Positions 1 to 64,000 of a stretch of DNA of 64,000 nucleotides are shown piece by piece. The notes under the pieces were generated by a model. The model had not been told where the DNA came from, did no database searches, and was given only the letters and a program-made list of their open reading frames with translations. The number at the start of each line of letters is the position of its first letter. Position 1 is the stretch's first letter. The position numbers and the translations under genes are program-made. The stretch comes from Verrucomicrobiaceae bacterium (lineage in GTDB: Bacteria; Verrucomicrobiota; Verrucomicrobiia; Verrucomicrobiales; Verrucomicrobiaceae): positions 1-64,000 of the forward strand of contig JAEUHN010000054.1 of NCBI GenBank assembly GCA_016795365.1, read 5' to 3'.

Positions 1-234
1 GGTCAAATACAGCGCGGACTGACGCTGAATGGTGTCGCACGCGCTGTAGCGATCGAGTGGATCGTGCGCGTTGTAGAACAGCGTGTCGGCCGCTTGATTG
101 CCTTCGAGATCGACGATGCGCAGCACTTGCCCCGCCTTGACCTCGTGCACCCAATGATCACCCGCGAGCACGGTGTGATCGTAGATCGCCTTCGCGGGAT
201 CGAGCGTGGATTGCGTGGGAATGAAAGCACTCAT
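1..234 (-). CDS. DUF1989 protein, urea-carboxylase-associated / carboxyguanidine deiminase-type second subunit (partial)
   Basis: The reading frame opens at an ATG (234-232) and stays open to the window edge, so about 78 N-terminal residues are visible and the C-terminus is missing. It begins [20 protein letters not shown] and contains [20 protein letters not shown] and [12 protein letters not shown], the pattern of DUF1989 proteins called urea-carboxylase-associated protein 2. Family knowledge: paired DUF1989 proteins beside 'urea' carboxylase act as carboxyguanidine deiminase (CgdAB), turning carboxyguanidine into allophanate and ammonia. The start codon overlaps the stop of the preceding DUF1989 gene (ATGA), which implies coupled synthesis of two subunits. 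Urea/guanidine carboxylase and allophanate hydrolase are expected next but lie outside the window. Confidence 0.85.
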
Positions 235-950
235 CGGGCGAGCAGGTAGAAGTCGTCGGTGTTGCGATGCGCGCGCGCGTTCTCGGGTCGCACCGCGAAG
301 CTCGGATCATCGAGCGCAGGCAGCGGCGTGTTGAAGACCTCCAGCTTCACGCGACGCGGGTGATACACGGGATCGGGATCGAGCGGGTGCTGGCAGGTGT
401 TGAGGACAACGAGCGTGTCCATGTCGAAGCGCAGGTCGATGTGATCGCCCGCCTTCGAGTGACCGTTGACAAAGCTCAACTTGCCATCGTCATCGGAGAC
501 GACCTTGCTGAACCAGTTGAGGTTCGGCACCAGGTCGCGCTCGCCGAGGCCCCACTTCGCCAGCTCGATGAGGAAGCACTCGCGGCCATTGCGATGGAAG
601 TCATTGCGCGCGGCCTGGAAGGTCTTCTCGCCATACTTCGCCTGCACCAGTCGCGCATCGCTCGCGCCGCAAACGGTGTCGTGCCAGCCCACGGTGTCCT
701 TTGTGATCGAGGCAACCAACCGCCCCATGTCCGAGTGAACGCAATACGGTGCGCGCAGGTAGAAGATGTGCTGGCCCTTCAGCGTGTCGGGCATGTTGTA
801 GCGCTCGTGGCGTTCACTCGCATGGTAGAGCAACATGCCGACGTTCGCGCCGCCTTCGAGGTCGGTGAGCCGCAGCGTTTTGTGTCGCCCAATGATGCGC
901 GACCACATGCCTGCGCCGCTGAGTTCGAGGGTGTAGATCGGTTCGCTCAT
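231..950 (-). CDS. DUF1989 protein, urea-carboxylase-associated / carboxyguanidine deiminase-type first subunit
   Basis: This is a 239-residue protein starting [20 protein letters not shown]. It carries the DUF1989 hallmarks [46 protein letters not shown] and a Cys/His-rich stretch (NTCQHPLDP) near residue 200. The family is found as a pair next to urea/guanidine carboxylase; recent work assigns the pair to carboxyguanidine deimination (CgdA/CgdB). Which subunit name applies is not certain from sequence alone. The start was chosen at 950 because it overlaps the stop of the NikR-like gene (ATGA); a longer upstream frame exists but would lie inside that gene. The stop overlaps the next gene by ATGA, so the regulator and both subunits form one coupled unit. 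Confidence 0.88.
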
Positions 951-1432
951 TTGTCGGGAGTCGTGGGCGCTGCGGGTTCGTCCGGCTGCGTTTGAATCGG
1001 CGGCATCAGCGTGCGCGTGAGATTGAGTCGGCCGGCGAGCACGCCTTTGCATTGCAGCAACTTGTTCGCGATCTGGCGCAGACGCTTCGCAGGGCCTTGC
1101 ACAAGGATGACTTCCATCGTGTTGCTGTTCTCCAGCAGCACATGCAGCGAGCTGATGACCTCGCGGATGTTCTCGTGCTGAATGTCCGCGATCTCTTGCT
1201 TCAAGCCGGGGCGCTTGTGATCGTAGAAGAGCGTGATCGTGCCCGCCATCATGCGATTGCCCTTCAGGCTGTAGTAGTCCGCGATGTGCTGCGTGAGCAC
1301 CTCGGCAATGGCTTGCGAGCGGTTTTCAAATCCACGCTCCGTCATCAGCTCCTCGAACTGGCGAAAAACGCCATCCGGCAACGAGATGGTGACGCGCTGG
1401 GCGATGTGAGACTCTGGCTTGGGATCAGGCAT
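947..1432 (-). CDS. NikR-like ribbon-helix-helix/ACT regulator with altered metal site
   Basis: This 161-residue protein has a ribbon-helix-helix DNA-binding domain (residues about 12-50, [17 protein letters not shown]) followed by an ACT-like metal-sensing domain (about 63-145), the NikR layout. E. coli NikR residues align with a constant offset of 10. H76 and H87 are kept (H86, H97), but H89 and C95 become L99 and T105, so only half of the high-affinity nickel ligands remain. It may sense another ligand or metal. It overlaps the start of the first DUF1989 gene by ATGA, which suggests local control of that operon. A pair of CGTATGAT boxes lies 35-63 bp upstream. The start at 1432 ([14 protein letters not shown]) fits NikR length; the longer frame upstream is not conserved-looking. 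Confidence 0.85.
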
Positions 1433-1448
1433 GAACACCTCACCACTT

Positions 1449-1464
1449 AGCAGTCGCCACGCCA
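1449..1464 (-). promoter_or_regulatory. Candidate sigma-54 promoter of the NikR-like/DUF1989 operon
   Basis: Read on the minus strand this is TGGCGTGGCGACTGCT, compared with the sigma-54 consensus TGGCAYRNNNNTTGCW. The GG and GC dinucleotides have the required 10-bp separation and 14 of 16 positions agree. The predicted start of transcription is near 1438, only about 6 nt before the ATG, so the leader would be very short. It lies immediately downstream of the CGTATGAT boxes. Confidence 0.4.
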
Positions 1465-1466
1465 CC

Positions 1467-1495
1467 CGTATGATTATTTCCAGAAATCGTATGAT
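1467..1495. promoter_or_regulatory. Two CGTATGAT boxes with 21-bp period, candidate operator of the NikR-like protein
   Basis: CGTATGAT occurs at 1467-1474 and again, identically, at 1488-1495, so the boxes are on the same helical face two turns apart. GTATGA is the half-site of the E. coli NikR operator, although there the half-sites are inverted rather than direct. Between them is a short inverted repeat ATTTC-CA-GAAAT (1476-1487). The boxes precede the gene for the NikR-like protein itself, so autoregulation is a reasonable inference. Confidence 0.5.
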
Positions 1496-1497
1496 GA

Positions 1498-2322
1498 TCA
1501 GTCGGTGGTGATCACATCCCGCAAATGCCTCAGCATCCAGTGATTCACCTCGCGCAAGTTGGCGGCGGGCTTCCTCGTGAAGGGCTCGCTCTGCAAGTAG
1601 CCATCGGGGCCAAACTCGGGCGTGAAGGTGAAGCTCGTGCGGCCCAACGCGGCCTGCGCTTTCACCATGTGCTGCCACCAGCGCACATGCGCAGCAACGG
1701 CATCCGCATACTCCGGCGCACGCGGATCGGGCACCTGCGGACCTTGATCGTAGCCGACTCGCGCGTGGATGTGTCGAGCACGGCAGGCGACCAAATCGAG
1801 CAACTCGGCCTCTTCATCCATGACGAGCCGCTCCGTCACCGCACACCAGTGGCTGAAGTCGCAGGTGAGACGAAGCTCCGGCAGTTCCATCAGCAAGTCG
1901 CGCGTCCCCCAAGGATGAAACGTGGGACGACTGCGATGCGTCTCGAAGGCGATGGGAATGCCGAACTCCCGCTCCAGCGGCAGCGCATCGGCGAAGAATT
2001 TCACCTTGTCCGAAAACGACCACGCATCGCTGCCAGCAAGCGTGTTGATCATGATCGGCTTGAACGGCAGGGCCGCTTCGATGGTGCGACACAAGTCATC
2101 GAGATGTTGCTGCGGTATGAGATGCGGACGCGGCACGTAACCGCCGCCCGTGGCGATCTCCGTGATCCACGGCACATCGCGATGACGAAGCGTGTCTTGA
2201 TTGGCTTCGTCAGCAGGCACTGCGCCTTCGATGCCATCGGCTTGCCAAGACTCAGCGAGAGCGAGTGCCCCAGTGATGTCCACTTCATTGCCCCAGCAGG
2301 AGACGAAGGTTTGGATAGTCAT
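1498..2322 (-). CDS. Sugar phosphate isomerase/epimerase-like TIM-barrel protein
   Basis: This 274-residue protein resembles the xylose isomerase-like / AP endonuclease 2 TIM-barrel superfamily. Supporting segments are the N-terminal FVSCWGNEVDITGAL, IAFETHR (metal-binding Glu), LRLTCDFSHWC (Asp/His), ARHIHARVGYDQG (His) and a late Glu in FTFTPEFGPDGY. These place the usual Glu/Asp/His/Glu metal ligands in order. There is no signal peptide, so it should be cytosolic. The substrate cannot be read from sequence. It is followed at 65 nt by the NikR-like gene and separated from the deacetylase-like gene upstream by a palindromic repeat element. Confidence 0.75.
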   Translation of the reverse strand: MTIQTFVSCWGNEVDITGALALAESWQADGIEGAVPADEANQDTLRHRDVPWITEIATGGGYVPRPHLIPQQHLDDLCRTIEAALPFKPIMINTLAGSDAWSFSDKVKFFADALPLEREFGIPIAFETHRSRPTFHPWGTRDLLMELPELRLTCDFSHWCAVTERLVMDEEAELLDLVACRARHIHARVGYDQGPQVPDPRAPEYADAVAAHVRWWQHMVKAQAALGRTSFTFTPEFGPDGYLQSEPFTRKPAANLREVNHWMLRHLRDVITTD

Positions 2323-2346
2323 GATTCGAGCGGGGATGAAGTTGAA

Positions 2347-2426
2347 GTAGCTCCGAGTGGCACTCGAAGTCGCAGGCTGACGAACTTGCGATGGGACGTT
2401 CGGCTTCGACTGCCAGTCGAAGCTAC
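2347..2426. repeat. REP/BIME-like double-hairpin element
   Basis: The two ends are inverted copies of each other: GTAGCTCCGAGTGGCACTCG at the left, and GTAGCTTCGACTGGCAGTCG when the right end is read on the other strand. Each end is itself palindromic. The right end has a perfect 10-bp inverted repeat with a one-base centre (2403-2423), and the left end has CGAGTG-g-CACTCG (2354-2366). This two-hairpin layout is typical of REP doublets mobilised by RAYT-type transposases. No second copy was seen in this window. Confidence 0.65.
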
Positions 2427-2433
2427 GAGTTGC

Positions 2434-3288
2434 TCACGCATCAAAGTTCACCTCCCGTCGCGCTTGAGGGTTGGCCTTCACATACTCCGCGATCTCATGT
2501 CCACGAGCGAACCAGACATCGCCACGCGCATGAGCTTTGGTGATGAGTTCCTCCAGCAAGCGCACTCGCGACGGACGACCGCTGAGCCAGGGATGCAGCG
2601 TGAGCACGAAGCAGCACCCGAAGTCATGCGTCGCTTCGAACTCGCGCCACCAGAGATCGAAGACCTTCGCGCAGTTCTCCGGGATGAAGCCCCAAGCGGG
2701 CTCGGCATTGAAGGCGAACTGCTCCCAGTCTTCGAGCATCCACTGGCCGGGGATTTCGATGAGGCCGTTCGCGTGGGTGTAGGGCACATCGTCGCCCATC
2801 ATGCTGGCGTTGTAGAGGAAGCCGAACTCCTTCAGCAAATCCGGCGTGCCGGGATTGATCTCAAACCACGGTGCTCGGAAGCCGATGGGCCACTTGCCGG
2901 TGATGCGTTCGAGAATGTCCACGCTCTTCTCCAGCACCGCGCGCTCTTCGTCGGGCGACAGATGCGCGAGCTTCTCATGCAAGTGCCCGTGCGCGCCCAC
3001 CTCGTGTCCGCGCGTGACGATGGCTTCCATCATTCGCGGATGATGCTCGGCGATGAAGCTCGGAACGAAGAACGTGGCCGGGATTTCCATATGATCCAGC
3101 AAGCCGAGCAAACGCGGCACGCCGACGTTCGGTCCATACTCGCACTGCGACATCGTGGTCAGTCGCGAGGCAAGCTTCGGATCCTCGGAGAGCGCCGTCG
3201 TCTCGCCATCAACATCAAAGCAGAGCATGAAGGCGCATCTGGCTCCATTGGGCCAGATGAAGCGTGGAGGTGGGGAGAAAGGAGTCAT
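2434..3288 (-). CDS. Polysaccharide deacetylase (NodB/CE4) family hydrolase
   Basis: This 284-residue protein carries the NodB-type core: FDVDGET near residue 25 (catalytic Asp region), the metal-binding HGHLHEKL motif (about residues 99-106), GFRAPWFE, and a late HPWLSG. The absence of a signal peptide and the N-terminus PPRFIWPNGARCAFML resemble the PuuE/allantoinase-like branch that acts on small cyclic amides and imides rather than on polymers. That would suit its place in a nitrogen-scavenging cluster, but is inference. The ATG lies inside the inverted-repeat element at 3282-3416, so the translation start appears to have been supplied by that element. The gene follows the FGE-like gene by 17 nt. 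Confidence 0.8.
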   Translation of the reverse strand: MTPFSPPPRFIWPNGARCAFMLCFDVDGETTALSEDPKLASRLTTMSQCEYGPNVGVPRLLGLLDHMEIPATFFVPSFIAEHHPRMMEAIVTRGHEVGAHGHLHEKLAHLSPDEERAVLEKSVDILERITGKWPIGFRAPWFEINPGTPDLLKEFGFLYNASMMGDDVPYTHANGLIEIPGQWMLEDWEQFAFNAEPAWGFIPENCAKVFDLWWREFEATHDFGCCFVLTLHPWLSGRPSRVRLLEELITKAHARGDVWFARGHEIAEYVKANPQARREVNFDA

Positions 3289-3416
3289 TGGTCAGTAGTC
3301 TTTGGTCATTGGTTTCGTGAAACGAAGCACAGTCTGCTATCGAAGTCGGACGGCTTAATTCTAAGAGACAGCATGGCAGTAAATCCCAATGACTTATGAC
3401 CATTGACCAATGACTC
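3282..3416. repeat. Miniature inverted-repeat element between FGE-like and deacetylase genes
   Basis: The ends form a perfect 13-bp inverted repeat (GAGTCATTGGTCA at 3282-3294 and its complement at 3404-3416). The match extends imperfectly to about 34 bp on each side and includes inner GTCATTGG boxes. The element is about 135 bp. It encodes the last ~36 residues of the FGE-like protein, including its stop at 3306, and supplies the start codon of the deacetylase-like gene. No transposase is present, so it would be non-autonomous. Confidence 0.6.
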
Positions 3417-4061
3417 ACACGCAATGCGGAAACCCAGGTTGTCGCGCTTCGTGTCAGGTGTGGCAAAGTCACGCCAGGCGCTTCGCAGCAGACGCGGCAT
3501 ATAGTCCCACGCGCCGCCGCGAATCACGCGATGCGCTTCATCGGGCGCGGCATCGTAGCTCGCTCGCCATGCATCGGCCACCCACTCGCAGACATTGCCG
3601 TGCATGTCTTCCAAGCCGAAGGCATTCGGCGGATACGAGCCAGGTGGCGTGCGATGGCCGGGACCGACCTTGAAGCCATGCTCATCGTAGAAGTAGTTGG
3701 CGTGCTCCGGCTCAAGCGTGTCGCCGGCGTTGAAAATCGACGTGCTTCCCGCGCGACAGGCATACTCCCATTCGGCTTCGGTGAGCAGACGAAACGAGTT
3801 GCCTGTCTGCGCGCTCAGCCACGCGACATACTTCATCGCCTCCCACCAGTTCACCCGGACGACGGGCAGCGACGAACTCGGCCCACCGGCGAACGCAGAC
3901 CACTGCGCCTCAGTGATCGCAGAGCGCGACACCGCGAACGGATTCTCGATCACGACTTCATGTGCAGGCCTCTCGGTCGAGTTGGCAAAGCGATCCTCGC
4001 CCACCGTGCCCAAGATGAAGCGTCCGGCGGGGATCGTGATCATGTCCGGCAACTCAATCAT
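3306..4061 (-). CDS. Formylglycine-generating-enzyme-like (SUMF1 domain) protein without active-site cysteines
   Basis: This 251-residue protein has the SUMF1/FGE fold signatures: DMITIPAGRFILGT, RPAHEVVIENPFAVSRSAIT, RLLTEAEWEYACRAG, NAFGLEDMHGNVCEWV and RVIRGGAWD. In true FGE the GGSF motif is followed by the two copper-binding cysteines (pattern GGSF-x-C-x4-C). Here the stretch reads GGAWDYMPRLLRSAWR with neither cysteine, so sulfatase activation is unlikely and another SUMF1-domain role is more probable. The native end is likely near GFRIAC; the remaining residues come from an inserted repeat element. The start at 4061 (MIELPDMITIPAG) overlaps the SDR stop by 8 nt. Confidence 0.82.
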   Translation of the reverse strand: MIELPDMITIPAGRFILGTVGEDRFANSTERPAHEVVIENPFAVSRSAITEAQWSAFAGGPSSSLPVVRVNWWEAMKYVAWLSAQTGNSFRLLTEAEWEYACRAGSTSIFNAGDTLEPEHANYFYDEHGFKVGPGHRTPPGSYPPNAFGLEDMHGNVCEWVADAWRASYDAAPDEAHRVIRGGAWDYMPRLLRSAWRDFATPDTKRDNLGFRIACESLVNGHKSLGFTAMLSLRIKPSDFDSRLCFVSRNQ

Positions 4062-4824
4062 GCCACTGCCCTCCGATGACGTTGTCCGGTGCCGTGAGCG
4101 GATACTCGCTCCAGCCCGCCGTGATGCCACCATCGACGGGGATGATCGCGCCCGTGACGTAGCTGGCGTCGTCGGAGGCAAGGAAGTGAAACACAGCGGC
4201 GATCTCGGATGGCTGTGCGAGCCGACCGAGCGGTGTCATCTTGCTGACGAAGGGGATCTCGGGGTTGTCCGGGATGTTGGTGACCGCAGGCGTGAGCACG
4301 GTGCCAGGGCAGATGCAGTTCACAGTGATGCCGCGTGGCGCGAGTTCGATGGCACCGAGTTTGGTCAGGTGAATGACCGCCGCCTTCGACGTCGAGTAAG
4401 CCGTGCCGCTGGGCGTGCCGATCATGCCGACGAAGGAGCCGGTGTTGATGATGCGACCGCCGCGCTCCAGCAACTGCCCACCGTGCTTGATGCCGAAGGC
4501 AACGCTGTTCACGTTCACCTCGAAGGTGCGCTGGAGCAGTTGTGGAGTGAGTTCGTCAAAGGTCACGCCGAGCGGTTGAATGCCCGCGTTGTTGATGAGG
4601 ATGTCCACGCGGCCAAACTCCGCCTTCGCCCGCTCCAACATGCCGCGCACGGCGTCTTCGCTGGAAATATCGGCTTGATGAAACACCGAGCCTTCGAGTT
4701 GGGCTTCGTTGCGATCCACGAGTAGCACCCTGGCTCCTGCCTGGATGAAGCGCTCGACAATGGCGCGCCCGATGCCGGACGCGCCACCGGTGACGACGGC
4801 GACTTTGTTCGTCAGGTCAAACAT
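4054..4824 (-). CDS. Short-chain dehydrogenase/reductase (SDR)
   Basis: This 256-residue classical SDR has the NAD(P)-binding TGGASGIG motif (residues 12-19), the NNAG motif (about 77-80), catalytic Ser in NTGSFVGMIG, the YSTSK catalytic Tyr-Lys and a C-terminal VTGAIIPVDGG. DRN at the end of beta-2 (LLVDRNEAQ) suggests preference for NAD(H). It acts in the cytosol on an unidentified alcohol or carbonyl substrate. It overlaps the GFA gene upstream by 13 nt and the FGE-like gene downstream by 8 nt, so it is part of the Rieske-GFA-SDR operon and may oxidise a product of the Rieske oxygenase. That link is inference from context. Confidence 0.9.
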   Translation of the reverse strand: MFDLTNKVAVVTGGASGIGRAIVERFIQAGARVLLVDRNEAQLEGSVFHQADISSEDAVRGMLERAKAEFGRVDILINNAGIQPLGVTFDELTPQLLQRTFEVNVNSVAFGIKHGGQLLERGGRIINTGSFVGMIGTPSGTAYSTSKAAVIHLTKLGAIELAPRGITVNCICPGTVLTPAVTNIPDNPEIPFVSKMTPLGRLAQPSEIAAVFHFLASDDASYVTGAIIPVDGGITAGWSEYPLTAPDNVIGGQWHD

Positions 4825-5219
4825 GGTGGTGGTCCATTGTGGATGAACTGCGGCAACGAGGGATCCAGGTGCAACCAGGGCAGATGATCCTCCATCCAGT
4901 TGTAGTCGTCAGGCTTCAGTGCGGCGGCGTCGTCCATGGTGCCGAGCGTGACTTCCATGAGATCGGGATAGGCTTGATCGGTGAACGAGATGGGTGATCC
5001 GCACGCCGCGCAGAAGGATCGCTCGCGACCTTCATATGCATGCACGCGCAGCTCGCCGCTGAGGATCTCAACCTTCGTTCGCGGGAAGAAGATCCAGCCT
5101 TGAAACGGAGCACCGCTGGCGCGTCGGCAGTCCTCGCAGTGACACAGCGAGGTATTCAGCGGTGCGCCAGTCGCTTCGTATCTGACAGCTCCACAGAGGC
5201 AGTGACCTGTCCAAGTCAT
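4812..5219 (-). CDS. GFA/CENP-V family zinc protein
   Basis: This 135-residue protein shows the zinc-binding pattern of the glutathione-dependent formaldehyde-activating (GFA) family: GHCLCGAVRY, SLCHCEDCRRASGAPF (Cys-x-Cys-x2-Cys) and FCAACGSPISF. The start at 5219 (MTWTGHCLCG) was chosen because it overlaps the stop of the Rieske oxygenase by ATGA and gives a normal family length. The family name implies capture of formaldehyde, but this activity is poorly proven for most members. Tight coupling to an oxygenase that could release formaldehyde by N-demethylation makes the role plausible here. It overlaps the SDR gene by 13 nt. Confidence 0.88.
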   Translation of the reverse strand: MTWTGHCLCGAVRYEATGAPLNTSLCHCEDCRRASGAPFQGWIFFPRTKVEILSGELRVHAYEGRERSFCAACGSPISFTDQAYPDLMEVTLGTMDDAAALKPDDYNWMEDHLPWLHLDPSLPQFIHNGPPPCLT

Positions 5220-6574
5220 GGTCGTTGCGACGGTGCGGGTGGCGTGACGGTGGCCGGAAGAACTCCGCGAGTCCTCGCCGCCAAATACCGCTGAATCAGC
5301 CACACGGACATCTCCAGGTAGCTGAGGCGACCGCGTTGATAACCGCTCGCGTAGAAGCCGCGCTGCACAGCGGTGCAGACTTCCATGTCTTCGAGGTGGA
5401 AGTCGCGCAGACGCTTGGTTTCGCTTTCGAGCATCGCTGGCCAGTCGGGATGCTCGGTGGTTCTGGCGGGCACGAGCGTGGTGGTCAGCAGCTTCATGCG
5501 ATCGGGGCCGAGCGGCATCATGCGATAGAAGATGAGGCGGTCGGGATTGGCCGACATCAGCATGAGCGGATGCACCAGGAAGAGATGCCACTCTTTGCAG
5601 AGTTCATCGGACAGCGACTCGATCTTCGGGAAGCCATACGGATGCTCACCGCGTGCCAGTGCGGATTCGATCTCGGCGACCAGCGCGTCCTTCAGTGGCA
5701 AATGCGCGCGAACGTAAGCGGGGCGCTCCTCTTCGTTCCAGGTGCCCTTCGCGGGCATCATGGGCTGCAGCGTCTTCGCGTGCGCGCCCATGTGGTGGTA
5801 GGACTCCATGAAGTTTTCCGCCAGCACTTTCCAATTGAACGGGCAGTCCCATTCCATCTGGATCACCATCTTCATCTCGTCGAGACGCCAGGGAGCGAGG
5901 GCTTCGCTCAATCCGGTGAGGCGATCGTTCAGTGCAGGCGCAGTGCCGTCGAGATTGACGAAGACAAACCCATTCCACACCACGCAGCGGAACTCCTTCA
6001 GTCCCCATGCATCGCGCTCGAAGTCCTCCGTCTTCTGCATCTCGGGCGAGCCTTTCAGCCGACCATCCAACTCGAAGGTCCACGCGTGATACGGGCACAT
6101 GAAGAGCCGCGCGTGACCGCAGCCGGGCTGGCCTTCCTTGGCATCGCCAATGCCGTGACCGCTGTAGCCAAAGCCTTCCGGCATGATGTCCATCGCGCGA
6201 TGCGGACAGATGCGCGACAGCACGCGAATGCGGTCCTCTTTGCCACGCACGACGATGAGCGGCTCGCCGAGCATATCGATGTTCAGGAAGTCGCCCGCCG
6301 CCGGAATCTGCGACATGTGCGCGAGCGGTAGCCAGTCATTGCGGAAGATGTGATCCACCTCCCAGTCGAAGAACTCCTGGCTGGTGTAGGCTTGCGAAGG
6401 CAGCGTGGTCGCCTTCGCGAGTGGCAGTTCGGCGATGCGCTGGATCTCGGTCTGGATTTGTTCGACGCTCCACTGCGGAAGCGCACTGCGCACACCCGTG
6501 CGCGAGGAGAACTGAGTGAGGGAAGCAGGCTGCGCACAGGCAGCGCGGACATTCGATTCGGTGAGGACTTTCAT
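5216..6574 (-). CDS. Rieske non-heme iron oxygenase, alpha subunit, with enlarged cluster loop
   Basis: This 452-residue protein has the Rieske ligands C123-P-H125 and C160-P-Y-H163 and the mononuclear iron site NFMESYHHMGAH with a later Asp (FHLEDMEVC). Family members usually have 15-17 residues between the two ligand pairs; here there are 34, including an extra CGH. Reductase partners are not present nearby. It is coupled by ATGA to a GFA protein and then to an SDR. Oxygenases of this type hydroxylate rings or remove N-methyl groups from quaternary amines; the substrate here is unknown. The start at 6574 (MKVLTESNVRAA) was preferred to an upstream Met because the extra 46 residues look non-coding. 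Confidence 0.9.
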   Translation of the reverse strand: MKVLTESNVRAACAQPASLTQFSSRTGVRSALPQWSVEQIQTEIQRIAELPLAKATTLPSQAYTSQEFFDWEVDHIFRNDWLPLAHMSQIPAAGDFLNIDMLGEPLIVVRGKEDRIRVLSRICPHRAMDIMPEGFGYSGHGIGDAKEGQPGCGHARLFMCPYHAWTFELDGRLKGSPEMQKTEDFERDAWGLKEFRCVVWNGFVFVNLDGTAPALNDRLTGLSEALAPWRLDEMKMVIQMEWDCPFNWKVLAENFMESYHHMGAHAKTLQPMMPAKGTWNEEERPAYVRAHLPLKDALVAEIESALARGEHPYGFPKIESLSDELCKEWHLFLVHPLMLMSANPDRLIFYRMMPLGPDRMKLLTTTLVPARTTEHPDWPAMLESETKRLRDFHLEDMEVCTAVQRGFYASGYQRGRLSYLEMSVWLIQRYLAARTRGVLPATVTPPAPSQRP

Positions 6575-6840
6575 GGATGACGTAGCAGAACGTATTGGTG
6601 ATAAAACTGGCGAGATGTGATGCCAGACCCGCTGCTGCCATGAGCCTCGTTTCAGCTCATCCCGCAGCGCGCAGGCCTGATCGAGCAGGCCCCCCGCACC
6701 CGACATAGACATAAGCGATCACCGTCACGCCCAGCCGCAAAAGCAGCGAGCGGAGGTCAGGGATCGAGTCGTGGATGCGACGAGTCATTGGCGATGGTGA
6801 AAGCACGATTCAGGCCATTCATCCGAGGGCGTCACACGCC

Positions 6841-8202
6841 TCAGAACAACCGCGCATACTGATCGATCTCCCACTGGCTGACGCGCTGGTGGTATTGCAG
6901 CCACTCCTCGCTCTTGTAGGTGATGAACTCGTTGCGCAGTTCGGTTCCGAGCGTGGCTTCGACGAAGGGATCTTCGGCGAAGGCGCGGACTGCTTCGTCG
7001 AGCGTGCGCGGGAGTTCGCTGATGCCGCGGGCTTTCAGTTCGACTTCGCTGAGCGAGTAGAGGTTGTCTTCGTTCGAGGCACCGGGATCGATCTTCTCGC
7101 GGATGCCTTCGAGTCCGGCGGCGAGCACGAGCGTGGCGGCAAGGTAGGGATTGCAGGCGGCGTCGGCGTTGCGCGATTCGACACGTCCACCGGCCATGGG
7201 CACGCGCACGGAGTTGGTGCGGTTGTTGCGTCCGTAGCTGTTGAAGACCGGTGCCCAGCTGTAGTAGCTCATCAGGCCGCGACGCACGAGGCGCTTGTAG
7301 CTATTCACCGTGGGCGCAAACGTCGCGCACAGAGCGCGGCCATGCTTCAAGACACCGCCGATGAAATGGTAGGCCATCTCACTGATGCCGAGTCCGCGCG
7401 GGTCTTCGGCGTGGGGTCGGGCGAAGAGGTTCTTGCCAGTTTCGAGGTCATACATCGACATGTTGAAGTGCGCACCGTTGCCCGTCTTGTCGGCGAAGGG
7501 CTTGGGCATGAAGGTGGCGATGAGCCCTTCTTCGGCGGCGTAGTGCTTCGCCATGTAGCGGAAGAAGATGTAGCGGTCGCACATGGTCAGCGCGTCGGCG
7601 TATTTGAAGTCGAACTCGAACTGCGATGACGCATCCTCGTGATCGAAGGAATACAAATCCCAGCCGAGGTCGTTGATGCACGTCGCCACTTTGTCCAGCC
7701 AGGTGAAACGATCCATGAAGCGCTTCACGTCGTAGCAAGTCTTCACCAGAGTTTCGTCAGAGTTCGGGATCTCCAGCTTACCCTCGGGCGTGAGCTTCAA
7801 GACGAAGACCTCGCACTCGATGCCGAGGTTCATCCCCAGGCCCATGTCAGCGGCTTGTTTCAGCACCTTCTTGAGCGCACAGCGCGTATTCACCTCATAG
7901 GGCTGACCTTTGAACGTGTTGTCGGCAGGCATCCACGCCACCTCCTTCTGCCACGGCAGCTGGATGATCTTGTCCACGTCCGGCAGCGACGCGATCTCGT
8001 CGTCGTTCGGCCCTTGGCCGAGGCCGTCCAAAGCGTAGCCGGTGTAGAGTTCGGAGCCGCGCGCGAAGTCGAGGAAGTGATCCACCGGCACGACCTTGCC
8101 CTTCGGCACCCCGTGAATGTCTACGTAAGCGCCGATGCAGTATTTGACGCCTTTGGTTTTGAGTGAGTCGCGGAGAGAGGGCAGTTCGGCTTCGGTTTTC
8201 AT
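6841..8202 (-). CDS. glnT: Type III-like glutamine synthetase (GlnT)
   Basis: The 453-residue length and sequence fit the GlnT branch of glutamine synthetases, shorter than GSI-beta and far shorter than the GSIII of Bacteroides. Visible motifs are GIECEVFVL (metal Glu), [23 protein letters not shown] (ammonia/metal site), [10 protein letters not shown] and the [10 protein letters not shown] / [14 protein letters not shown] segment that replaces NRSA-x-R...EFRFPD. The enzyme should ligate ammonia, or possibly an amine, to glutamate with ATP. It sits directly after the creatininase-family gene (25-nt gap) in an island that releases ammonia, so capture of that ammonia or gamma-glutamylation of an amine are both reasonable. 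The start at 8202 gives [14 protein letters not shown]. Confidence 0.88.
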
Positions 8203-8227
8203 GATGAGGATGGGATGGAAAAAGAGT

Positions 8228-9052
8228 TCAGTAAGCGACTTGGGTGTTGAGCCAGTGATCGGCGGAGAGCGGTGGCTGTTCGGTGCGCGCGCGGGTGACG
8301 ATTGCAGCGAGCGCTTCGCCCATTTGCTCAAAGAGTTCTTTGCCGCGTGCAGCCGAGCCGAGTGAAGGCTTGCCCGTAATGCCGTTCAGGCTGGTCTGTG
8401 AAACCGGGTAACTAAAGACCAAGCCATTCGTGCGGTCGGGATCGTCTTCGACCCAGTCCATGCGCACCGTGTTCGGTGCGAGGTGCAACATAAGATCAGT
8501 TTCCGCGCAGTTCGCGTGCAGATCATCAGCATCGCTGATGAAGTAGTTCCAGACCTCCGGCGTGAGCTGATACGTGTGCTTCAAGCCGATCTGGAACTGC
8601 CCAAGAAACTCCGTGCGCACGCGATCCACGGCGACTCGCAGCGAGGCGTCGTTGCCGAAGTGCGCGTTCACGATGAGCAGCCGCTTCCAGCCCGTCTTCA
8701 ATGCCCACTGCGAAAGCTGGCGAATCGTGGCGATCAGCGTTTCGTGGTCCAACGAAAACGTCCCCGGCCACTTCGGCGTGTGCCCCACTGACACGCCATA
8801 TGAGAGCGACGGCAGCATCGGCACCTGCGTTTTCGCTGACGCATACGCACACACCGTGCTCGCGATGGCCGTGTCGGTGTTGATGGGCAAATGCGGACCG
8901 TGCTGCTCCGTGGCCCCGATCGGCAGGAGCAGCATGTCATTGCCAGCCGCGAGCAACTCCGCGATGGCTCGCCAGGAGAGTTCTTCGAGGCGCAGAGGCT
9001 TGCCAGGGATCACGTCACTCCTCGTCATGGCCGCTGTTTGCTTCGGGTTCAA
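8228..9052 (-). CDS. Creatininase-family amidohydrolase
   Basis: This 274-residue protein carries [16 protein letters not shown] (metal Glu and His), NTDTAIA (Asp), [17 protein letters not shown] (His) and [11 protein letters not shown] (Glu), which is the ligand series of creatininase/MftE/FAPy-deformylase-like hydrolases. The usual VNGHGGN motif is changed to IVNAHFGN. Creatininase itself opens the cyclic guanidine creatinine, so a cyclic guanidine or amide substrate would match the neighbouring guanidine and biuret genes, but the family is broad. The start could be the first Met (9052) or Met9 (9028); a weak sigma-54-like site at 9069-9084 would fit the second better. Confidence 0.85.
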
Positions 9053-9068
9053 TCATGCGAAGCGAATC

Positions 9069-9084
9069 AGCATGAAGCAGACCA
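9069..9084 (-). promoter_or_regulatory. Weak sigma-54-like site upstream of the creatininase-family gene
   Basis: Minus-strand TGGTCTGCTTCATGCT has GG and GC at the correct spacing and 13 of 16 consensus matches, but departs from TGGC at -24. The predicted start near 9058 leaves a 6-nt leader to Met1, or about 30 nt to Met9. Confidence 0.22.
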
Positions 9085-9140
9085 CGCGGCTACGGTCGTC
9101 ATACGGTGGCGAGGCAGGACTCATACTATTAACTCAAATA

Positions 9141-9168
9141 TTGCTCTAAAGCCATAAACCCATATTAT
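9141..9168 (+). promoter_or_regulatory. Candidate sigma-70 promoter of the vapBC cassette
   Basis: TTGCTC (9141-9146) and TATTAT (9163-9168) are separated by 16 bp in a locally AT-rich stretch. The -10 box overlaps the upstream ATG at 9167, and transcription would begin near 9175. The mRNA would therefore be leaderless and start at the ATG of 9176. Confidence 0.4.
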
Positions 9169-9175
9169 GACCCAT

Positions 9176-9424
9176 ATGAAGACAACCATTGAACTTCCAA
9201 ATGCTCTGTTCGCTGCGGCCAAGGCAGTGGCTGCAAAGCGTCGCACGACGTTGAAGGCGATGATGGAACATGCTCTCAGGCGTGAGATCGCCTTCGAGAG
9301 CAGCGATCCGTCAACGGCTCCGGTCGAAGTCAATGCTCATGGCTTCCCTGTCTTGAGGAGGAAGTCCAAAACCAAGGTAACCAGCGAGCACGTCTATCAG
9401 ATGCTCGAAGAGGAATCCGCCTAG
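9176..9424 (+). CDS. VapB-type antitoxin
   Basis: This is an 82-residue protein beginning MKTTIELPNALFAAAKAVAA, a ribbon-helix-helix strand-helix start typical of antitoxins paired with PIN toxins. The C-terminal half (PVLRRKSKTKVTSEHVYQML) would wrap the toxin. An ATG nine bases upstream (9167) is in frame, but it lies inside the candidate -10 box, so 9176 was preferred. The toxin gene follows after 9 nt. The pair sits on the opposite strand to everything around it and splits the nitrogen island between the creatininase and ABC transporter genes, which suggests an acquired cassette. Confidence 0.8.
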   Translation: MKTTIELPNALFAAAKAVAAKRRTTLKAMMEHALRREIAFESSDPSTAPVEVNAHGFPVLRRKSKTKVTSEHVYQMLEEESA

Positions 9425-9433
9425 CACCACAGC

Positions 9434-9856
9434 ATGTTCCTGCTTGATGCTAATGTTCTGATCGCGCTGGGAGATCCGTCCCACGTTCATCACCGCCGTG
9501 TGCAGCAGTGGTTTCATTCTCAACCTGGGCGTGCCTGGGCAACATGCTCGCTGACAGAAAATGCTTTCATCCGAATCATCAGCACCGCGAGCTACCCTGG
9601 GCATGTCGGCGATGTGAATCAACTTCGCCAGGTGCTTGCTCAAATGTGTTCATTCCCTGGCCACCAATTTTGGAAGGACTCCGTTTCGCTGCGCGACAAG
9701 ACAGTTTTTCCGCAATTGCCACCATCGAAGCATCTCACTGACATTTATTTGCTAGGTCTCGCTGTGGCGCACAAGGGTAAGCTCGCGACGTTGGATAGGC
9801 GGATTGATCCAAAGCGCATTCCAGGTGGATCTCAAGCTTATTTCTTGATTCCGTAA
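9434..9856 (+). CDS. vapC: VapC-type PIN-domain toxin
   Basis: This 140-residue PIN-domain endoribonuclease keeps the acidic active site: D5 in MFLLDANVLIAL, E in SLTENAFIR (about residue 42), D in HLTDIYLLGLA (about 104) and D in ATLDRRID (about 122). The TLTENAFIRI / PGHVGDVNQLR context belongs to the TA-system VapC group that cleaves tRNA or rRNA. It lies 9 nt after the antitoxin gene, as in standard vapBC operons. Its stop is 16 nt from the convergent end of the ABC ATPase gene. Confidence 0.88.
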   Translation: MFLLDANVLIALGDPSHVHHRRVQQWFHSQPGRAWATCSLTENAFIRIISTASYPGHVGDVNQLRQVLAQMCSFPGHQFWKDSVSLRDKTVFPQLPPSKHLTDIYLLGLAVAHKGKLATLDRRIDPKRIPGGSQAYFLIP

Positions 9857-9872
9857 CCCCAAAGGGACGTGC

Positions 9873-10775
9873 TCACTCCACATCGTCTCCCGCACTCGTC
9901 ATCTTCACGACAGGCAGCTTGTCTTCCTCCACTTCCACCGGCGGATGAATCAGTTCCTCGAGTCGCATCTTGAGCGCGAGATACTCAGGCGAGACGAACT
10001 GTGCGGGCGATCTCGGACGTGGGATCGGGTTCTCGATGAACTCCACGACACGGCCGGGATTGGTCCCCATCACAAGGATGCGGTCCGAGACGTAGGCGGC
10101 TTCTTCGAGGTCGTGAGTGATGAAGAGGATGGTGATGTCCACCTTGCGCCAGATTTGTAGAAGGTAGCTCTGCATCTGGGCACGCGTCTGGGCATCGAGC
10201 GCGCCGAAGGGCTCGTCCATGATGAGGATGCGCGGTTCGTTGGCGAGGGCTCGTGCGATGGCGACGCGTTGCTTCATGCCGCCGGAGAGTTCGTGAGGAT
10301 AGGCGTCCTCGAACTTGGAGAGGCCCACCATCTCCAGCCACTGACGCGCTTCGGCTTCGGCGACGAACTTGCCTTTGCCACGCATCTCGATGCCGAACAT
10401 GACGTTGCGCTTCACGGTGAGCCACGGGAAGAGCGTGTAGCCCTGGAATACCATGCCGCGATCAGGGCCGGGCTCGCCGATGTTTTTGCCATCGAGCAAG
10501 GCGACGCCGCCATTGCATTCGTCGAGTCCGGCGATGATGCGGATGAAGGTCGATTTGCCGCAGCCAGACGGACCGATGACGGTGATGAATTCGCGGCGGT
10601 GGATGTCGAGTGAGACGCCATCGAACACCGTGCGAGTGGAGCCGTTCTGGCCGAAGGTCTTCTTCAAGTCCTTCACGCTGAGGATGACGGGGCGCTGCTT
10701 GATGCGCTCAAAGCGTGCGGCGACTTCGGGCGCTTGCTGTCGATAGTCGAGAGAATGAGGAGCGAGCGCGGTCAT
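9873..10775 (-). CDS. ABC transporter ATP-binding protein (nitrate/sulfonate/urea-carboxylase-region type)
   Basis: This 300-residue ATPase has Walker [11 protein letters not shown]-loop [12 protein letters not shown], signature [15 protein letters not shown], Walker [14 protein letters not shown] and the switch His in [12 protein letters not shown]. It belongs to the SsuB/TauB/NrtD group of importer ATPases. The start at 10775 (MTALAPHSL) overlaps the permease stop by ATGA, so permease and ATPase are coupled. Together with the permease and binding protein it forms a complete importer of the type found beside urea/guanidine carboxylase, whose substrate is probably guanidine, urea or a related small nitrogen compound. 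Confidence 0.93.
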
Positions 10776-11806
10776 GCTTCGACGGGGACGGCGGGTGCGG
10801 GTTTTTTCGGCAGCAACTTGGCGAACCACGCGCCGAGCTTCGATGGAGAACCGGAGCGACGCTTCCAGGGAAAGATGATGCGACCAATCCAGGCAAGGAA
10901 GAGATCCGAGGTGAAGCCGATGATGCCGATCATGAAGATGGCGGCATAGACGTTGTCGAAGTTCCGATAACGCGCCTGCTGATTGATGAAGTAGGTGATG
11001 CCGGACATGGTGCCGACGACTTCAGCGACGATGAGATATGTCCATGCCCAACCGAGGAGGATGCGCATGTCGGTGTAGATGTCAGAGATGGAAGCCGGGA
11101 TCACCACGCGGCGCATGAGCTTCCAGCCTTTGGCACCGAGTGTCTGCGCTGCTTCGATGAGCGCGGGGTCCACCTTGCGCACGGTGTTGCTGATCACGAG
11201 CACTTGCTGGAAGAAGGTGCCGATGAAGATGATGGCGATTTTGGGCCCATCGTCGATACCGAGGATGGCGACGCACAGCGCACCGAAGGCTGGTGCTGGC
11301 AGGTAGCGGAAGAATTCAATGAATGGCTCCTGCAAGCGCGAGAAGAAGCGATAGGTGCCGCACAAGATGCCGAGCGGCAGGCCGAAGATGGACGAAATGA
11401 GAAAGCCCCAGCAGATGGTGCGGATGCTGTGCGAGAGGCTCTCGTGCAACCACGGCTCGTTCGGCAGGCGAGGCTCGGTGGTGAACGCGGTGTAGAAGGC
11501 GCGTGCAACCTTGTGCGGTGCGGGAAGATAGACAGGATTCACGCGCTCGCCTTGTGGCAACTCGCCACCCGCAGCCTGCACCTTCGCGAGTTCCTTGGCG
11601 AAGTCGGCCTTCGGCACTTCCATGTCTTCGACGAAGTAGTCCACATCACCGGGCGCGGTGATGTGGACCAGAGGATGCCATAGCCAAGGCACATAGCTCA
11701 CGGCTGTCCAAAGGATCAGCGGCGTGAGAAAGGACAGGACGGTCAGCACGAGTCTGCGGTTCGCAGGCAGCTCTTGCTTCAGTCCAAGCCAGTCTCGTTG
11801 AGCCAT
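10772..11806 (-). CDS. ABC transporter permease, urea-carboxylase-region type
   Basis: This 344-residue BPD_transp_1 permease has about six to seven membrane segments and the EAA loop [20 protein letters not shown] that contacts the ATPase. A hydrophilic insertion of about 75 residues ([20 protein letters not shown]...[14 protein letters not shown]) follows the first membrane helix; this is unusual for SsuC/TauC proteins but is, as I recall, seen in the versions linked to urea carboxylase. It lies 18 nt after the binding-protein gene and overlaps the ATPase gene by ATGA. Confidence 0.92.
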
Positions 11807-11824
11807 GTGCGTGGTGGTGAGAGT

Positions 11825-12805
11825 TTACTTCAGCGCGTTCACGATGCTCGGCGTGAGGTAGCTGGAGGGCTTCTGCGACTCCTTGTAAACCTTGTTGTCG
11901 AGGTTGAACTTGTTGCCGACTTCCATCGAGCCGTAGATCGAGTCGAGGCCTTCACCTTTGACGAAAGCTTTCTTCGCTTCAGCGAGCGTGAGGAAGTGCG
12001 TGCCAGGAACATTCTCCGCATAGTCCTTCACATCCGCACCGACCTTGGCCGACATGATCTTGATCGCATCGTCCTTGGTCTTCGGATCGAGCACGTAATC
12101 GACGCACTTGTAGAAAACGCCGACGAACTTGCTCCAGGCTTCCTTGTTCTTCGCGAAGCTGGTGGGATTCACCGCGAGCACGTCGTAAATGAGGCCTTTC
12201 GCTTCGGAGCTGGAGAAGAGCTTCTTCGAGCCCGCGACCTGCTTCAGCGCTTGGCCCGAAGACGGATACCAGGCACCGATCGCCGCCACCTTACCGGAGG
12301 CGAGCGTCTGCGGTGTCTCGTTCGTTGGTGTGTTCACGAGTTCCACGTCGGACTGACTCATGCCATTCACTTCGAGTGCTTTCATGAGAAGCAAATGCTC
12401 CACGAGCGTGAGTTCCAGGCCGACCTTTTGACCTTTGAGGTCCTTGATGGAATTCACACCCGGCTTGCCGACGATGGCATCGCTGCCGTCGCTGTAGTCG
12501 AGGAGTGCGATGATCTTGCTCTTCGCACCGTTGGCACCGTTTACGAGTGCGTCGGTGGCCACGCAGCATACGCCGTCGATCTTCCCAGCGGAGAAGGCGT
12601 CGAGCGATGGCAAGTAATCGAACCAAACCATCTCTACTTCGACACCGGCCTCTTTGAACCAGTCCTTTTGCTTGGCGATTTCCAGCACGGTGTAGCCAGG
12701 CCAGTCGGAGTAGCCGACTTTAAGTTTGTCAGCGGCATCGGCGGAATGAACCAGCGATGCGGCGATGAAAGTGAATGAGAGACGAAACAGTGTTCTTAAC
12801 TTCAT
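11825..12805 (-). CDS. ABC transporter periplasmic substrate-binding protein, urea-carboxylase-region type
   Basis: This 326-residue protein begins with a signal peptide (MKLRTLFRLSFTFIAASLVHSADA) and continues KLKVGYSDWPGYTVLEIAKQ, DYLPSLDAFSAGKIDGVCCV, GQKVGLELTLVEHLLL and GVFYKCVDYVL. It matches the NMT1/TauA-like fold and most closely the binding proteins found in the urea carboxylase region (TIGR03427 type, by memory). It should deliver its ligand from the periplasm to the permease encoded 18 nt downstream. The start at 12805 was chosen because it gives a normal signal peptide and lies about 23 nt after the predicted start of a strong sigma-54-type promoter. Confidence 0.9.
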   Translation of the reverse strand: MKLRTLFRLSFTFIAASLVHSADAADKLKVGYSDWPGYTVLEIAKQKDWFKEAGVEVEMVWFDYLPSLDAFSAGKIDGVCCVATDALVNGANGAKSKIIALLDYSDGSDAIVGKPGVNSIKDLKGQKVGLELTLVEHLLLMKALEVNGMSQSDVELVNTPTNETPQTLASGKVAAIGAWYPSSGQALKQVAGSKKLFSSSEAKGLIYDVLAVNPTSFAKNKEAWSKFVGVFYKCVDYVLDPKTKDDAIKIMSAKVGADVKDYAENVPGTHFLTLAEAKKAFVKGEGLDSIYGSMEVGNKFNLDNKVYKESQKPSSYLTPSIVNALK

Positions 12806-12838
12806 GAGTGCGATGGGTGAATGGTTCGCCGACTTCCA

Positions 12839-12854
12839 AGCACTCATCATGCCA
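12839..12854 (-). promoter_or_regulatory. Candidate sigma-54 promoter of the ABC importer operon
   Basis: Minus-strand TGGCATGATGAGTGCT agrees with TGGCAYRNNNNTTGCW at all fixed positions except one (G for T at the first -12 base). GG and GC are 10 bp apart. Transcription would start near 12828, giving a leader of about 23 nt before the binding-protein ATG. This is the best sigma-54 match found in the window. Confidence 0.6.
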
Positions 12855-12986
12855 ATGGCATTCAGGCCTCCAAATATCGTCACACGATGGGTTGAAGATG
12901 ATCACACGCAGCGGGCGACGGGAGGAATGACAAGCCAAGATGCGCCCGGGATCACAGGGTCGTTCGGCTTTGAGCAACGTTCGAAG

Positions 12987-13388
12987 CTAATCCTCTGTGG
13001 GCGTGCGGTTCTCGAGGAAGCGCACCGGCTTCTCGTAGATCGCGAGCACGATGCAGCCCGCATCGCTGACGACACTGTGATACGTGCCGGGCGGATGAAT
13101 GCGCAGTGTGCCGGGGCCGATGGTGCCGTTTTGATCGGTCTGGCTGCCTGCGAGGACGAGGATGTGCTCCCAGCCTTCGTGCAGATGCATGGGCACGCGC
13201 GCTTCTTTGCGGAATCGAATGAGCGCGGCGGTCGGACCTGTGACGCCGTCGCCATAGAACCGGTGAATGTCCACGCCATCGCGGAAGTAGCCCCACGGGA
13301 TGTCGTCCTCGTGCTGCAGGAGATTGAAGACCTCCTTCAGTTCGATGAAGGGAAACGCAGGCTTGTTCGCGGAGGACGTGTCGCTCAC
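12987..13388 (-). CDS. Cupin-domain protein (ChrR-like)
   Basis: This 133-residue single-domain cupin has metal-binding motif 1 as VPMHLHEGWEHILVLAG (His-x-His...Glu) and motif 2 as HPPGTYHSVVSDAGC. The arrangement resembles ChrR/cupin_7 domains. Similar small cupins occur beside urea- and biuret-degradation genes, where their role is not established. There is no signal peptide. The gene is 46 nt after biuH and 181 nt before the binding-protein gene, so it probably belongs to the biuH transcript. Confidence 0.8.
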   Translation of the reverse strand: MSDTSSANKPAFPFIELKEVFNLLQHEDDIPWGYFRDGVDIHRFYGDGVTGPTAALIRFRKEARVPMHLHEGWEHILVLAGSQTDQNGTIGPGTLRIHPPGTYHSVVSDAGCIVLAIYEKPVRFLENRTPTED

Positions 13389-13434
13389 GGGTTGAGGGGT
13401 TGGGGCGCGAGGATGTGAAGGGAGTGCGAGGAAA

Positions 13435-14112
13435 TCAGTAGATCGCCTTGATGAAATTCGTTGAGTTGCTCACGGCACCGAAGACGCCGCCCTGCATCTT
13501 GATCATCTTCAGTGCGGCGAGGTAGTTGCCGTAGTCGGTCGCGCCGGTGCAGTCTTCGAGCAGCAGGCACTCGAAGCCGCGATCGTTCGCTTCACGCATG
13601 GTGGTGTGCACGCACACGTCGGTCGTGATGCCTGCGAGCACGATGTTCTGAATGCCTTTGCGACGCAGCAGCATGTCGATGTCGGTGCCGTAAAAACTGC
13701 CTTTGCCCGGCTTGTCGATGATGGCCTCGCCTGGCATGGGAGCGAGTTCTTCGATGATGTCCCAGCCGGGCTCGCCGCGCACGAGGATGCGACCGCAAGG
13801 GCCGCAATCGCCGATGCCAGCGCCGATGCGCTGGCTGCGCCACTGCTTGTTCGCTGGGAGATCGGATAGATCAGGTCGATGCCCTTCGCGCGTGTGCATA
13901 ACGTGATAGCCTTTGGCACGAGCCGCAGCGAAGACGTTCTTGATCGGCTCGATGGGCGCGCGCGTGAGTGACAAGTCGTAGCCCATCTTGTCCACGTAAC
14001 CGCCAGGACCGCAGAAGTCGGTTTGCATGTCGATGACAAGGAAGACGGTGTTCTCAGGGCGAAGATCGCCGTTGTAAGGCCAGGGGTAGGGATCAGCTTC
14101 GACGTAGGGCAT
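13435..14112 (-). CDS. biuH: Biuret hydrolase
   Basis: This 225-residue isochorismatase-like cysteine hydrolase should convert biuret to allophanate and ammonia. It begins [15 protein letters not shown], a signature of the BiuH branch. Its catalytic triad D28-K134-C167 lies exactly 8 residues before the positions I recall for Rhizobium leguminosarum BiuH (D36, K142, C175), which implies alignment without gaps. The stretches [31 protein letters not shown] and [14 protein letters not shown] also match that enzyme. A longer frame begins at 14160, but 14112 was chosen because the first 16 residues look unrelated and a sigma-54-type promoter would start transcription near 14128, between the two candidates. 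Confidence 0.92.
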
Positions 14113-14138
14113 GTAGGCAGGAGGATTGGAGTTGGAGA

Positions 14139-14154
14139 AGCAGCTAGTGAGCCA
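14139..14154 (-). promoter_or_regulatory. Candidate sigma-54 promoter of biuH
   Basis: Minus-strand TGGCTCACTAGCTGCT has GG and GC correctly spaced and 14 of 16 consensus matches. The predicted start near 14128 gives a leader of about 16 nt to the ATG at 14112 and would exclude the ATG at 14160. Confidence 0.45.
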
Positions 14155-14223
14155 GAACAAAGCGACCCGGCGGTAACCAGCCGCCGGATCGCCTCAACCA
14201 TGCATCAACCTAGCAAAAAGAAT

Positions 14224-15810
14224 TTACGGAGCGGGTTCTGGAAGAGCGCCGTGTCCGTGCTCGACCTCGGCGGGTTTGGGTTCCACGACGGCAAACTTCG
14301 CGCAGCCCGCGAAGAGGCCTGCGACGATGAGGTAACTGATCGCGACCACGGGCGATTCGCCGAAGCCGATCTTCTCACCGTGCATGAATCCGAAGAACGT
14401 GAGCAGCGCACCCGCTCCTGCGAAGCCTGCCGCCTTCATGAACGTGCGATCAATCACGCACGCAGCGATCGCGCCGAGGATGAGGCCACCGAGGATGGAC
14501 CCACCTCCCATCGTTTTCAGTCCTTCGTAGAGCAGTCCATTGTTCGCCATCTTGCCCACGAGTTCCGCGTTCACATCGAAGACGCCGACCGATGCGAGCA
14601 CCTGGCCGATGCAAGTCACGGTCCACGCGGCGAGATGCGGCGTGAGCGATAGAATGATCGCCGGTGCGTGTGACTTCGGTGTTTCCTGGAAGGCCTGCGA
14701 GCCGATCAACATGCCGATGTAGAGCAGAATCGGGAGAATGGCGACCTTCGGGATCAACGCGAGCATTACTGAGATGCTTCCGAGCCAGCAGAGCAGGATC
14801 ACCATGATGCCCGTGGCCGCCGAGTAGCCAATGCGACCGCCCATAGCCTTCCATCCAGGATGGCCGATGTAAACCGCGTTGATGAATGGATTTCCCATCA
14901 AGCAACCGATCAAACTCACCACGCCATCCGCCGTGAGCACACGCGTCGTGGGGAAGCTGTCGCCTGCGACGGCAGCGCTCTCCACATTGTCGAGTGCCTC
15001 CACGAGATCGTAGATGCCGAAGGGAATCGCGGTCACGAGGATGATGCCGATGAACTCAAAGCCACCGAACGCATGGCCGAAGACCGGCAGCGGGAAATGG
15101 AAGCCGAAGTTGGCGAAGGAGTCCTTCAGCCCCGCGAGGCTCATGCCTCCGTAGCTGAGACCGAAGAGATTCGAGCCCCACGCAACGAGCGTGCCTACCG
15201 CGATCGCGACGAGGCCTGCGGGAATGCCTTTGTATTTCACGCCGCCGAACCAGCTCAGCAGAATGATCGCGAAACACACGATGCCGAGCACGGGCGTCAT
15301 GAACATTTCGATCGCCGGCTTCATCGAGATGAAGGTGACGGACACACCGGCCAGCGTGCCGAGCAGTGCAGCGCGGGGTGTGATCTTCCGAATGATCGGT
15401 GCGATGAAGCCACCGGCCATGAGCACGAAGCTTTGAATGAAGACCCATGTAAGCCCCGCCTCCCAGCCTTTGATGGGATTGCCCGTCTTCAGCGAGATCG
15501 GCAGCATAATCACGAAGACCACGATGAACATGTGCGGGACGCTGATACCCGAAGGCAGCGCGCACACATCTTTGCGCCCGGTTTCCTTCGAAAGCTTATA
15601 CGCCAGCCACGCATAATACATCGTGGACAGGCACATCATGAATCCCGTTGCCGGGAGGATTTTGCCGAAGACGAGATCGTCCGGCATTTTTAAAACGAAG
15701 CGCAGCAGCGCGGTGAGGGTCAGCAGATTGACCAGGATATTGGTGCCAAATCCGAAGAAGGCATTCCAATCTCCTGGCGTCCAGAGTTTGGGTTTGTCAG
15801 TGGTGCTCAT
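14224..15810 (-). CDS. NCS2-family (nucleobase-type) permease
   Basis: This 528-residue integral membrane protein has about 12 hydrophobic segments. It shows the NCS2/AzgA-like features ALPSGISVPHMF near residue 85, TPRAALLGTLAGVS, and a central GIYDLVEALDNVESAAVAGD with acidic residues in the substrate helix region. NCS2 carriers import xanthine, uric acid, uracil and similar cyclic imides. Placement between two isochorismatase-like amidohydrolases suggests uptake of biuret, cyanuric acid, triuret or a purine breakdown product; the true substrate is not readable. It begins 31 nt after the upstream hydrolase and lacks its own clear promoter, so co-transcription is likely. Confidence 0.82.
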   Translation of the reverse strand: MSTTDKPKLWTPGDWNAFFGFGTNILVNLLTLTALLRFVLKMPDDLVFGKILPATGFMMCLSTMYYAWLAYKLSKETGRKDVCALPSGISVPHMFIVVFVIMLPISLKTGNPIKGWEAGLTWVFIQSFVLMAGGFIAPIIRKITPRAALLGTLAGVSVTFISMKPAIEMFMTPVLGIVCFAIILLSWFGGVKYKGIPAGLVAIAVGTLVAWGSNLFGLSYGGMSLAGLKDSFANFGFHFPLPVFGHAFGGFEFIGIILVTAIPFGIYDLVEALDNVESAAVAGDSFPTTRVLTADGVVSLIGCLMGNPFINAVYIGHPGWKAMGGRIGYSAATGIMVILLCWLGSISVMLALIPKVAILPILLYIGMLIGSQAFQETPKSHAPAIILSLTPHLAAWTVTCIGQVLASVGVFDVNAELVGKMANNGLLYEGLKTMGGGSILGGLILGAIAACVIDRTFMKAAGFAGAGALLTFFGFMHGEKIGFGESPVVAISYLIVAGLFAGCAKFAVVEPKPAEVEHGHGALPEPAP

Positions 15811-15841
15811 GGGGTGTGTGGGTGTGGTGTTGAAAAGGAGA

Positions 15842-16513
15842 TCAGCCCAGTGCTGCGATGATTTTGGATGAGTCGCTCACCCATCCGAAGATGCCGCCCT
15901 GCGCCTTGATCATCTTCAAGCCCATCTCCTGGAAGATCGGGAAGTAAGAGCCAACGCAGTCCTCAGGCACGAGGCATTCGTAACCGCGATCATTCGCCTC
16001 GCGCACCGTCGTGTTGACACAGACCTCCGTTGTCACACCAGTGACGACGAGCTGCGTGATGCCGAGGTTTTGCAGGATGGCGTGCAGATCGGTGGCGAAG
16101 AAGGCACCCTTGCCTGGCTTGTCGATGACAGGCTCGCCCGGCAGCGGGTAAAGCTCAGGAATGATGTCCTGACCAGGTTCGCCACGAATCAAGATGCGTC
16201 CCATCGGACCTGTGTCTCCGATGGTCTTCGTGCCTTTGCCACGCACCTTCTTTGCCGGTGGGAGGTCCGACAAATCAGGGCGATGGCCCTCGCGGGTGTG
16301 CAGGACTTGAAGGCCCGCAGCCCGCCACGCATCGAGGAGATTCTTATTGGGAGCGATAGCGCGGCGGAGCTGCGAAACGTCATTGCCCAGCATCTCGCCG
16401 AAACCTCCGGGCTCCAGGAAGTCACGTTGCATGTCGATGATGAGCAGCGCCGTCTTCGCGGGCTGCATCTCGAATGCATAAGGTTCGGCGTCGATGCTGA
16501 GGGTCGCATTCAT
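15842..16513 (-). CDS. Isochorismatase-like cysteine amidohydrolase, possible triuret/biuret-type hydrolase
   Basis: This 223-residue protein is a paralogue of the biuret hydrolase encoded 1.7 kb away and keeps the triad D27-K132-C165 (LLIIDMQRDF, IDKPGKGAF, TTEVCVNTT). It differs at the N-terminus (IDAEPYAFEMQPAKTAL), in the GNDVSQLRRAIAPNKN segment, in VRGKGTKTIGDTGPMGR, and in the C-terminal SYFPIFQEMGLKMI where BiuH has [14 protein letters not shown]. The known triuret hydrolase TrtA is a BiuH paralogue encoded near it, so triuret is an attractive substrate, but relatives acting on other amides cannot be excluded. The gene lies 38 nt after the outer-membrane protein gene. Confidence 0.85.
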   Translation of the reverse strand: MNATLSIDAEPYAFEMQPAKTALLIIDMQRDFLEPGGFGEMLGNDVSQLRRAIAPNKNLLDAWRAAGLQVLHTREGHRPDLSDLPPAKKVRGKGTKTIGDTGPMGRILIRGEPGQDIIPELYPLPGEPVIDKPGKGAFFATDLHAILQNLGITQLVVTGVTTEVCVNTTVREANDRGYECLVPEDCVGSYFPIFQEMGLKMIKAQGGIFGWVSDSSKIIAALG

Positions 16514-16531
16514 GGCAGGTGTCAGGCTGGG

Positions 16532-16547
16532 TGCTGATGTGATGCCA
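16532..16547 (-). promoter_or_regulatory. Weak sigma-54-like site upstream of the second isochorismatase-like gene
   Basis: Minus-strand TGGCATCACATCAGCA has a good -24 half (TGGCAT) and GC at the right distance, but a poor -12 half (CAGCA). The predicted start near 16521 leaves about 8 nt to the ATG. Confidence 0.25.
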
Positions 16548-16551
16548 GGAG

Positions 16552-17481
16552 TTAGAAGAAAATGGAGATACCGCCGTGGAACTGCACGAGGTCGTCCTTG
16601 TGCTCGTTCGCCGTGAGCACCGAGTTGCCATCGCGCAGACCGTCATTGCTGAGGTGGTAATACTTCACGCCAGCGTAGAGCGTCCAGAAGCCGAGGTCCT
16701 TCGGCACAAAGGTTAGCGGCACGCTCATCTTGAGTTCCGTGCCGAACACCGCGAGTCCCGAGCCACCGCCCGTGCCGTCGAACTTCTGGTAAAAGTCATC
16801 GTTCACCAGATTGATGTAGGTCGGCAGTTCGAACTTCACCGAACCGATCTTGAAGCCCGGATTGATGCCGATGGTGAAGTAGTTGCTCTCCTCCGAGGTT
16901 GCCGAGTTAAACGCGACCGTGGCCTTGTAATTCAGCTCCTGCCAGTAAGCGACATACGGGTGCAAGGCGAAAGCACCCAGCGCCTTCGAGTCATCGTAGC
17001 CGAGCTTCACTTCGAGATGCGTCGAGGTCGGATACGAGTCCACCATGCTGACGAACGAGGTGTAGTTCAGATCGAGCTTCCAGTTGTCGGCGAACTTGAA
17101 TCCAAGGCCCGCGATCGGGTCGAACTCATTCCAGTTTCCCGGATCAGCACCGGACTCGCGGGTGTGAATCGAACTCCACACACCAGCGGTCAGCGTCACG
17201 TCTTGGATGAGGCTGTCCTTGTTGTTGTAGAGATCGAAGAACACGAGGAACAGCGGCTGGAAGATCAGCCCCTCGTTCTCCACATTCAGGCCGCGAGGCG
17301 TGATGTAGTGATCGGAGAAGTCGAGTTGCAGCAAGGCATGGATGGACGACGATGGCGGCGGTGCTTCGATCACTGGATTCTTCGCTGGCTTGGTGCCCGC
17401 GAGCAGCGGACCAGACGCGGCGAGGAGCGAGCCAAGGGCGATTGCTGCCAGAGATTCACGGAGGTAGGTTGTTCGTTTCAT
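16552..17481 (-). CDS. Outer-membrane beta-barrel protein (porin-like)
   Basis: This 309-residue protein has a signal peptide (MKRTTYLRESLAAIALGSLLAASGPLLA) followed by alternating amphipathic strands such as VTLTAGVWSSIHT, WKLDLNYTSFVSM, HLEVKLGY, FALHPYVAYW and FWTLYAGVKYYHLS. It ends in phenylalanine (VQFHGGISIFF), the usual signal for outer-membrane insertion. It has no recognised enzymatic motif. Its position as the first gene of the minus-strand series, ahead of two amidohydrolases and two importers, suggests it carries small nitrogen compounds across the outer membrane. The start at 17481 follows a sigma-54-type site by about 40 nt. Confidence 0.78.
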   Translation of the reverse strand: MKRTTYLRESLAAIALGSLLAASGPLLAGTKPAKNPVIEAPPPSSSIHALLQLDFSDHYITPRGLNVENEGLIFQPLFLVFFDLYNNKDSLIQDVTLTAGVWSSIHTRESGADPGNWNEFDPIAGLGFKFADNWKLDLNYTSFVSMVDSYPTSTHLEVKLGYDDSKALGAFALHPYVAYWQELNYKATVAFNSATSEESNYFTIGINPGFKIGSVKFELPTYINLVNDDFYQKFDGTGGGSGLAVFGTELKMSVPLTFVPKDLGFWTLYAGVKYYHLSNDGLRDGNSVLTANEHKDDLVQFHGGISIFF

Positions 17482-17521
17482 TGGAGTGGGAGTGGTGTTG
17501 GGGTTGACAACTGCCACTGAT

Positions 17522-17537
17522 TGCAGCGTCGATGCCA
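17522..17537 (-). promoter_or_regulatory. Candidate sigma-54 promoter of the outer-membrane protein gene
   Basis: Minus-strand TGGCATCGACGCTGCA matches the consensus at 14 of 16 positions with correct GG/GC spacing. The predicted start near 17511 gives a leader of about 30 nt. It would be the first promoter of the nitrogen island. Confidence 0.45.
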
Positions 17538-17590
17538 GGGTGCTCCGCAAACACTGCACCCCTTGATTTGCATAGGCTCCAGCTTGGCAT

Positions 17591-17640
17591 GCCCCATCGT
17601 GTGATGGGGCCGATGCTGTTGCATGTGTTGCACAGCAACA
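17591..17640. other. Two adjacent hairpins in the divergent spacer between the outer-membrane protein and ECF genes
   Basis: The first is a perfect 8-bp GC-rich stem with a 4-base loop (GCCCCATC-GTGT-GATGGGGC, 17591-17610). The second is TGTTGC...GCAACA (17617-17640) with an inner TGTG-ttg-CACA. The spacer (17482-17767) has no gene. The hairpins could be operators for either direction. The loops do not match the ACGR loops of the guanidine-II riboswitch. Confidence 0.4.
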
Positions 17641-17767
17641 CAGACGCAACACCGCGAATACCACCACCTTTTCGCATGTAGGTGATGGTTGTATTTGCAA
17701 TGCCGCAATCAATAGGCTCATCCTGTTCAGGCATGTCATCGCAGTCTGCGACCGCACCGCTTCGTGC

Positions 17768-18475
17768 ATGAAATTCCCCTCCACCAATTGGGCGCAAATA
17801 GCGATGGCCACCTTGAATGGCGATTCCTCCAGCTATCAGGCGCTTTCCAAGCTCTGCTCAGATTACCGCGAACCCCTGGTGAGGTTCCTATGCGTTCGCG
17901 GCCATGATCGAAACACCAGTGAGGACATGGTGCAGGAGTTCTTTCTGAAGCTGCTCCAATCGCGTGCGTGGAAGCGAGCCGATCAGGCCCATGGACGATT
18001 CCGCACCTTCCTGCTGGCCTCGCTCTTGCATGTGACCGATCACGCACGGCAGAAGGCAGGAGCGCTGAAGCGTGGCGGCGGTATCGAGCACGACAGCCTG
18101 GATGCGCTGGCTGAAGACGGCATCGAACAGGCAGAGATAACGCCAGAGATCGGGCGACGCTTCGATAGCGAGTGGGCATTCGAGTTGATCAAGCAATCGC
18201 TGAAAGCCCTCGCCGCTGAATTTGACTCCGAGGGCCGCAGCGGTGAGTTCGACGCGCTGCGTTGCTTTCTACCGTGCGCGGATTTGCCCCCTTCGTATGA
18301 GGACTTGTCCGCGCGGCTCGGACAGCCGGTTCCAGCGTTGAAGACCAAGGTGCATCGGCTGCGAGTGCGTTTCCGTGAGCTGCTGCGCAGCGCCGTCGCG
18401 CGCACGGTGAGCGCGCCGCATGAGGTGGACGAGGAACTGGCGTATCTGCGCAGTTTGCTTGTAGGAGGAAATTGA
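17768..18475 (+). CDS. ECF-type RNA polymerase sigma factor paired with a Ser/Thr kinase
   Basis: This 235-residue sigma-70-like protein has region 2 (residues about 25-85: YREPLVRFLCVRGHDRNTSEDMVQEFFLKLL and GRFRTFLLASL) and region 4 (about 170-215: PSYEDLSARLGQPVPALKTKVHRLRVRFREL). It belongs to the group of ECF factors in planctomycetes and verrucomicrobia that lie beside Hanks-type kinases and have no anti-sigma factor. Phosphorylation by the kinase encoded 33 nt downstream is the likely input. Target genes are unknown; the PEP-CTERM gene downstream is a candidate. Confidence 0.9.
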   Translation: MKFPSTNWAQIAMATLNGDSSSYQALSKLCSDYREPLVRFLCVRGHDRNTSEDMVQEFFLKLLQSRAWKRADQAHGRFRTFLLASLLHVTDHARQKAGALKRGGGIEHDSLDALAEDGIEQAEITPEIGRRFDSEWAFELIKQSLKALAAEFDSEGRSGEFDALRCFLPCADLPPSYEDLSARLGQPVPALKTKVHRLRVRFRELLRSAVARTVSAPHEVDEELAYLRSLLVGGN

Positions 18476-18508
18476 AACTCAGGGGCGAAAACACGGAAGA
18501 TAGTTTGC

Positions 18509-21382
18509 ATGATTGATCCGCCCCCGCCCACCTGCCAGACCTGCGGCACTGCGATTGACTCCGTGCGCAGCGGTGGTGTGTGCGCGGTGTGCTTGTTCGG
18601 CGATGCGCTGGAGCATGAGGTGAGCGAGACCTTCGGCGGGCACGAGCTGCATGGCGTGATCGCACGCGGCGGCATGGGCGTGGTGTATCGAGCGATGCAG
18701 CGCGAGCCGCGCCGCGAGGTGGCGCTGAAAACCCTGCGCGGCGCGGAGCTGGACTCGCCCGAGGCGCAGGCCCGCTTCCGCGATGAGGCGCGCACGATGG
18801 CGGAGCTGGAGCATCCAGGCATCCTGCCCATCCATCAGTTCGGCCAGCAAGACGGCGTGTTGTTTTTCACCATGAAGCTGGCGGCGGGCGGCTCGCTGGC
18901 GGAGCGCACGGCGGACTACGCGGGGCAATGGCGGAAGATCGCGACGCTTCTCGCGAGCGTGGCGGAGGCGGTTCAGTTCGCGCACGAGCACGGCGTGCTG
19001 CATCGCGACATCAAGCCGGGGAACATTCTCTTCGATGAGGGAGGCCATGCGTTCGTCAGCGACTTCGGCCTGGCAAAACTCGCTGAGCGCGCAGACGGTG
19101 GCATGACCGGATCCGCAGCGATGCTCGGCACGCCGCACTACATGGCGCCGGAGATCGCGGCGCATGGCTTGCGCGCGGCGACGACGGCTACGGATGTGTG
19201 GAGCCTGGGCGTGGTGCTTTACGAACTGCTGGCGCAGGCGCGTCCATTCCAGGCAGAATCCGTGCCCGCGCTGATACGCGAAATCGCTGAGCGCGAGCCA
19301 GCCGAGATGGCATTGGATGTGCCGTCCGATCTGCGCGTCATCGCGGGCAAGGCGCTGGCGAAAGACCCCGCGCGCCGCTACACGAGCGCGCGTGCGCTGG
19401 CGGATGATCTGCATTGCTGGTTGGAAGACCGGCCCATCACCGCGCGTCCCACGCCAGCAGCGGAGCGCGTGTGGTTGTGGATGAAACGCAATCCCGCAGT
19501 GGCCGCAATGTCCGCAGTGCTGGCTTTCTCGATCATCATCACGGCGGGATTGCTGCTGCGGTCTTACCACCGCACGAATGAAACGCTGCGCACCTCCCTC
19601 ATCACGCAGGCGAAGTTTGAGCGCTCCAGCGGGAAGATGGGCCAGCGCCACGGCGCGCTGGCGACCTTGCAGCGCGCTGCGGCCATTCGCATGGACACGG
19701 ACATCGCCAGCGAGTGCGCCGCCGCGCTCGCCTGCGTGGATGTGCGCGAGCGATCGTCATGGGCGTTTGATCTCGGGAAGGGCGAGCACATGCCGGAGTT
19801 CTCGCCTGATCTCACGCAGTGCGCGGTGTCGGAACACACGGGTGGTTTCAGCCTGCATTCTGCCGTCGATGGCAAGGTAACGCATCGCTTCCCGGCGGCG
19901 AAGCGCGCGGAGACTTTTACTTTTGCACCCGATGGCAAAACCATCGCCACCCGCCTCTCCAGCAAGACCATCCAACTCTGGCACACCGATGGCGAGGCAC
20001 CCGTGGCGGAGATTCCCAGCGCGGTCGCTTACGGCATGGCATCAGGCATCGCAGCCTCGTTTTCATCATCGCAACATGCCTGGGCCATCGCCGCCAAGGA
20101 TGGCGCGGTGATGAAGGTGCAGCTCACCGGTGAAACCACGACATGGCTGCCCGTAGCGGGGCGCATCGTCGGCAGCCTCCGCTTTGATCCGAAAGGCGAG
20201 CGGATGATCCTCACTCATCGCGATGGCATCGAACTCTGGCAGATGAACGAAGCACCAAAGCTGCTGTGGAGCATCAAGCAGGAGGCCACGCTGCCAGCCG
20301 TGGCCTGGCATCCGCGCGGAAGTTACTTGGCTGTGACCGCGCAGTTCGGTGTGCGCGAATTGCAAGTGCTCAAGGCCGCCGATGGCACGGTGCTGTCCCG
20401 ATTGCGTGGACCGCAGCAATCCATCAGCCGCATCGCCTTCCATCCGCACAGCTACGTCATCGCCGCCGTGAGCAATGACAGTATGCTGCGCCTCTGGGAC
20501 TACCGCGATGCGCGGCTGCTGCTCACCGTGCCTGCCTCGGATCGCGCTTTGGCGTGGTCGCCGAATGGCCGCACGCTGGGCTGCGGGCCTGTCATGCAAA
20601 AGCTCGGGCTCTTTGATTTCTCCGCTGGCCCGGTGCTGCGTGAGTTCATCGGCTGGGAGATGTTTGGTCAAGGCATCGTGAACAACATGAGCCTGTCCGC
20701 CGACGGCCTGTGGCTGTTGAGCGTGGGGAACCAAGGAATGTCCTTCTGGAGCACCGTCACACGCGGCCTGGCCAATGACGTGGTTTCCCCCGTGCCGATC
20801 TATTCGCGCGCCTTCCTTATGCCCGACATGCACAGTGTCGTTTACACCACGACCGGCAAGAACGGTTGCATGATGCGCCAGCCGCTGGGACTCAGCTTCA
20901 CCGGCTTCGTGGCCACACCTGGAACCGCGCAGAAGGTGCCAGGATCAGACAACGCCACGCTCATCGACATGACCGCGAGCGGCGACTGGGTCGTTATTCG
21001 CAACGACACGTATCGCATCGATCTGTGGCCGCAGGGCGATGCCGCGCGCGCGTCTCCGCTGCTGAACACCGGCACCACAGGTGTGGCGTTCAGTCCTGAT
21101 CTGCGCTGGGGCATTGCGCCGAGTGAGCGGCTTGGCTGCATCATTGTCATTGATCGGGAAAACCGCCCGTGGCAAAAGCAAATTCCCATCGCTGGAGTCA
21201 ATATCGTTCGCTGGTCGCCTGATGGCCGCTGGGTCTATGTCAACGGCATCCATGAGCACCTGCTGCTGGATGCCACGACCTGGCAGGAGCGCGCGCTGGC
21301 CGAAGAGCACATCCGCCTACGGCACCGGCTGCAATGGCTTCTCCCCCGACTCGCAGCGGCTCGTGCTCTCCGTGGGCAATGA
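18509..21382 (+). CDS. Transmembrane Ser/Thr protein kinase with WD-like repeats, C-terminus frameshifted
   Basis: The open frame encodes 957 residues. An N-terminal CxxC...CxxC ribbon (residues 9-30) precedes a Hanks kinase domain (about 45-310) with ARGGMGVVYRA, catalytic Lys in VALKTL, HRDIKPGN, DFG and APE. One membrane helix (about 333-350) precedes a long WD40/propeller-like region with repeated FSPDG/WSPNG-type blades. The last 30 or so residues in this frame (EHIRLRHRLQWLLPRL...) are arginine-rich and non-propeller-like. A normal final blade, with SPDSQRLVL and ending GRIFEWDLAVLQGEM, continues in the +1 frame to 21584. The paralogous kinase at 28929-31760 ends with the matching GTVARWNLTALHHEL. 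A one-base insertion or assembly error near 21300 is likely. Confidence 0.85.
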   Translation: MIDPPPPTCQTCGTAIDSVRSGGVCAVCLFGDALEHEVSETFGGHELHGVIARGGMGVVYRAMQREPRREVALKTLRGAELDSPEAQARFRDEARTMAELEHPGILPIHQFGQQDGVLFFTMKLAAGGSLAERTADYAGQWRKIATLLASVAEAVQFAHEHGVLHRDIKPGNILFDEGGHAFVSDFGLAKLAERADGGMTGSAAMLGTPHYMAPEIAAHGLRAATTATDVWSLGVVLYELLAQARPFQAESVPALIREIAEREPAEMALDVPSDLRVIAGKALAKDPARRYTSARALADDLHCWLEDRPITARPTPAAERVWLWMKRNPAVAAMSAVLAFSIIITAGLLLRSYHRTNETLRTSLITQAKFERSSGKMGQRHGALATLQRAAAIRMDTDIASECAAALACVDVRERSSWAFDLGKGEHMPEFSPDLTQCAVSEHTGGFSLHSAVDGKVTHRFPAAKRAETFTFAPDGKTIATRLSSKTIQLWHTDGEAPVAEIPSAVAYGMASGIAASFSSSQHAWAIAAKDGAVMKVQLTGETTTWLPVAGRIVGSLRFDPKGERMILTHRDGIELWQMNEAPKLLWSIKQEATLPAVAWHPRGSYLAVTAQFGVRELQVLKAADGTVLSRLRGPQQSISRIAFHPHSYVIAAVSNDSMLRLWDYRDARLLLTVPASDRALAWSPNGRTLGCGPVMQKLGLFDFSAGPVLREFIGWEMFGQGIVNNMSLSADGLWLLSVGNQGMSFWSTVTRGLANDVVSPVPIYSRAFLMPDMHSVVYTTTGKNGCMMRQPLGLSFTGFVATPGTAQKVPGSDNATLIDMTASGDWVVIRNDTYRIDLWPQGDAARASPLLNTGTTGVAFSPDLRWGIAPSERLGCIIVIDRENRPWQKQIPIAGVNIVRWSPDGRWVYVNGIHEHLLLDATTWQERALAEEHIRLRHRLQWLLPRLAAARALRGQ

Positions 21383-21584
21383 ATCGCTGCACGTCCTCAG
21401 CGTGCCGGACCTGCGCCTCATCGTCGCGCTCACGCCCCCGCTGCCGCTGGACCTCCGCCGCGTGGTGTGGAGCCGGGACGGCAGCAAACTCTGGGCGATG
21501 GGCGTGGCCGGTCGCATCTTCGAGTGGGATCTCGCGGTATTGCAGGGGGAGATGAAGAGGCTGGGGATGGAGTGGCAGAGGTGA
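21306..21584 (+). pseudogene. Displaced C-terminal propeller blade of the frameshifted kinase
   Basis: In the +1 frame relative to the kinase this stretch reads STSAYGTGCNGFSPDSQRLV...VVWSRDGSKLWAMGVAGR...FEWDLAVLQGEMKRLGMEW and then stops. It supplies the blade that the kinase frame loses. It has no start of its own and makes sense only as the original end of the kinase. Confidence 0.75.
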
Positions 21585-21691
21585 ACTCGACACTGCGGTG
21601 TAAAATTTCCCGCACATTTTTGAAACCCGCCGCCGCGGAGTCGGAAGAACAGAGAGCCGCCCCATTTTTCGCGCCTCCACTCTTCCACTCT

Positions 21692-24460
21692 ATGAACACC
21701 ACACATCGACACTCGCACCTCCGGCTCGCCCTCGTGACGGGCTTTGCCTTCATCCTCGGCTCCGCTCGTGCGGCGGACTTCACGTCCACCTGGAACGGCG
21801 GCAGCGCCAACTGGTCATTGGGTGCCAATTGGACCACGCCCGGCGCTCCTGGCACGTCTCCGAACAACGGCGGCTCGACCTATGATGCGATCCAGAATGG
21901 GGGAACGATCACGCTCGATCAGAACATCACGATCCAGAAGTTCACGCTCAGCGGGGGCATCCTGACGGGCGCGAATACGCTTACCCTGAATGACACACTG
22001 AGTTGGAGTGGCGGCACCATGGATACCGCAGGCATCACGAATGCGTATGGTGGCATGACGCTTAGTGGTGGAGCCAACAAAACCATTCTCGGCCGGACGG
22101 TGAACAATGGCGATGGCACCAACGCGGCCACCGCAACATGGACGGGAGGCTTCATTGATCTCCGTTCCGGCGGCATTTTCAACAATCAGACCAACGCCAT
22201 CTTCACCACAGACTTCAACGGCGCAATCGTCAGCGGCAGCGGCGCCTCGACGTTCAACAACGAGGGAACGTTCATCAAGAGCGGTGGCACCGGCCCGACC
22301 ACCATTGGTGATGGCTACAGCGCGATCCCCGTCCTGTTCAACAATTCGGGCACGGCCAAGGTGATGACCGGCTTTCTCAACCTCGGCACCGGGGGCACGA
22401 GCACCGGCACGTTCGACATCGACGCGGGAGCGACTCTCCGATTCCTCGGAGGCACCTACAATTCCAGCGGCATCGTGACCGGAGTCGGCGGCGTGATGTT
22501 CTCGAGTGCTGCTGCTGCTGCGACGGTGAACCTCACCGGCACCTACTCGCTCACCGGGGCCATCACGGCCAATGGAGGTGTCGGCAACATCACCGTGACC
22601 AATGCTACCGCCACCAGCCTCACCGTCGAAAGCGGCTCGGCCAACATCAACGGCGGCACGCTGACTGCGGCAACGCTCGACCTGAGTGGCGGCAGCCAGG
22701 GAGGCACCGGCACGGTCAACGTGACTGGAGCCACGACTTGGACTGGCGGACGCTTCTCAGACGCAGGCAGCACCAGCCTCCTCGGTGGCGCGACTCTGAG
22801 CGGCATTGCGACCAAGGAAATTTTCGGACGCACAGTGAACAATGGCGATGGCACCAACGCGGCCACCGCAACATGGACGGGAGGCTTCATTGACCTGCGC
22901 GACGGCGGCATTTTCAACAACAAGGCCAACGCCACCTTCACCACGAACTTCGACGGCGCGATCGTCAGCGGCCTTGGTGCCTCGACATTCAACAACGCGG
23001 GCACTTTCACCAAGAGCGGTGGAACCGGCATCACATCGATCAGCGATCCATTCAGCGGCATCCCGGTGACCTTCAACAACACCGGCACGGTCAACGCTGA
23101 TTCCGGCACCCTGCGGATTGACCGTTTCAATATGCAGGGCGGGACTGTCACCGGGGCGGGCATCGTCAGCGCCACGGGAAGCTTCAACTGGTCCGGCGGC
23201 ACATTCTCCGGCGCCGGGGCGCTGAATGTCAGCAGCACCAGCGGCACCATCACCACCGCCGGCGCCAAAGGACTCGACCGCACGCTGAACAACACCGGCA
23301 CCATCACCTACAGCTCGCCCGTCGGCAGCAGCATCCAGTTCGGCGTGGGCACCAGCACGCCCGGCGTGATCAACAACAGCGGCACCTTCAACGTTACAGG
23401 CAATGGTAACTTTGAGATTACCAACGCCAACGCCGGACACGCCATCACCAACAGCGGCACCTGGAACTCAACCGGCTCCGGCAACAGCACAATCAACACC
23501 GGTATCGCCTTCAACAACAGCGGCAGCGTCACCGTCTCTGGAGGGCGCAACTTCGTGGTGCTTGGAGGCGGCACGCACACGGGCAGCTTCAGTGTCGCCA
23601 GCGGCTCCACGCTCTCGCTGATCGGCAGCGATACCAAACTCAACTCCGGCTCCAGCATCACCGGAGCGGGCAATGTCGTGCTCGGCGGCGGCCCTGGTGT
23701 GACCGTGAACACGGGATCCACTTACAACACCACGGGCAACACATCGCTTGCGGGTGGCAATGCCACCTTCAACACCAGTGCAACCACCGGCTCCTTCACC
23801 GGTGGGAACAATCAAAGCCATCTCACGGTCAGCGGCGCGACCAACAAGCTGAAGGTCAATGGCACCTTTACCAACAACACGCAATATACGACGCTAGAAG
23901 GTGGCGCGATCATCGAGACCACTGCTTTCAATCTCAACGGTGGCGAACTCAACGGCAACGGCAGCATCAACGGCCCGCTCACCAGCAATGGCACCATCGC
24001 GCCCGGAGCCTCGCCGGGCCAGATCACGGTCAATGGCAATACCATCCTCGGTGCCGGCAGCATTCTAAGTTTCGAAATCGGTGCAGGTTCACCGGTTACA
24101 AACTACGACGTGCTCACCGTGAACGGCACCGTGATGCTCGATGGCGAGCTGCGCCTCGCGATGCTCTCCAACTTCGGCAGCATCAATCCGGTAGACACGT
24201 TCTCCATCCTCACCTCCACCAGCGCGATCAGCGGTTTGTTTGCGAACATCAGCCCCGGTCAACGCCTCGTGTCGCAGGATTTGCTTGGTAGCTTCATCGT
24301 GAACTATGGAGCGGGTAGCGCGTTCGGCTCGAATCAAGTCGTGCTCAGCAGCTTCATCAATCTTACGCCTGAGCCGTCGCGTGCGATGCTGATGATCATG
24401 GGGATGACAGGAGTCCTCATGCGCAGAAAGCGGTCCAACCCCATCAAGCCCGCCGCTTGA
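21692..24460 (+). CDS. Large PEP-CTERM protein with autotransporter-like beta-helix repeats
   Basis: This 922-residue secreted protein has a signal peptide (MNTTHRHSHLRLALVTGFAFILGSARAA) and a long Gly/Asn/Thr/Ser-rich region made of short repeats such as LSGGILTGANTLTLND, SGTFNVTGNG and TFNNAGTFTKSGG, typical of right-handed beta-helix or autotransporter-associated strands. The C-terminus TPEPSRAMLMIMGMTGVLMR followed by basic residues is a PEP-CTERM signal, so exosortase should process it for the envelope or exopolysaccharide. It carries an internal 245-residue duplication. The start at 21692 was chosen for the signal peptide; the frame is open further upstream. It follows the ECF-kinase pair, a possible regulator. 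Confidence 0.88.
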   Translation: MNTTHRHSHLRLALVTGFAFILGSARAADFTSTWNGGSANWSLGANWTTPGAPGTSPNNGGSTYDAIQNGGTITLDQNITIQKFTLSGGILTGANTLTLNDTLSWSGGTMDTAGITNAYGGMTLSGGANKTILGRTVNNGDGTNAATATWTGGFIDLRSGGIFNNQTNAIFTTDFNGAIVSGSGASTFNNEGTFIKSGGTGPTTIGDGYSAIPVLFNNSGTAKVMTGFLNLGTGGTSTGTFDIDAGATLRFLGGTYNSSGIVTGVGGVMFSSAAAAATVNLTGTYSLTGAITANGGVGNITVTNATATSLTVESGSANINGGTLTAATLDLSGGSQGGTGTVNVTGATTWTGGRFSDAGSTSLLGGATLSGIATKEIFGRTVNNGDGTNAATATWTGGFIDLRDGGIFNNKANATFTTNFDGAIVSGLGASTFNNAGTFTKSGGTGITSISDPFSGIPVTFNNTGTVNADSGTLRIDRFNMQGGTVTGAGIVSATGSFNWSGGTFSGAGALNVSSTSGTITTAGAKGLDRTLNNTGTITYSSPVGSSIQFGVGTSTPGVINNSGTFNVTGNGNFEITNANAGHAITNSGTWNSTGSGNSTINTGIAFNNSGSVTVSGGRNFVVLGGGTHTGSFSVASGSTLSLIGSDTKLNSGSSITGAGNVVLGGGPGVTVNTGSTYNTTGNTSLAGGNATFNTSATTGSFTGGNNQSHLTVSGATNKLKVNGTFTNNTQYTTLEGGAIIETTAFNLNGGELNGNGSINGPLTSNGTIAPGASPGQITVNGNTILGAGSILSFEIGAGSPVTNYDVLTVNGTVMLDGELRLAMLSNFGSINPVDTFSILTSTSAISGLFANISPGQRLVSQDLLGSFIVNYGAGSAFGSNQVVLSSFINLTPEPSRAMLMIMGMTGVLMRRKRSNPIKPAA
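22101..22893 (+). repeat. 735-bp internal duplication in the PEP-CTERM gene
   Basis: A 58-bp block at 22101-22158 recurs without mismatch at 22836-22893, exactly 735 bp (245 codons) apart. It encodes NNGDGTNAATATWTGGFIDL. Flanking protein sequence (GGIFNN..NA.FTT.F.GAIVSG.GASTFNN.GTF.KSGGTG) is also repeated but more diverged, so this is an in-frame domain duplication with one block kept or re-homogenised. Confidence 0.9.
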
Positions 24461-24473
24461 GCTCGTTCACACG

Positions 24474-25949
24474 TCAGCCAGCACTCTCGCGTGCATCCGG
24501 AAAGCGTCGATAGATGCGGCTGCGATTCACGCCGAGGAGGCGCGCGGCTTCCGCGACGTTGCCGTGCGCTTGCTCCAGCGCTCGCTGGATCAGGGCTTGC
24601 TCGGCGGCTTCGAGATTCAGCGGGATGTCTGTCGTTGAACTAGCAGGCTTGGAAGACTGAATCACGGGCGGTGGCAGGGATGACGAACCGCCGATCAGTT
24701 GCACATGCTCGCGCTTGATGGGCTTGCCGCCGCTCATGATGAGGGCGCGTTCGATGATGTTCTTCAGCTCGCGCACGTTGCCGGGAAAAGCGTAGCTGCT
24801 CAGCACGGCGAGCGCTTCCTTCGTGAGAGCTGGCGGAGTGAGGCCCATCTCGCTGGCGAAGACACCGAGGAAATGCTCGGCAAGCAGCGGCAGGTCTTCG
24901 GGACGCGAGCGTAGTGGTGGCGTCTCGACGGTGAAGCGTGCGAGGCGATAGAACAAGTCCTGGCGGAACTCACCGCTCGCGATCTTGCTCGTGATGTCGG
25001 CATTCGTTGCACTGACCACGCGCACATCGACGTGACGGGACTGCGCTGCGCCGACAGGCGTGATCATCCCATCTTCGAGCACGCGCAGCAGCTTGGCCTG
25101 CAACGATGCTGGCATGTCGCCGATCTCATCGAGAAACAACGTGCCGCCGTCCGCGAGTTCGAAGAAGCCTTTGCGATCCGTCGTCGCGCCGGTGAACGCG
25201 CCTTTCGTGTGGCCGAAGAACATCGACTCCATCAGCTCACTTGGAATCGCCACGCAGTTCACCGGCACGAAGGGTCCCTCCGCACGGGGGCTGTGATGAT
25301 GCACGGCGCGCGCGACTAGTTCCTTGCCAGTGCCGCTTTCGCCCGTAATGAGCACCGCTGTGTTGCTGAAGAGTTGCAGCCGCTCGATGTCTGCGAGGAT
25401 GCGTTTCAAATGCGTGCTCTGCCCCACAAAACCCGCCAAGCCCCAGCGCTGCGCCTCACGTGAAGCCAGCGATGACAAACGCTGCGTCGCCTTGTCGCGA
25501 GCGTGCTCGGCTTCGCGGCGCTTGGTCATCTCAGCTTCGAGTTCCGCATTGCGATCGCGCAACTCGCGCGTGAGACGGCTTAGCTTCAAATGCGTGGCCA
25601 CACGCGTGATGACCTCCTCCGTTTGAAACGGCTTCACGATGTAATCCACCGCACCGACGCGGAAGCCTTTCAACACGTTCTCGGTTTCGTTTTTGCTCGT
25701 GATGAAGATCACCGGCACATCCGCTGTGTCGGGCTCGGCCTTTAAGGTGCGACACACATAGAAGCCATCGTGGCCCGGCATCATCACATCGAGTAGCAAC
25801 AGATCCGGCTTGGCCTTCATTGCGAGCGTGATCGCTTCCTTGCCGTTGTTCACCGCGAGCACTTCATAGCCCTGCGGTTCCAGCACGCGCGTGAGCAGGT
25901 CCAGACTGGCCGCCGTATCGTCAGCGATGAGGATGCGGCCTTGTTTCAT
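24474..25949 (-). CDS. Sigma-54-dependent response regulator (NtrC family)
   Basis: This 491-residue regulator has an N-terminal receiver domain (residues 4-120; phospho-acceptor in DLLLLDVMMPG), a coiled-coil linker (about 130-165, RNAELEAEMTKRREAEHARDK), a central AAA+ domain (about 172-400) with Walker A GESGTGKE, GAFTGA loop and Walker B GGTLFLDEIGD, and a C-terminal Fis-type helix-turn-helix (EAARLLGVNRSRIYRRF). It should activate sigma-54 promoters after phosphorylation. The start at 25949 overlaps the stop of the hybrid kinase by ATGA, so the kinase is its likely partner. The end is 14 nt from the convergent end of the PEP-CTERM gene. Confidence 0.93.
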   Translation of the reverse strand: MKQGRILIADDTAASLDLLTRVLEPQGYEVLAVNNGKEAITLAMKAKPDLLLLDVMMPGHDGFYVCRTLKAEPDTADVPVIFITSKNETENVLKGFRVGAVDYIVKPFQTEEVITRVATHLKLSRLTRELRDRNAELEAEMTKRREAEHARDKATQRLSSLASREAQRWGLAGFVGQSTHLKRILADIERLQLFSNTAVLITGESGTGKELVARAVHHHSPRAEGPFVPVNCVAIPSELMESMFFGHTKGAFTGATTDRKGFFELADGGTLFLDEIGDMPASLQAKLLRVLEDGMITPVGAAQSRHVDVRVVSATNADITSKIASGEFRQDLFYRLARFTVETPPLRSRPEDLPLLAEHFLGVFASEMGLTPPALTKEALAVLSSYAFPGNVRELKNIIERALIMSGGKPIKREHVQLIGGSSSLPPPVIQSSKPASSTTDIPLNLEAAEQALIQRALEQAHGNVAEAARLLGVNRSRIYRRFPDARESAG

Positions 25950-28429
25950 GCGGTGTGAACTTGGGCGAGGATGCGCTGGATGGTCTTCATGTCGTAGCTC
26001 GCCAGGAAGCCACGCAAGTGCTGTGCCAGTCTCGCCTCGGCGCTGCCCATCTGTTCCAGCTCGACGAGGCATGCCTTCAACACGGTGGCGGAGTGAAGTT
26101 CCGCGGCGAGTGACAAGCGCGCGGCAAGATCCTTCGGCAACGACACCTCGCGCAGGTCCACGGTCTTCTCAGGCAGTTCATCTGCGATGACGGATTCTTT
26201 GAACTCAAAACGAACACCGAGCAGTTGGCGCAGGCAGCCATAGATGCGCTCGGCACGGAACGGCTTCGACACGAAGTCATCGCACCCAGCCTTCAGACAC
26301 TCATCGCGCTGATGCAGCAACGCCGACGCAGACGTGGCGACAATCTTCACCTCGCTGAACTCCGCCGCGATACGTCGTGTCGCCTCGATGCCATCGAACT
26401 CGGGCATACGCACATCCATGAAGACAATCTGGGGCCGCGACACGCGCACGACCTCCACCGCCTGACGACCGTGCTCCGCGAGCACGACCTCGCACCCAAC
26501 CAAGGTGAGCATCGTGGCCAGCACCTCGCGATTCTCCGCGATGTCATCCACCACCAGCGCGCGCACACGTTCGCCATCGGCCAGCCGACTGATCTCGCGC
26601 ACCGGCGTCACGGTCGTCGTCTTCACACTGCGCGGCAGCTTCAGCACCACATCGAATCGCGAGCCCACGCCGAGCGACGACTCCGCAGCGATCGTGCCGC
26701 CGATGATGTCGAGCTGTCGCTTCGCAATCGCCAGCCCCAGCCCCGTGCCGCCTTCGCGCCGAGCTTCTGCGCCTTGCTGAAACGGATCGAAGATCTTCGG
26801 CAGCACCTCCGACTTGATGCCCACGCCGGTGTCTTCCACTTCAAACCGCCACTCGTCCTCGTCATTCAATTTCGCCCGCAGCACCACACGCCCGCGCTCG
26901 GTGAACTTCACCGCGTTGCCCAGCAGATTGATCAAGACTTGGCGCAGCTTGCCTTCGTCACCATGCACCAGCAGCGGCCCCTCGGGAGCTTCGAGCCGCA
27001 GGCCGAGTTGCTTCTCCTCGCAACGATGCTGGAACATGGCCATCACCTCCTGCAGCAGCGCCGCCAGATCAAAGTCCGTGCTTTCCACTTCCATGCGGCC
27101 CGCATCGATCTTCGACAGATCGAGGATCTCGTTGATCAGATGCAGCAAGTGATCACCGCTGCGCTGAATCGTCGCCACCGCATCGCGATGAAACGACGGC
27201 AGCGCGCCGTCGCGCGCGAGGATCTGCGCGTAGCCGAGGATGGCATTCATCGGCGTGCGGATCTCATGACTCATACTCGCGAGGAACTCCGACTTCGCGC
27301 GGTTCGCAGCCTCCGCAGATGCCTCCGCCGCCTTGCGCACCGCCACTTCCTCCACCAGCGCCTGCTGCGATCGAGCCAGCTCTGCCGAGCGCCGTGCATC
27401 GGTCCAAAGATAAGCGGCGAGCAACCAGGTGATGATCAGGCCCGCGCCAGTCGTGATCCACGGTAGCCAGTCCGCACGCGTGCCGCGGAAGGCTTTTGTT
27501 GCTTCAAACAAAAGTGACCAACGACGACCTGCGACGATCACTTCGCTTCGCCAGCTAGCCATTCCGGCGAGTCGCTCGGTGGGCTGGCGATACAGCAGCG
27601 CATCGTTCGCACCATCAGAGACTGTGATCGCCACGCCCGGATCACCGGTGCGTTGCAGCGACTTCTCGATCAGATCGCCAATGCGGAACACCGCAGTCGC
27701 AAAGCCCGTGAGCATCTGCCTGCGCTCTTCCACCGTCTGCGGATCACCGCGATACAAGGGCGAGAACACCACGAATCCCTTCTGCGTATCCGTCTCCTGC
27801 GCGAGACGAATCGGTGCCGTAGCCGTGGGCTCGCCGGTGTCGCGCGCCTTCTCCAGCGCTTCACGACGTCGCGGCTCCGATGAAACATCGAAGCCCAGCG
27901 CCGGCGCGTTGAGCTTCAAGCTCTCCACATAAAACACCGGAAAGTATTCCGCTCGGGTCGAAGCATGCACGCGCATCCCTTCCATCTTCTCCTCGGTAAC
28001 GAAGTAGTCTGTGAAGCCCTCGGCCTGTGCACGCTGCTCCCACTTCGTCCGATCCTCGCCCCGCACCCGCGGATCCCACGCCAGCGCATGCAACTCTGGC
28101 TGCCGCTCCAGTGCCGGGCTTACGAACACCCGAAACTCTTCCCGCGACACTTCGCCACGCGCCTGAAACAAGCTCTCGATGCCATGCAACACCTCCATCG
28201 AGCGCAGAATCTGCGCGCGAATGATCTCAGCCCGATCCTGACCCACCCGTTTGATTTCTTCCTCCCATGCCGTCTCCCGTGTCTGCCAAAACAGCGCTGC
28301 CAGCGCCATCGATGCAACTGCCCCAAGCACCAGCGCCGAGATGGCGGGCGCTTTCACGCTATCGAGTGAGAGTTTGCGTGTGCGTGTGCGGAACAATCGT
28401 AGCCTCCGTGGAAGCACTCCACATGCCAA
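25946..28429 (-). CDS. CHASE-domain hybrid sensor histidine kinase
   Basis: This 827-residue protein has a first membrane helix (about residues 28-48), a periplasmic CHASE domain (about 60-280; FRVFVSPALERQPELHALAW and PRVRGEDR), a second helix (about 312-332), a short coiled coil, HisKA with SHEIRTPMNAILG, HATPase with NLLGNAVKF, DTGVGI and GGTGLGLAI, a receiver domain (MDVRMPEFDG), and a C-terminal Hpt-like helical region without a clear phospho-histidine motif. CHASE domains sense small extracellular ligands. It is coupled by ATGA to a sigma-54 activator. The start is uncertain: ATG at 28429, or a GTG at 28357 just before the first helix. Confidence 0.9.
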   Translation of the reverse strand: MACGVLPRRLRLFRTRTRKLSLDSVKAPAISALVLGAVASMALAALFWQTRETAWEEEIKRVGQDRAEIIRAQILRSMEVLHGIESLFQARGEVSREEFRVFVSPALERQPELHALAWDPRVRGEDRTKWEQRAQAEGFTDYFVTEEKMEGMRVHASTRAEYFPVFYVESLKLNAPALGFDVSSEPRRREALEKARDTGEPTATAPIRLAQETDTQKGFVVFSPLYRGDPQTVEERRQMLTGFATAVFRIGDLIEKSLQRTGDPGVAITVSDGANDALLYRQPTERLAGMASWRSEVIVAGRRWSLLFEATKAFRGTRADWLPWITTGAGLIITWLLAAYLWTDARRSAELARSQQALVEEVAVRKAAEASAEAANRAKSEFLASMSHEIRTPMNAILGYAQILARDGALPSFHRDAVATIQRSGDHLLHLINEILDLSKIDAGRMEVESTDFDLAALLQEVMAMFQHRCEEKQLGLRLEAPEGPLLVHGDEGKLRQVLINLLGNAVKFTERGRVVLRAKLNDEDEWRFEVEDTGVGIKSEVLPKIFDPFQQGAEARREGGTGLGLAIAKRQLDIIGGTIAAESSLGVGSRFDVVLKLPRSVKTTTVTPVREISRLADGERVRALVVDDIAENREVLATMLTLVGCEVVLAEHGRQAVEVVRVSRPQIVFMDVRMPEFDGIEATRRIAAEFSEVKIVATSASALLHQRDECLKAGCDDFVSKPFRAERIYGCLRQLLGVRFEFKESVIADELPEKTVDLREVSLPKDLAARLSLAAELHSATVLKACLVELEQMGSAEARLAQHLRGFLASYDMKTIQRILAQVHTA

Positions 28430-28605
28430 GGCGATCAGCGGTGTTCTTCTCAGGCGGTCCTGGCTGTTGAGGAGTTCCCCAGATTCGGAGCGCCACCATC
28501 CAGAACTTTGTCCGGTTTATCTGTGGTGAAGTGAATCTATGGGAGAAACCCACGCCTCAACTTTTTCCGATCCTTTGCACCAAACCTGCTTAGCTTGTTC
28601 GCAGT

Positions 28606-28917
28606 ATGACCCCAGGCGAAGTCTTTCCTCTCGAAACCGATGACCTCATCCAGGCCAATGCAGGGATGGAGACAAAGGTCATCACCGTCGCCAACACCGG
28701 CGACCGACCGATCCAGGTCGGCAGTCATTATCACTTCTTCGAGACTAACACCGCGCTGCGCTTCGATCGCGCGGCAGCGCGTGGGTTTCGACTCAACATC
28801 CCTGCGGGTAATGCGGTGCGCTTCGAGCCCGGCGATGAACGCGAGGTGGAACTTGTCGTGCTCGCCGGGCAGCGCGTGGTGCATGGATTCAATGATCTTG
28901 TCGCGGGTGCACTTTGA
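28606..28917 (+). CDS. ureB: Urease beta subunit
   Basis: This 103-residue protein matches UreB from end to end: [71 protein letters not shown] and [10 protein letters not shown]. It is one of the three structural subunits of the cytosolic nickel enzyme urease. It normally lies between ureA and ureC. Here the upstream neighbour is a divergent histidine kinase, no ureA is found, and ureC begins about 10 kb downstream. No strong ribosome-binding site or promoter was recognised in the 176-bp upstream spacer. Confidence 0.95.
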
Positions 28918-28928
28918 GAGCTTCACGG

Positions 28929-31760
28929 CTATTGGATGCCAGCTTCGGTCAGTTCGTGATGTAGCGCGGTCAGGTTCCATCGTGCGACCGTGCCGAGTGC
29001 TGTATGAACGATTAGTGTGGATCCATCCGCATCGAAGACGAGATGACCTTGTCCTAGCCAGCCAACGTGGGCGGGGAGTGTGAGGCGAAGTTCGTCTTCG
29101 AGCGTGATGGGATCGCGGAGGCGGATGTGATCATCGCCAAGCGTGGCGAGGTAGCGCGCGTCGGGGCTGAAGGCCATGCTCTCAAGCGGAAGATCGCCAG
29201 CGGGGAGTTTTTCCTCCGTCCAGTCGCGCGTGCGGAAGGCGTAGCCGTGCTTGCCGGTGTTCACCAGCAGGCGCTGACCATCGGGACTGATGATAGCCTG
29301 GATGATGGTGTCCCTCTCGCAAAGGGTGCGGAGGAGTTTTCCATCCGAGAGGCTCCAGATGCGTGATCCTGTTTTCAGATAGCTGCTGGTGAGCAGCCAG
29401 GTGTGATCGTGGCTTAGCTGCGTGGCGAGATTGCCTGGCTCTCTCACTTGCAGCGTGCGGCCTGTCTGCGGCCACAAGACGATGAACTTGCCGGTGCTGT
29501 TGTTGCTGAGCACAAGCGCCTGTCCGTCGGCGCTCACCATGCGCAAAATGCAGCCGTAGTCTGGATGCCGCGGGGTGGCGGGGCCAATCGTGAGGCGACC
29601 TTGTGCATCGCGGGAAAGTGCGCGGCTGGTGAGCTGCTCATCCCAGCCGCAGGTCCACAGGTGATCCGGCGAAAAGTGAGCGCTGCGCCATGAATTGGGA
29701 TGGCCTGTCAGTTCGGTGACGAGACGCGCGCTCGCCAAGTCCCACAAGCGCATGCTGGCCTCGTCGATGACGGCAGCGATGCTGCCATCCGCACTGAGCG
29801 CGGCGGAGCCGAAGTTCTCCGTGTGCGGTTCTTCTTCGGGCGGCGCGAGCACTTGCAGAATGGGCGAGGACGTGACGGGATAAACATCAGTGCCGCCATC
29901 TTCCGTCGCGCCGAAGAACTGCGTGCCCGTCTCATTCCACCACACGCGAGTGTAGGGCTCATGGGGCAGGTCGTGGCGCACGAGTTCCTGGCCGCGAGCG
30001 ACGTGCCACAGGCGCACATGCACATCGCGTGAGATGGACATCAGCTCCTGGCTGCGTGGTCGGAAGCTCACGCGGATCGGGTAGGCCTCGTGTCCGCTGA
30101 GACGGCGGTGGCGCTTGCCCTTCGCATCCCAGATGTAGATGAAGTAATCATCGCAGCCCGTGGCGATGAGTTCGCTGCTCCAGTCCACACTGCCGAGCGC
30201 GTCCTCGTGCGAGCAGGTGGCGATGACTTTGCCATCGGCGAGATTCACGAGGCGCAGGTCTTTGCTCTTCGGCGCGGCGATGGCGATGCGCTCGCCGTGA
30301 TCATCCAGCTTCATCAAAGAGCCGGGCTTTTGATTGGGCAGGCGCGCGACTTCCTGACCACTCATGACATCGCGCACGATGACCGTGTTGCCTTCGATGA
30401 CGGCGACGCGTTTGCCGTCGGCACTGCGTGTGAGGTCGGGTGCTGTCGCTTTGGCAATGCGGGTGCGAGTGCCGAGTTCCGGCAGCGCGAGACAGGCGAT
30501 GATTTCATTGCGAATCTCAGCCGAGGGCGCGATGGCCCATGCACGATGAAGCGCGGCGAGTGCCTCCGTGCGACTGCCTGCGATGCGCCGCTGCCTGAGC
30601 GAGCGCGCCTCCGAGATGAGCGAGGTGCGATGCTCAAGCTGCTGCTTATGCCGCGCAAAGGCGAGCGAACCGACGATCATCGCCACGATGAGCAAGGCGG
30701 AGAAAACGATCATCGCTGCTAGAGCCGGATAGCGTCGCGTCCAGCGCCAGGCTTTGCCGATGAAGCCGAGCGGGCGCGCGACGATGGGCCTGCCCTCAAT
30801 GAAGCGCAGCAAATCATCAGCCACAGCATCGGCGGTGGCGTAGCGACCTTCGGGTTGTTTGCTCAGGCACTTGAGGCAGATCGTTTCCAGATCGCGCGGC
30901 ACGCTGGGGTTTAGCCTGCGCGGCGAGAGCGGGTCATTTTCACGAAGCTGCACCAGGATCGCATCGAGCGTGGGTCCCTGGAACGGCGGGCGTCCGGTGA
31001 GCAGATGGTAAAGCAGCGCGCCGAGACCATAGACATCCGTGCGGGCATCCGCTTTGCCTGCGAGAGCTTGTTCGGGTGCTGCGTAGCCGGGCGAACCGAG
31101 CGATTGTCCCGTGCGCGTGAGTTCAGCAGCGCGGCGGTTTGTGGTCGTGCTGTTGTTGAGCACTCGTGCGATGCCGAAGTCGGTGATGCGCGGCGCTTCG
31201 TCGGCATCGAGCAGGATATTCGAGGGCTTCAGGTCGCGATGGAGCACGCCGTTGTCGTGCGCGTGTTGCAGCGCGGTGGCCACGCTTTGCACACAGCGCG
31301 CAGCCAGCATCGCCTCCATGGGATGCTCGCGCACGGCCTGCTCCAGGCTGTGGCCCGCGATGTGATCCATGCTGAACCACGGCACGCCCTCGTCCTCGCC
31401 CACCTCATGAATGCCGACGATGCCCGGATGCTGCAGCCGCGCCGCCGCCTGCGCCTCGCGCTGAAAGCGTTCGCGCTCCTCCGCGCTGGCGAACTGCGCA
31501 CGCAGCAGCACCTTCACCGCCACCGTGCGATCCAGACCCGTCTGCCGCGCGCGATACACCACGCCCATGCCGCCACGACCGATCTCCTCGAACAACTCCA
31601 GTCCGCCGAAGGTCGTCCACGGCACTTCGTGCTCATCCTCCGGCGGCGGTGCGCTGGAGAAGGAGACCGCCATCAAACAGCGCGGGCAATGACCTGCCGG
31701 AGATCCAACGGGCAGCGGTGACTGACACCGGGGACATGAGGTTGTGGGAGACACTTCCAT
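28929..31760 (-). CDS. Transmembrane Ser/Thr protein kinase with WD-like propeller
   Basis: This 943-residue protein has an N-terminal zinc-ribbon-like CPRC...CPRC (residues 9-29), a Hanks kinase domain (about 45-315) with GRGGMGVVYRA, VAVKVL, HRDLKPSN, DFG and APE, a membrane helix (about 335-355, YPALAAMIVFSALLIVAMIV), and a C-terminal propeller of WD-like blades (for example FSPDARYLATLGDDHIRLRD). It is a paralogue of the kinase at 18509-21382 and keeps the complete C-terminus. It lies 24 nt after an ECF sigma gene, the same pairing as at 17.8 kb. The start at 31760 (MEVSPTTSCPRC) was preferred to 31781 by similarity of the zinc-ribbon start. It ends 11 nt from the stop of ureB. Confidence 0.9.
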   Translation of the reverse strand: MEVSPTTSCPRCQSPLPVGSPAGHCPRCLMAVSFSSAPPPEDEHEVPWTTFGGLELFEEIGRGGMGVVYRARQTGLDRTVAVKVLLRAQFASAEERERFQREAQAAARLQHPGIVGIHEVGEDEGVPWFSMDHIAGHSLEQAVREHPMEAMLAARCVQSVATALQHAHDNGVLHRDLKPSNILLDADEAPRITDFGIARVLNNSTTTNRRAAELTRTGQSLGSPGYAAPEQALAGKADARTDVYGLGALLYHLLTGRPPFQGPTLDAILVQLRENDPLSPRRLNPSVPRDLETICLKCLSKQPEGRYATADAVADDLLRFIEGRPIVARPLGFIGKAWRWTRRYPALAAMIVFSALLIVAMIVGSLAFARHKQQLEHRTSLISEARSLRQRRIAGSRTEALAALHRAWAIAPSAEIRNEIIACLALPELGTRTRIAKATAPDLTRSADGKRVAVIEGNTVIVRDVMSGQEVARLPNQKPGSLMKLDDHGERIAIAAPKSKDLRLVNLADGKVIATCSHEDALGSVDWSSELIATGCDDYFIYIWDAKGKRHRRLSGHEAYPIRVSFRPRSQELMSISRDVHVRLWHVARGQELVRHDLPHEPYTRVWWNETGTQFFGATEDGGTDVYPVTSSPILQVLAPPEEEPHTENFGSAALSADGSIAAVIDEASMRLWDLASARLVTELTGHPNSWRSAHFSPDHLWTCGWDEQLTSRALSRDAQGRLTIGPATPRHPDYGCILRMVSADGQALVLSNNSTGKFIVLWPQTGRTLQVREPGNLATQLSHDHTWLLTSSYLKTGSRIWSLSDGKLLRTLCERDTIIQAIISPDGQRLLVNTGKHGYAFRTRDWTEEKLPAGDLPLESMAFSPDARYLATLGDDHIRLRDPITLEDELRLTLPAHVGWLGQGHLVFDADGSTLIVHTALGTVARWNLTALHHELTEAGIQ

Positions 31761-31784
31761 TTTCACCCGGAGGAGGTTCATGGA

Positions 31785-32525
31785 TTACAGGGAATTCGCC
31801 AGATGCTGGAGTTCTTCATCGAGTCGTGATGCATCGGCCAGTCCTGCCGCGACCTCGCTCCGCACCGTCTGGCGATAGCGCTGGCGCAGGCGATGCACGG
31901 CTACGGCCACGGCGTTCTCGCGCATCCGCAGCGCTTCGGACACGACTGCATACTCGCCCAGCTCCGGCTCGCGGGAGAGGAAGGGACTGAGCCGATCAAA
32001 CAGCCGGCCCTTCCCTTCGGCGTGGCATTCCTCGCGCAGATGCGTGAGCGCGGCGTCGAGCACGAGCAAGGCCCATCGCCGTTCGAAGAGGCGCTCCGGT
32101 GATTCGTCCGTGGCCGGCTCTGCCCCGAACCACTGCTCCGCCTGAGCCAGCTCGATGGACATGGGCACGGAGGTGCCGCCACGCTTCTGCGCCGTGTCGC
32201 GCTCGTGCTCCTTGATGAGGTGCGACTTCACCAACGTGAGCAGCCAGGTGCTGAAGCGCGCCTCGCGCCGCTCGACACGCGACAGCCAGTCCTTCTCAAG
32301 CAGCTTCGCGAAGAAGCCCTGAGTGAGATCTTGCGCGTCCTCCGGCCCGTTCCCTTGCCGACGAATGAAGGCATAAACCGGATACCAGTAGGCGCGGCAA
32401 AACTGCTCCATCGCCTTCGCGCCCTGATCGCCCTTGCCACCCGCCTGCAGGATCATGGTCCAGCGCGTCGTCATGAAACGCGGCGACGAATCGTGTCTGT
32501 GGCTGATGGGAAAAGCGGCGGGCAT
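31785..32525 (-). CDS. ECF-type sigma factor paired with a Ser/Thr kinase
   Basis: This 246-residue protein contains SPRFMTTRWTMILQAGG at the start, region 2 (FCRAYWYPVYAFIRRQGNGPEDAQDLTQGFFAKLL and RFSTWLLTLVKSHLI), and region 4 (LGEYAVVSEALRMRENAVAVAVHRLRQRYR). The TTRWTMIL start and QDLTQGFF motif are typical of the kinase-linked ECF factors of planctomycetes and verrucomicrobia. No anti-sigma gene is nearby, so the kinase encoded 24 nt downstream is the likely control. Possible starts are 32525 (MPAAFPISHRH) and 32474 (MTTRW); the first was chosen because homologues usually have 15-20 residues before TTRW. Confidence 0.9.
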   Translation of the reverse strand: MPAAFPISHRHDSSPRFMTTRWTMILQAGGKGDQGAKAMEQFCRAYWYPVYAFIRRQGNGPEDAQDLTQGFFAKLLEKDWLSRVERREARFSTWLLTLVKSHLIKEHERDTAQKRGGTSVPMSIELAQAEQWFGAEPATDESPERLFERRWALLVLDAALTHLREECHAEGKGRLFDRLSPFLSREPELGEYAVVSEALRMRENAVAVAVHRLRQRYRQTVRSEVAAGLADASRLDEELQHLANSL

Positions 32526-32579
32526 GAAGACGACAAATCTCTGGCATTCCGATACGTCCAGATCAAACCCCATCCTTGC

Positions 32580-32633
32580 CTCAGCACGACCGGAGTGGCG
32601 AAGTTTTACTGTGTGCGGATCACTGGGCCGTGA
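32580..32633 (+). pseudogene. C-terminal remnant of a secreted protein
   Basis: In this frame the last residues before a stop read LSTTGVAKFYCVRITGP. The BNR/GH74-like protein at 36253-38853 ends [16 protein letters not shown], with identical codons for most of the AKFY, V, I and G positions and the stop. No coding sequence for the rest of such a protein precedes it; the divergent ECF gene begins 55 bp upstream. It appears to be the tail of a lost gene. Confidence 0.6.
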
Positions 32634-32720
32634 AGAGTTGTGCAGACTTCCCGGCTTCGTCAGAGGACTGCACCTCATTTTTCCTGTAATCACGCGCCGT
32701 CAAAACGGTGGAAAGGGTGC

Positions 32721-35700
32721 ATGAGCCGTTTCATCGCCCTTTTTGCCGTTCTGTGTTTTCCTCTTTTTGCCGTGGCGCAGCAGGAGTGGGGGCAGCGTTT
32801 GGATGTGGGGTCGCCGGGGCCGCGGTTTGCGATGGGGATGGCCTATGAGGAGGCGCAGGAGGTGGTGCTGCTCTATGGCGGGGTGGCGTTGAATGCGCCG
32901 CAGAGTTATGTGGGGCCGCTGGATGGCTGGGACCCATCGCGAGTGTATGATCTGTGGAAGTATGACGGCACGCAGTGGACGCAGGTGACGGTCATGGGCT
33001 GGGCTCCGAGTGTGAAGGACCCTTATCTAGTGTGGCACGGGCAGATCGGCCGCGTGCTGCTCCTGGGGCAGAACCGGATCGATCAAAACACCATCGAGAC
33101 CAACAAGATGTGGTCCTTTGTCTTCGACACGCCGAGTTCCGGCCACTGGCAGCTCGAATCGGCCACGGTGCCGGAGTTTGTCCTCGGTGCGGTGTATGAT
33201 CCAGTGCGGCAGATGCTGGTGACGATGGTGGACCCGGACATCTCCGGATCTCAGCCTGCCAAAACCTGGGAGTGGAGCTACTCGACGGGTGTATGGACGG
33301 AGAAAGGCCTGGCGCTGGGTGGCACCCGGGCGGTTTTTTATCCGCCGCTCGGCAAGATCATCTGCGCGGATGAGCTGGCGGACTCCCCGAGCACGCCCGC
33401 CACGGCGGTGACGCGCGTCTATGAATACAACGGCACCTCGTGGACGGAGATGAGCACGGGCGGGCTCGCTCCACCGTTGGGTGCCTATCGTGAAAATGAT
33501 CGCCGCATGGTCTATGATAGCCAGCGCCAGCGGCTCGTGGCCGTGGACAGCACCTCGTCGTATGACTTCGACGGCACCAAGTGGCGGGTGAAAGGCCCGG
33601 CGAACAATTACCCGAACGGCCCCGGCCAGGTGGACGGCCTCATCAGCCGAGGCGGCTTTAAGGCGGTGTATGACAAGAAGCGCGGCGTGGTGGTGCGCTT
33701 CGGCGGCGCGACGACCGTCGGTCCTTCTTCTACCGGCTACTACGCGCCGCAAAACGAGACTTTTGAGCTGAAGCGGTCCACGGGCGCGGGCATCGTGATG
33801 GTGAATCCGAACATCTCCATCTCGGATCCGCTGCTGCGCTGCCGGCATGAGGATCTCGTGCTGCATTTCCTCGTCAGCATCGGGAATGGTGTGAACAGCA
33901 CCGTGGGCATCACCTACCAGTGGTTCAAAGACGGCTCGCCCACGACGATGACGGACCCCACGCGGCCTTACCTGCATGAGCGGTTCAATCTTCAGACAAC
34001 CGATGCCGGTGTGTATTTTGCGCGGGCCACGGATGACTGGGGCTTCCGCGTGGAGTCGAATCCCGTCACCGTCTTTGTGTATGAGCATCCCTCGATCACG
34101 CAGCATCCGCAGGGGCGGCGGCTCATCCCAGGAGACTCCTTTGCGCTGCAAGGTGCCTATACCTCCCAGCTCGGCGCGACGGTGACATGGACAAAGGACG
34201 GCCAAACGATCCCTGGAGCCAACAGCGTGATCTTTGTCAAATCCAACGCCACCGCCGCCGATGCGGGCGAGTATCGCATGCATGTGCAGAGCCTGTGCAA
34301 TGTGGCGCAGACTAATGCGGCCATCATCACCGTCGGGCCGCGCATCGTGAGCCAGCCGGTGTTTCCTGCCACACCGGGCGCGGGTGCCGCGCCGGTGTCC
34401 ATGACCGTCACCGGCGATGGCGCGGGCGCGGTGAGCGGCACTTACCTTTATGGCGCGGACCCCACCGAGCATCCGAACCGCGCCGCGCCGAATGATGTGA
34501 CCACGCCTTTGCCGATGAGCTTCACCTGGCGCTACGAGGGCGTGCCGATCAGCAATGGCGCGAAATACACGATCACGAACAACGCCGTCACCAGCACGCT
34601 GCAAATCAACGCGCCCGACTACGAGGATGAGGGCCGCTACGACTGCCTCGTCACCGATGCGAGCGGCCCGGCTCATGCCAAAGTCACGCAATCGCAGGAG
34701 CTGCTGCTGCATCCGCTCGCGCCGCCCTACATCACTGTTTTGCAGGGCAAAGGACCGGAGCCGCGCAGCTACGGCGGCATGGTCTATGACAGCCAGCGGC
34801 GGCGCACCGTGCTCTTCGGCGGCGAGGCCTACGGCGTGAACCCACGCAGCGGCAATGCCAACCTCGGGAACTACATCTCAAACGACACCTGGGAGTGGGA
34901 CGGGCAGGTGTGGATCAAACGCAATCCCGCCACGCGACCTCCCGCGATGACGCAGTTCGGCATCGCCTACGACAGCGTGCGCGGCCGCACCGTCGTCTTC
35001 GGCGGCTACAAGTATGCGCCGCCAAATTTTCTCAATGGCTCGCAAGTCGTCAGCAACGACGTGTGGGAGTGGGACGGCATCAATTGGACGCAAATCACGC
35101 CGCCAACCTCGCCCACCGCCCGCACGAAGCCCGCGATGTGCTATGACAGCACGCGTGGCGAGGTCCTCATGCTCGGCGGCGGCCTCTTCTCGCCCTCGCC
35201 ACCAGATTTCTACGCGGCCACCAAGCAGCTCTGGGCCTGGAACGGCTCGCAGTGGACGCAGCGCGCCTCCATGCCAAACGGCGGCAGCGGCGCGCCCTAT
35301 GTCGGCGACGAGCATTGCTTTGCCTTCGATGCCGGACGCGGCGTGGCCGTGCTCTTCGGCCCTTTCAGCGACGGCATAAACAATGTGTGGGAATGGGACG
35401 GCGCCGCATGGGCCAGCCGCACGCCACCCTCGGACTTGCGTGTCATGGAAACCCGCCAGAGCCGCTATGCCTTCTACGATCCCGTGCGCCGCCGCGTCGG
35501 ACTGCCCATCGTCAGCAACAATCTATCCCCCAGTGTCGCGCCCAGTCTCACCACCGTGCTCTGGTGGGATGGCACACGCTTCCTGCGCGGCAACAGCAGC
35601 ACCATCGACGACATCGCGGGCACGGTCATCACCGATGGCGTGGAAGCGGGTCCGTTTGGTCAAGGCATCGACCTCGCCGTCTTCGACACGCACCGCCGCT

Positions 35701-36227
35701 GCCTCGTCTGGCACGACTCGCCCCTCAATCCTAGCGCAGGCCCCGCTAACACCCGCGAGATGCATTTCAGCGCAAAGACAAAAACCATCCACCAGCCCGT
35801 CGAGGTCATCTTTGCCGCCGCGCAAAACATCCAGCTCCGCGCCATCCACGCTGGTCAACGTCCGCTGAGCCTGCAGTGGTTCAAAGACGGCAACGGGCTC
35901 ATCGACGACGCCCAGTATGCCGAGGTCACCACGAGCAGACTCACCATCAACAACGCCTCCGCAGCCACCGCCGGCCTCTACACCCTCCGCGCCACCAACG
36001 CGATGAATCAGGTCACCACCGCGCCCATCCGCCTCACGCTGCAAAACGACGGCGTCGGCATGGTCGTGCAAGGTGCCGGCCTCGTTCTGAGCTGGCCCGG
36101 AGCCACCGGCATCCTCGAATTCGCCACCGACCTCGCCGGCCCCTGGACCCCGATCTACGGCATCAGCCCGCCCTACAGCGTGGCGATGGATGAAGCGCGG
36201 CGGTTTTATCGCGTGAGGTATCCGTGA
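32721..36227 (+). CDS. Secreted kelch-repeat / Ig-like mosaic protein
   Basis: This 1168-residue protein has a signal peptide (MSRFIALFAVLCFPLFAVAQ). Kelch-type blades occupy about residues 30-360 and again about 685-1000 (MVYDSQRRRTVLFGGEAYG, TWEWDGQVWIKR, AYDSVRGRTVVFGGY). Ig-like domains lie between them (about 380-680, with YQWFKDGSP and DAGVYFARATD) and at the end (LQWFKDGNGLID, ATAGLYTLRATN). The C-terminus EARRFYRVRYP is shared in form with other secreted proteins here and is not PEP-CTERM. Function is probably adhesion or carbohydrate binding at the surface; no catalytic motif was seen. The start at 32721 was chosen for the signal peptide. It lies 25 nt before the BNR protein gene, so the two are probably co-expressed. 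Confidence 0.85.
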   Translation: MSRFIALFAVLCFPLFAVAQQEWGQRLDVGSPGPRFAMGMAYEEAQEVVLLYGGVALNAPQSYVGPLDGWDPSRVYDLWKYDGTQWTQVTVMGWAPSVKDPYLVWHGQIGRVLLLGQNRIDQNTIETNKMWSFVFDTPSSGHWQLESATVPEFVLGAVYDPVRQMLVTMVDPDISGSQPAKTWEWSYSTGVWTEKGLALGGTRAVFYPPLGKIICADELADSPSTPATAVTRVYEYNGTSWTEMSTGGLAPPLGAYRENDRRMVYDSQRQRLVAVDSTSSYDFDGTKWRVKGPANNYPNGPGQVDGLISRGGFKAVYDKKRGVVVRFGGATTVGPSSTGYYAPQNETFELKRSTGAGIVMVNPNISISDPLLRCRHEDLVLHFLVSIGNGVNSTVGITYQWFKDGSPTTMTDPTRPYLHERFNLQTTDAGVYFARATDDWGFRVESNPVTVFVYEHPSITQHPQGRRLIPGDSFALQGAYTSQLGATVTWTKDGQTIPGANSVIFVKSNATAADAGEYRMHVQSLCNVAQTNAAIITVGPRIVSQPVFPATPGAGAAPVSMTVTGDGAGAVSGTYLYGADPTEHPNRAAPNDVTTPLPMSFTWRYEGVPISNGAKYTITNNAVTSTLQINAPDYEDEGRYDCLVTDASGPAHAKVTQSQELLLHPLAPPYITVLQGKGPEPRSYGGMVYDSQRRRTVLFGGEAYGVNPRSGNANLGNYISNDTWEWDGQVWIKRNPATRPPAMTQFGIAYDSVRGRTVVFGGYKYAPPNFLNGSQVVSNDVWEWDGINWTQITPPTSPTARTKPAMCYDSTRGEVLMLGGGLFSPSPPDFYAATKQLWAWNGSQWTQRASMPNGGSGAPYVGDEHCFAFDAGRGVAVLFGPFSDGINNVWEWDGAAWASRTPPSDLRVMETRQSRYAFYDPVRRRVGLPIVSNNLSPSVAPSLTTVLWWDGTRFLRGNSSTIDDIAGTVITDGVEAGPFGQGIDLAVFDTHRRCLVWHDSPLNPSAGPANTREMHFSAKTKTIHQPVEVIFAAAQNIQLRAIHAGQRPLSLQWFKDGNGLIDDAQYAEVTTSRLTINNASAATAGLYTLRATNAMNQVTTAPIRLTLQNDGVGMVVQGAGLVLSWPGATGILEFATDLAGPWTPIYGISPPYSVAMDEARRFYRVRYP

Positions 36228-36252
36228 TAGAGTAGCGGACCCTTCACCTCCG

Positions 36253-38853
36253 ATGAAAACACTTCTGGCACTCGTCGCACTTGTCTCGGCCTTGGCTCAC
36301 GCTGCCTCGACGGTGGGTGTGCCGCAGCCGGGGGTGTTTCGCCAGACGGATCTGGATGCGGGCGGATGGTTGACGGGGTTTGCGTCGCATTCGTCGGGGA
36401 GGCTGTATGCGCGGACGGATGTGGGCGGGGTGTATCGCAGTGATGATCAGGGCGGGAGCTGGCGGTTTCTCTCGGGAGACATGACGAGCTCGGCGGGGCT
36501 GTTTGTGCAGGGGCTGGCGGTGGGAGAGGGATCGGCGGACACTGTGTTTCAGGCGGTGGGGACGAGCTATACCTCGACGGAGGCGAATCGCGGTGTGTGG
36601 CGCACGACGGATGGTGGCTCGACGTGGACGCAGGTGCTCAGCGGCGTGCTTTTTTCCGGCAATGACGATCTGCGCTGGCAGGGCGAGTGCCTGGCTATCA
36701 CTCCAGGATCGGGCGATGCGGAAATCTTTGCCATCAGTCGAAAAAATGGCCTCTGGCGCAGCACGACGGGCGGTGGCGCGGGGACGTGGAGCAAGCAGGG
36801 CGGCACGTTGTTTGATGGCATGATCGGACATGTGGTGCACATGCATCCGGCGTTTCCGAATGACATCTTCGTCGGCGGTGTGAAGGACACGGGCACGAGC
36901 GCACTCTACAAAGGCACACGCGGCAGCGGTGGCAGCATCGCCTGGAGCGCGGTGACGGTGAACGCGGCGACGACCTCCGTGACGCGGCTGGCGAGGCTGC
37001 CGAGCGGCGTGATGTTTGCCGCGGTGCAGGACGGAACGAGCAATCGCTTCTACAAATCGGACGCGACAGGCGCGACATGGACGAATATCACCTCGACAGT
37101 GCTCGGCGGGCTCACGGCGAATGGTCCGGTGGGCATGTGTCATGTGCTGCGTGATGGCGTGACGATTGTGCTGGGCTGGATCGGCGGCCCGACGCGCAAA
37201 AGCACGAACGGCGGCACCTCGTGGAGCACGCTGCCGCTCACGATCACAGGCACGCGTCCCGCAGCGATGCTCACGAGCGACACGAGCCCCGGATGGTCGC
37301 GCGGCTCGCTGCATCAGGACCCGCTGGATGCGAACCGCTGGTATTTGCCGAATGGTTTTGGCCCCTTCGTGAGCACAGATGCCGGATCGACCGTGAGCTA
37401 CATGACGCGCGGCATCGGTGAAGTCGTGACGTGGAAGCCCTCGTGGCATCCAAATGACCCGCAGCGTGTCTATATGCCAGTGGCGGACTTGATCGGCTTC
37501 ATCGCCACCGATGGCAGCGAGACGGGCCTCGCGCCTCGGAATCCGCGCCGCAGCCTGCCGGTGAGTGGTGGCAATGTGGGCATGACTTACGCCATCGAGG
37601 CGCTGGTAGGGCCGGTGACGGGAAATGCAGCGCCGAAGGTGTATTTCGTCGGCGGATCGTTCTTTGGTCCCAACACGGGCCGCGCCTCCATCGTGACGAC
37701 GAGCGACGATGGCGTAAGCTGGTCGCTGGTGCATGTGGCAGGCGTCACGGGCACCGGTTTGCCCGCCGGCAGCGAAATCGTGAGCGGTTGCGTGGCACCG
37801 GATGATGCGAATGAGATCCTCGTGGCTGTGCATGACACCGCGAACACAAACTCCGGCATCTACCGCAGCACGAATGGCGGCGTGGCCTTCACGAAATCGA
37901 CCGGCGTCCCCGCAGGCGGCAACTGGGGCGATGAGTTCAGCCACTTCGTCTTCCTCGAAGCCGATGCGGGCAATGCGTCGCGACGTTTTGCGTGGTTGAA
38001 TGGTGTCGGTTTCCTCATCTCGAATGATCGCGGCGTGACCTGGGCCAGCGCGGGCCATTCCAGCGGCGGCCCCAGCAACACGAAGCTCTACGACTGGAAC
38101 TCCTGGGGCTACTTTGTCCGCGATCACGCCACGGGCCGCCTGTGGTTCGGCGGCATGAACGGCCACCTCGGCCTCGCCTACTCGACGAACAACGGCACGA
38201 ACTGGACCTACCTGGACACGCCGTTCTCAAACACCGGCTTCTCCGAGGTGCGTGCCATTGATGCGCACGACGGGCAGGTGCTGGTGTGCGCGAAACGCTT
38301 TGGCGACACCGCCTTCAAAATCTACTACTCGAACGACAACGGTGCCGTGTGGCACGAATGCACGAAGTCTGGCCATCGCCTGCCCAACACGACCTACGTC
38401 GCGCTGAATCCGCATCAACCCGGCCACTTTTGGGTGGCCACAAACGGCCGCTCGTATGCGCGATTCACACCGGGAGCCTACGGCGCCTGGCAGCAGGAAA
38501 ACTTCACCGCGCTCATGCTGAACGATCCCGCCCTCTCCTCCGCCACCGCCGATCCCGATGGTGACGGTCAAAGCAACGACTTCGAGTTCACCGCCGGTCT
38601 CTCGCCGCTCGATCCGCAGTCACGCTTCGTGCAGGCGATGCAAAACGTCCCCGGCCAGCCTGCGCAGATGCGCCTGCAACTTTCACCACGTCTCGCCGGG
38701 CGCACTTACACCGTCGAAAGCAGTCCCACGCTGTCCGGCTGGCAGCCGCTGACGAGTTTCACCACGAGCGATGTCGGAAACGTGCGCACCATCACCGACC
38801 TGAACGCTACAGGCGCGGCGAAGTTTTACCGCGTGAGGATCACGGGGCCTTGA
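36253..38853 (+). CDS. Secreted BNR/Asp-box propeller protein, xyloglucanase (GH74)-like
   Basis: This 866-residue protein has a signal peptide ([18 protein letters not shown]) and then [34 protein letters not shown], very like the start of GH74 xyloglucanases, in which the Asp of RTD(I/V)GG is catalytic. Asp-box motifs ([40 protein letters not shown]) recur through a seven-bladed-type propeller. The C-terminus has a thrombospondin-3-like [13 protein letters not shown] calcium motif and ends [14 protein letters not shown]74 activity is plausible, but other BNR proteins share the fold. It follows the kelch gene by 25 nt and precedes ureC by 40 nt with no functional relation to urease. Confidence 0.78.
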
Positions 38854-38865
38854 TGGGGGAGTCGG

Positions 38866-38882
38866 GCACGCTTCGTGCTTTT
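38866..38882 (+). terminator. Short hairpin with T-run between the BNR protein gene and ureC
   Basis: GCACG-CTT-CGTGC followed by TTTT is a small rho-independent-type terminator 12 nt after the stop at 38853. The same bases, read as GGGCACGCTTCGTGCT (38864-38879), also resemble a sigma-54 promoter with correct GG/GC spacing, but its start would fall only about 4 nt before the ureC ATG. The terminator reading is simpler. Confidence 0.4.
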
Positions 38883-38893
38883 CGGATTCCGAA

Positions 38894-40651
38894 ATGGCAC
38901 TCACACTATCTCGCAGGCAATACGCGGAACTCTTTGGCCCCACGGTCGGTGATCGTGTGCGGCTCGCGGACACGGAACTCATCGTCGAGGTCGAGCGCGA
39001 TCTAATCGCGGAAGGCGGCGGCTACGGGAACGAAGTGAAGTTCGGCGGTGGCAAGGTCATCCGCGATGGCATGGGGCAGTCGCCGCTCTCGCTCGATGCT
39101 GAGTCGCTCGATCTCGTGATCACGAACGCGCTGCTGATGGATGCGGAGTTTGGCATCATCAAATGCGACATCGGCATCAAATACGGTCGCATCGTCGGCA
39201 TCGGCCACGCGGGCAATCCGTGCATCCAGAGCGGCATCGGTTCGGTGTTTGCTGGGGCAGATGGAAAGCTCAATCCCATGATCATCGGCGCAGGCACGGA
39301 AGTCATTGCCGGTGAAGGCTGCATCGTCACTGCGGGCGGGATCGACACTCATATTCACTTCATTTGTCCGCAGCAGATCGAGCACGCGCTCGCGAGTGGT
39401 TTGACCACGATGATCGGGGGCGGCACTGGACCGGCGACGGGCACGTATGCAACGACGTGCACGCCCGGCATCTGGAATATGGCGCGCATGTTGGAGGCCA
39501 GCGATGCCTTCGCAATGAACCTCGGTTTCCTCGGCAAAGGCAACTGTGCCACGCCCGAACCGCTGCGTGAGCAGGTCAATGCGGGTGCCATCGGCCTGAA
39601 GCTCCACGAGGACTGGGGCACCACGCCGAGCGCGATCAACACCTGCCTCTGTGTCGCGGATGAACTTGATGTGCAGGTCGCGATTCACACCGACACGCTC
39701 AACGAATCCGGCTTTGTCGAAGACACGATCGCTGCCTTCAAGGATCGCACCATTCACACTTACCATTCCGAAGGAGCAGGCGGTGGTCACGCGCCGGACA
39801 TCATCAAGGTCTGCGGCTTCGGCAACGTGCTGCCGTCATCCACGAACCCAACGCGGCCCTTCACCGTGAATACGATCGACGAGCATCTCGACATGCTCAT
39901 GGTCTGCCACCATCTCGACTCGCGCATCCCCGAGGACGTGGCCTTTGCCGAGAGCCGTATCCGCCCGCAGACCATTGCGGCTGAGGATCGCCTGCATGAC
40001 CTCGGCGTGATCTCCATGATCTCCAGCGACAGCCAGGCCATGGGCCGCGTGGGCGAAGTCATCACGCGCTGCTGGCAGACCGCGCACAAGATGAAGGTGC
40101 AGTTCGGCACGCTCACGGGCGACCGTCCTGCCGACAACTTCCGCGCGCTGCGCTACCTCTCCAAATACACGATCAACCCCGCGCTCGCCCACGGCATCGC
40201 GCACGAAGTGGGCTCGCTTGGCATCGGCAAGATCGCCGATCTCGTCGTGTGGAAACCCGCGTTCTTTGGCGTGAAGCCGGAACTCGTCTTGAAGAGCGGC
40301 TTCATCGCCTGTGCCAACATGGGCGACCCGAACGCCTCCATCCCCACGCCGCAACCGACAATGTATCGCCCACAGTTCGGCTCCTTCGCCAAGGCGCTCT
40401 CGCAGACCAGCTTCACCTTCGTCAGTCAGTCCTCCATCGACAACGGCACCATCGACAAGCTCGCGCTCAGCAAGCGCATCAGCGCTGTCAAAGGCTGCCG
40501 CACGGTCGGGAAGAAGGACATGAAGTTCAACGACTCCATGGGCAAGATCGAGGTCGATCCCGAGACCTACGTCGTGCGCTACGAAGGCGAAGAACTCACC
40601 TGCGAACCCGCTACCGTGCTGCCGTTGGCGCAGCGGTATTTCTTGTTCTAG
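38894..40651 (+). CDS. ureC: Urease alpha subunit
   Basis: This 585-residue catalytic subunit hydrolyses urea with two nickel ions. All active-site residues align with Klebsiella urease at a constant offset of 19: H153 and H155 (DTHIHFICP), carbamylated K236 (GLKLHEDWG), H265 (VAIHTDTLN), H291 ([11 protein letters not shown]), flap C338 and H339 (MVCHHLD), and D379 ([10 protein letters not shown]). The extra length is N-terminal and internal and does not disturb motifs. It opens the ureC-E-F-G-D run. Unusually, its immediate upstream neighbour is a secreted BNR protein instead of ureB, which lies at 28606. Confidence 0.98.
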
Positions 40652-40695
40652 CGGACAATTGGCGGCCCTTGAGGCGCGGCAAATTTTCCGGCATT

Positions 40696-40716
40696 CTTGG
40701 CACCGAAGCTGCCAAG
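40696..40716. other. Hairpin in the ureC-ureE spacer
   Basis: CTTGGCA-CCGAAGC-TGCCAAG is a perfect 7-bp stem with a 7-base loop in the 89-bp spacer. No T-run follows, so it is more likely an mRNA-processing or protein-binding structure than a terminator. Confidence 0.3.
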
Positions 40717-40740
40717 TGGTTGGTGTCACAAGCTCCAACC

Positions 40741-41256
40741 ATGCCGCTGATCGAATACGCCATCGCTGAATCTTCCGAGTCACTTCAAGAACTGACCATC
40801 GCGGCGGATCGCGATGCGTTGACTCGGAGGCGTTGGCGCGGGTCGGCGATTGATGGGACGGACTTCGCCTTCGCGCTCACGGACCCACTCCGTCATGGCA
40901 GCGTGGTGCATGAGGGGCAGGGGAAACGCTATCGCATTCGGCAGTTGCCCGAGCCTGTGCTGGTGGTGCCGCTGCCTGACGAACCGCTGATGGCAGCGAA
41001 GACAGCGTGGTTCTTTGGCAACATGCACTTGCCCATTGAACTGCGTCCGAACGAAATCCTTGTCGCTGAAGAGCCGACGCTTCGTGATCGCATCACAGCA
41101 GCAGGCATGACGTGGACGGCGCGTGAAGATGTCTTCCAGCCGAGCAAGCACTGCGACACGCCCGCGCACTCGCACTTCGAAAAGCCTGCGGCGCATGACC
41201 ATCCGAACGGCAACGGGTGGCATCAGCATGGCGATGGCAAGTGGCACAAGCATTGA
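40741..41256 (+). CDS. ureE: Urease accessory protein UreE (nickel chaperone)
   Basis: This 171-residue protein fits UreE: an N-terminal peptide-binding domain (residues about 1-75, with LTRRRWRGSAIDGTDFAFAL and RHGSVVHEGQGKRYRIRQL) and a metal-binding domain (about 76-145, AWFFGNMHLPIELRPNEILV). The histidine-rich tail (HCDTPAHSHF and GWHQHGDGKWHKH) should bind nickel for delivery to UreG. The start at 40741 gives MPLIEYAIAES and follows ureC by 89 nt. The ureF gene follows after 9 nt. Confidence 0.95.
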   Translation: MPLIEYAIAESSESLQELTIAADRDALTRRRWRGSAIDGTDFAFALTDPLRHGSVVHEGQGKRYRIRQLPEPVLVVPLPDEPLMAAKTAWFFGNMHLPIELRPNEILVAEEPTLRDRITAAGMTWTAREDVFQPSKHCDTPAHSHFEKPAAHDHPNGNGWHQHGDGKWHKH

Positions 41257-41265
41257 ACCCTTTTC

Positions 41266-42009
41266 ATGAAGACTTCCGCCCCCACCTATGATCTGCGCGA
41301 GCCTGAGGACGCCGCGCTCGAATGGCTCAGCACCTTGCTGCACATGACCGACAGCGCTTATCCGATTGGCGGCTTCGCTCACTCGGGAGGGCTGGAAGGG
41401 ATGGTGGGACTCGATCATGTGAAGAACGAGAAAGACCTGCGCCGCTTCATGAATCGCGAGGTGGCGGAGTCGCTCGCGAGTGTGGAGCTGCCGCTTCTTT
41501 TTCAGGCTTGGCTCGCTGCGACGGCGGAGGACGATGGCTTGCTCGGCTTGCTGGATCAGGTCAGCGAAGCGGTGCGCTTCTCGGCGGAGCAACGTCAGGC
41601 CAGTCGGCGACTCGGAGCGCAACGTTGGTCGTTGTTTGAGAAACTGCATCTAGCCAAGCTCACCGATGATCAACGTGCGTGGTTCACCAAATTGGGCGAA
41701 GCCTTGCCGCACAAGCATCTGTGCATCGTGGCCGGCATTGAGGCCTCGCTGCTCGACCTGCCCGTGTCCGCAGCGATGATTGCGCTCTCGCATCAGGCCG
41801 TGATGATGGTGGCGCAGGCGGCGATGAAGATCATGCGCATCGGTCAGACGAGCGTGCAGACGCTGGTGACCGAGATGGCGATTCGCTACCCCGAACTCAT
41901 CGCGCACGCGAAGACGCTCGACATCGACGACGTGGGCACCTGCCTGCCTGTCTTCGACATCGCCACTGCTTGGCACGAATCGGCGCACGCGCGCATGTTT
42001 CTTTCCTGA
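41266..42009 (+). CDS. ureF: Urease accessory protein UreF
   Basis: This 247-residue all-helical protein has the family marks [21 protein letters not shown] near residue 25, [20 protein letters not shown] and a C-terminal [20 protein letters not shown] region. UreF joins UreD and UreG in the activation complex that carbamylates the active-site lysine and inserts nickel, and gates UreG GTPase activity. It sits between ureE (9 nt) and ureG (17 nt). Confidence 0.93.
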
Positions 42010-42026
42010 TTTCCTCATCCAACCAA

Positions 42027-42653
42027 ATGACCAAGAACCAACTCATCCGCATCGGCATCGGTGGCCCGGTGGGCTCCGGCAAGAGCACGTTGTGCATCCA
42101 TCTGTGCAAACATCTCCGCGACCGCTTCGACATGGCCGTGGTGACCAATGACATCTACACGCGCGAAGACGCCGAGATGCTCATCCGTCACGGCGCCCTG
42201 CCACCCGAGCGCATCCTCGGCGTCGAAACCGGCGGCTGCCCGCACACCGCGATCCGCGATGACATCGCGATGAACTTGCAAGCCATCGAAGAGATGAAGA
42301 TGCGCTTCCCGAACTTGCAGGTCATCCTCGTGGAGAGCGGTGGAGACAATCTCACCGCGACCTTTTCGCCCGAGTTGGTCGATGTGTTTATCTATGTGAT
42401 CGACGTCGCTGAAGGCGATGACATCCCGCGCAAAGGCGGTCCTGCCATTGCGCGTAGCGACCTGCTGCTGATCAACAAGATCGACCTGGCACCGTATGTC
42501 GGAGCTGACCTCGAGATGATGGCCCGCGATGCCAAGAAGGCCCGAGGCGACCGCAAGTTCATCCTCAGCGACATTCGCTCTGGCAAAGGTGTCGAGGAAC
42601 TCCACGCATGGCTCGACCACAGCGTCTTCTTCACTGACCTCGTGCCCGCGTGA
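42027..42653 (+). CDS. ureG: Urease accessory GTPase UreG
   Basis: This 208-residue SIMIBI GTPase has P-loop [10 protein letters not shown] (residues 12-21), [13 protein letters not shown], the nickel-binding Cys-Pro-His in [21 protein letters not shown], and the NKID guanine motif. It supplies energy for nickel insertion into urease. The start at 42027 ([13 protein letters not shown]) was chosen to match family length. Its stop overlaps the GTG start of ureD (GTGA). Confidence 0.97.
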
Positions 42654-43492
42654 GCGCACCGCTCGTCAGCGCCCGCGCCGTGCGTGGTGAACTGCGCCTG
42701 CGTGCAGAACGCGATGCCACCGGACGAACGGTGCTTGCGCAACGCCATGCAGCCGGCGCCTTCCATCTCAGCAAGCCCTACTGGGACGGTCACGCGTTGA
42801 TGGTGCAATGGATCAATCCGACGGCGGGCATCTTCGCGGGCGATGTGCTGACGAGTGAAGTGAGCGTGGGTGCTGGTGCTTCGCTCATGGTTACAACGCC
42901 GAGTGCGACACGAATTCACACACGGGCTGATCGTTCCAACGCACCGGGTAGGCAGACCCAACGATTCGAAGTTGCGAACCACGGATTCCTTGAGGTGCTG
43001 CCCGAATGGTTGATTCCTCAGGCAGGTTCGGCATTCGAGCAGGTCACGACGATTCACCTCGAGGAAGGTGCTTGCCTTTTCTACGCCGAGCTGATGGCTC
43101 CAGGGCGTGTCGCCCGAGGTGAGGCGCTGGCATTCGAGCACCTCGATCTCCGGATCAAACTTCTAAGGCAAGGTCGTCTGTTGGTTCAGGAGCGTCTCTC
43201 GGTGGCGCAGGGGACGCTGTGGAAGCTACAGAATGCGGGCGGCCATGCCCTCTTTGCGGCGAGCCTCCTGGTCGTCGCTCCCGAGATTCGAAGTGTCCAT
43301 CAGCCCGAGAGCTTCAGTCGATTAGCCGCTGAGATGGGGTGTGCAGCGGGTAGCAGTTTTGTTGATGAACGAACCTTGTGTGTGCGAGTGACGAGTGCCT
43401 CAGCGATGCACCTGAGGAGGGTATGTCATGCCCTTCGCGCATCGCTGGTGCCCTGCTTGCCGGGGCTCAAGGTGAGCACGCGAAAAATCTAG
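42650..43492 (+). CDS. ureD: Urease accessory protein UreD (UreH)
   Basis: This 280-residue protein shows the UreD pattern: [84 protein letters not shown] and [12 protein letters not shown]-like [16 protein letters not shown]. It is the scaffold that contacts apo-urease in the UreDFG complex. Translation begins at a GTG overlapping the ureG stop. The final residues ([11 protein letters not shown]) are somewhat unlike the usual PRIW end, but the domain is complete. It is convergent with the dihydrolipoyl dehydrogenase gene across 53 nt. Confidence 0.92.
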
Positions 43493-43545
43493 CTAAGCGC
43501 TGGATTGCTCGGGTGCTCGTGTCACTTCTGACCAGGGAGCTCCGG

Positions 43546-44922
43546 TTATACATGAATCGGATGCCCCTTGGCGACTTCGGTCGCTTCCTTGACCATTTCG
43601 GACAGGGTCGGATGGGCGTGGATGGTGGCTTCGATTTCGTCCCAGGTGGCTTCGAGGTTCATCGCAAGGCCGATCTCGGCGATCATCTCGGTGCTCTCGC
43701 TGCCGATGATGTGTGCGCCGATGATTTCACCGTGCGGCTCGCCGTAGAGGATCTTGACGAAGCCTTCGGGCTCGGCGGCGGCGAGGGCCTTGCCGCTGGC
43801 TTGATACGGGAACTTGCCGACCTTGAACTTGAGGCCCTTCTCCTTCGCGGCGCGCTCGGTGAGACCGATGCTGGCGACCTGGGGATGGCAGTAGGTGCAG
43901 CCGGGGAAAACGCCGACCTTTTTTGGTGTGTGCTTGGTGAAGATGCCTTCCACACACTGCACGGCCTCGTAACTGGCAACGTGCGCAAGCCAGGGCGGTC
44001 CGATGATGTCTCCGGCTCCGTAGATACCCTTCACGCTGGTTTGATAGCGAGCGTCTGTTTCCAGCCAGCCGCGCTCCGAAAGTTTCAGCTCGATGCCGCC
44101 GGGCAACACGGGTGAGACACCGATGGCGACGAGGGCGACCTCGGCTTCAATCGTCTCGTTGGCGGCGCCTTCGACCGTGATCTTCACGCCCTTGCCGTCT
44201 TCGCTAGTGCTGGTGATCTTGGTGTTGGTGAGGATGCGGATGCCAGCCTTGGTCAGGCTCTTTTCCAGCGTCTTGCTGACCTCAGTGTCCTCGACGGGCA
44301 GGATGTCAGGCTGCATCTCCACGACGGTCACCTTGGTGCCGTAGGCGTTGAAGAAGTAGGCGAACTCAATGCCGATCGCGCCGGCACCGATGACCACGAT
44401 GCTCTTCGGTTGCTTCTCGAGCGTCATCGCTTCCTTGCTGCCGATCACGGTCTTGCCATTGAACGGGAAGCCGGGCATCGGGCGGCTCTTCGCTCCGGTG
44501 GCGATGAGGATGTTGGCGGCGTCGTGCGTCTCCTTCTTGCCGTCCGCAGCGGTGACTTCCACCTTGCCAGCGGCAGGGATGCTCGCGGTGCCCCGCAAGT
44601 AATCGACCTTGTTCTTCTTGAACAGGAACTCGATGCCCTTGTTCAGCTTGTCGCTCACGCCACGGCTGCGGCCGATCACCTTGGACCAGTCGTAGCTGAT
44701 GCCTTCGATCTTCAAACCGAACTCCTCAGCGCGATGCGTGAGCGTGTGATACAGCTCGGCGTTCTTCAGCAGGGCTTTGGTCGGGATGCAGCCCCAGTTC
44801 AGGCAGGTGCCGCCAGCGCGATCATTCTCGACCACCGCGACTTTCTTGCCCAACTGCGCGCCACGAATGGCACCAACATATCCGGCAGGGCCGCCACCAA
44901 TCACAATCAAGTCGTAGTTCAT
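43546..44922 (-). CDS. lpdA: Dihydrolipoyl dehydrogenase (E3)
   Basis: This 458-residue flavoprotein disulfide reductase has FAD-binding GGGPAGYVGAIRGAQLG, the redox-active disulfide GGTCLNWGCIPTKALL, NAD-binding VIGAGAIGIEFAYFF, GAGDIIGPPWLAHVA and the C-terminal active-site HAHPTLSEMVKEA. It reoxidises dihydrolipoamide in 2-oxoacid dehydrogenase and glycine-cleavage complexes. No E1 or E2 genes are nearby. It is transcribed alone toward the urease operon. Confidence 0.97.
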   Translation of the reverse strand: MNYDLIVIGGGPAGYVGAIRGAQLGKKVAVVENDRAGGTCLNWGCIPTKALLKNAELYHTLTHRAEEFGLKIEGISYDWSKVIGRSRGVSDKLNKGIEFLFKKNKVDYLRGTASIPAAGKVEVTAADGKKETHDAANILIATGAKSRPMPGFPFNGKTVIGSKEAMTLEKQPKSIVVIGAGAIGIEFAYFFNAYGTKVTVVEMQPDILPVEDTEVSKTLEKSLTKAGIRILTNTKITSTSEDGKGVKITVEGAANETIEAEVALVAIGVSPVLPGGIELKLSERGWLETDARYQTSVKGIYGAGDIIGPPWLAHVASYEAVQCVEGIFTKHTPKKVGVFPGCTYCHPQVASIGLTERAAKEKGLKFKVGKFPYQASGKALAAAEPEGFVKILYGEPHGEIIGAHIIGSESTEMIAEIGLAMNLEATWDEIEATIHAHPTLSEMVKEATEVAKGHPIHV

Positions 44923-45052
44923 TCAGGTTCGAGGGTCAGGGATTTGAGGGCGGACACAAAGCAAGGCATGAGGCAAGTGCAAGCCGTCGATTCCACAGCC
45001 GAGTTCCCTGCCAAAGCAGTTTACGCCCAGACACATCGTTCTACACTTCGCC

Positions 45053-46057
45053 ATGACCATTGCCCGTCTCTTCATCTTCAGTCTCCTTGCCGTCACAGCA
45101 TTTGCCGAGCCAGCCAAGGTTGCCGTTTTGGACAAGGCAACGCTCCCCGCTCCGACGGTGCAGCGGGATGACGAGGGTGAGATCGTGATCAAGTCCGCCG
45201 CAGAAGGCACCACGGTGCTTTACACGCTGGATGGCAGCGACCCGATCGCGAATTCAAATCCCTATCTCGCTCCGATTTTCCTGCCCTGGGGCGGTCATCT
45301 CAAGGCGCGTGCGTTCTCGGCCGATCGCAAGGTGATGAGCGAGGTCGTGGAGCGGAAGTTGAATCCCGCGCCGGGCTTCAGCGCTCGACCAAGCACCGTA
45401 ATCCCTGTCACCCAGGATCGCAGCTGGCCCAGCTATGACTGGCAGAAGCGTCACGAGGCACTGGTGGCCAGTGTGCAGAAGCAGAAACCGGCCTTACTTT
45501 TCATCGGCGACTCGATCACGCACTTCTTCGGTGGCGAGAAGCTTGATCTGCCTCTGCGTGGTCCTAACACCTGGGACGAATTCTATGCGCCCCGCAACGC
45601 CGCGAACATCGGCTTTGGCTGGGACAAAACTGAGAACGTCCTGTGGCGCCTGACGCATGGTGAGATCGACAACATCGAGCCCAAGGTGGCCGTGGTAATG
45701 ATCGGCACCAACAACACAGGCACCTGCCCGGCTGGCGAGATCGTGGAGGGCATCACCGCCATCTGCCAGACCCTCAATCAAAAGCTCCAGAACACGAAGA
45801 TTCTGCTGCTCGCCATCTTCCCCCGTGGGGCGCCTGACAATCCCGCCCGCCCGAAGATTGCCGAGATCAACGCCGCACTATCGAAGCTCGATGGCAAAGA
45901 CAATGTCACCTTTCTGGACATCGGGCCGAAATTCCTGCAACCCGACGGCACCATCTCCAAAGACATCATGCCCGACCTCCTGCATCCGAATGAGAAAGGC
46001 TACCGCATCTGGGCCGAGGCGATGGAGCCGACGTTGAAGAAGTTGTTGGGGGAATGA
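45053..46057 (+). CDS. Secreted SGNH/GDSL-family hydrolase with N-terminal chitobiase-type domain
   Basis: This 334-residue protein has a signal peptide (MTIARLFIFSLLAVTAFA), a CHB/HEX-type accessory domain (about residues 30-105, VLYTLDGSDPIANSNPYLAP) and an SGNH hydrolase domain (about 130-330). Block I is LLFIGDSITHFF, block III is VMIGTNNTG and block V is DLLHPNEKGYRIWAEAM, giving the Ser-Asn-Asp-His set. Such enzymes deacetylate or de-esterify polysaccharides such as xylan or platelet-activating-factor-like substrates. It may work with other secreted carbohydrate-active proteins of this window. Confidence 0.88.
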   Translation: MTIARLFIFSLLAVTAFAEPAKVAVLDKATLPAPTVQRDDEGEIVIKSAAEGTTVLYTLDGSDPIANSNPYLAPIFLPWGGHLKARAFSADRKVMSEVVERKLNPAPGFSARPSTVIPVTQDRSWPSYDWQKRHEALVASVQKQKPALLFIGDSITHFFGGEKLDLPLRGPNTWDEFYAPRNAANIGFGWDKTENVLWRLTHGEIDNIEPKVAVVMIGTNNTGTCPAGEIVEGITAICQTLNQKLQNTKILLLAIFPRGAPDNPARPKIAEINAALSKLDGKDNVTFLDIGPKFLQPDGTISKDIMPDLLHPNEKGYRIWAEAMEPTLKKLLGE

Positions 46058-46085
46058 TCCTCGTGAAAAGTGGTGTCCACACACG

Positions 46086-46334
46086 TTGGATCGCCCTGGA
46101 AGCTGTATCCTTGATGAAGCACATGGAGGCATCACGTTTGACGATCTGAATCCCGCAAATCCGACTGATCAAGCATTGGTGAACCAAGTTCGACGGCTGA
46201 TGGATTCCTGCCTTGATCCAGACATCGACTGGCGCACGGCCAACGTCAAAGTAGGCGACGGTAAAGGCCTGCTGGCAGAGGTGTTCGTCGTGACCACCTC
46301 AACGAAGAGTTACCTCGTTCTCTGGGTCTTCTAA
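46086..46334 (+). CDS. Hypothetical small protein
   Basis: The frame encodes 82 residues from a TTG start (MDRPGSCILDEAHGGITFDD) to a TAA at 46332-46334, ending KSYLVLWVF. Composition is protein-like (RRLMDSCLDPDIDWRTANVK), but no family is recognised and the start is not an ATG. The frame is open further upstream into the end of the SGNH hydrolase gene. It fills most of the 330-bp gap between the hydrolase and the PEP-CTERM gene; nothing else was seen there. Confidence 0.35.
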   Translation: MDRPGSCILDEAHGGITFDDLNPANPTDQALVNQVRRLMDSCLDPDIDWRTANVKVGDGKGLLAEVFVVTTSTKSYLVLWVF

Positions 46335-46387
46335 GCGCTTGTCCGGCAAATCATTCGAAGGGCCAGCACGTTCTGACTCCCTGCTTG

Positions 46388-47113
46388 TCATCGCCGACGG
46401 CGTCGGAGCTGAATCATGCATGCGACGGTGATCAACAGCGCGCTGCCAGGCTCGGGCAAAGCCACGAGGGAGGCACCATCCAGCACGATGGAGGTGGAGG
46501 TCGTTGCATTCGTGCTCATCGTCAGCACACCGTCCGTGGTCGTGGGGGTGAAGGTGTAGCAATACTGCTGCCACGGGATGGCGCTCAGGGTCGTGTCCGA
46601 CCACGCGGCATTCCCAGCCAGTGTGTAGGAAATCAGATCTGTGGAACCCCCATTGGGTGTCCATTCGAAGCGCAACGTCTGGTCAGTGCTGTCCGCTGCG
46701 GCCGCCCAGACACACATCTGGTAGGTCTGGCCCACTACCAGACCGTTAAGGTGCGCCGTGGTTCCCCAGCTGTCGCCATAGACCAAGTTGAAACAAACGT
46801 CCTTTCCACTCAGGTAAAGGTAGTGGTTCCCATCATAGGCAGCGCTGCTCTCCACCCAGTAGGCCGCGTTCAGATCGGTCTGATACCAGCCCGCCAGCCA
46901 GGGTGAGAAGGGCAGGGAGTGGAACGTGGGGCTCACTGACTCGTGGCCAGCATTCAAATCCTGCGCCAGACCTCCCGCAAAACTGAGGCTGCCAGAGAAG
47001 ATGCCGTTTTCATAGCCACCATTGATGTCTAAGCCCTGCGCCTGCACTGGGCTGGTCAGGGTGAAGGCAAGGCTGGCGATCAGTAGAATTGAGAGAGAGA
47101 CGAAGTGTTTCAT
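46388..47113 (-). CDS. Small PEP-CTERM secreted protein
   Basis: This 241-residue protein has a signal peptide (MKHFVSLSILLIASLAFTLTSPVQA) and ends LPEPGSALLITVACMIQ followed by five or more arginines, a PEP-CTERM sorting signal. The middle (WLAGWYQTDLNAAYWVESSA, DGNHYLYLSGKDVCFNLVYG, GQTYQMCVWAAA, RFEWTPNG) looks like a carbohydrate-binding-module or jelly-roll-like domain of the type found in choice-of-anchor proteins. It should be exported and handled by exosortase. The start at 47113 was chosen for the signal peptide. Confidence 0.85.
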   Translation of the reverse strand: MKHFVSLSILLIASLAFTLTSPVQAQGLDINGGYENGIFSGSLSFAGGLAQDLNAGHESVSPTFHSLPFSPWLAGWYQTDLNAAYWVESSAAYDGNHYLYLSGKDVCFNLVYGDSWGTTAHLNGLVVGQTYQMCVWAAAADSTDQTLRFEWTPNGGSTDLISYTLAGNAAWSDTTLSAIPWQQYCYTFTPTTTDGVLTMSTNATTSTSIVLDGASLVALPEPGSALLITVACMIQLRRRRR

Positions 47114-47416
47114 GGAATGTCTATAAATTATTAAAATCATAGGTCGAATCAAGTGCATTCTTGGGTGATTGATTGAGTATAAGTCATTCAAACCAACATG
47201 TTCGTCGTAAGCGGATTTAACAAAAACATTTTCTTAATCTGAAAAAAGAGTGCGCGCGAGGCATGGAGTTAGTCCCAGCCTAACAACGTGCGCATTGAGG
47301 TGGCCCCATCGCGCCTTCGTAATCACTGACCTGACCGATCTCGATGCCTTCTGATGGCATGCACGATCATTTAACCGTCGCTGTGATTGCGTAAATGGCA
47401 GTGTCGAAGGGAGCAA
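47114..47416. other. AT-rich intergenic spacer upstream of the small PEP-CTERM gene
   Basis: This 303-bp stretch lies between the PEP-CTERM start and the end of the NtrC-like gene. The part nearest the PEP-CTERM gene (47114-47250) is markedly more AT-rich than its surroundings and probably holds the promoter, but no clear -35/-10 pair or sigma-54 site was recognised. No coding sequence is evident. Confidence 0.5.
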
Positions 47417-48832
47417 TTAGGCGTCCTTTCGCTTTCGAATCAGGAGATCCATTTCCGCCATCTTTCGCTGCATGGTGCGGCGGCTGATGCCAAGAAGCTC
47501 GGCGGCTTCGGTTCGATTGTTGTGCGTTCGGCGCAAAGCTTCTTCGATGAAGCGGCGCTCCATCTTCTCGAGATTGAGGTCCAGAGGCGCCACCTCATTG
47601 GCAGGACCCGTGGTGGTCTTGTTTTGTGGTGAAAGGCGGGGGGCCGCGAAACCACCGCCAGAAAGATAAGCCGGCAAATGCTTGAGCATCACACGTGAGC
47701 TGTTGCTCATCACCACGCCGTGCTCGATGGCCGTGCGCAGTTCGCGCACATTGCCTGGCCAGTCATAGGACATCATGGCTGGCAGTGCGTCGTCACCGAG
47801 GGGCTTCGCGGCCTTGCCATTGGCCGCAGACATCTCCTTGAGGAAGTGCTCGGTGAGAATCGGAATGTCGCTCTTGCGATCGCGCAAAGGCGGCATGTGG
47901 ATCGTTACCACGCGCAGTCGCCAGTAGAGATCCTCGCGGAACTTGCCCTCTTCGACCATCTTCGCGAGGTCCTTGTTTGTGGCTGCTACCACACGCACAT
48001 CGACCTTGATCGGTTTGCTGCTGCCCACCCGTTCGATGGTCTGCTCACCCAGGGCGCGCAGCAGTTTCACCTGCGTGCTGGCATCAATCTCGCCAATCTC
48101 ATCAAGCACCAGCGTGCCACCATCAGCCAGCTCGAAGCGGCCGATACGTTTTTCGCTGGCTCCGGTGAAAGCTCCTTTTTCATGGCCGAACAACTCGCTC
48201 TCCAGTAACTGCGGCGAAAGTGCCGCGCAGTGAACCACGACCAGCTTTGTGGGCGGACGACCGCTGAGGTTGTGAATCGCGCGTGCGACCAGTTCCTTGC
48301 CCGTGCCGCTCTCGCCTTCAATCAACACTGTGGCACGTGTGGGGGATACCTGTTCGATGGTCTCCAGGATGGGTTTCATCACTTCGGCCTGCCCGAGGAT
48401 GCCCTGCACCGAGTATTTGCGCTCGACTTGTTTCTTGAGCGCGACGTTTTCCGTCTCCAGCTTGCGGCTGCGCAGCGCCCGCTTGATCAGCAGTTCCACC
48501 TCATCAAGATTCAACGGCTTGGTGACAAAGTGATACGCTCCTCGTCGCATCGCTTCGACAGCGGTATCTACGCTGCCATACGCCGTCATCATGATGCACA
48601 CGGGAGGCTTTGGCGTCCGCAACGCATCATCGAGCAGCTTCATGCCGTCGTCGCCTCCCAGGCGGAGATCTGTCAGCATCACGTCCACCTGCTCGTTCTT
48701 GAGCACCTCCATTGCCTGTGCGGCGTCGGCGGCCACATAGACGTCGAAATCATCCTCCAGCGACAGTCTCAGGCCATCGCGCGTGTGCTTCTCGTCATCA
48801 ACGATGAGGATGGTGGCGGGATCGTAAGTCAT
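47417..48832 (-). CDS. Sigma-54-dependent response regulator, NtrC-like
   Basis: This 471-residue protein has a receiver domain (residues 7-120; VDVMLTDLRLGG with phospho-Asp), AAA+ domain (about 140-375; GESGTGKE, ELFGHEKGAFTGA, GGTLVLDEIGE) and a Fis-type DNA-binding domain (EAAELLGISRRTMQRKM). It should activate sigma-54 promoters. The gene for a soluble PAS histidine kinase lies 214 nt upstream on the same strand, giving an NtrB/NtrC-like pair. It is a candidate activator for the sigma-54-type promoters of the nitrogen island, which is inference. The start at 48832 (MTYDPATILIVDDE) fits the receiver domain. Confidence 0.93.
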   Translation of the reverse strand: MTYDPATILIVDDEKHTRDGLRLSLEDDFDVYVAADAAQAMEVLKNEQVDVMLTDLRLGGDDGMKLLDDALRTPKPPVCIMMTAYGSVDTAVEAMRRGAYHFVTKPLNLDEVELLIKRALRSRKLETENVALKKQVERKYSVQGILGQAEVMKPILETIEQVSPTRATVLIEGESGTGKELVARAIHNLSGRPPTKLVVVHCAALSPQLLESELFGHEKGAFTGASEKRIGRFELADGGTLVLDEIGEIDASTQVKLLRALGEQTIERVGSSKPIKVDVRVVAATNKDLAKMVEEGKFREDLYWRLRVVTIHMPPLRDRKSDIPILTEHFLKEMSAANGKAAKPLGDDALPAMMSYDWPGNVRELRTAIEHGVVMSNSSRVMLKHLPAYLSGGGFAAPRLSPQNKTTTGPANEVAPLDLNLEKMERRFIEEALRRTHNNRTEAAELLGISRRTMQRKMAEMDLLIRKRKDA

Positions 48833-49046
48833 GAGGGATGGAAGTGGCTGCACATTCCACGGCATGAACGATTGATCAACCCCTGGTGAAAGGCATCGGG
48901 AACAAGGGGTGTTTTCGCTTGTGGAAGGCTGGTCTGAATTGATCGCTGCGAGCACGAGTGGACGCCGTCGGCATTGTTCCTTCGACGGCACTTAGAGTCT
49001 GTGGGCGTGTGCACCAATGCGACGTCAGGCGCGGCTTTGAGGCGAG

Positions 49047-50189
49047 TCAATCGTCGCCTGCCTGCAACATGCGGACCTTTTTCTCCACCAGAGGAAGGAA
49101 GATGGTGACTTTGGTGCCCTGGCCTTCGCGGCTTTCGATGTCGATCTCGCCGCCGTGCTCGCGAATGATGCGGCGGACGATGAGAAGGCCGAGCCCGGTG
49201 CCGGTTTTCCGGGTGGTGAAAAAAGGCTGGAAGAGATTGCCCATGTGCTCGCGGCTGATGCCTTTGCCGCTGTCCTGGAAGCTGACGATCACCTCGTTGT
49301 CGTTGTAGGTGCTCATGACGGTGAGCTTGCCGCCTTCGGGCATGGCCTGGCAGGCATTGCGGATGAGGTTGTAGAAGGCCTGCTTCAACTGATTGGCATC
49401 CACGGGCATGTTGGGCACGTCGGCGCGAAGTTCGAGCTTGAGCTTCACATGGTGCTGCTCGAGTTCGGGTTTGAGGAAGCGGGAGGTCTCTTGAATCAGC
49501 TCGTTGAGGTTGGCTCGCAACAGATGGGGATGCGTGGGCCGGATGGCGGCGAGGAACTGGCTGATGATGAAGTCCAGGCGCTTGATCTCGCCCAGGGCCA
49601 CGTCGAGGGGCTTTTGCAGCTTGTCTGCGCCCTTGCCCATCTTTTTGAGCTGCCTCTCCATGAGTTGAAGATGGATGGTGAGGCTGTTCAAGGGGTTGCC
49701 CAGTTCGTGGGCGACGCCCGCCGCGAGCATCGTCAGCGCGGTGATGCGTTCGCTTTCGATCTTCTCCTCCGTGAGCTTGCGGGTCTGGGTGATGTCGCGA
49801 ATCAGCATCACAAAGCCCGCCTCATGCGTGTCGTCGATGGCGGTGATGTAGAAGTTGAGGAAGCGGTTCTCGGGATAGAAAACCTCGAGATCGCGGCTGA
49901 CGACGGTGCCTGGCTTGCGCAGTTCTTTCCAGTCGAGTCCGCGCACGCCTTCGGCGAGTTGTTTGCCAACGACTTGTTCGGCTTCGAACCCGAAGAGATG
50001 GCAGGCGGCGCGATTGACGTAGGTGACGTGGCCTTCGTGGTCGAGCAGGATGACGCCTTCCTGCAAAGCCTGGAAGACTTTCTCCAGCAGGCCTTTTTCC
50101 CGGAGCAGTTCAGCGAGGAAATGCTGCACCTCGCCGGGTTCGAGGCGGTCCATGCGTTTGATGAGCTTGTCAAAGAAGCCGGATTTCAT
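49047..50189 (-). CDS. Soluble PAS-domain sensor histidine kinase, NtrB-like
   Basis: This 380-residue kinase has no membrane helices. It contains a PAS domain (about residues 38-135, VFQALQEGVILLDHEGHVTY and FVMLIRDITQTRKL), a HisKA domain with GVAHELGNPLNSLTIH, and HATPase motifs NLIRNACQAM, DSGKGIS and TGTGLGL. This is the layout of NtrB and similar cytosolic nitrogen or redox sensors. The NtrC-like regulator gene follows on the same strand. The first ATG is used; nothing suggests a later start. Confidence 0.92.
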   Translation of the reverse strand: MKSGFFDKLIKRMDRLEPGEVQHFLAELLREKGLLEKVFQALQEGVILLDHEGHVTYVNRAACHLFGFEAEQVVGKQLAEGVRGLDWKELRKPGTVVSRDLEVFYPENRFLNFYITAIDDTHEAGFVMLIRDITQTRKLTEEKIESERITALTMLAAGVAHELGNPLNSLTIHLQLMERQLKKMGKGADKLQKPLDVALGEIKRLDFIISQFLAAIRPTHPHLLRANLNELIQETSRFLKPELEQHHVKLKLELRADVPNMPVDANQLKQAFYNLIRNACQAMPEGGKLTVMSTYNDNEVIVSFQDSGKGISREHMGNLFQPFFTTRKTGTGLGLLIVRRIIREHGGEIDIESREGQGTKVTIFLPLVEKKVRMLQAGDD

Positions 50190-50259
50190 GAATAGAAGGT
50201 GGGTTGCGTCGGGGCGGATCGTGAGGTTGGTGACTGCCGGAAATCAAGAACCGAAACTC

Positions 50260-50592
50260 ATGAACGCCGAATCCATCCTGATCGTCCTGGTAACGTTTCC
50301 TGACATCGACAAGGCGCGAGAGCTTGGCGCGGCGATGGTGGAATCGCAACTCGCCGCCTGTGTGAATCTCGTGCCCGCCATCGAGTCCATCTACCGATGG
50401 CAGGGAGCGGTGCAACGAGACGCCGAGGTGCTGGCGATTTTCAAGACGACGGCGACGCTTTGGCCTGCCTTCGAGCAGGGGATCAAGGCGGGCCATCCCT
50501 ACGAGGTGCCGGAGATCGTGGCCTTAAAGGCAGAGGCCGTTAGCGAGGCGTATGCTCGCTGGGTGGGTGGGGTTGTGAGAAGTGAAAAGTGA
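50260..50592 (+). CDS. cutA: CutA-like divalent-cation tolerance protein
   Basis: This 110-residue protein matches CutA1: ILIVLVTFPDIDKARELGAA, VESQLAACVNLVPAIESIYRW, EVLAIFKTTATLWPAFEQGI and HPYEVPEIVALKAEAVSEAYARW. The small trimeric protein is linked to copper and divalent-metal tolerance, though its molecular role is unclear. It is divergent from the histidine kinase gene across 70 nt. The start at 50260 gives MNAESILIVLV; the frame continues upstream without family similarity. Confidence 0.93.
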   Translation: MNAESILIVLVTFPDIDKARELGAAMVESQLAACVNLVPAIESIYRWQGAVQRDAEVLAIFKTTATLWPAFEQGIKAGHPYEVPEIVALKAEAVSEAYARWVGGVVRSEK

Positions 50593-50649
50593 GAAGCGCA
50601 ACTCGCCACGCATCTCCACCTCTATACTTCTATACTCGTCCACAAAACC

Positions 50650-51435
50650 TCACGCCACGTCGTCCACGATGGCGTGCTTCTTTTTGGCCTTGAGGTTGAG
50701 CATCTCGACGAAGACGGAGAAGCCCATGGCGAAATAGACGTAGCCTTTGGGGATGTGGAAGTGGAGGCCTTCACCGATGAGGGCGGTGCCGATCATGAGG
50801 AGGAAGCTGAGGGCCAGCATCTTCACGGTGGGGTGCTTGTTGACGAAGTCACTGACGGCTCCGGCGAAGATCATCATGAAGCCGACAGCGATCATGACCG
50901 CGATGACCATGATGCCAATGTGCTGGGCCATGCCCACGGCGGTGATCACGGAGTCAAGCGAGAAGACGATGTCGAGGATGGCGATCTGCACGAGCACCGC
51001 TCCGAAGGCGGCCCCTGCGCCCACGCTGCTCCGCACTTCGCCTTCGGGATCGCCTTCCAGCTTCTCGTGGATTTCCTTGGTGCTCTTGTAGATGAGAAAG
51101 AGGCCGCCGAAAATAAGGACCAGATCCTTGCCGGTGATTTCCTGTTGGAGAATGGTGAAAAGCGGCTTGGTGAGGGACATCACCCAGGTGATCGAGAGCA
51201 GCAGCAGGATGCGCGTGACCATCGCCAGGGCCAGGCCGAGGAAGCGACCACGGGGGCGGTCTTTCTCGGGCAGCTTGTCCACGAGGATCGAGATGAAGAC
51301 GATGTTGTCGATGCCAAGCACAATCTCCAGCACGGCGAGGGTGAGGAGGGCAATCCAGGCCTCAGGGCTGTTAACCCAGGAGAAGTCGAGGACGTTGAGG
51401 TTGGTGGTGGCAGCAGCGGTAGCGTTGGCAATCAT
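50650..51435 (-). CDS. TerC-family integral membrane protein
   Basis: This 261-residue protein has about seven membrane segments and the two TerC acidic motifs, VLEIVLGIDNIVFISI (first helix) and DIVFSLDSVITAVGMAQ (about residue 160). A cytosolic loop with EIHEKLEGDPEGE lies between them. TerC proteins are implicated in tellurium resistance and in manganese export during metal loading of exported proteins. It stands alone on the minus strand, with convergent cutA 57 nt away. Confidence 0.93.
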   Translation of the reverse strand: MIANATAAATTNLNVLDFSWVNSPEAWIALLTLAVLEIVLGIDNIVFISILVDKLPEKDRPRGRFLGLALAMVTRILLLLSITWVMSLTKPLFTILQQEITGKDLVLIFGGLFLIYKSTKEIHEKLEGDPEGEVRSSVGAGAAFGAVLVQIAILDIVFSLDSVITAVGMAQHIGIMVIAVMIAVGFMMIFAGAVSDFVNKHPTVKMLALSFLLMIGTALIGEGLHFHIPKGYVYFAMGFSVFVEMLNLKAKKKHAIVDDVA

Positions 51436-51515
51436 CGGGCGGCGATAGTAGTGAGGTCAGGGGATTTGGCAAATCATGGGCCGCAAGCCTGCCGGAGCAC
51501 CGCAGCAGACGCTCG

Positions 51516-52328
51516 TCATGGCACGCGAGGGAACTTCTTGAAGTCGGGCTTCCGTTTCTCGACGAAGGCGTTCTTCCCTTCCTTGGCCTCCTCGCTCATG
51601 TAGTAGAGCAGGGTGGCATTGCCAGCGAGGTCGAGCAGACCCATCTGGCCATCGCAGTCGGCGTTGAGCGCGGCCTTGAGGCAGCGAAGCGCGAGGGGCG
51701 AATGGGCGAGGATCTCGCGGCACCATTTGAGGGTCTCGGTTTCCAGCTCGGCGAGGGGCACCACCGTATTGACCAGACCCATGTCGAGGGCCTGCTGGGC
51801 GTCGTATTGACGGCAGAGATACCAGATTTCGCGGGCTTTCTTCTGGCCCACGATGCGGGCGAGGTAGCTGCTGCCCAGGCCGCCATCGAAGCTGCCCACT
51901 TTCGGACCCGTCTGGCCGAAGCGGGCGTTGTCGGCGGCAATACTCAAGTCACAGACCACATGCAAGACGTGACCGCCGCCGATCGCGTAGCCAGCGATCA
52001 TGGCAATGACGGGCTTGGGCAGGCTGCGGATCTTCTTTTGCAGGTCGAGCACGTTGAGGCGGGGCACGCCGTCATTGCCCACGTAGCCAGCGTGACCGCG
52101 CACCTTCTGATCGCCGCCGGAGCAGAAGGCCTTGTCGCCTTCGCCGGTGAGGATGATCACGCCCACATCGGGGTCTTCGTGCGCGATGTCGAAAGCTTCG
52201 AGCAATTCCTTCACCGTGAGGGGACGAAAGGCATTGCGCACCTCGGGGCGGTTGATGGTGATCTTGGCGATGCCGTCACTGGTCTTCTCGAGCTTGATGT
52301 CCGTGAAAGTCTTGATGGGGGTCCACAT
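51516..52328 (-). CDS. menB: 1,4-dihydroxy-2-naphthoyl-CoA synthase
   Basis: This 270-residue crotonase-fold enzyme should close the second ring of menaquinone from o-succinylbenzoyl-CoA. MenB-specific stretches include [78 protein letters not shown] and [16 protein letters not shown]. Its presence implies menaquinone-based respiration. The start at 52328 ([15 protein letters not shown]) was chosen by family length; an upstream Met at 52412 adds 28 unlikely residues. No other men genes are in the window. Confidence 0.95.
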
Positions 52329-52466
52329 GGTGGCGGAGCTTGAACGCAGGTTGGTTGGTTCGGCAACCGGGAAGTCGTCTCCGTGAGGAAGGAGGCGAAA
52401 AGTCTGGATCAAACTTGTGCGGGTTGGTATGCTTTCGCCCCGGTCTGATTTCCCTCGTCGTCAACC

Positions 52467-55400
52467 ATGCGGTCCTCCTTAGCTCGAATCTTTGCACTGC
52501 TTTGCCTGCACACGGGCATTGCCTGCAGCATCGTTTCGACGGTCTGGGGACAGGCGGAGGCGGGGGCCTTCCGACCTCCGACGAACGAGGAAGTCGATGC
52601 CGGGTATCGCTTTGACCGCGTGATCGCGAAGCCCAAGGGAGCCGTCGCAAGGCAGGCTGGTTTCGCGGCTCAGGCTGCCACGGTGCATCGGAATCTGGGC
52701 GTGAAAGTGGTGAAGGAACACGCGGCCCTGGGGCGAATGCAGACCCTCTCGGTGCCAGCGGGCACGCTGGGGGCGAAGATCGCAGCGCTGAAGGCGAGCG
52801 GACTTTATGAGTATGTGGAGCCGGACTGGATCGTGCGCACGAGTGTGGCACCGAACGATCCGAGGCTGAGCAGCGGCGAGTTGTGGGGCTTGAACAACAC
52901 CGGGCAAAGCGGTGGCACCAATGATGCGGATATCGATGCGCCGGAGGGCTGGGACACCCGGCACGATGCGCCTGCGGTGATTGTGGCGGTGATCGACACC
53001 GGGGTGCGCTACACGCATGAAGACATCGCAGCCAACATGTGGCACAACCCTGGCGAGAGCGGCGGCGGGAAGGAAACCAACGGCATTGACGACGATGGCA
53101 ATGGCCTGATCGACGATGTCTATGGCATCGACGCCGCCAACAACGACGGCAATCCGATGGACGACAACGGCCACGGCACGCACTGCGCGGGCACCATTGC
53201 GGGCGTGGGCAACAACGGCAAAGGCGTGGTCGGCGTGGCCTGGCAGGCGCAGATCATGGCGTGCAAGTTCCTCGCGGCCTCGGGCTCGGGCGCAACCTCG
53301 GATGCCATCAGTTGTATCGACTACGCGCGGAACAAGGGTGCTCACATTATGAGCAACAGCTGGGGCGGGGGAGGCTACTCGCAGGCGCTGCGGGACTCGA
53401 TCGCAGCAGCGCGTGCGGCGGGCATCGTCTTCGTCGCAGCAGCAGGCAATGACAGTGCAAACAATGATGCGGTGGAGAACTTCCCCTCCAACTACGAGGA
53501 GGACAACGTCATTGCCGTGGCCTCGACGACGCGCACGGACGGGCTCTCTTCGTTCTCGAACTATGGCGTCGGCTTGGTAGAGATCGGGGCACCGGGTTCA
53601 GAGATTCTCTCGCTCGGCATTTCGAGTGACTCCGACTACACCGTCAAGAGCGGCACCTCGATGGCCACTCCGCATGTCGCGGGAGCGATGGCTTTGATGA
53701 AAGCGCAGTTTCCCTCGGACACGTATCGGCAGCTGATCAATCGAGTGATCCGCACGGCCAGTCCGATCAGCGCCCTCCAGAATCGAACTGTCAATGCGGG
53801 CCGTCTGAACATCCAGGCGGCGCTCACCAGCACGGTGGCCACGCCTTTCAATGACGACTGGTCGGGGGCTCCGATCCTCACGCAGAATGTGCTCAACTTG
53901 CGTGGCTCGACTTCTTCAGCGGCGACCGAAGCTGGCGAACCTGTGCACGCAGGCGAGGGGTCGGCCTCCGCGAGCATTTGGTGGCGATGGACGGCACCGG
54001 GCTCTGGCAATGTCACCGTGGACACCTCCGGCTCCGCCTTCGATACGGTGCTCGCCATTTACACGGGAAATGGGGTCACGGGTCTCACACCCGTGGCGAG
54101 CAATGACAATGCGAGTGGCGTGATGAGCACGAGCGAGCTGTCCTTCACGGCGACGAGCGGCGTGACGTATTCGATTGCCGTGGCGGGCAAGTCAGGAGCC
54201 TCGGGGCTGGCGATGCTGCACCTGGTGACTCCGCCCGCGAATGATGCCTTCCTTGCGGCGACCACGCTGACGGGTTCACCCGTGACGACCACGGGATCGA
54301 ATCGTGGCGGTAGCAAGGAGCCGGGCGAGCCGAACCACGCGGGCAATGTGGGCGGGCACTCGGCCTGGTGGAGCTGGACCGCACCCGATGCGCGAACGTA
54401 TTCCGTCAGCACCACGGGCAGCAGCATTGACACCTTGCTCGCGGTTTACACCGGCAGTGCGGTGAATGCGCTCACGGTGATCGCGCAGAATGACGATGTG
54501 GTGTCCGGTGTGGTCACGAGCCGGGTGAACTTCACCAGCGTCGCGGGTGTGACCTACCTCATCGCGGTTGATGGTAAGGCAGGGGCCTCCGGGAACCTGG
54601 CGCTGGAGATCGCAGCTCCGCCTGCCAACGATGACTTCGCAGGTCGATTGACGGTGACGGCTTCGGCAACGGGGACCAACATGGGAGCGAGCAAGGAGAC
54701 GGGTGAACCCAACCACGCGGGCAATGGTGGTGGCGCGTCGGTGTGGTGGACGTGGACGGCCCCCTCAACAGGTGCGTGGGAGATCAACACCCAGGGCAGC
54801 AGCTTTGATACCCTCCTGGGCGTTTACACCGGGTCGGCGGTGAATGGATTGACCACGGTGGCGGGGAATGATGATGGTGGTGCGGGCCTGACGAGCAAGG
54901 TGTCCATCGTGGCCATTGCGGGCACCGTGTTCCAGATCGCGGTCGATGGCTATGCGGGCGATTCGGGCACGGTAATGCTCAATGTGCTGAACAACGTCAC
55001 GCCACCCGCGAACGATGCCTTTGCCGCCAGCACAGCGCTGAACTCAGGTGCGGCTTCGGTGGTGGCGAACAACACGAATGCGACCAAGGAGGCAGGCGAA
55101 CCAAATCATGCAGGCAACAGTGGCGGTGCATCGGTGTGGTGGAACTGGACGGCTCCGACTTCGGGCTCCTGGCAGGTGTCCACGACGGGCAGCAGTTTTG
55201 ACACGCTTCTTGGCATTTACACAGGATCAAGTGTGACGGGTCTTGCCGAAGTCGCGAGTGATGACAACTCAGGGGGCTCGGGCACGAGTCGGGCGGTGTT
55301 CGCGGCGGTGGAAGGAACGACTTACCATTTCGCAGTCGATGGTTACCTGGGAAACATCGGGTCCATCCATCTCGATGTGAGCACGCCGCTACCACCTCCT

Positions 55401-57305
55401 GACAATGACTTGTTTGCCAACGCATCAGCGCTCGCGAGCGGCGCGGCCTCCTCCACCGGGAGCAATGCGGGCGCTCTCAAGGAAAGTGGAGAACCCAATC
55501 ATGCGGGCAATTCAGGGGGAGCTTCCGTGTGGTGGACGTGGACTGCGCCCTCGACGGGCTCCTGGCGTGTGAGCACGGTGGGCAGCAACTTTGACACCAC
55601 CCTGGCCATCTACACCGGCATAGCGGTGAACGGTCTGACCGTCGTAGCGAGCGATGACAACAGCGGCGGCGCTGGGGCGAGCCGGACGGACATCGCCGCC
55701 GTGGCGGGAACGACTTACCGCATCGCTGTGGACGGTTACAATGGAGTGACTGGCAGCATCGCGCTCACTGTGGCAGTGGCAGTTTCAGCGCCAGCCAACA
55801 ATGACTTTGCCGACGGCATCGTCCTCACGGGAGGTTCGACATCCACCACGGGCACCAATGTGGGTGCGGATCGCGAGAGTGGTGAGCCGAGTCATCATGG
55901 CAATGCTGGTGGTGCCTCCGTGTGGTGGCGATGGACTGCTCCTTCGACAGGTTCGTGGTCGATCAATACCACAGGCAGCGCGATCGACACGGTGATGGGT
56001 GTTTACACCGGTGGCAGCGTCGATGCCCTGACTGAGGTGGCCAGCGATGATGATTCGGGTGGGAATGCGACCAGCCGTGTGACTTTCACCGCCACCGCTG
56101 GCACTCTCTATCACATCGCGGTCGATGGTTACAACGGGGAGGAAGGCAGCCTCGCTCTGGCCGTGACCGTGCCCCCAGGGCCGCCCACTAACGACAACTT
56201 CGCCAATCGAATCGTGCTGGTGGGATCGAATGCCACGTCCACCGTGGATTCCTCGCTTGCAACTAAGGAGCCTGGCGAACCTGATCATCATGGGCGTGCG
56301 GGAGGTCGTTCGGCTTGGTGGAGCTGGACGGCCACGGCAAGCGCACCTGTGGTGTTCAATACCGATGGATCGGGCTTTGATACCGTCATGGCCGTTTACA
56401 CCGGCAGCAGTGTCGGAGCGCTGACGTTGGTTGGCAGCGATGATGATTCTGGAGCTGGCAATGCCAGTGCGGTGGGCTTCACGACGGTCACGGGCACCAC
56501 CTATCAGATCGCGGTCGATGGCTACGATCCGAACAACGGAGGTGTGCTTACCCTGAACGTGCTTTTCGCGGCCCCGAATCAGCCGCCGGTGGCTGCCAAT
56601 GATTCCTTCATCGGCGTGGCTGTGGGAGTCACCACCACGCTTTCCGTGCTCGCGAATGATTCCGATCCTGAGAGCCAGACGCTGTCGATCACCGCCGTTA
56701 GCAACGCGCCTGGCGATGCCACCATCTCCCACAACGGCACCACGATCAGCTTCACTGGAGGCGCGAGTTTTGCCACCACTGGCATCAACACCTTCACCTA
56801 CACCATCAGCGATGGTCACGGCGGACAGGCTAGTGCGGACGTCGTGGTGTATCGCAATGCGAATGCTTCCTGGCGGGCATCGCAGTTCGGCGTGAACGCG
56901 ACGAATCCAGCCGTGGCAGGGGACGATGCTGATCCGAATCACAACGGCATTCCCAACATCATCGAATACGCCCTCGGCGGTGATCCGAGCGGTGGTAGCA
57001 CCGGCACTAGCATCAGCCCTCAAGGTAGCCGGAATGCTACCAGCAACTGCCTGCAGCTCAGCTTCACGAGACTGCTGGACCGCAATGATGTGACCCTCAC
57101 CGTCCAGGCCAGCGAGTCCCTCACCGGCACCTGGGAGAATCTGGCGCAAAGCGTGAACGGAGCTGCCTTCACCAGCCTGCTGAGCGGCGTGGAGATTTCC
57201 GAGACCGGCACCGGCAATGCTCGTGCGGTGATCGTGTGCGACCGCTTCCAGATGACTGACAGCGCCCATCCCCGGCGCTTCCTGCGCCTGGAAGTGACGC
57301 AGTGA
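52467..57305 (+). CDS. Large secreted subtilisin-like serine protease with seven repeated modules
   Basis: This 1612-residue protein has a signal peptide (residues 1-29), an I9-like propeptide (about 45-130, ending YEYVEPDWIV), and an S8 catalytic domain (about 140-450) with D177 (VIDTGVRY), H239 (NGHGTHCAG) and S398 (SGTSMATPH). Seven modules of roughly 115-130 residues follow (about 465-1370), then a cadherin/Ig-like domain (NQPPVAANDSFIG, about 1371-1470) and a C-terminal module ending PRRFLRLEVTQ. It probably acts as an extracellular or surface protease, the repeats serving as spacer or ligand-binding arms. The first ATG gives a convincing signal peptide. It is followed after 103 bp by another large secreted protease gene. 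Confidence 0.93.
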   Translation: MRSSLARIFALLCLHTGIACSIVSTVWGQAEAGAFRPPTNEEVDAGYRFDRVIAKPKGAVARQAGFAAQAATVHRNLGVKVVKEHAALGRMQTLSVPAGTLGAKIAALKASGLYEYVEPDWIVRTSVAPNDPRLSSGELWGLNNTGQSGGTNDADIDAPEGWDTRHDAPAVIVAVIDTGVRYTHEDIAANMWHNPGESGGGKETNGIDDDGNGLIDDVYGIDAANNDGNPMDDNGHGTHCAGTIAGVGNNGKGVVGVAWQAQIMACKFLAASGSGATSDAISCIDYARNKGAHIMSNSWGGGGYSQALRDSIAAARAAGIVFVAAAGNDSANNDAVENFPSNYEEDNVIAVASTTRTDGLSSFSNYGVGLVEIGAPGSEILSLGISSDSDYTVKSGTSMATPHVAGAMALMKAQFPSDTYRQLINRVIRTASPISALQNRTVNAGRLNIQAALTSTVATPFNDDWSGAPILTQNVLNLRGSTSSAATEAGEPVHAGEGSASASIWWRWTAPGSGNVTVDTSGSAFDTVLAIYTGNGVTGLTPVASNDNASGVMSTSELSFTATSGVTYSIAVAGKSGASGLAMLHLVTPPANDAFLAATTLTGSPVTTTGSNRGGSKEPGEPNHAGNVGGHSAWWSWTAPDARTYSVSTTGSSIDTLLAVYTGSAVNALTVIAQNDDVVSGVVTSRVNFTSVAGVTYLIAVDGKAGASGNLALEIAAPPANDDFAGRLTVTASATGTNMGASKETGEPNHAGNGGGASVWWTWTAPSTGAWEINTQGSSFDTLLGVYTGSAVNGLTTVAGNDDGGAGLTSKVSIVAIAGTVFQIAVDGYAGDSGTVMLNVLNNVTPPANDAFAASTALNSGAASVVANNTNATKEAGEPNHAGNSGGASVWWNWTAPTSGSWQVSTTGSSFDTLLGIYTGSSVTGLAEVASDDNSGGSGTSRAVFAAVEGTTYHFAVDGYLGNIGSIHLDVSTPLPPPDNDLFANASALASGAASSTGSNAGALKESGEPNHAGNSGGASVWWTWTAPSTGSWRVSTVGSNFDTTLAIYTGIAVNGLTVVASDDNSGGAGASRTDIAAVAGTTYRIAVDGYNGVTGSIALTVAVAVSAPANNDFADGIVLTGGSTSTTGTNVGADRESGEPSHHGNAGGASVWWRWTAPSTGSWSINTTGSAIDTVMGVYTGGSVDALTEVASDDDSGGNATSRVTFTATAGTLYHIAVDGYNGEEGSLALAVTVPPGPPTNDNFANRIVLVGSNATSTVDSSLATKEPGEPDHHGRAGGRSAWWSWTATASAPVVFNTDGSGFDTVMAVYTGSSVGALTLVGSDDDSGAGNASAVGFTTVTGTTYQIAVDGYDPNNGGVLTLNVLFAAPNQPPVAANDSFIGVAVGVTTTLSVLANDSDPESQTLSITAVSNAPGDATISHNGTTISFTGGASFATTGINTFTYTISDGHGGQASADVVVYRNANASWRASQFGVNATNPAVAGDDADPNHNGIPNIIEYALGGDPSGGSTGTSISPQGSRNATSNCLQLSFTRLLDRNDVTLTVQASESLTGTWENLAQSVNGAAFTSLLSGVEISETGTGNARAVIVCDRFQMTDSAHPRRFLRLEVTQ
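53850..56575 (+). repeat. Seven tandem coding modules in the subtilisin-like protease
   Basis: Each module contains KE.GEPNHAGN.GG.SVWW.WTAP, then GS.FDT.L.VYTGS.V..LT.VA.DD, and ends A.AGTTY.IAVDGY. Seven copies can be counted by their GEP(N/D/S/V)H signatures. Modules 3-5 are closest to each other and the outer ones more diverged, as expected for expansion from the middle. Confidence 0.9.
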
Positions 57306-57408
57306 CCTGATTCGAGAAGGAGTCCGTCCTGACATTACAAAGATGTCATTCATTCGGGTTGACTCAGGGAAAGTCCTCGTTTCCGATTGGAGTGTTCAAA
57401 CTATCACT

Positions 57409-60400
57409 ATGAAGACTTCACCTCGTTTAGTTGGTTTGCTAGTCGCCATATGTTTTGGCGCGGGTTGGTATTTAGCCGGTCCTCAGAGGCAGGTGTCATC
57501 ACCAAAGTATACTGAGATGGTCGGAACAAATGTGCCCAATAGGAACTCGCCTCGACCCACGCCTCCCACCAGCGGTGGTCCCAGCCTTCAAAGCCCGTTG
57601 CATGCAGATGAATCCGGCACCAGCAGTCGTTCGCGGCAGCTCGTGACGATGGGAACTCCGCCAGTAGCCGATGATGTCAGCGAAGAAATCAATCCTCTCT
57701 GGACGGCAGTTTTGGACAAAGCCTCCAAGGGCCGGATCCCACGCAATCCGCAGGTGATGCAGGACATGCCTGATCTGGGAAGAGTTCAGGTAGGTCAGAC
57801 GATTGAGTTTCCATTGCCAGGCGGACGCCGACTCCAGGGAACAGTCAACCTGGCAGGCATGGATGATCGTGTGCGTCGAGTAGGTGGTGTGATCAAAGGT
57901 AAGCGGGGTAGCTTCAGCTTTGCGGTGATACCAACTGGCAAAGTCGATGGACAAGTCTTGATAGATGACGAAGGCTCGGCGGTGCTCTACAGCCAGAGCA
58001 ATGGCACCACACAGGCAATTGAGACTGAGATCGGCAATGTGTTGTGCGACCCCAAGCCCATGGCCGCTGCTCTGCCGACCGCTTTGCTGGGAACAGCTCC
58101 TGCCGCGACAACGGCTGCCATCATGCCTGTGTTAAGCAGCCGGCCAGGTGCCTCCAATGTGTTGTTTCTAGACTTCGATGGTGCGTCAGTGACCGACAGT
58201 GTTTGGAACAGCGGTCGTAATATTGCAGCTGGCAACGCAGGGATGACGGACGCCCAGATTACTGAGGTTTGGAATCGAGTGAAGGAGGACTTTGCGCCCT
58301 TCAATATCGACGTCACCACGTCCCCGTCCCGTTACGACGGAGCGGCCGCCGGCCGACGAATGAGGTGCATCGTCACGGCGACTGATGCTTGGTATAACAC
58401 GCCCGGGAAGAATGCCGCAGGCGGTGTGGCTTACTTGTGGAGCTATGACCGCTCGGGCTCGTCCTTCTCCTCCACTGTGCCTTGTTGGGTGTTCTCCAAT
58501 AAGCTGGGCTACTCGGCCAAGAATGTTGCAGAGGCGGTGTCTCACGAACTCGGTCACACCCTGGGATTGAGCCACGACGGAACATCCACGGTCGGCTATT
58601 ACACGGGGCATGGATCGGGTGCCACGGGATGGGCCCCCATCATGGGAGTTGGCTACTACAGGGACTTGGTGCAATGGAGCAAAGGAGAATACCCAGATGC
58701 TAACAATCGTGAGGATGATCTGGCTGTGATTTCCGGTAGCACCAATGGTTTTGGCTACATTGCCGATGAAGCGGGAAACACCAGGGGCGCAGCCGCGAGC
58801 TTGGGAGTCAGTGGTAGCAGCGTCTCCAGTTCGGGGGTGGTCAACAACAGCACGGATGTGGACTACTTTGCCGTCACGGTGAATGCCGGGACCGTCAACC
58901 TATCCATCAACCCCTTCGATATCTCTCCCAATCTCGACATTATTGCGACCCTCGAAAACACCTCAGGAACTGCGGTGGCGAGTTCAAACCCGATTTCAGG
59001 TCTGTCCGCTTCACTGACAGCCACTGTGTCCTCGGGCACTTATTACGTCAAAGTGGCTGGCGTGGGCAAGGGCACATTGTCTGATGGATACAGTTCCTAC
59101 GGGAGCACTGGGGCCTACACGATCACAGGCTCACTGCCTGCTGCATCACCGGAGATTGCCGTTGAACAACCTGCGGGCAACAACCTTGTCGATAACTCCG
59201 GAACTGTCGCGTTTGGAAACGTTACCACGGGGAGTTCGAGTCAGTTGACGTTCACGATCAAGAACCTTGGGCTCTCGACCTTGTCGGGACTTGGAATTAC
59301 AAAAGCTGGATCGCATCCGGCTGACTTCACTCCGAGTTCCCTGGGTTCAACGTCCATTGCGCCAGGCTCAACAATGACGTTTACGGTTAGCTTTGCACCA
59401 GCGGCCGTCGGCGTTCGATCCGCGGTGATCCGCATTGCCAGCAATGACGCCGACGAGAACCCCTTTGATATCAACCTCACCGGCACTGGTGTAGGAGCCA
59501 CCTCGCCTGAGATTGCTGTTGAGCAGCCTGTCGGCACTAACATCTTTGACAACAGTGGCGTGGTTGGTTTTGGGCAGGTGACGGTTGGGACGCCCTCAGT
59601 CAAAGTCTTCACGGTTCGAAACTTGGGAACCGCCACACTCTCCGGGCTGGCCGTGTCGAAAACAGGCACCAATGCGGCTGAATATGTGATTGGATCTCTG
59701 GGCAGCACTTCACTGGCACCTGGTTCGAGTGCTAGCTTTTCCATTACATTTACTCCGTCTGCCGTGGGGACCCGCACTGCCGTGATCAGGGTCGCGAGCA
59801 ACGATGCGGACGAAAATCCATTCGACATCAATGTTGAGGGTTCCGGAACTATTCTGGAGCCGGCGGACATCGCGGTAAGTCTCTCTGGGACCAATATCGC
59901 AAACAATGGGAGTGCTTCGTTCGGAAGCATGATCGTTGGATCGACACCGCAGTCCCGGACCTTTGTTATTTCCAATCCTGGCAAACAGAATCTCACTGGG
60001 CTCGCTGCTTCATTCACTGGCACCAACGCTTCCGATTACAGTGTGGTTTCCCTTGGTAGCAACTCTTTGGCTCCCAATGGCACCACCAATTTGGTGGTCA
60101 ACTTCTCTGCCGGCGGCGCTGGCAACCGAACAGCCGCTCTCCGGATTGCCAGCAACGATCCAGACGAGAATCCCTTCGTGATCAACCTGTCGGGAACTGG
60201 AACTGTGTCTTCAACGCGAACGATTGGTCCTGATGCCTACGGCTACACTGCCACCAACAACACGCCTCACACTTTCACGGATATCAGTGCCACTGGCACA
60301 GCGATTCTGGATGGTGTTGACGATGGAGCCACGACTATACCTGTGGGGTTCAGCTTCCCCTTCTATGGGTCGGTTTACACCAACGTGCATGTGTCTTCGA

Positions 60401-63400
60401 ATGGATTGATCACCTTCCAGTCACAAGACACACGATTTAGTAATTTCAGCCTCGCCTCGTCCAGTCTGGGGCAGCCCGCCATCGCAGTATGGTGGGATGA
60501 TTTCGTGACCTCGAGGAATGCGACAGACAAGTTGTATTACCAAACTTCTGGCAGCAGCGGCAGCCGGGTGTTCCGGATTCAGTGGGACGTGACGGACATC
60601 GCGGGCACGGATACCACCACTCCGTATCGGTTTAACTGCGAGTTTCATGAAAGCACTGGCCAGATTCGCTGCAATTACTTGGTCGTTTCGGCCGGAACTG
60701 CTCGTGATGCCGCAGCCCAGGGCACAATTGGTATTCAGGATCTGAACGGCAACTCGAACAATCGTCATCTTCACTGGTCCACGGATTCTGCGTCTTTGCA
60801 GAGTGGCACTGCGATTCTCTACTCGCCTCCAGCGGCACCGCCGGAGATCAATCTGGCCGAGCAAGGAGGTAGCAGTCTGGTGGACAATGGCGCGGTCTTC
60901 AATTTCGGAGCGATTGCCGTCAACAACACCATCACAAAGACTTTCGTGATTTCCAATTCAGGCGGAACCAATCTCACCGGTCTGGCTCTCTCAAAGACGG
61001 GCACTGCGGCTGGTGACTACACACTTGGCAGCTTGAGCACGACATCGCTCGCCCCAGGCGCTTCAACGACTTTCACGGTATCGTTCCGGCCAAGCGCGAT
61101 TGGAGCGCGATCCGCAGTGATTCAAGTCGCCAGCAACGATGGCGACGAGAATCCATTCGATATCAATGTGTCGGGTGTCGGCGGCGACAGCAGCATTGAT
61201 CCAGGCTGGGCTCCGACTGTGACCGGTGGTGTGGTAGTGAGCATGGCTATGCAGGCTGATGGCAAAGTGATTGTCGGGGGCACATTCACCTCCATCAATG
61301 GTGTGACGAAGAACCGGATCGCCCGGTTCAATGTCGATGGGTCGCTAGACAACACCTTCAACTGTTCCGCAGATGCTGAGGTGGTTTGCATCGCCGTCCA
61401 GCCGGACGGGCGAATTGTTCTTGGAGGACTCTTTACCACCATCAACTCCACCACCCGCAACGGTCTGGCCCGCGTCAATGCCGATGGATCTCTTGACAGC
61501 AGCATCACTCACAATGCTGATAGCTTCGTTTACGCGCTGGCACTGCAGCCAGATGGAAAGATTCTGGTGGGCGGTGGATTCAACGACATCGGAGGTGTGG
61601 CCCGCAATTGCATCGCCAGGCTTAACGCTAACGGCTCGCTGGACACTGGCTTCACGGTTACCGCCAGCAACACCGTTGACACCATCGCGGTGCAACCCGA
61701 CAACCGGATTTTGATTGGCGGCATCTTTGATACCGTGGGTGGGGTGGCACGTGCCAAATGTGCGCGTCTCATGGCAGATGGATCGGTGGATACTTCGTTC
61801 ACCGCCAATGCTGATAACTGGGTGCAGGCGATCGCAGTGCGTCCTGATGGCAGTATTTTGCTTGGTGGAACCTTTTCGACCATCAATGGGGTGACCCGAA
61901 ACGCAGGTGCCAAGGTCAGCTCGACGGGAGTGCTGGACACGGCTTTCAACCCAAACTTCAGCAGCTGGGTTTACAGCATTGGGATACAGGCCAATGGCTC
62001 CTCGATTTGGGCTGGTTGGTTTGCGAATGCTCAGGGGGTGTCGCGAGGTGGACTGGCGAGGTTCGCCTCGGATGGTGTGATGGAGAGCTTCCCCAATACC
62101 TGGATGACGGGTGTGATCCGCAGTTGCGTTCTACAGGCAAATGGCAACATGATGCTTGGAGGAAGCTTCACGGATGCCGGCGGATTTCCGAGAACTGGGC
62201 TGGTTCGTGTGCTCAACAACGTGACCGGCAGTCAATCGCTTCAAATTGAAGCTCAGCGCGTGACATGGTCACGCACCGGATCAACGCCCGAAATTTCCCA
62301 GCCAGTGTTCGAACTGAGCATTAACGGAGGTGCTTCGTGGAGTGCTCTTGGGACACCTGCGCGAGTGGCATCGGGGTGGCAGTTGAACGGTCTGTCCCTC
62401 CCAGGCACGGGCACGATTCGCGCGCGAGGCCTCGCTGATGGGGGTAACTTCAATGGTTGCGAGAGTGTGATCGAGCAAAGCGCGACCTTCAGCCTTGTTC
62501 CGGACATCGCCGTGAGACAGGGGGCGTCGCCTTTGGATGCGTTACTGGTGGATGCGCAAACAACACCACTGAGCTTCGGTTCCACTCCGGCAGGCACTCC
62601 AGTGAGCAAGACCCTTCTCATCGAGAACACTGGCACCGGGAATTTGACGCTCAGCACGCCAACTCGCAGTGGCACGAACTCATCGGACTTTACTATTACG
62701 GGACCGTCGGCGGGGACTCTGGCACCAGGCGGAACAGCGACAATTACGATTACGTTCAATCCTGCGGCCGCTGGGACGAGGTCGGCAGTCATCATCTTGC
62801 CGAGCAATGATCCTGATGAGAATCCTTTCGATATCAATGTGACAGGCGTAGCCACGGCTCCAATGCAGCCAGACATTGTAATCGAACAACCTTCAGGCAC
62901 CAACTTAGTGGATGGTAGTGCGACCGTGGCTTTCGGCAATGTCGGTATCGGGAGCAATGCCACCCGAATCTTTACCGTGAGGAACACTGGCACGGCGAAT
63001 CTCACCCTAAACGGCATCAACTCGTCTTTAATCGACTACACCGCTGGGCCATTTGGCACCACGACCGTGGCTCCAGGGCAGTCAACGACCTTCACGATTA
63101 CATTTGCCCCTGGAGCAGCAGGTGCCCGGAATTCGAATCTGCAGATCACGAGCAATGATCCTGACGAGACTCCCTTCGACGTTCTTGTCACTGGCACTGG
63201 CGTGGTGAGCTCCGGGCGAGACGTGGGTCCAGATTCATACGGTTACAGGGCTTCCAGCAATGTGCCGTTTCAATTCACGGATATCTCGACGACGGGGACT
63301 GCCGTGCTCGACGGTGTGGATGACGACGCCACCGCTCTGGCGCTTCCTTTCGCTTTCCAGTTCTACGGTGTTTCCAACAGCACTGTTTACATCAACAGCA

Positions 63401-64000
63401 ACGGATTGGCGACCTTTGGCGCGCTTGATTACAACTACAGCAATGTCGATCTCCGATCGAACTCTCTCGGGAAGCCGGCCATCGCAGTCATGTGGGATGA
63501 TTTCGTCACGAGTTACTCGGCACTCGACCGGGTTTACTATCAGACGTCGGGCGCTGTTGGCTCGCGAGTCTTCACGGTGCAATGGACCGTATCACCGATC
63601 GGCGAGGCCAGCCTTCCAGCGATGACTTTTCAGATGCAGTTGATGGAAGGCAGTAATCAAATTCGCTGCAACTACCAGCAGGTCCGCGTAGGCAGTGTCA
63701 AAGACGAGGGTGCCGCTGCCACGGTTGGGATTCAAGACACCAATGGCAATGCCAATGGGCGGTTTGTGCACTGGAGTTTCAACCAGGTATCGTCGGTGAT
63801 TGGGGGGACGAGCATCGTTTTCACACCTCCAGGGCCACCTGCCGATATCGCAGTATTTGACGGTGCCATATCGCTTGTGGACGGCGCTTCCACGCTCGTA
63901 GTTCCAAGTGCCAATTTAGGGGAGACCCGCAGCGTCACCCTCACGATCACCAATCAGGGCAGCAGTCCGCTCACAGGATTGTCGGTCACGAAGGATGGAG
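57409..64000 (+). CDS. Giant secreted metalloprotease with choice-of-anchor, nidogen-like and delta-60 repeats (partial)
   Basis: The frame is open from ATG 57409 to the window end (2197 codons, no stop). It begins with a membrane or signal segment (LVGLLVAICFGAGWYLAG). Zinc-binding HELGHTLGLSH lies at residues 379-389 within a reprolysin-like domain that starts near VLFLDFDGASV. A PPC-like domain (about 465-575) follows. Choice-of-anchor D/ASH-type domains (pattern GTRSAVIRIASNDADENPFDINLTGTG) begin near residues 583, 701, 820, 1144, 1697, 1820 and 2143. Two nidogen-like domains (about 936-1143 and 1937-2142) and about seven delta-60 repeats (1262-1607, ALQPDGKILVGG...ARLNANGSLD) complete the visible part. 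It is probably an extracellular protease/adhesin; the C-terminal sorting signal is outside the window. Confidence 0.9.
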   Translation, partial: MKTSPRLVGLLVAICFGAGWYLAGPQRQVSSPKYTEMVGTNVPNRNSPRPTPPTSGGPSLQSPLHADESGTSSRSRQLVTMGTPPVADDVSEEINPLWTAVLDKASKGRIPRNPQVMQDMPDLGRVQVGQTIEFPLPGGRRLQGTVNLAGMDDRVRRVGGVIKGKRGSFSFAVIPTGKVDGQVLIDDEGSAVLYSQSNGTTQAIETEIGNVLCDPKPMAAALPTALLGTAPAATTAAIMPVLSSRPGASNVLFLDFDGASVTDSVWNSGRNIAAGNAGMTDAQITEVWNRVKEDFAPFNIDVTTSPSRYDGAAAGRRMRCIVTATDAWYNTPGKNAAGGVAYLWSYDRSGSSFSSTVPCWVFSNKLGYSAKNVAEAVSHELGHTLGLSHDGTSTVGYYTGHGSGATGWAPIMGVGYYRDLVQWSKGEYPDANNREDDLAVISGSTNGFGYIADEAGNTRGAAASLGVSGSSVSSSGVVNNSTDVDYFAVTVNAGTVNLSINPFDISPNLDIIATLENTSGTAVASSNPISGLSASLTATVSSGTYYVKVAGVGKGTLSDGYSSYGSTGAYTITGSLPAASPEIAVEQPAGNNLVDNSGTVAFGNVTTGSSSQLTFTIKNLGLSTLSGLGITKAGSHPADFTPSSLGSTSIAPGSTMTFTVSFAPAAVGVRSAVIRIASNDADENPFDINLTGTGVGATSPEIAVEQPVGTNIFDNSGVVGFGQVTVGTPSVKVFTVRNLGTATLSGLAVSKTGTNAAEYVIGSLGSTSLAPGSSASFSITFTPSAVGTRTAVIRVASNDADENPFDINVEGSGTILEPADIAVSLSGTNIANNGSASFGSMIVGSTPQSRTFVISNPGKQNLTGLAASFTGTNASDYSVVSLGSNSLAPNGTTNLVVNFSAGGAGNRTAALRIASNDPDENPFVINLSGTGTVSSTRTIGPDAYGYTATNNTPHTFTDISATGTAILDGVDDGATTIPVGFSFPFYGSVYTNVHVSSNGLITFQSQDTRFSNFSLASSSLGQPAIAVWWDDFVTSRNATDKLYYQTSGSSGSRVFRIQWDVTDIAGTDTTTPYRFNCEFHESTGQIRCNYLVVSAGTARDAAAQGTIGIQDLNGNSNNRHLHWSTDSASLQSGTAILYSPPAAPPEINLAEQGGSSLVDNGAVFNFGAIAVNNTITKTFVISNSGGTNLTGLALSKTGTAAGDYTLGSLSTTSLAPGASTTFTVSFRPSAIGARSAVIQVASNDGDENPFDINVSGVGGDSSIDPGWAPTVTGGVVVSMAMQADGKVIVGGTFTSINGVTKNRIARFNVDGSLDNTFNCSADAEVVCIAVQPDGRIVLGGLFTTINSTTRNGLARVNADGSLDSSITHNADSFVYALALQPDGKILVGGGFNDIGGVARNCIARLNANGSLDTGFTVTASNTVDTIAVQPDNRILIGGIFDTVGGVARAKCARLMADGSVDTSFTANADNWVQAIAVRPDGSILLGGTFSTINGVTRNAGAKVSSTGVLDTAFNPNFSSWVYSIGIQANGSSIWAGWFANAQGVSRGGLARFASDGVMESFPNTWMTGVIRSCVLQANGNMMLGGSFTDAGGFPRTGLVRVLNNVTGSQSLQIEAQRVTWSRTGSTPEISQPVFELSINGGASWSALGTPARVASGWQLNGLSLPGTGTIRARGLADGGNFNGCESVIEQSATFSLVPDIAVRQGASPLDALLVDAQTTPLSFGSTPAGTPVSKTLLIENTGTGNLTLSTPTRSGTNSSDFTITGPSAGTLAPGGTATITITFNPAAAGTRSAVIILPSNDPDENPFDINVTGVATAPMQPDIVIEQPSGTNLVDGSATVAFGNVGIGSNATRIFTVRNTGTANLTLNGINSSLIDYTAGPFGTTTVAPGQSTTFTITFAPGAAGARNSNLQITSNDPDETPFDVLVTGTGVVSSGRDVGPDSYGYRASSNVPFQFTDISTTGTAVLDGVDDDATALALPFAFQFYGVSNSTVYINSNGLATFGALDYNYSNVDLRSNSLGKPAIAVMWDDFVTSYSALDRVYYQTSGAVGSRVFTVQWTVSPIGEASLPAMTFQMQLMEGSNQIRCNYQQVRVGSVKDEGAAATVGIQDTNGNANGRFVHWSFNQVSSVIGGTSIVFTPPGPPADIAVFDGAISLVDGASTLVVPSANLGETRSVTLTITNQGSSPLTGLSVTKDG

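Follow-up and report, generated by a model that had tools for sequence, protein, structure and literature searches.

The regulators closest to the protein described here are the NikR proteins of E. coli, P. horikoshii, and H. pylori, in which an RHH DNA-binding domain is followed by the NikR C-terminal domain and nickel is bound by the ligand set H76, H87, H89, and C95 (PMC7055735). Their operators combine GTATGA half-sites at a two-turn spacing, as in GTATGA-N16-TCATAC. The closest described pathway is that of the CgdAB (UAAP1-UAAP2) operons, which encode an ABC importer, CgdA/B, a carboxylase, and an allophanate hydrolase. DUF1989 is the family of the carboxyguanidine deiminase CgdAB (PMC11271267, PMC12508155), an Asp marks guanidine carboxylases and an Asn urea carboxylases (PMC12186494), and guanidine-I and guanidine-II riboswitches provide dedicated control of operons of this type (PMC12186494, PMC12508155). 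A precedent for the derivation of a metabolite sensor from a metal-sensor family is FrmR of the DUF156/CsoR-RcnR family, which senses formaldehyde and gains a metal response by one ligand change (PMC4528141, PMC5016687).

Here we consider a window of 64,000 nucleotides, the first 64,000 positions of contig JAEUHN010000054.1 from a Verrucomicrobiaceae bacterium (assembly GCA_016795365.1), together with related loci. Its NikR-like protein shares with the above NikRs the RHH and NikR C-terminal domains, a full-length alignment, and the fold; its predicted operators likewise have GTATGA half-sites, the two-turn spacing, and a position before the regulator's own gene. Unlike in NikR, the high-affinity nickel site is not conserved (the ligand columns read HHLT in the window protein, and Cys95 is lost clade-wide), the low-affinity metal pair is altered, and the gene resides in a guanidine operon rather than with nickel transport. 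This operon has the same core as the CgdAB operons, including the Asp-type carboxylase, but adds creatininase-like, GSIII-like, Rieske, SDR, TIM-barrel, and other genes along with the NikR-like gene. Like the guanidine riboswitches, the regulator would exert dedicated control of this operon type; unlike them, it would do so as a protein acting on predicted operators and not as an RNA. It belongs to a different family from FrmR, whose effector is known, whereas the effector of the NikR-like protein is proposed here from context. The open-access papers searched yielded no link between NikR and a guanidine-carboxylase operon, no protein switch for guanidine, and nothing relevant for NikR or CopG with urea carboxylase or for NikR with allophanate or RegPrecise. 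An earlier computational annotation of the link between NikR-like proteins and guanidine may exist.

The NikR-like regulator and the guanidine operon

The regulator gene (947..1432, minus strand) is an intact ORF of 161 aa, whose product has an RHH DNA-binding domain followed by a NikR_C domain (Pfam, 88.8 bits against a cut-off of 22). phmmer aligns it with E. coli NikR (1q5v) over nearly the whole chain, free of gaps and at an offset of 10, so placing H76 at H86, H87 at H97, H89 at L99, and C95 at T105. The low-affinity pair E30/D34 becomes Q40/E44, and the RHH contacts are R13, T15, and S17, at the positions of R3, T5, and T7 of E. coli NikR, which we take to be the base-contacting residues. 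Among structures, P. horikoshii NikR is closest in sequence (4.7e-29), and the top structure matches of an AlphaFold2 model (pLDDT 84) are likewise NikR (2bj3, E 3.6e-13). The initial annotation had called the protein a NikR homologue retaining H76 and H87 but not H89 and C95, and both statements hold; its description of half of the nickel ligands as lost is accurate for this protein but does not extend to the clade, whose members keep 0 to 3 of the 4. The 6.74-Mb genome that contains the window has no second NikR_C protein and no CbiM transporter. The protein misses the TIGR02793 nikR cut-off (67.6 against 175) and passes that of NCBIfam NF003381, "nickel-responsive transcriptional regulator NikR"; thus, an annotation taken from NF003381 would mislead.

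The stop codon of the gene (TGA, 947-949) overlaps the start (ATG, 948-950) of UAAP1, a DUF1989 protein (231..950, minus strand; TIGR03425, 307.8 bits, cut-off 205.95), after which part of UAAP2, the second DUF1989 subunit, follows (1..234, minus strand), cut by the contig end at which the window starts. This accords with the operon shared with DUF1989 subunits that the initial annotation had described. UAAP1 and UAAP2 are presumably the two subunits of carboxyguanidine deiminase. Contig C51 shares an exact 141-bp overlap with the window and carries the rest of UAAP2, then a 1200-aa guanidine-type biotin carboxylase and an allophanate hydrolase; from these 141 identical bases we infer that the two contigs join. 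The operon would then comprise an ABC importer, the NikR-like gene, CgdA/B, the carboxylase, and the allophanate hydrolase. The carboxylase of a relative aligns with the K. lactis urea carboxylase, of which we take Asn1330 to be the critical residue; its position was located from the offset of 3va7 relative to 5i8i, and GAINFTGD there corresponds to G(A/S)IDFTGD in the operon carboxylases. All 89 readable operon carboxylases have an Asp at this position, as does that of the window genome itself. Given this Asp and the membership of UAAP1/2 in DUF1989, the pathway is that of guanidine and not of urea.

Ahead of the NikR-like gene lies a series of genes, all on the minus strand, most of them identified by profile matches and gene maps of relatives. 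These are a xylose-isomerase-like TIM-barrel gene (1498..2322), which is below the Pfam cut-off and a conserved neighbour in relatives; a polysaccharide-deacetylase/allantoinase-PuuE-like gene (2434..3288); an FGE-sulfatase/SUMF1-domain gene (3306..4181); a short-chain dehydrogenase gene (4054..4824); a GFA-domain gene of the formaldehyde-activating-enzyme family (4812..5237); a Rieske oxygenase alpha subunit (5216..6712); a type III glutamine-synthetase-like enzyme (6841..8331, its start probably near 8200; TIGR03105, 624.5 bits, cut-off 469.6); and a creatininase-family hydrolase below the creatininase equivalog cut-off (8228..9052). An NMT1-type ABC importer (9873..12883) consists of an ATPase (9873-10829), a permease (10772-11806), and a substrate-binding protein (11825-12883); relatives have the same importer type ahead of the NikR-like gene. 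Beyond it is a biuret amidohydrolase (13435..14160; NF050097, 410.1 bits, cut-off 370), and since this gene passes a curated cut-off, biuret is suggested to feed the same allophanate step. A second biuret-amidohydrolase-like gene (15842-16513, minus strand) lies on the other side of a permease. Between the creatininase and ABC genes, a two-gene module on the plus strand (9167-9424 and 9434-9856) has the look of a VapBC-type toxin-antitoxin pair, its second protein being PIN-like by eye. In two phyla, creatininase-like and GSIII-like genes are repeatedly found ahead of the NikR-like gene; in Verrucomicrobiota, this is also true of Rieske, TIM-barrel, and SUMF genes. The upstream genes may supply the pathway with guanidine or allophanate derived from other compounds.

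Of the 387 phylum genomes, 45 have UAAP1 above the cut-off. In 38 of these, a comparison of coordinates puts a NikR_C gene no more than about 7 kb away on that contig; the Pseudomonadota loci have the same gene order. In the window and in relatives alike, the gene thus sits in a guanidine operon and not beside genes for nickel transport or nickel enzymes. Judging from these maps, it is a fixed member of the predicted guanidine-carboxylase operon. Seven genomes of the phylum have UAAP1 without NikR, which counts against the reading that we favour below; no riboswitch was seen in the four such loci read. The DUF1989 subunit is tripled (UAAP1-UAAP2-UAAP2) in the NikR-less guanidine operons L165, L166, and L167.

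Nickel ligands across the clade

NikR_C was searched in the 387 genomes of the phylum, further loci were taken from a genome collection (80 listed of 443 relatives), and the loci were mapped with tblastn. The initial annotation had proposed mapping ligand loss against operon context on a phylogeny of NikR and NikR-like proteins. In our maximum-likelihood tree, the operon-type proteins, from hosts in Verrucomicrobiota, Gammaproteobacteria, and Betaproteobacteria, form a single operon-linked clade (98 of 138 rows, support 100/99) at whose base Cys95 is lost. Its tree neighbours are HHHC NikRs from the same phylum, four of which adjoin CbiM/CbiQ nickel/cobalt transporters. The inner forks are weak, because the tree rests on 127 columns only. 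The reconstruction shows that the clade descends once from a nickel-type NikR.

The ligand columns of canonical copies read HHHC, and those of operon copies HHLT, RHLT, RHQT, RHLV, RHLI, YHLT, HHHT, YHHT, HHHY, and others. Zero, one, two, and three ligands are kept in 5, 52, 24, and 17 of the 98 members, and all four in none. Cys95 is absent from every member, and parsimony places its loss twice, at the base of the clade and in the unlinked, long-branched L068, the sole row outside the clade with ligand loss; it also assigns about 7 changes to His89 and 6 to His76. The tree shows a loss of Cys95 that covers the whole clade and repeated losses of His76 and His89 inside it. The E30/D34 pair is mostly Q/E. 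The recurrence of ligand loss with the same neighbourhood in more than 90 loci indicates that the association is not due to chance. A shortened orphan NikR-like gene of the HHHY type (L046, in genome G085, which has no UAAP1) is an apparent case of decay after loss of the operon.

Other positions have become nearly fixed, namely Gln112 (98/98), Glu91 (88/98), and the Ser94-Ser95 pair, which suggests that they may serve a new sensing function. Two features count against a new, non-metal function of the pocket as we propose it: His87 persists in 87 of the 98 members, and the pocket residues vary, with Arg, His, or Tyr at 76 and Leu, Gln, or His at 89. No invariant acidic pair of the kind that would mark a guanidinium site runs across the clade, though Glu91 is nearly fixed.

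Predicted operators, candidate promoter, and recognition residues

The predicted operator 1 (1468..1494) is a direct repeat, TCATAC-N15-TCATAC on the minus strand, with half-sites 21 bp apart; it sits in a 65-bp gap, some 35 bp ahead of the start of the NikR-like gene, and is conserved in L033, L034, L072-L074, and L076. A further site, GTATGA-N16-GTATGA on the minus strand (9099..9126), precedes the creatininase gene, the first gene after it, and is divergent from the VapBC-like module. Its spacing is the standard one plus one base, and L072 has GTATGC-N16-GTATGA at the matching place; we regard it as a candidate operator 2, because it is one base too long, stands before the creatininase gene, and has a similar site in a relative. 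The direct-repeat form occurs three times in the 6.74-Mb genome, at 1468, at 9099, and in one simple repeat, and no inverted GTATGA-N14-17-TCATAC is found there, only direct repeats. Within the 64-kb window, the pairs at 1468 and 9099 are the only two.

No pair lies near the urease gene ureC (38894-40651). Urease was accordingly rejected as an operator target in the window, where the urease cross-talk considered in the initial annotation finds no support. An Rfam match to 5_ureB_sRNA (39058-39386, minus strand, 71.8 bits, cut-off 40) lies antisense to the start of ureC and is also seen in L033, L034, and L037; it may reflect the conserved urease coding sequence and not an sRNA. In L033, L034, L049, and L053, urease-size clusters (about 573 and 106 aa) adjoin the guanidine operon, their identity being judged by size and, in L033 and L034, also by the Rfam match.

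With the half-site taken as the 7-mer GTAWTAC or GTATGAN, the common arrangements ><16, <<15, >>15, and <>14 all give a centre distance of 21 bp, as in the E. coli operator, from which three ><17 pairs deviate. When one mismatch at most is allowed and a relevant gene must lie no farther than 250 bp away, pairs with two half-sites 21 bp centre to centre occur in 92 of 113 loci, against 2 for the reversed motif at 21 bp and 15 or fewer for every other spacing tested; at this threshold, 21 of the 113 have none. Perfect pairs stand upstream of the NikR-like gene in 42 of 119 loci, whereas single-base shuffles predict 0.04. In Proteobacteria, the operator is found before the importer gene, directly ahead of its ribosome site. 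Over the loci as a whole, operators stand before the gene of the regulator itself and before importer or glutamine-synthetase-like genes.

The half-site varies with the residue at E. coli NikR position 5: Thr goes with GTATGA in 24/24 unmixed sites and Ser with GTATTAC in 65/65 (Fisher test, 3.6e-19, a value that ignores relatedness); five operators have hybrid half-sites. By parsimony, there are about eight Thr/Ser changes on the tree, and the covariation is therefore not the legacy of one inherited event. The Arg3 contact is invariant in the clade. The comparison shows that the recognition strand and the predicted two-half-site 21-bp operator have been retained.

Directly after operator 1, a candidate sigma54-like -24/-12 element, TGGCGTGGCGACTGC (1450..1464, minus strand), was read by eye; it would leave a leader of about 6 nt. 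RNA structure in the 68-nt leader is no better than in shuffles. Of 78 operators, 27 are followed by the pattern TGGC-N8-TGC, spaced like a sigma54 -24/-12 element, where shuffling predicts 2.2; the distance is nearly always 0-4 or 22 bp. The cases listed are from Verrucomicrobiota, and the element is absent from the Proteobacterial loci listed. RpoN is encoded in the window genome.

Effector and alternative explanations

The NikR-like protein is very probably a DNA-binding regulator of the guanidine operon, and probably no longer a physiological nickel sensor, with greater assurance for the window protein than for the HHHT forms. We favour, with moderate confidence, a NikR-derived RHH repressor of guanidine catabolism that is no longer controlled by nickel and that guanidine or a related metabolite would release from its operator. 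A repressor fits the operators' contact with the promoter or ribosome region, and release by such a compound is favoured because a catabolic operon needs its substrate to relieve repression, the reverse of a nickel corepressor, and because new residues have become nearly fixed. The protein would act as an autoregulated repressor seated directly before a sigma54-like promoter in Verrucomicrobiota or before the ribosome site of the first gene in Proteobacteria. The old nickel pocket at the tetramer interface would respond to guanidine or a nearby metabolite, with guanidine, methylguanidine, a guanidino precursor, carboxyguanidine, and allophanate as candidates; binding would free the operator, and nitrogen status would act via sigma54. 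The protein would do what guanidine riboswitches do elsewhere.

The distribution of these riboswitches bears on the effector. No guanidine-I, -II, or -III match is found in the window, no RF00442 (guanidine-I) in its genome, and no guanidine riboswitch in the loci of the phylum; guanidine-I RF00442 is missing from 64 of 68 genomes with the NikR-like operon, among them every one of the 33 that came from the phylum set. In the four genomes that have both, the riboswitch precedes CgdA/B, and the NikR-like gene is found elsewhere: last in a separate importer-creatininase-GSIII operon (L099, L102, L106) or last among the importer genes that come after the allophanate hydrolase (L129). This division suggests that the effector may be a front-end substrate or imported precursor rather than guanidine. 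That it is some guanidino or pathway metabolite seems, on the whole, a reasonable expectation. The initial annotation's idea of a sensor repurposed for a metabolite or another metal is strongly sustained, as to the repurposing, by the clade, the Cys95 loss, the operon linkage, and the covarying operators.

The protein could still sense metal, though through an altered site; nickel (or Zn/Co) status would then decide whether nickel enzymes (urease, guanidinase) or the nickel-free biotin carboxylase route is used, in the manner of a switch that spares nickel. The persistence of His87, the three-ligand members, which are mostly HHHT and HHHY, and the urease of the window genome would agree with this, but we consider it unlikely: Cys95 is lost in all members and His76/His89 in most, many have one ligand or none, the E30/D34 pair is mostly replaced by Q/E, and no operator pair lies near the window urease, which, because the carboxylases are of the guanidine type, is no direct alternative to them. 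Somewhat less doubtful, though still improbable, is a repressor without an effector, whose sensing domain would only hold the tetramer together while nitrogen status (sigma54/activator) or the protein level regulates. Drifting pocket residues, the sigma54-like elements after many operators in Verrucomicrobiota, the presence of RpoN, and the autoregulatory operator are compatible with such an arrangement; on the other hand, the sensing domain is conserved, and its near-fixed Gln112, Glu91, and Ser94-Ser95 suggest a newly gained function, not a relaxation of selection, while the listed Proteobacterial loci do not have the sigma54 element. A decaying nickel regulator on its way to loss might be imagined from the lost ligands and the shortened copy in G085, but it is highly improbable given an intact frame, the invariant Arg3 contact, and a fold predicted with high confidence, and it is refuted by the covariation of operator and residue and by the recurrence in two phyla.

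With the metabolite-released repressor as the preferred reading, the NikR-like protein is likely to be a dedicated switch of guanidine-degradation genes in two phyla. Whether it would be the first protein sensor of guanidine or a guanidino compound, replacing riboswitches in Verrucomicrobiota and some Proteobacteria, is evenly balanced on the genomic context. With its operators and specificity residues predicted, the clade is a concrete candidate that lends itself to testing. A path from a metal sensor to another effector is documented in it as well: Cys95 is gone from all members and His76 and His89 disappeared on several occasions, while the code for DNA persisted and even switched, with Thr/Ser accompanying GTATGA/GTATTAC. 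If this is true, loss of the metal site would have turned a nickel sensor family into a small-molecule repressor.

Follow-up and report, generated by a model that had tools for sequence, protein, structure and literature searches.

The locus raises the question of why the last codons of a large protein should stand beside a divergent ECF sigma factor gene with no gene body in front of them, and how they came to be there. The window (the whole 64,000-nucleotide stretch analyzed) holds a plus-strand frame that ends ...LSTTGVAKFYCVRITGP followed by a stop codon at 32631-32633. The features around it are given below.

32577..32633, plus strand: the stump, very probably the last ~17 codons and stop of a BNR gene formerly before Kelch (genome-wide match, pattern uniqueness, shuffles, junction in sister genome G001)
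36253..38853, plus strand: intact BNR gene, 866 aa, starting 25 bp past Kelch (Pfam; tail match to the stump)
32721..36227, plus strand: Kelch/Ig-domain protein gene, 1168 aa (91% amino acid identity to the G001 ortholog)
31785..32525, minus strand: ECF sigma factor gene, divergent from the stump (likely start ATG 32525, by eye; domain search; tree)
28929..31760, minus strand: Ser/Thr kinase gene with a WD40-like propeller (the open frame reaches 31781, the listed start, which is probably too early; ATG 31760 agrees better with the homologs, by eye)
32526..32576, no strand: junction DNA between the ECF start and the stump (32490-32582 compared with 10 targets, 200 shuffles each)

We conclude with high confidence that what remains at 32577-32633 is the 3' end, presumably without function now, of a BNR-propeller gene that once lay directly upstream of Kelch and whose body was lost in the window's lineage. 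This reading is based on the sequence match, synteny with G001, the lack of a detectable body and a urease operon that, among the genomes examined, is split only here.

The intact counterpart of the stump is the BNR gene that ends at 38853, 6.2 kb 3' of it. Its product matched the Pfam model Sortilin-Vps10 above cut-off (8.6e-11) and three BNR models below theirs, and from the appearance of its N-terminus it is probably secreted. When the stump was searched as DNA against the whole 6.74-Mb genome (55 contigs), it matched this gene over 45 bp at 82% (E=1.5e-5), and the next other place in the genome had an E of only 1.18. Scanning the same 6.74 Mb for a degenerate version of the tail, with as many as 3 mismatches tolerated, gave exactly 2 matches. 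Local alignment of the 57-bp tail scored 50 against the window's BNR gene and 60 against that of G001; in 1000 mononucleotide shuffles per comparison the scores never exceeded 28 and 30, respectively, which confirms that the tail is genuine and not a chance resemblance. A protein search of the genome with the last 71 residues of the intact BNR gave 17 hits with E no higher than 10. Besides the gene itself, these were the stump (E=0.4; 72% over 18 residues) and 15 others that were weaker or partial, the best of them 33% over 64 residues with E=3e-5. The stump is thus inconspicuous by protein alone, and it is distinct by DNA and by position. The initial annotation had described a 16-residue tail matching the end of the BNR protein about 6 kb away. 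The match and the homologous tail both hold, but the string it quoted, 'GVAKFYCVRITGP', has 13 residues, and the homology begins at 32577-32579 and spans about 17.

G001 belongs to the same genus as the window's genome and is assembled in 370 contigs at 87% completeness. Its contig C48 (L051; L066 when reversed) shows BNR similarity at 154-1090, followed by 102 bp and then by Kelch, from 1193. Window positions 32579-36227, comprising stump, spacer and the whole of Kelch, aligned to C48 as a single block at 90.3% identity, and the part without any Kelch codon (32579-32720, stump plus spacer) still matched the G001 junction at 72% with E=1.7e-15. It follows from this one-block alignment that the stump corresponds to the 3' end of the gene that preceded Kelch in the common ancestor. 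A related genome in which a gene ends at this junction, directly before the orthologous Kelch, therefore exists, and the suggestion that the tail is the fossil 3' end of an earlier BNR-type gene is borne out by the synteny and the sequence match together; the evidence for the BNR-Kelch junction comes from this one genome. The BNR gene of C48 is cut by the contig end, and the first 153 bp (L066:1-153) do not continue it and look like a chimeric assembly end, so that its 5' end and upstream neighbor are out of view.

The tail has no body, as had been claimed. Similarity of 32490-32582 to three BNR sequences was at shuffle level, being equalled by 105, 40 and 60 of 200 shuffles. When the same segment was compared with seven ECF/kinase upstream regions, the best score, to the region upstream of the kinase of L062, was reached by 5 of 200 shuffles. 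The distance from the ECF ATG at 32525 to the first homologous base is 52 bp, in agreement with the earlier figure of about 55. An open frame of 142 codons, reaching from 32205 to the stop at 32633, might suggest that the tail belongs to a short independent gene, and we regard this as extremely improbable: that frame runs antisense to the ECF gene, BNR similarity is confined to its last ~18 residues, and in G001, the sole relative with this junction, the corresponding tail ends a long BNR gene and not a short one with its own start.

The stump also appears to have decayed. An arginine follows FY in 7/7 of the BNR tails compared (one of the seven, from L062, comes from a gene split into two frames), and the stump has a cysteine at this place. 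The stump and the intact window tail each differ from G001 at 10 sites, distributed 4/2/4 over codon positions 1/2/3 in the stump and 1/2/7 in the intact tail; with only 10 changes per tail, the shift is suggestive of decay. Directly 3' of the stump lies a hairpin that would be what is left of the terminator of the lost gene.

32634..32685, plus strand: apparent worn terminator hairpin of the lost gene, followed by a T run (fold; alignment with G001)

The hairpin folds at -15.7 kcal/mol (z -1.67), whereas its equivalent in G001 folds at -34.1 kcal/mol (z -5.65). A consensus scan of 28500-39100 returned 1 promoter-like site (33490-33518; 1.6 expected from shuffles) and 9 terminator-like sites (6.5 from shuffles); none of these fell in the stump or in the spacers discussed here, and the hairpin after the stump was not among them. 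Selective maintenance of the stump, whether as a piece of the ECF promoter or as an insulator or terminator separating the divergent ECF and Kelch transcripts, would fit its position 52-108 bp upstream of the ECF start and the persistence of the hairpin and T run. We consider it unlikely, given the weakening of that hairpin relative to G001, its absence from the terminator scan and the absence from the stump of both sigma-70-type sites and the candidate promoter motif described below. We infer instead that the stump is functionless, that its codon changes reflect decay, and that the body was removed by deletion or replacement. Their position immediately before the predicted promoter and start of Kelch would explain why the stump and its worn terminator were retained.

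The sequence of events would then be as follows. In the ancestor shared with G001, BNR would have been the gene immediately preceding Kelch/Ig. The lineage of the window would then have lost the BNR promoter, and the body up to ~17 codons before the stop, leaving a breakpoint near 32577 that is now 52 bp from the start of the divergent ECF-kinase operon, with an intact BNR gene behind Kelch. The whole block of kinase, ECF, stump, Kelch and BNR now lies between ureB and ureC.

The neighboring ECF-kinase pair bears on what removed the body. Near Kelch, G001, G024 and G084 each have an ECF, and G110 has one ~8 kb from a Kelch remnant. These four are 70-87% identical to one another and 55-59% identical to the window ECF. 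Window and G001 share 59% identity in the ECF and 91% in Kelch. In the tree, the window ECF grouped with that of G010 (96/90), outside the set formed by the G001, G110, G024 and G084 ECFs (100/99). Identity and tree together rule out orthology with the G001 ECF, so the window ECF is not the one that accompanies Kelch in G001. That Kelch-linked ECF is its best match in G001, at 71% DNA identity over 459 bp; the other G001 matches were either weaker or spanned little sequence (55 bp at 78%, 81 bp at 73%). The layout in G010 is also divergent, with a large open reading frame facing the ECF and then the kinase. The loci L062 and L064 have no ECF match, and in both a BNR gene is the immediate divergent neighbor of a kinase that shares 56-58% identity with the window kinase, so that kinase and BNR may already have been neighbors before the loss. 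The order of the ECF, kinase, Kelch and BNR genes varies, with at least four arrangements among the genomes looked at: kinase, one or two small open reading frames, Kelch, ECF in G024 and G084; kinase-BNR at L062 and L064; BNR-Kelch-DUF4091-ECF in G001; and kinase-ECF-stump-Kelch-BNR in the window.

The Kelch and BNR genes themselves are sparsely distributed. Among 288 genomes of the order, searched at E 1e-60 with two or three candidates scored per genome, Kelch occurred in 5 and BNR in 8, and both occurred together only in G000 and G001. Of 10 named BNR loci, only L066, which is the same G001 contig C48, also carried Kelch. G001 has a second BNR copy or fragment on contig C88. Both G001 copies end at contig edges, and the possibility that they are two halves of one gene was ruled out by a 309-bp overlap in which they are 91.9% identical. 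With this extra copy the history of copies is not simple. Over the overlap, the window BNR matches the G001 copy beside Kelch at 291/309 sites and the other copy at 284/309, seven sites fewer. Upstream of the C88 copy lies what is presumably a nitronate monooxygenase-like gene, which had no match in the window's genome at E 1e-5, an empty result that says little. The stump and the intact window tail differ at 12/54 sites, and each differs from the G001 tail at 10/54, so the loss and the species split may be of about the same age.

Two side observations concern these genes in other genomes. In G110, L099:9987-10837 on the minus strand carries a 5'-truncated Kelch gene (~residues 885-1168, spread over two frames), preceded by the apparent N-terminus of another protein; this is a second remnant, from a similar kind of event among these genes. 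In G010, L055:1498-2394 on the minus strand encodes a 298-aa protein with a different N-terminus that has the last ~120 BNR residues in common at 57-59% identity, and the C-terminal part is thus found on different proteins.

The initial annotation held that the ECF-kinase block had replaced or truncated the earlier gene. A gene was indeed truncated beside the block, and the ECF is not the ortholog of that in G001; that the block itself did the cutting is only one possibility, since a related kinase adjoins BNR at L062 and L064. We see two ways in which the body could have gone, to which we give about equal weight and neither of which we would put at even odds. One is that a single event brought an ECF-kinase operon from another lineage to the side of Kelch and took out the BNR promoter and body. 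The grouping of the window ECF with that of G010, the fact that its best G001 match is a different ECF, and the shared divergent layout in G010 all speak for this. Against it, the kinase may be an old neighbor of BNR, as at L062 and L064, the 5' DNA of the BNR gene has left no trace near the junction, and a missing ECF ortholog in a genome that is 87% complete, as G001 is, counts as weak evidence. The other is that the kinase, and perhaps the ECF, already stood beside BNR-Kelch, and that, after a tandem duplication of BNR-Kelch, the body of the first BNR gene and the second Kelch gene disappeared. The change from BNR-Kelch in G001 to stump-Kelch-BNR in the window is the expected outcome of such an event, the intact window BNR is closer to the Kelch-side G001 copy, and the kinase-BNR neighborhood at L062 and L064 fits as well. 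The stump and the intact tail, however, are no closer to each other than either is to G001; no second remnant was found around the intact BNR gene, where neither the 38854-38893 segment, in which a trace of Kelch would be expected, nor 36228-36252 matched anything above shuffles; and the position of the ECF is left unexplained.

We also considered that two BNR copies had been mis-joined in assembly, for which the two copies in the G001 assembly, both cut by contig ends, could be cited. We hold this to be very improbable: 12 of the 54 sites separate the stump from the intact tail, the stump continues into the orthologous spacer and Kelch, and a mis-join would not create a diverged copy. Loss of the body in the window's lineage, probably by one of the two routes above, is the reading that we retain.

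The block containing the stump interrupts the urease genes.

28606..28917, plus strand: ureB, left of the block
38894..40651, plus strand: ureC, right of the block

A ureC gene was present in 18 of 57 genomes surveyed. In the other 17, ureB lies just upstream in every case (17/17), within ~90 bp in 16 and at ~500 bp in G005 (L073); only in the window's genome are the two split, by 9976 bases as compared with 3 bases in G001. We conclude from this adjacency that the split is derived in the window's lineage. It had been suggested that the stump would help to date the break in the urease operon, but it is the adjacent ureB-ureC in G001 and 16 other genomes that dates it. The window also has ~15.7 kb upstream of ureB (12884-28605) that is missing from G001 and G008, in which the genes to its left, which we take to be urea-transport-like, lie 80-100 bp from ureB. 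This segment contains another ECF-kinase pair (17768-21382) and a large open reading frame (21467-24460). The G001 site where Kelch and its ECF lie around what are presumably a DUF4091-like gene and a symporter has a counterpart on the window's contig at 95-101 kb, without Kelch, BNR or ECF.

ureC begins 40 bp past the BNR gene, and the hairpin between them is weak (-14.9 kcal/mol, z -1.46). This spacer, 38854-38893, contains the short hairpin GGGCACGCTTCGTGC followed by TTTT, which bears on readthrough into ureC. An Rfam scan of 28000-39500 gave a single match, 5_ureB_sRNA at 39058-39386 on the minus strand, inside ureC. Among the papers listed by a literature search on urease operons, no title was relevant.

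Between the stump and Kelch we noted the motif TTYYTGTAAT-N16-GGTGGAA, which we predict to be a promoter, with a second candidate copy before the kinase.

32681..32713, plus strand: candidate ECF-type promoter of Kelch (TTCCTGTAAT-N16-GGTGGAA), just 3' of the stump (prediction only)
31761..31793, minus strand: second candidate copy, before the kinase and overlapping the ECF stop codon (prediction only)

The strict motif, with spacings of 13-18 allowed, occurred 4 times in 374 kb of loci, always with the same spacing, and always directly before Kelch (the window, G024 and G084) or before the gene after BNR (L065). With a weight matrix built from seven instances, non-seed sites turned up ahead of the kinase gene (window, L064, G038) and ahead of BNR (G057). 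Above a score of 15 there were 18 sites, seven of them seeds, versus 6 in reversed sequences, of which the best scored 18.0; of six non-seed sites above 18.0, two lay elsewhere (L102, 22.0; L100, 18.4). Genome-wide, with up to 2 mismatches and on both strands, there was no excess, the counts being 3, 3 and 10 in G000, G001 and G024 against 12, 10 and 14 in reversed controls; the top-scoring sites alone carry information. No site of this kind precedes the window BNR, and this, together with the gaps of 25 bp and 40 bp and the weak hairpin, suggests that ureC may be read from the Kelch promoter.

These observations would be compatible with a shuffling verrucomicrobial module composed of a single ECF and a single WD40-type Ser/Thr kinase, together with one or two large proteins that are probably secreted, with the structural genes and the kinase under a common predicted promoter, TGTAAT-N16-GGTGGA. 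Such a module would have moved into the urease operon, where ureC may use the ECF promoter before Kelch. We offer this tentatively, as a possibility on which we would not rely. The split urease and the four or more gene orders make the module more worth testing than the stump, since it comes with a predicted promoter and ureC is possibly under its control. Among the by-products of the analysis, the freshest is this candidate promoter motif of the ECF, kinase, BNR and Kelch genes, which we do not claim as new to the literature.

Among known systems, the ECF-kinase pair is reminiscent of group ECF43. ECF43 genes are described as lying beside a Hanks-type kinase gene, and the DxxD of region 2.2 as typically replaced by uncharged residues, with a phospho-accepting threonine (PMC13147305, PMC8103513). 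The window ECF resembles this group in having a protein-kinase open reading frame directly downstream. Unlike ECF43, it retains DxxD (EDAQDLTQ), and activation by phosphorylation at that site is therefore not implied. Literature searches for 'FYRVR' and for ECF and kinase jointly in Planctomycetes and Verrucomicrobia together gave no match.

The arrangement of the genes invites comparison with tandem duplication-random loss, a mode of gene-order change that turns A-B into remnant-B-A. Stump-Kelch-BNR conforms to that pattern, and departs from it in that only one of the expected remnants is seen and the position of the ECF is unaccounted for. The stump itself belongs to the general class of 5'-truncated pseudogenes, or gene remnants left by rearrangement. 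Like other members of this class, it retains only the 3' end in its ancestral place and has an intact homolog elsewhere, and its changed codon, at a position otherwise constant in the tails compared, is suggestive of the decay expected of such a remnant. Nothing fundamental sets it apart from them; it is an ordinary gene remnant of a well-documented kind, unusually short at 57 bp, and it can be identified because the sister genome retains the gene at the same junction. It thus provides a documented case in which the parent gene, the ancestral position and the surviving copy of a 57-bp remnant are all identifiable.
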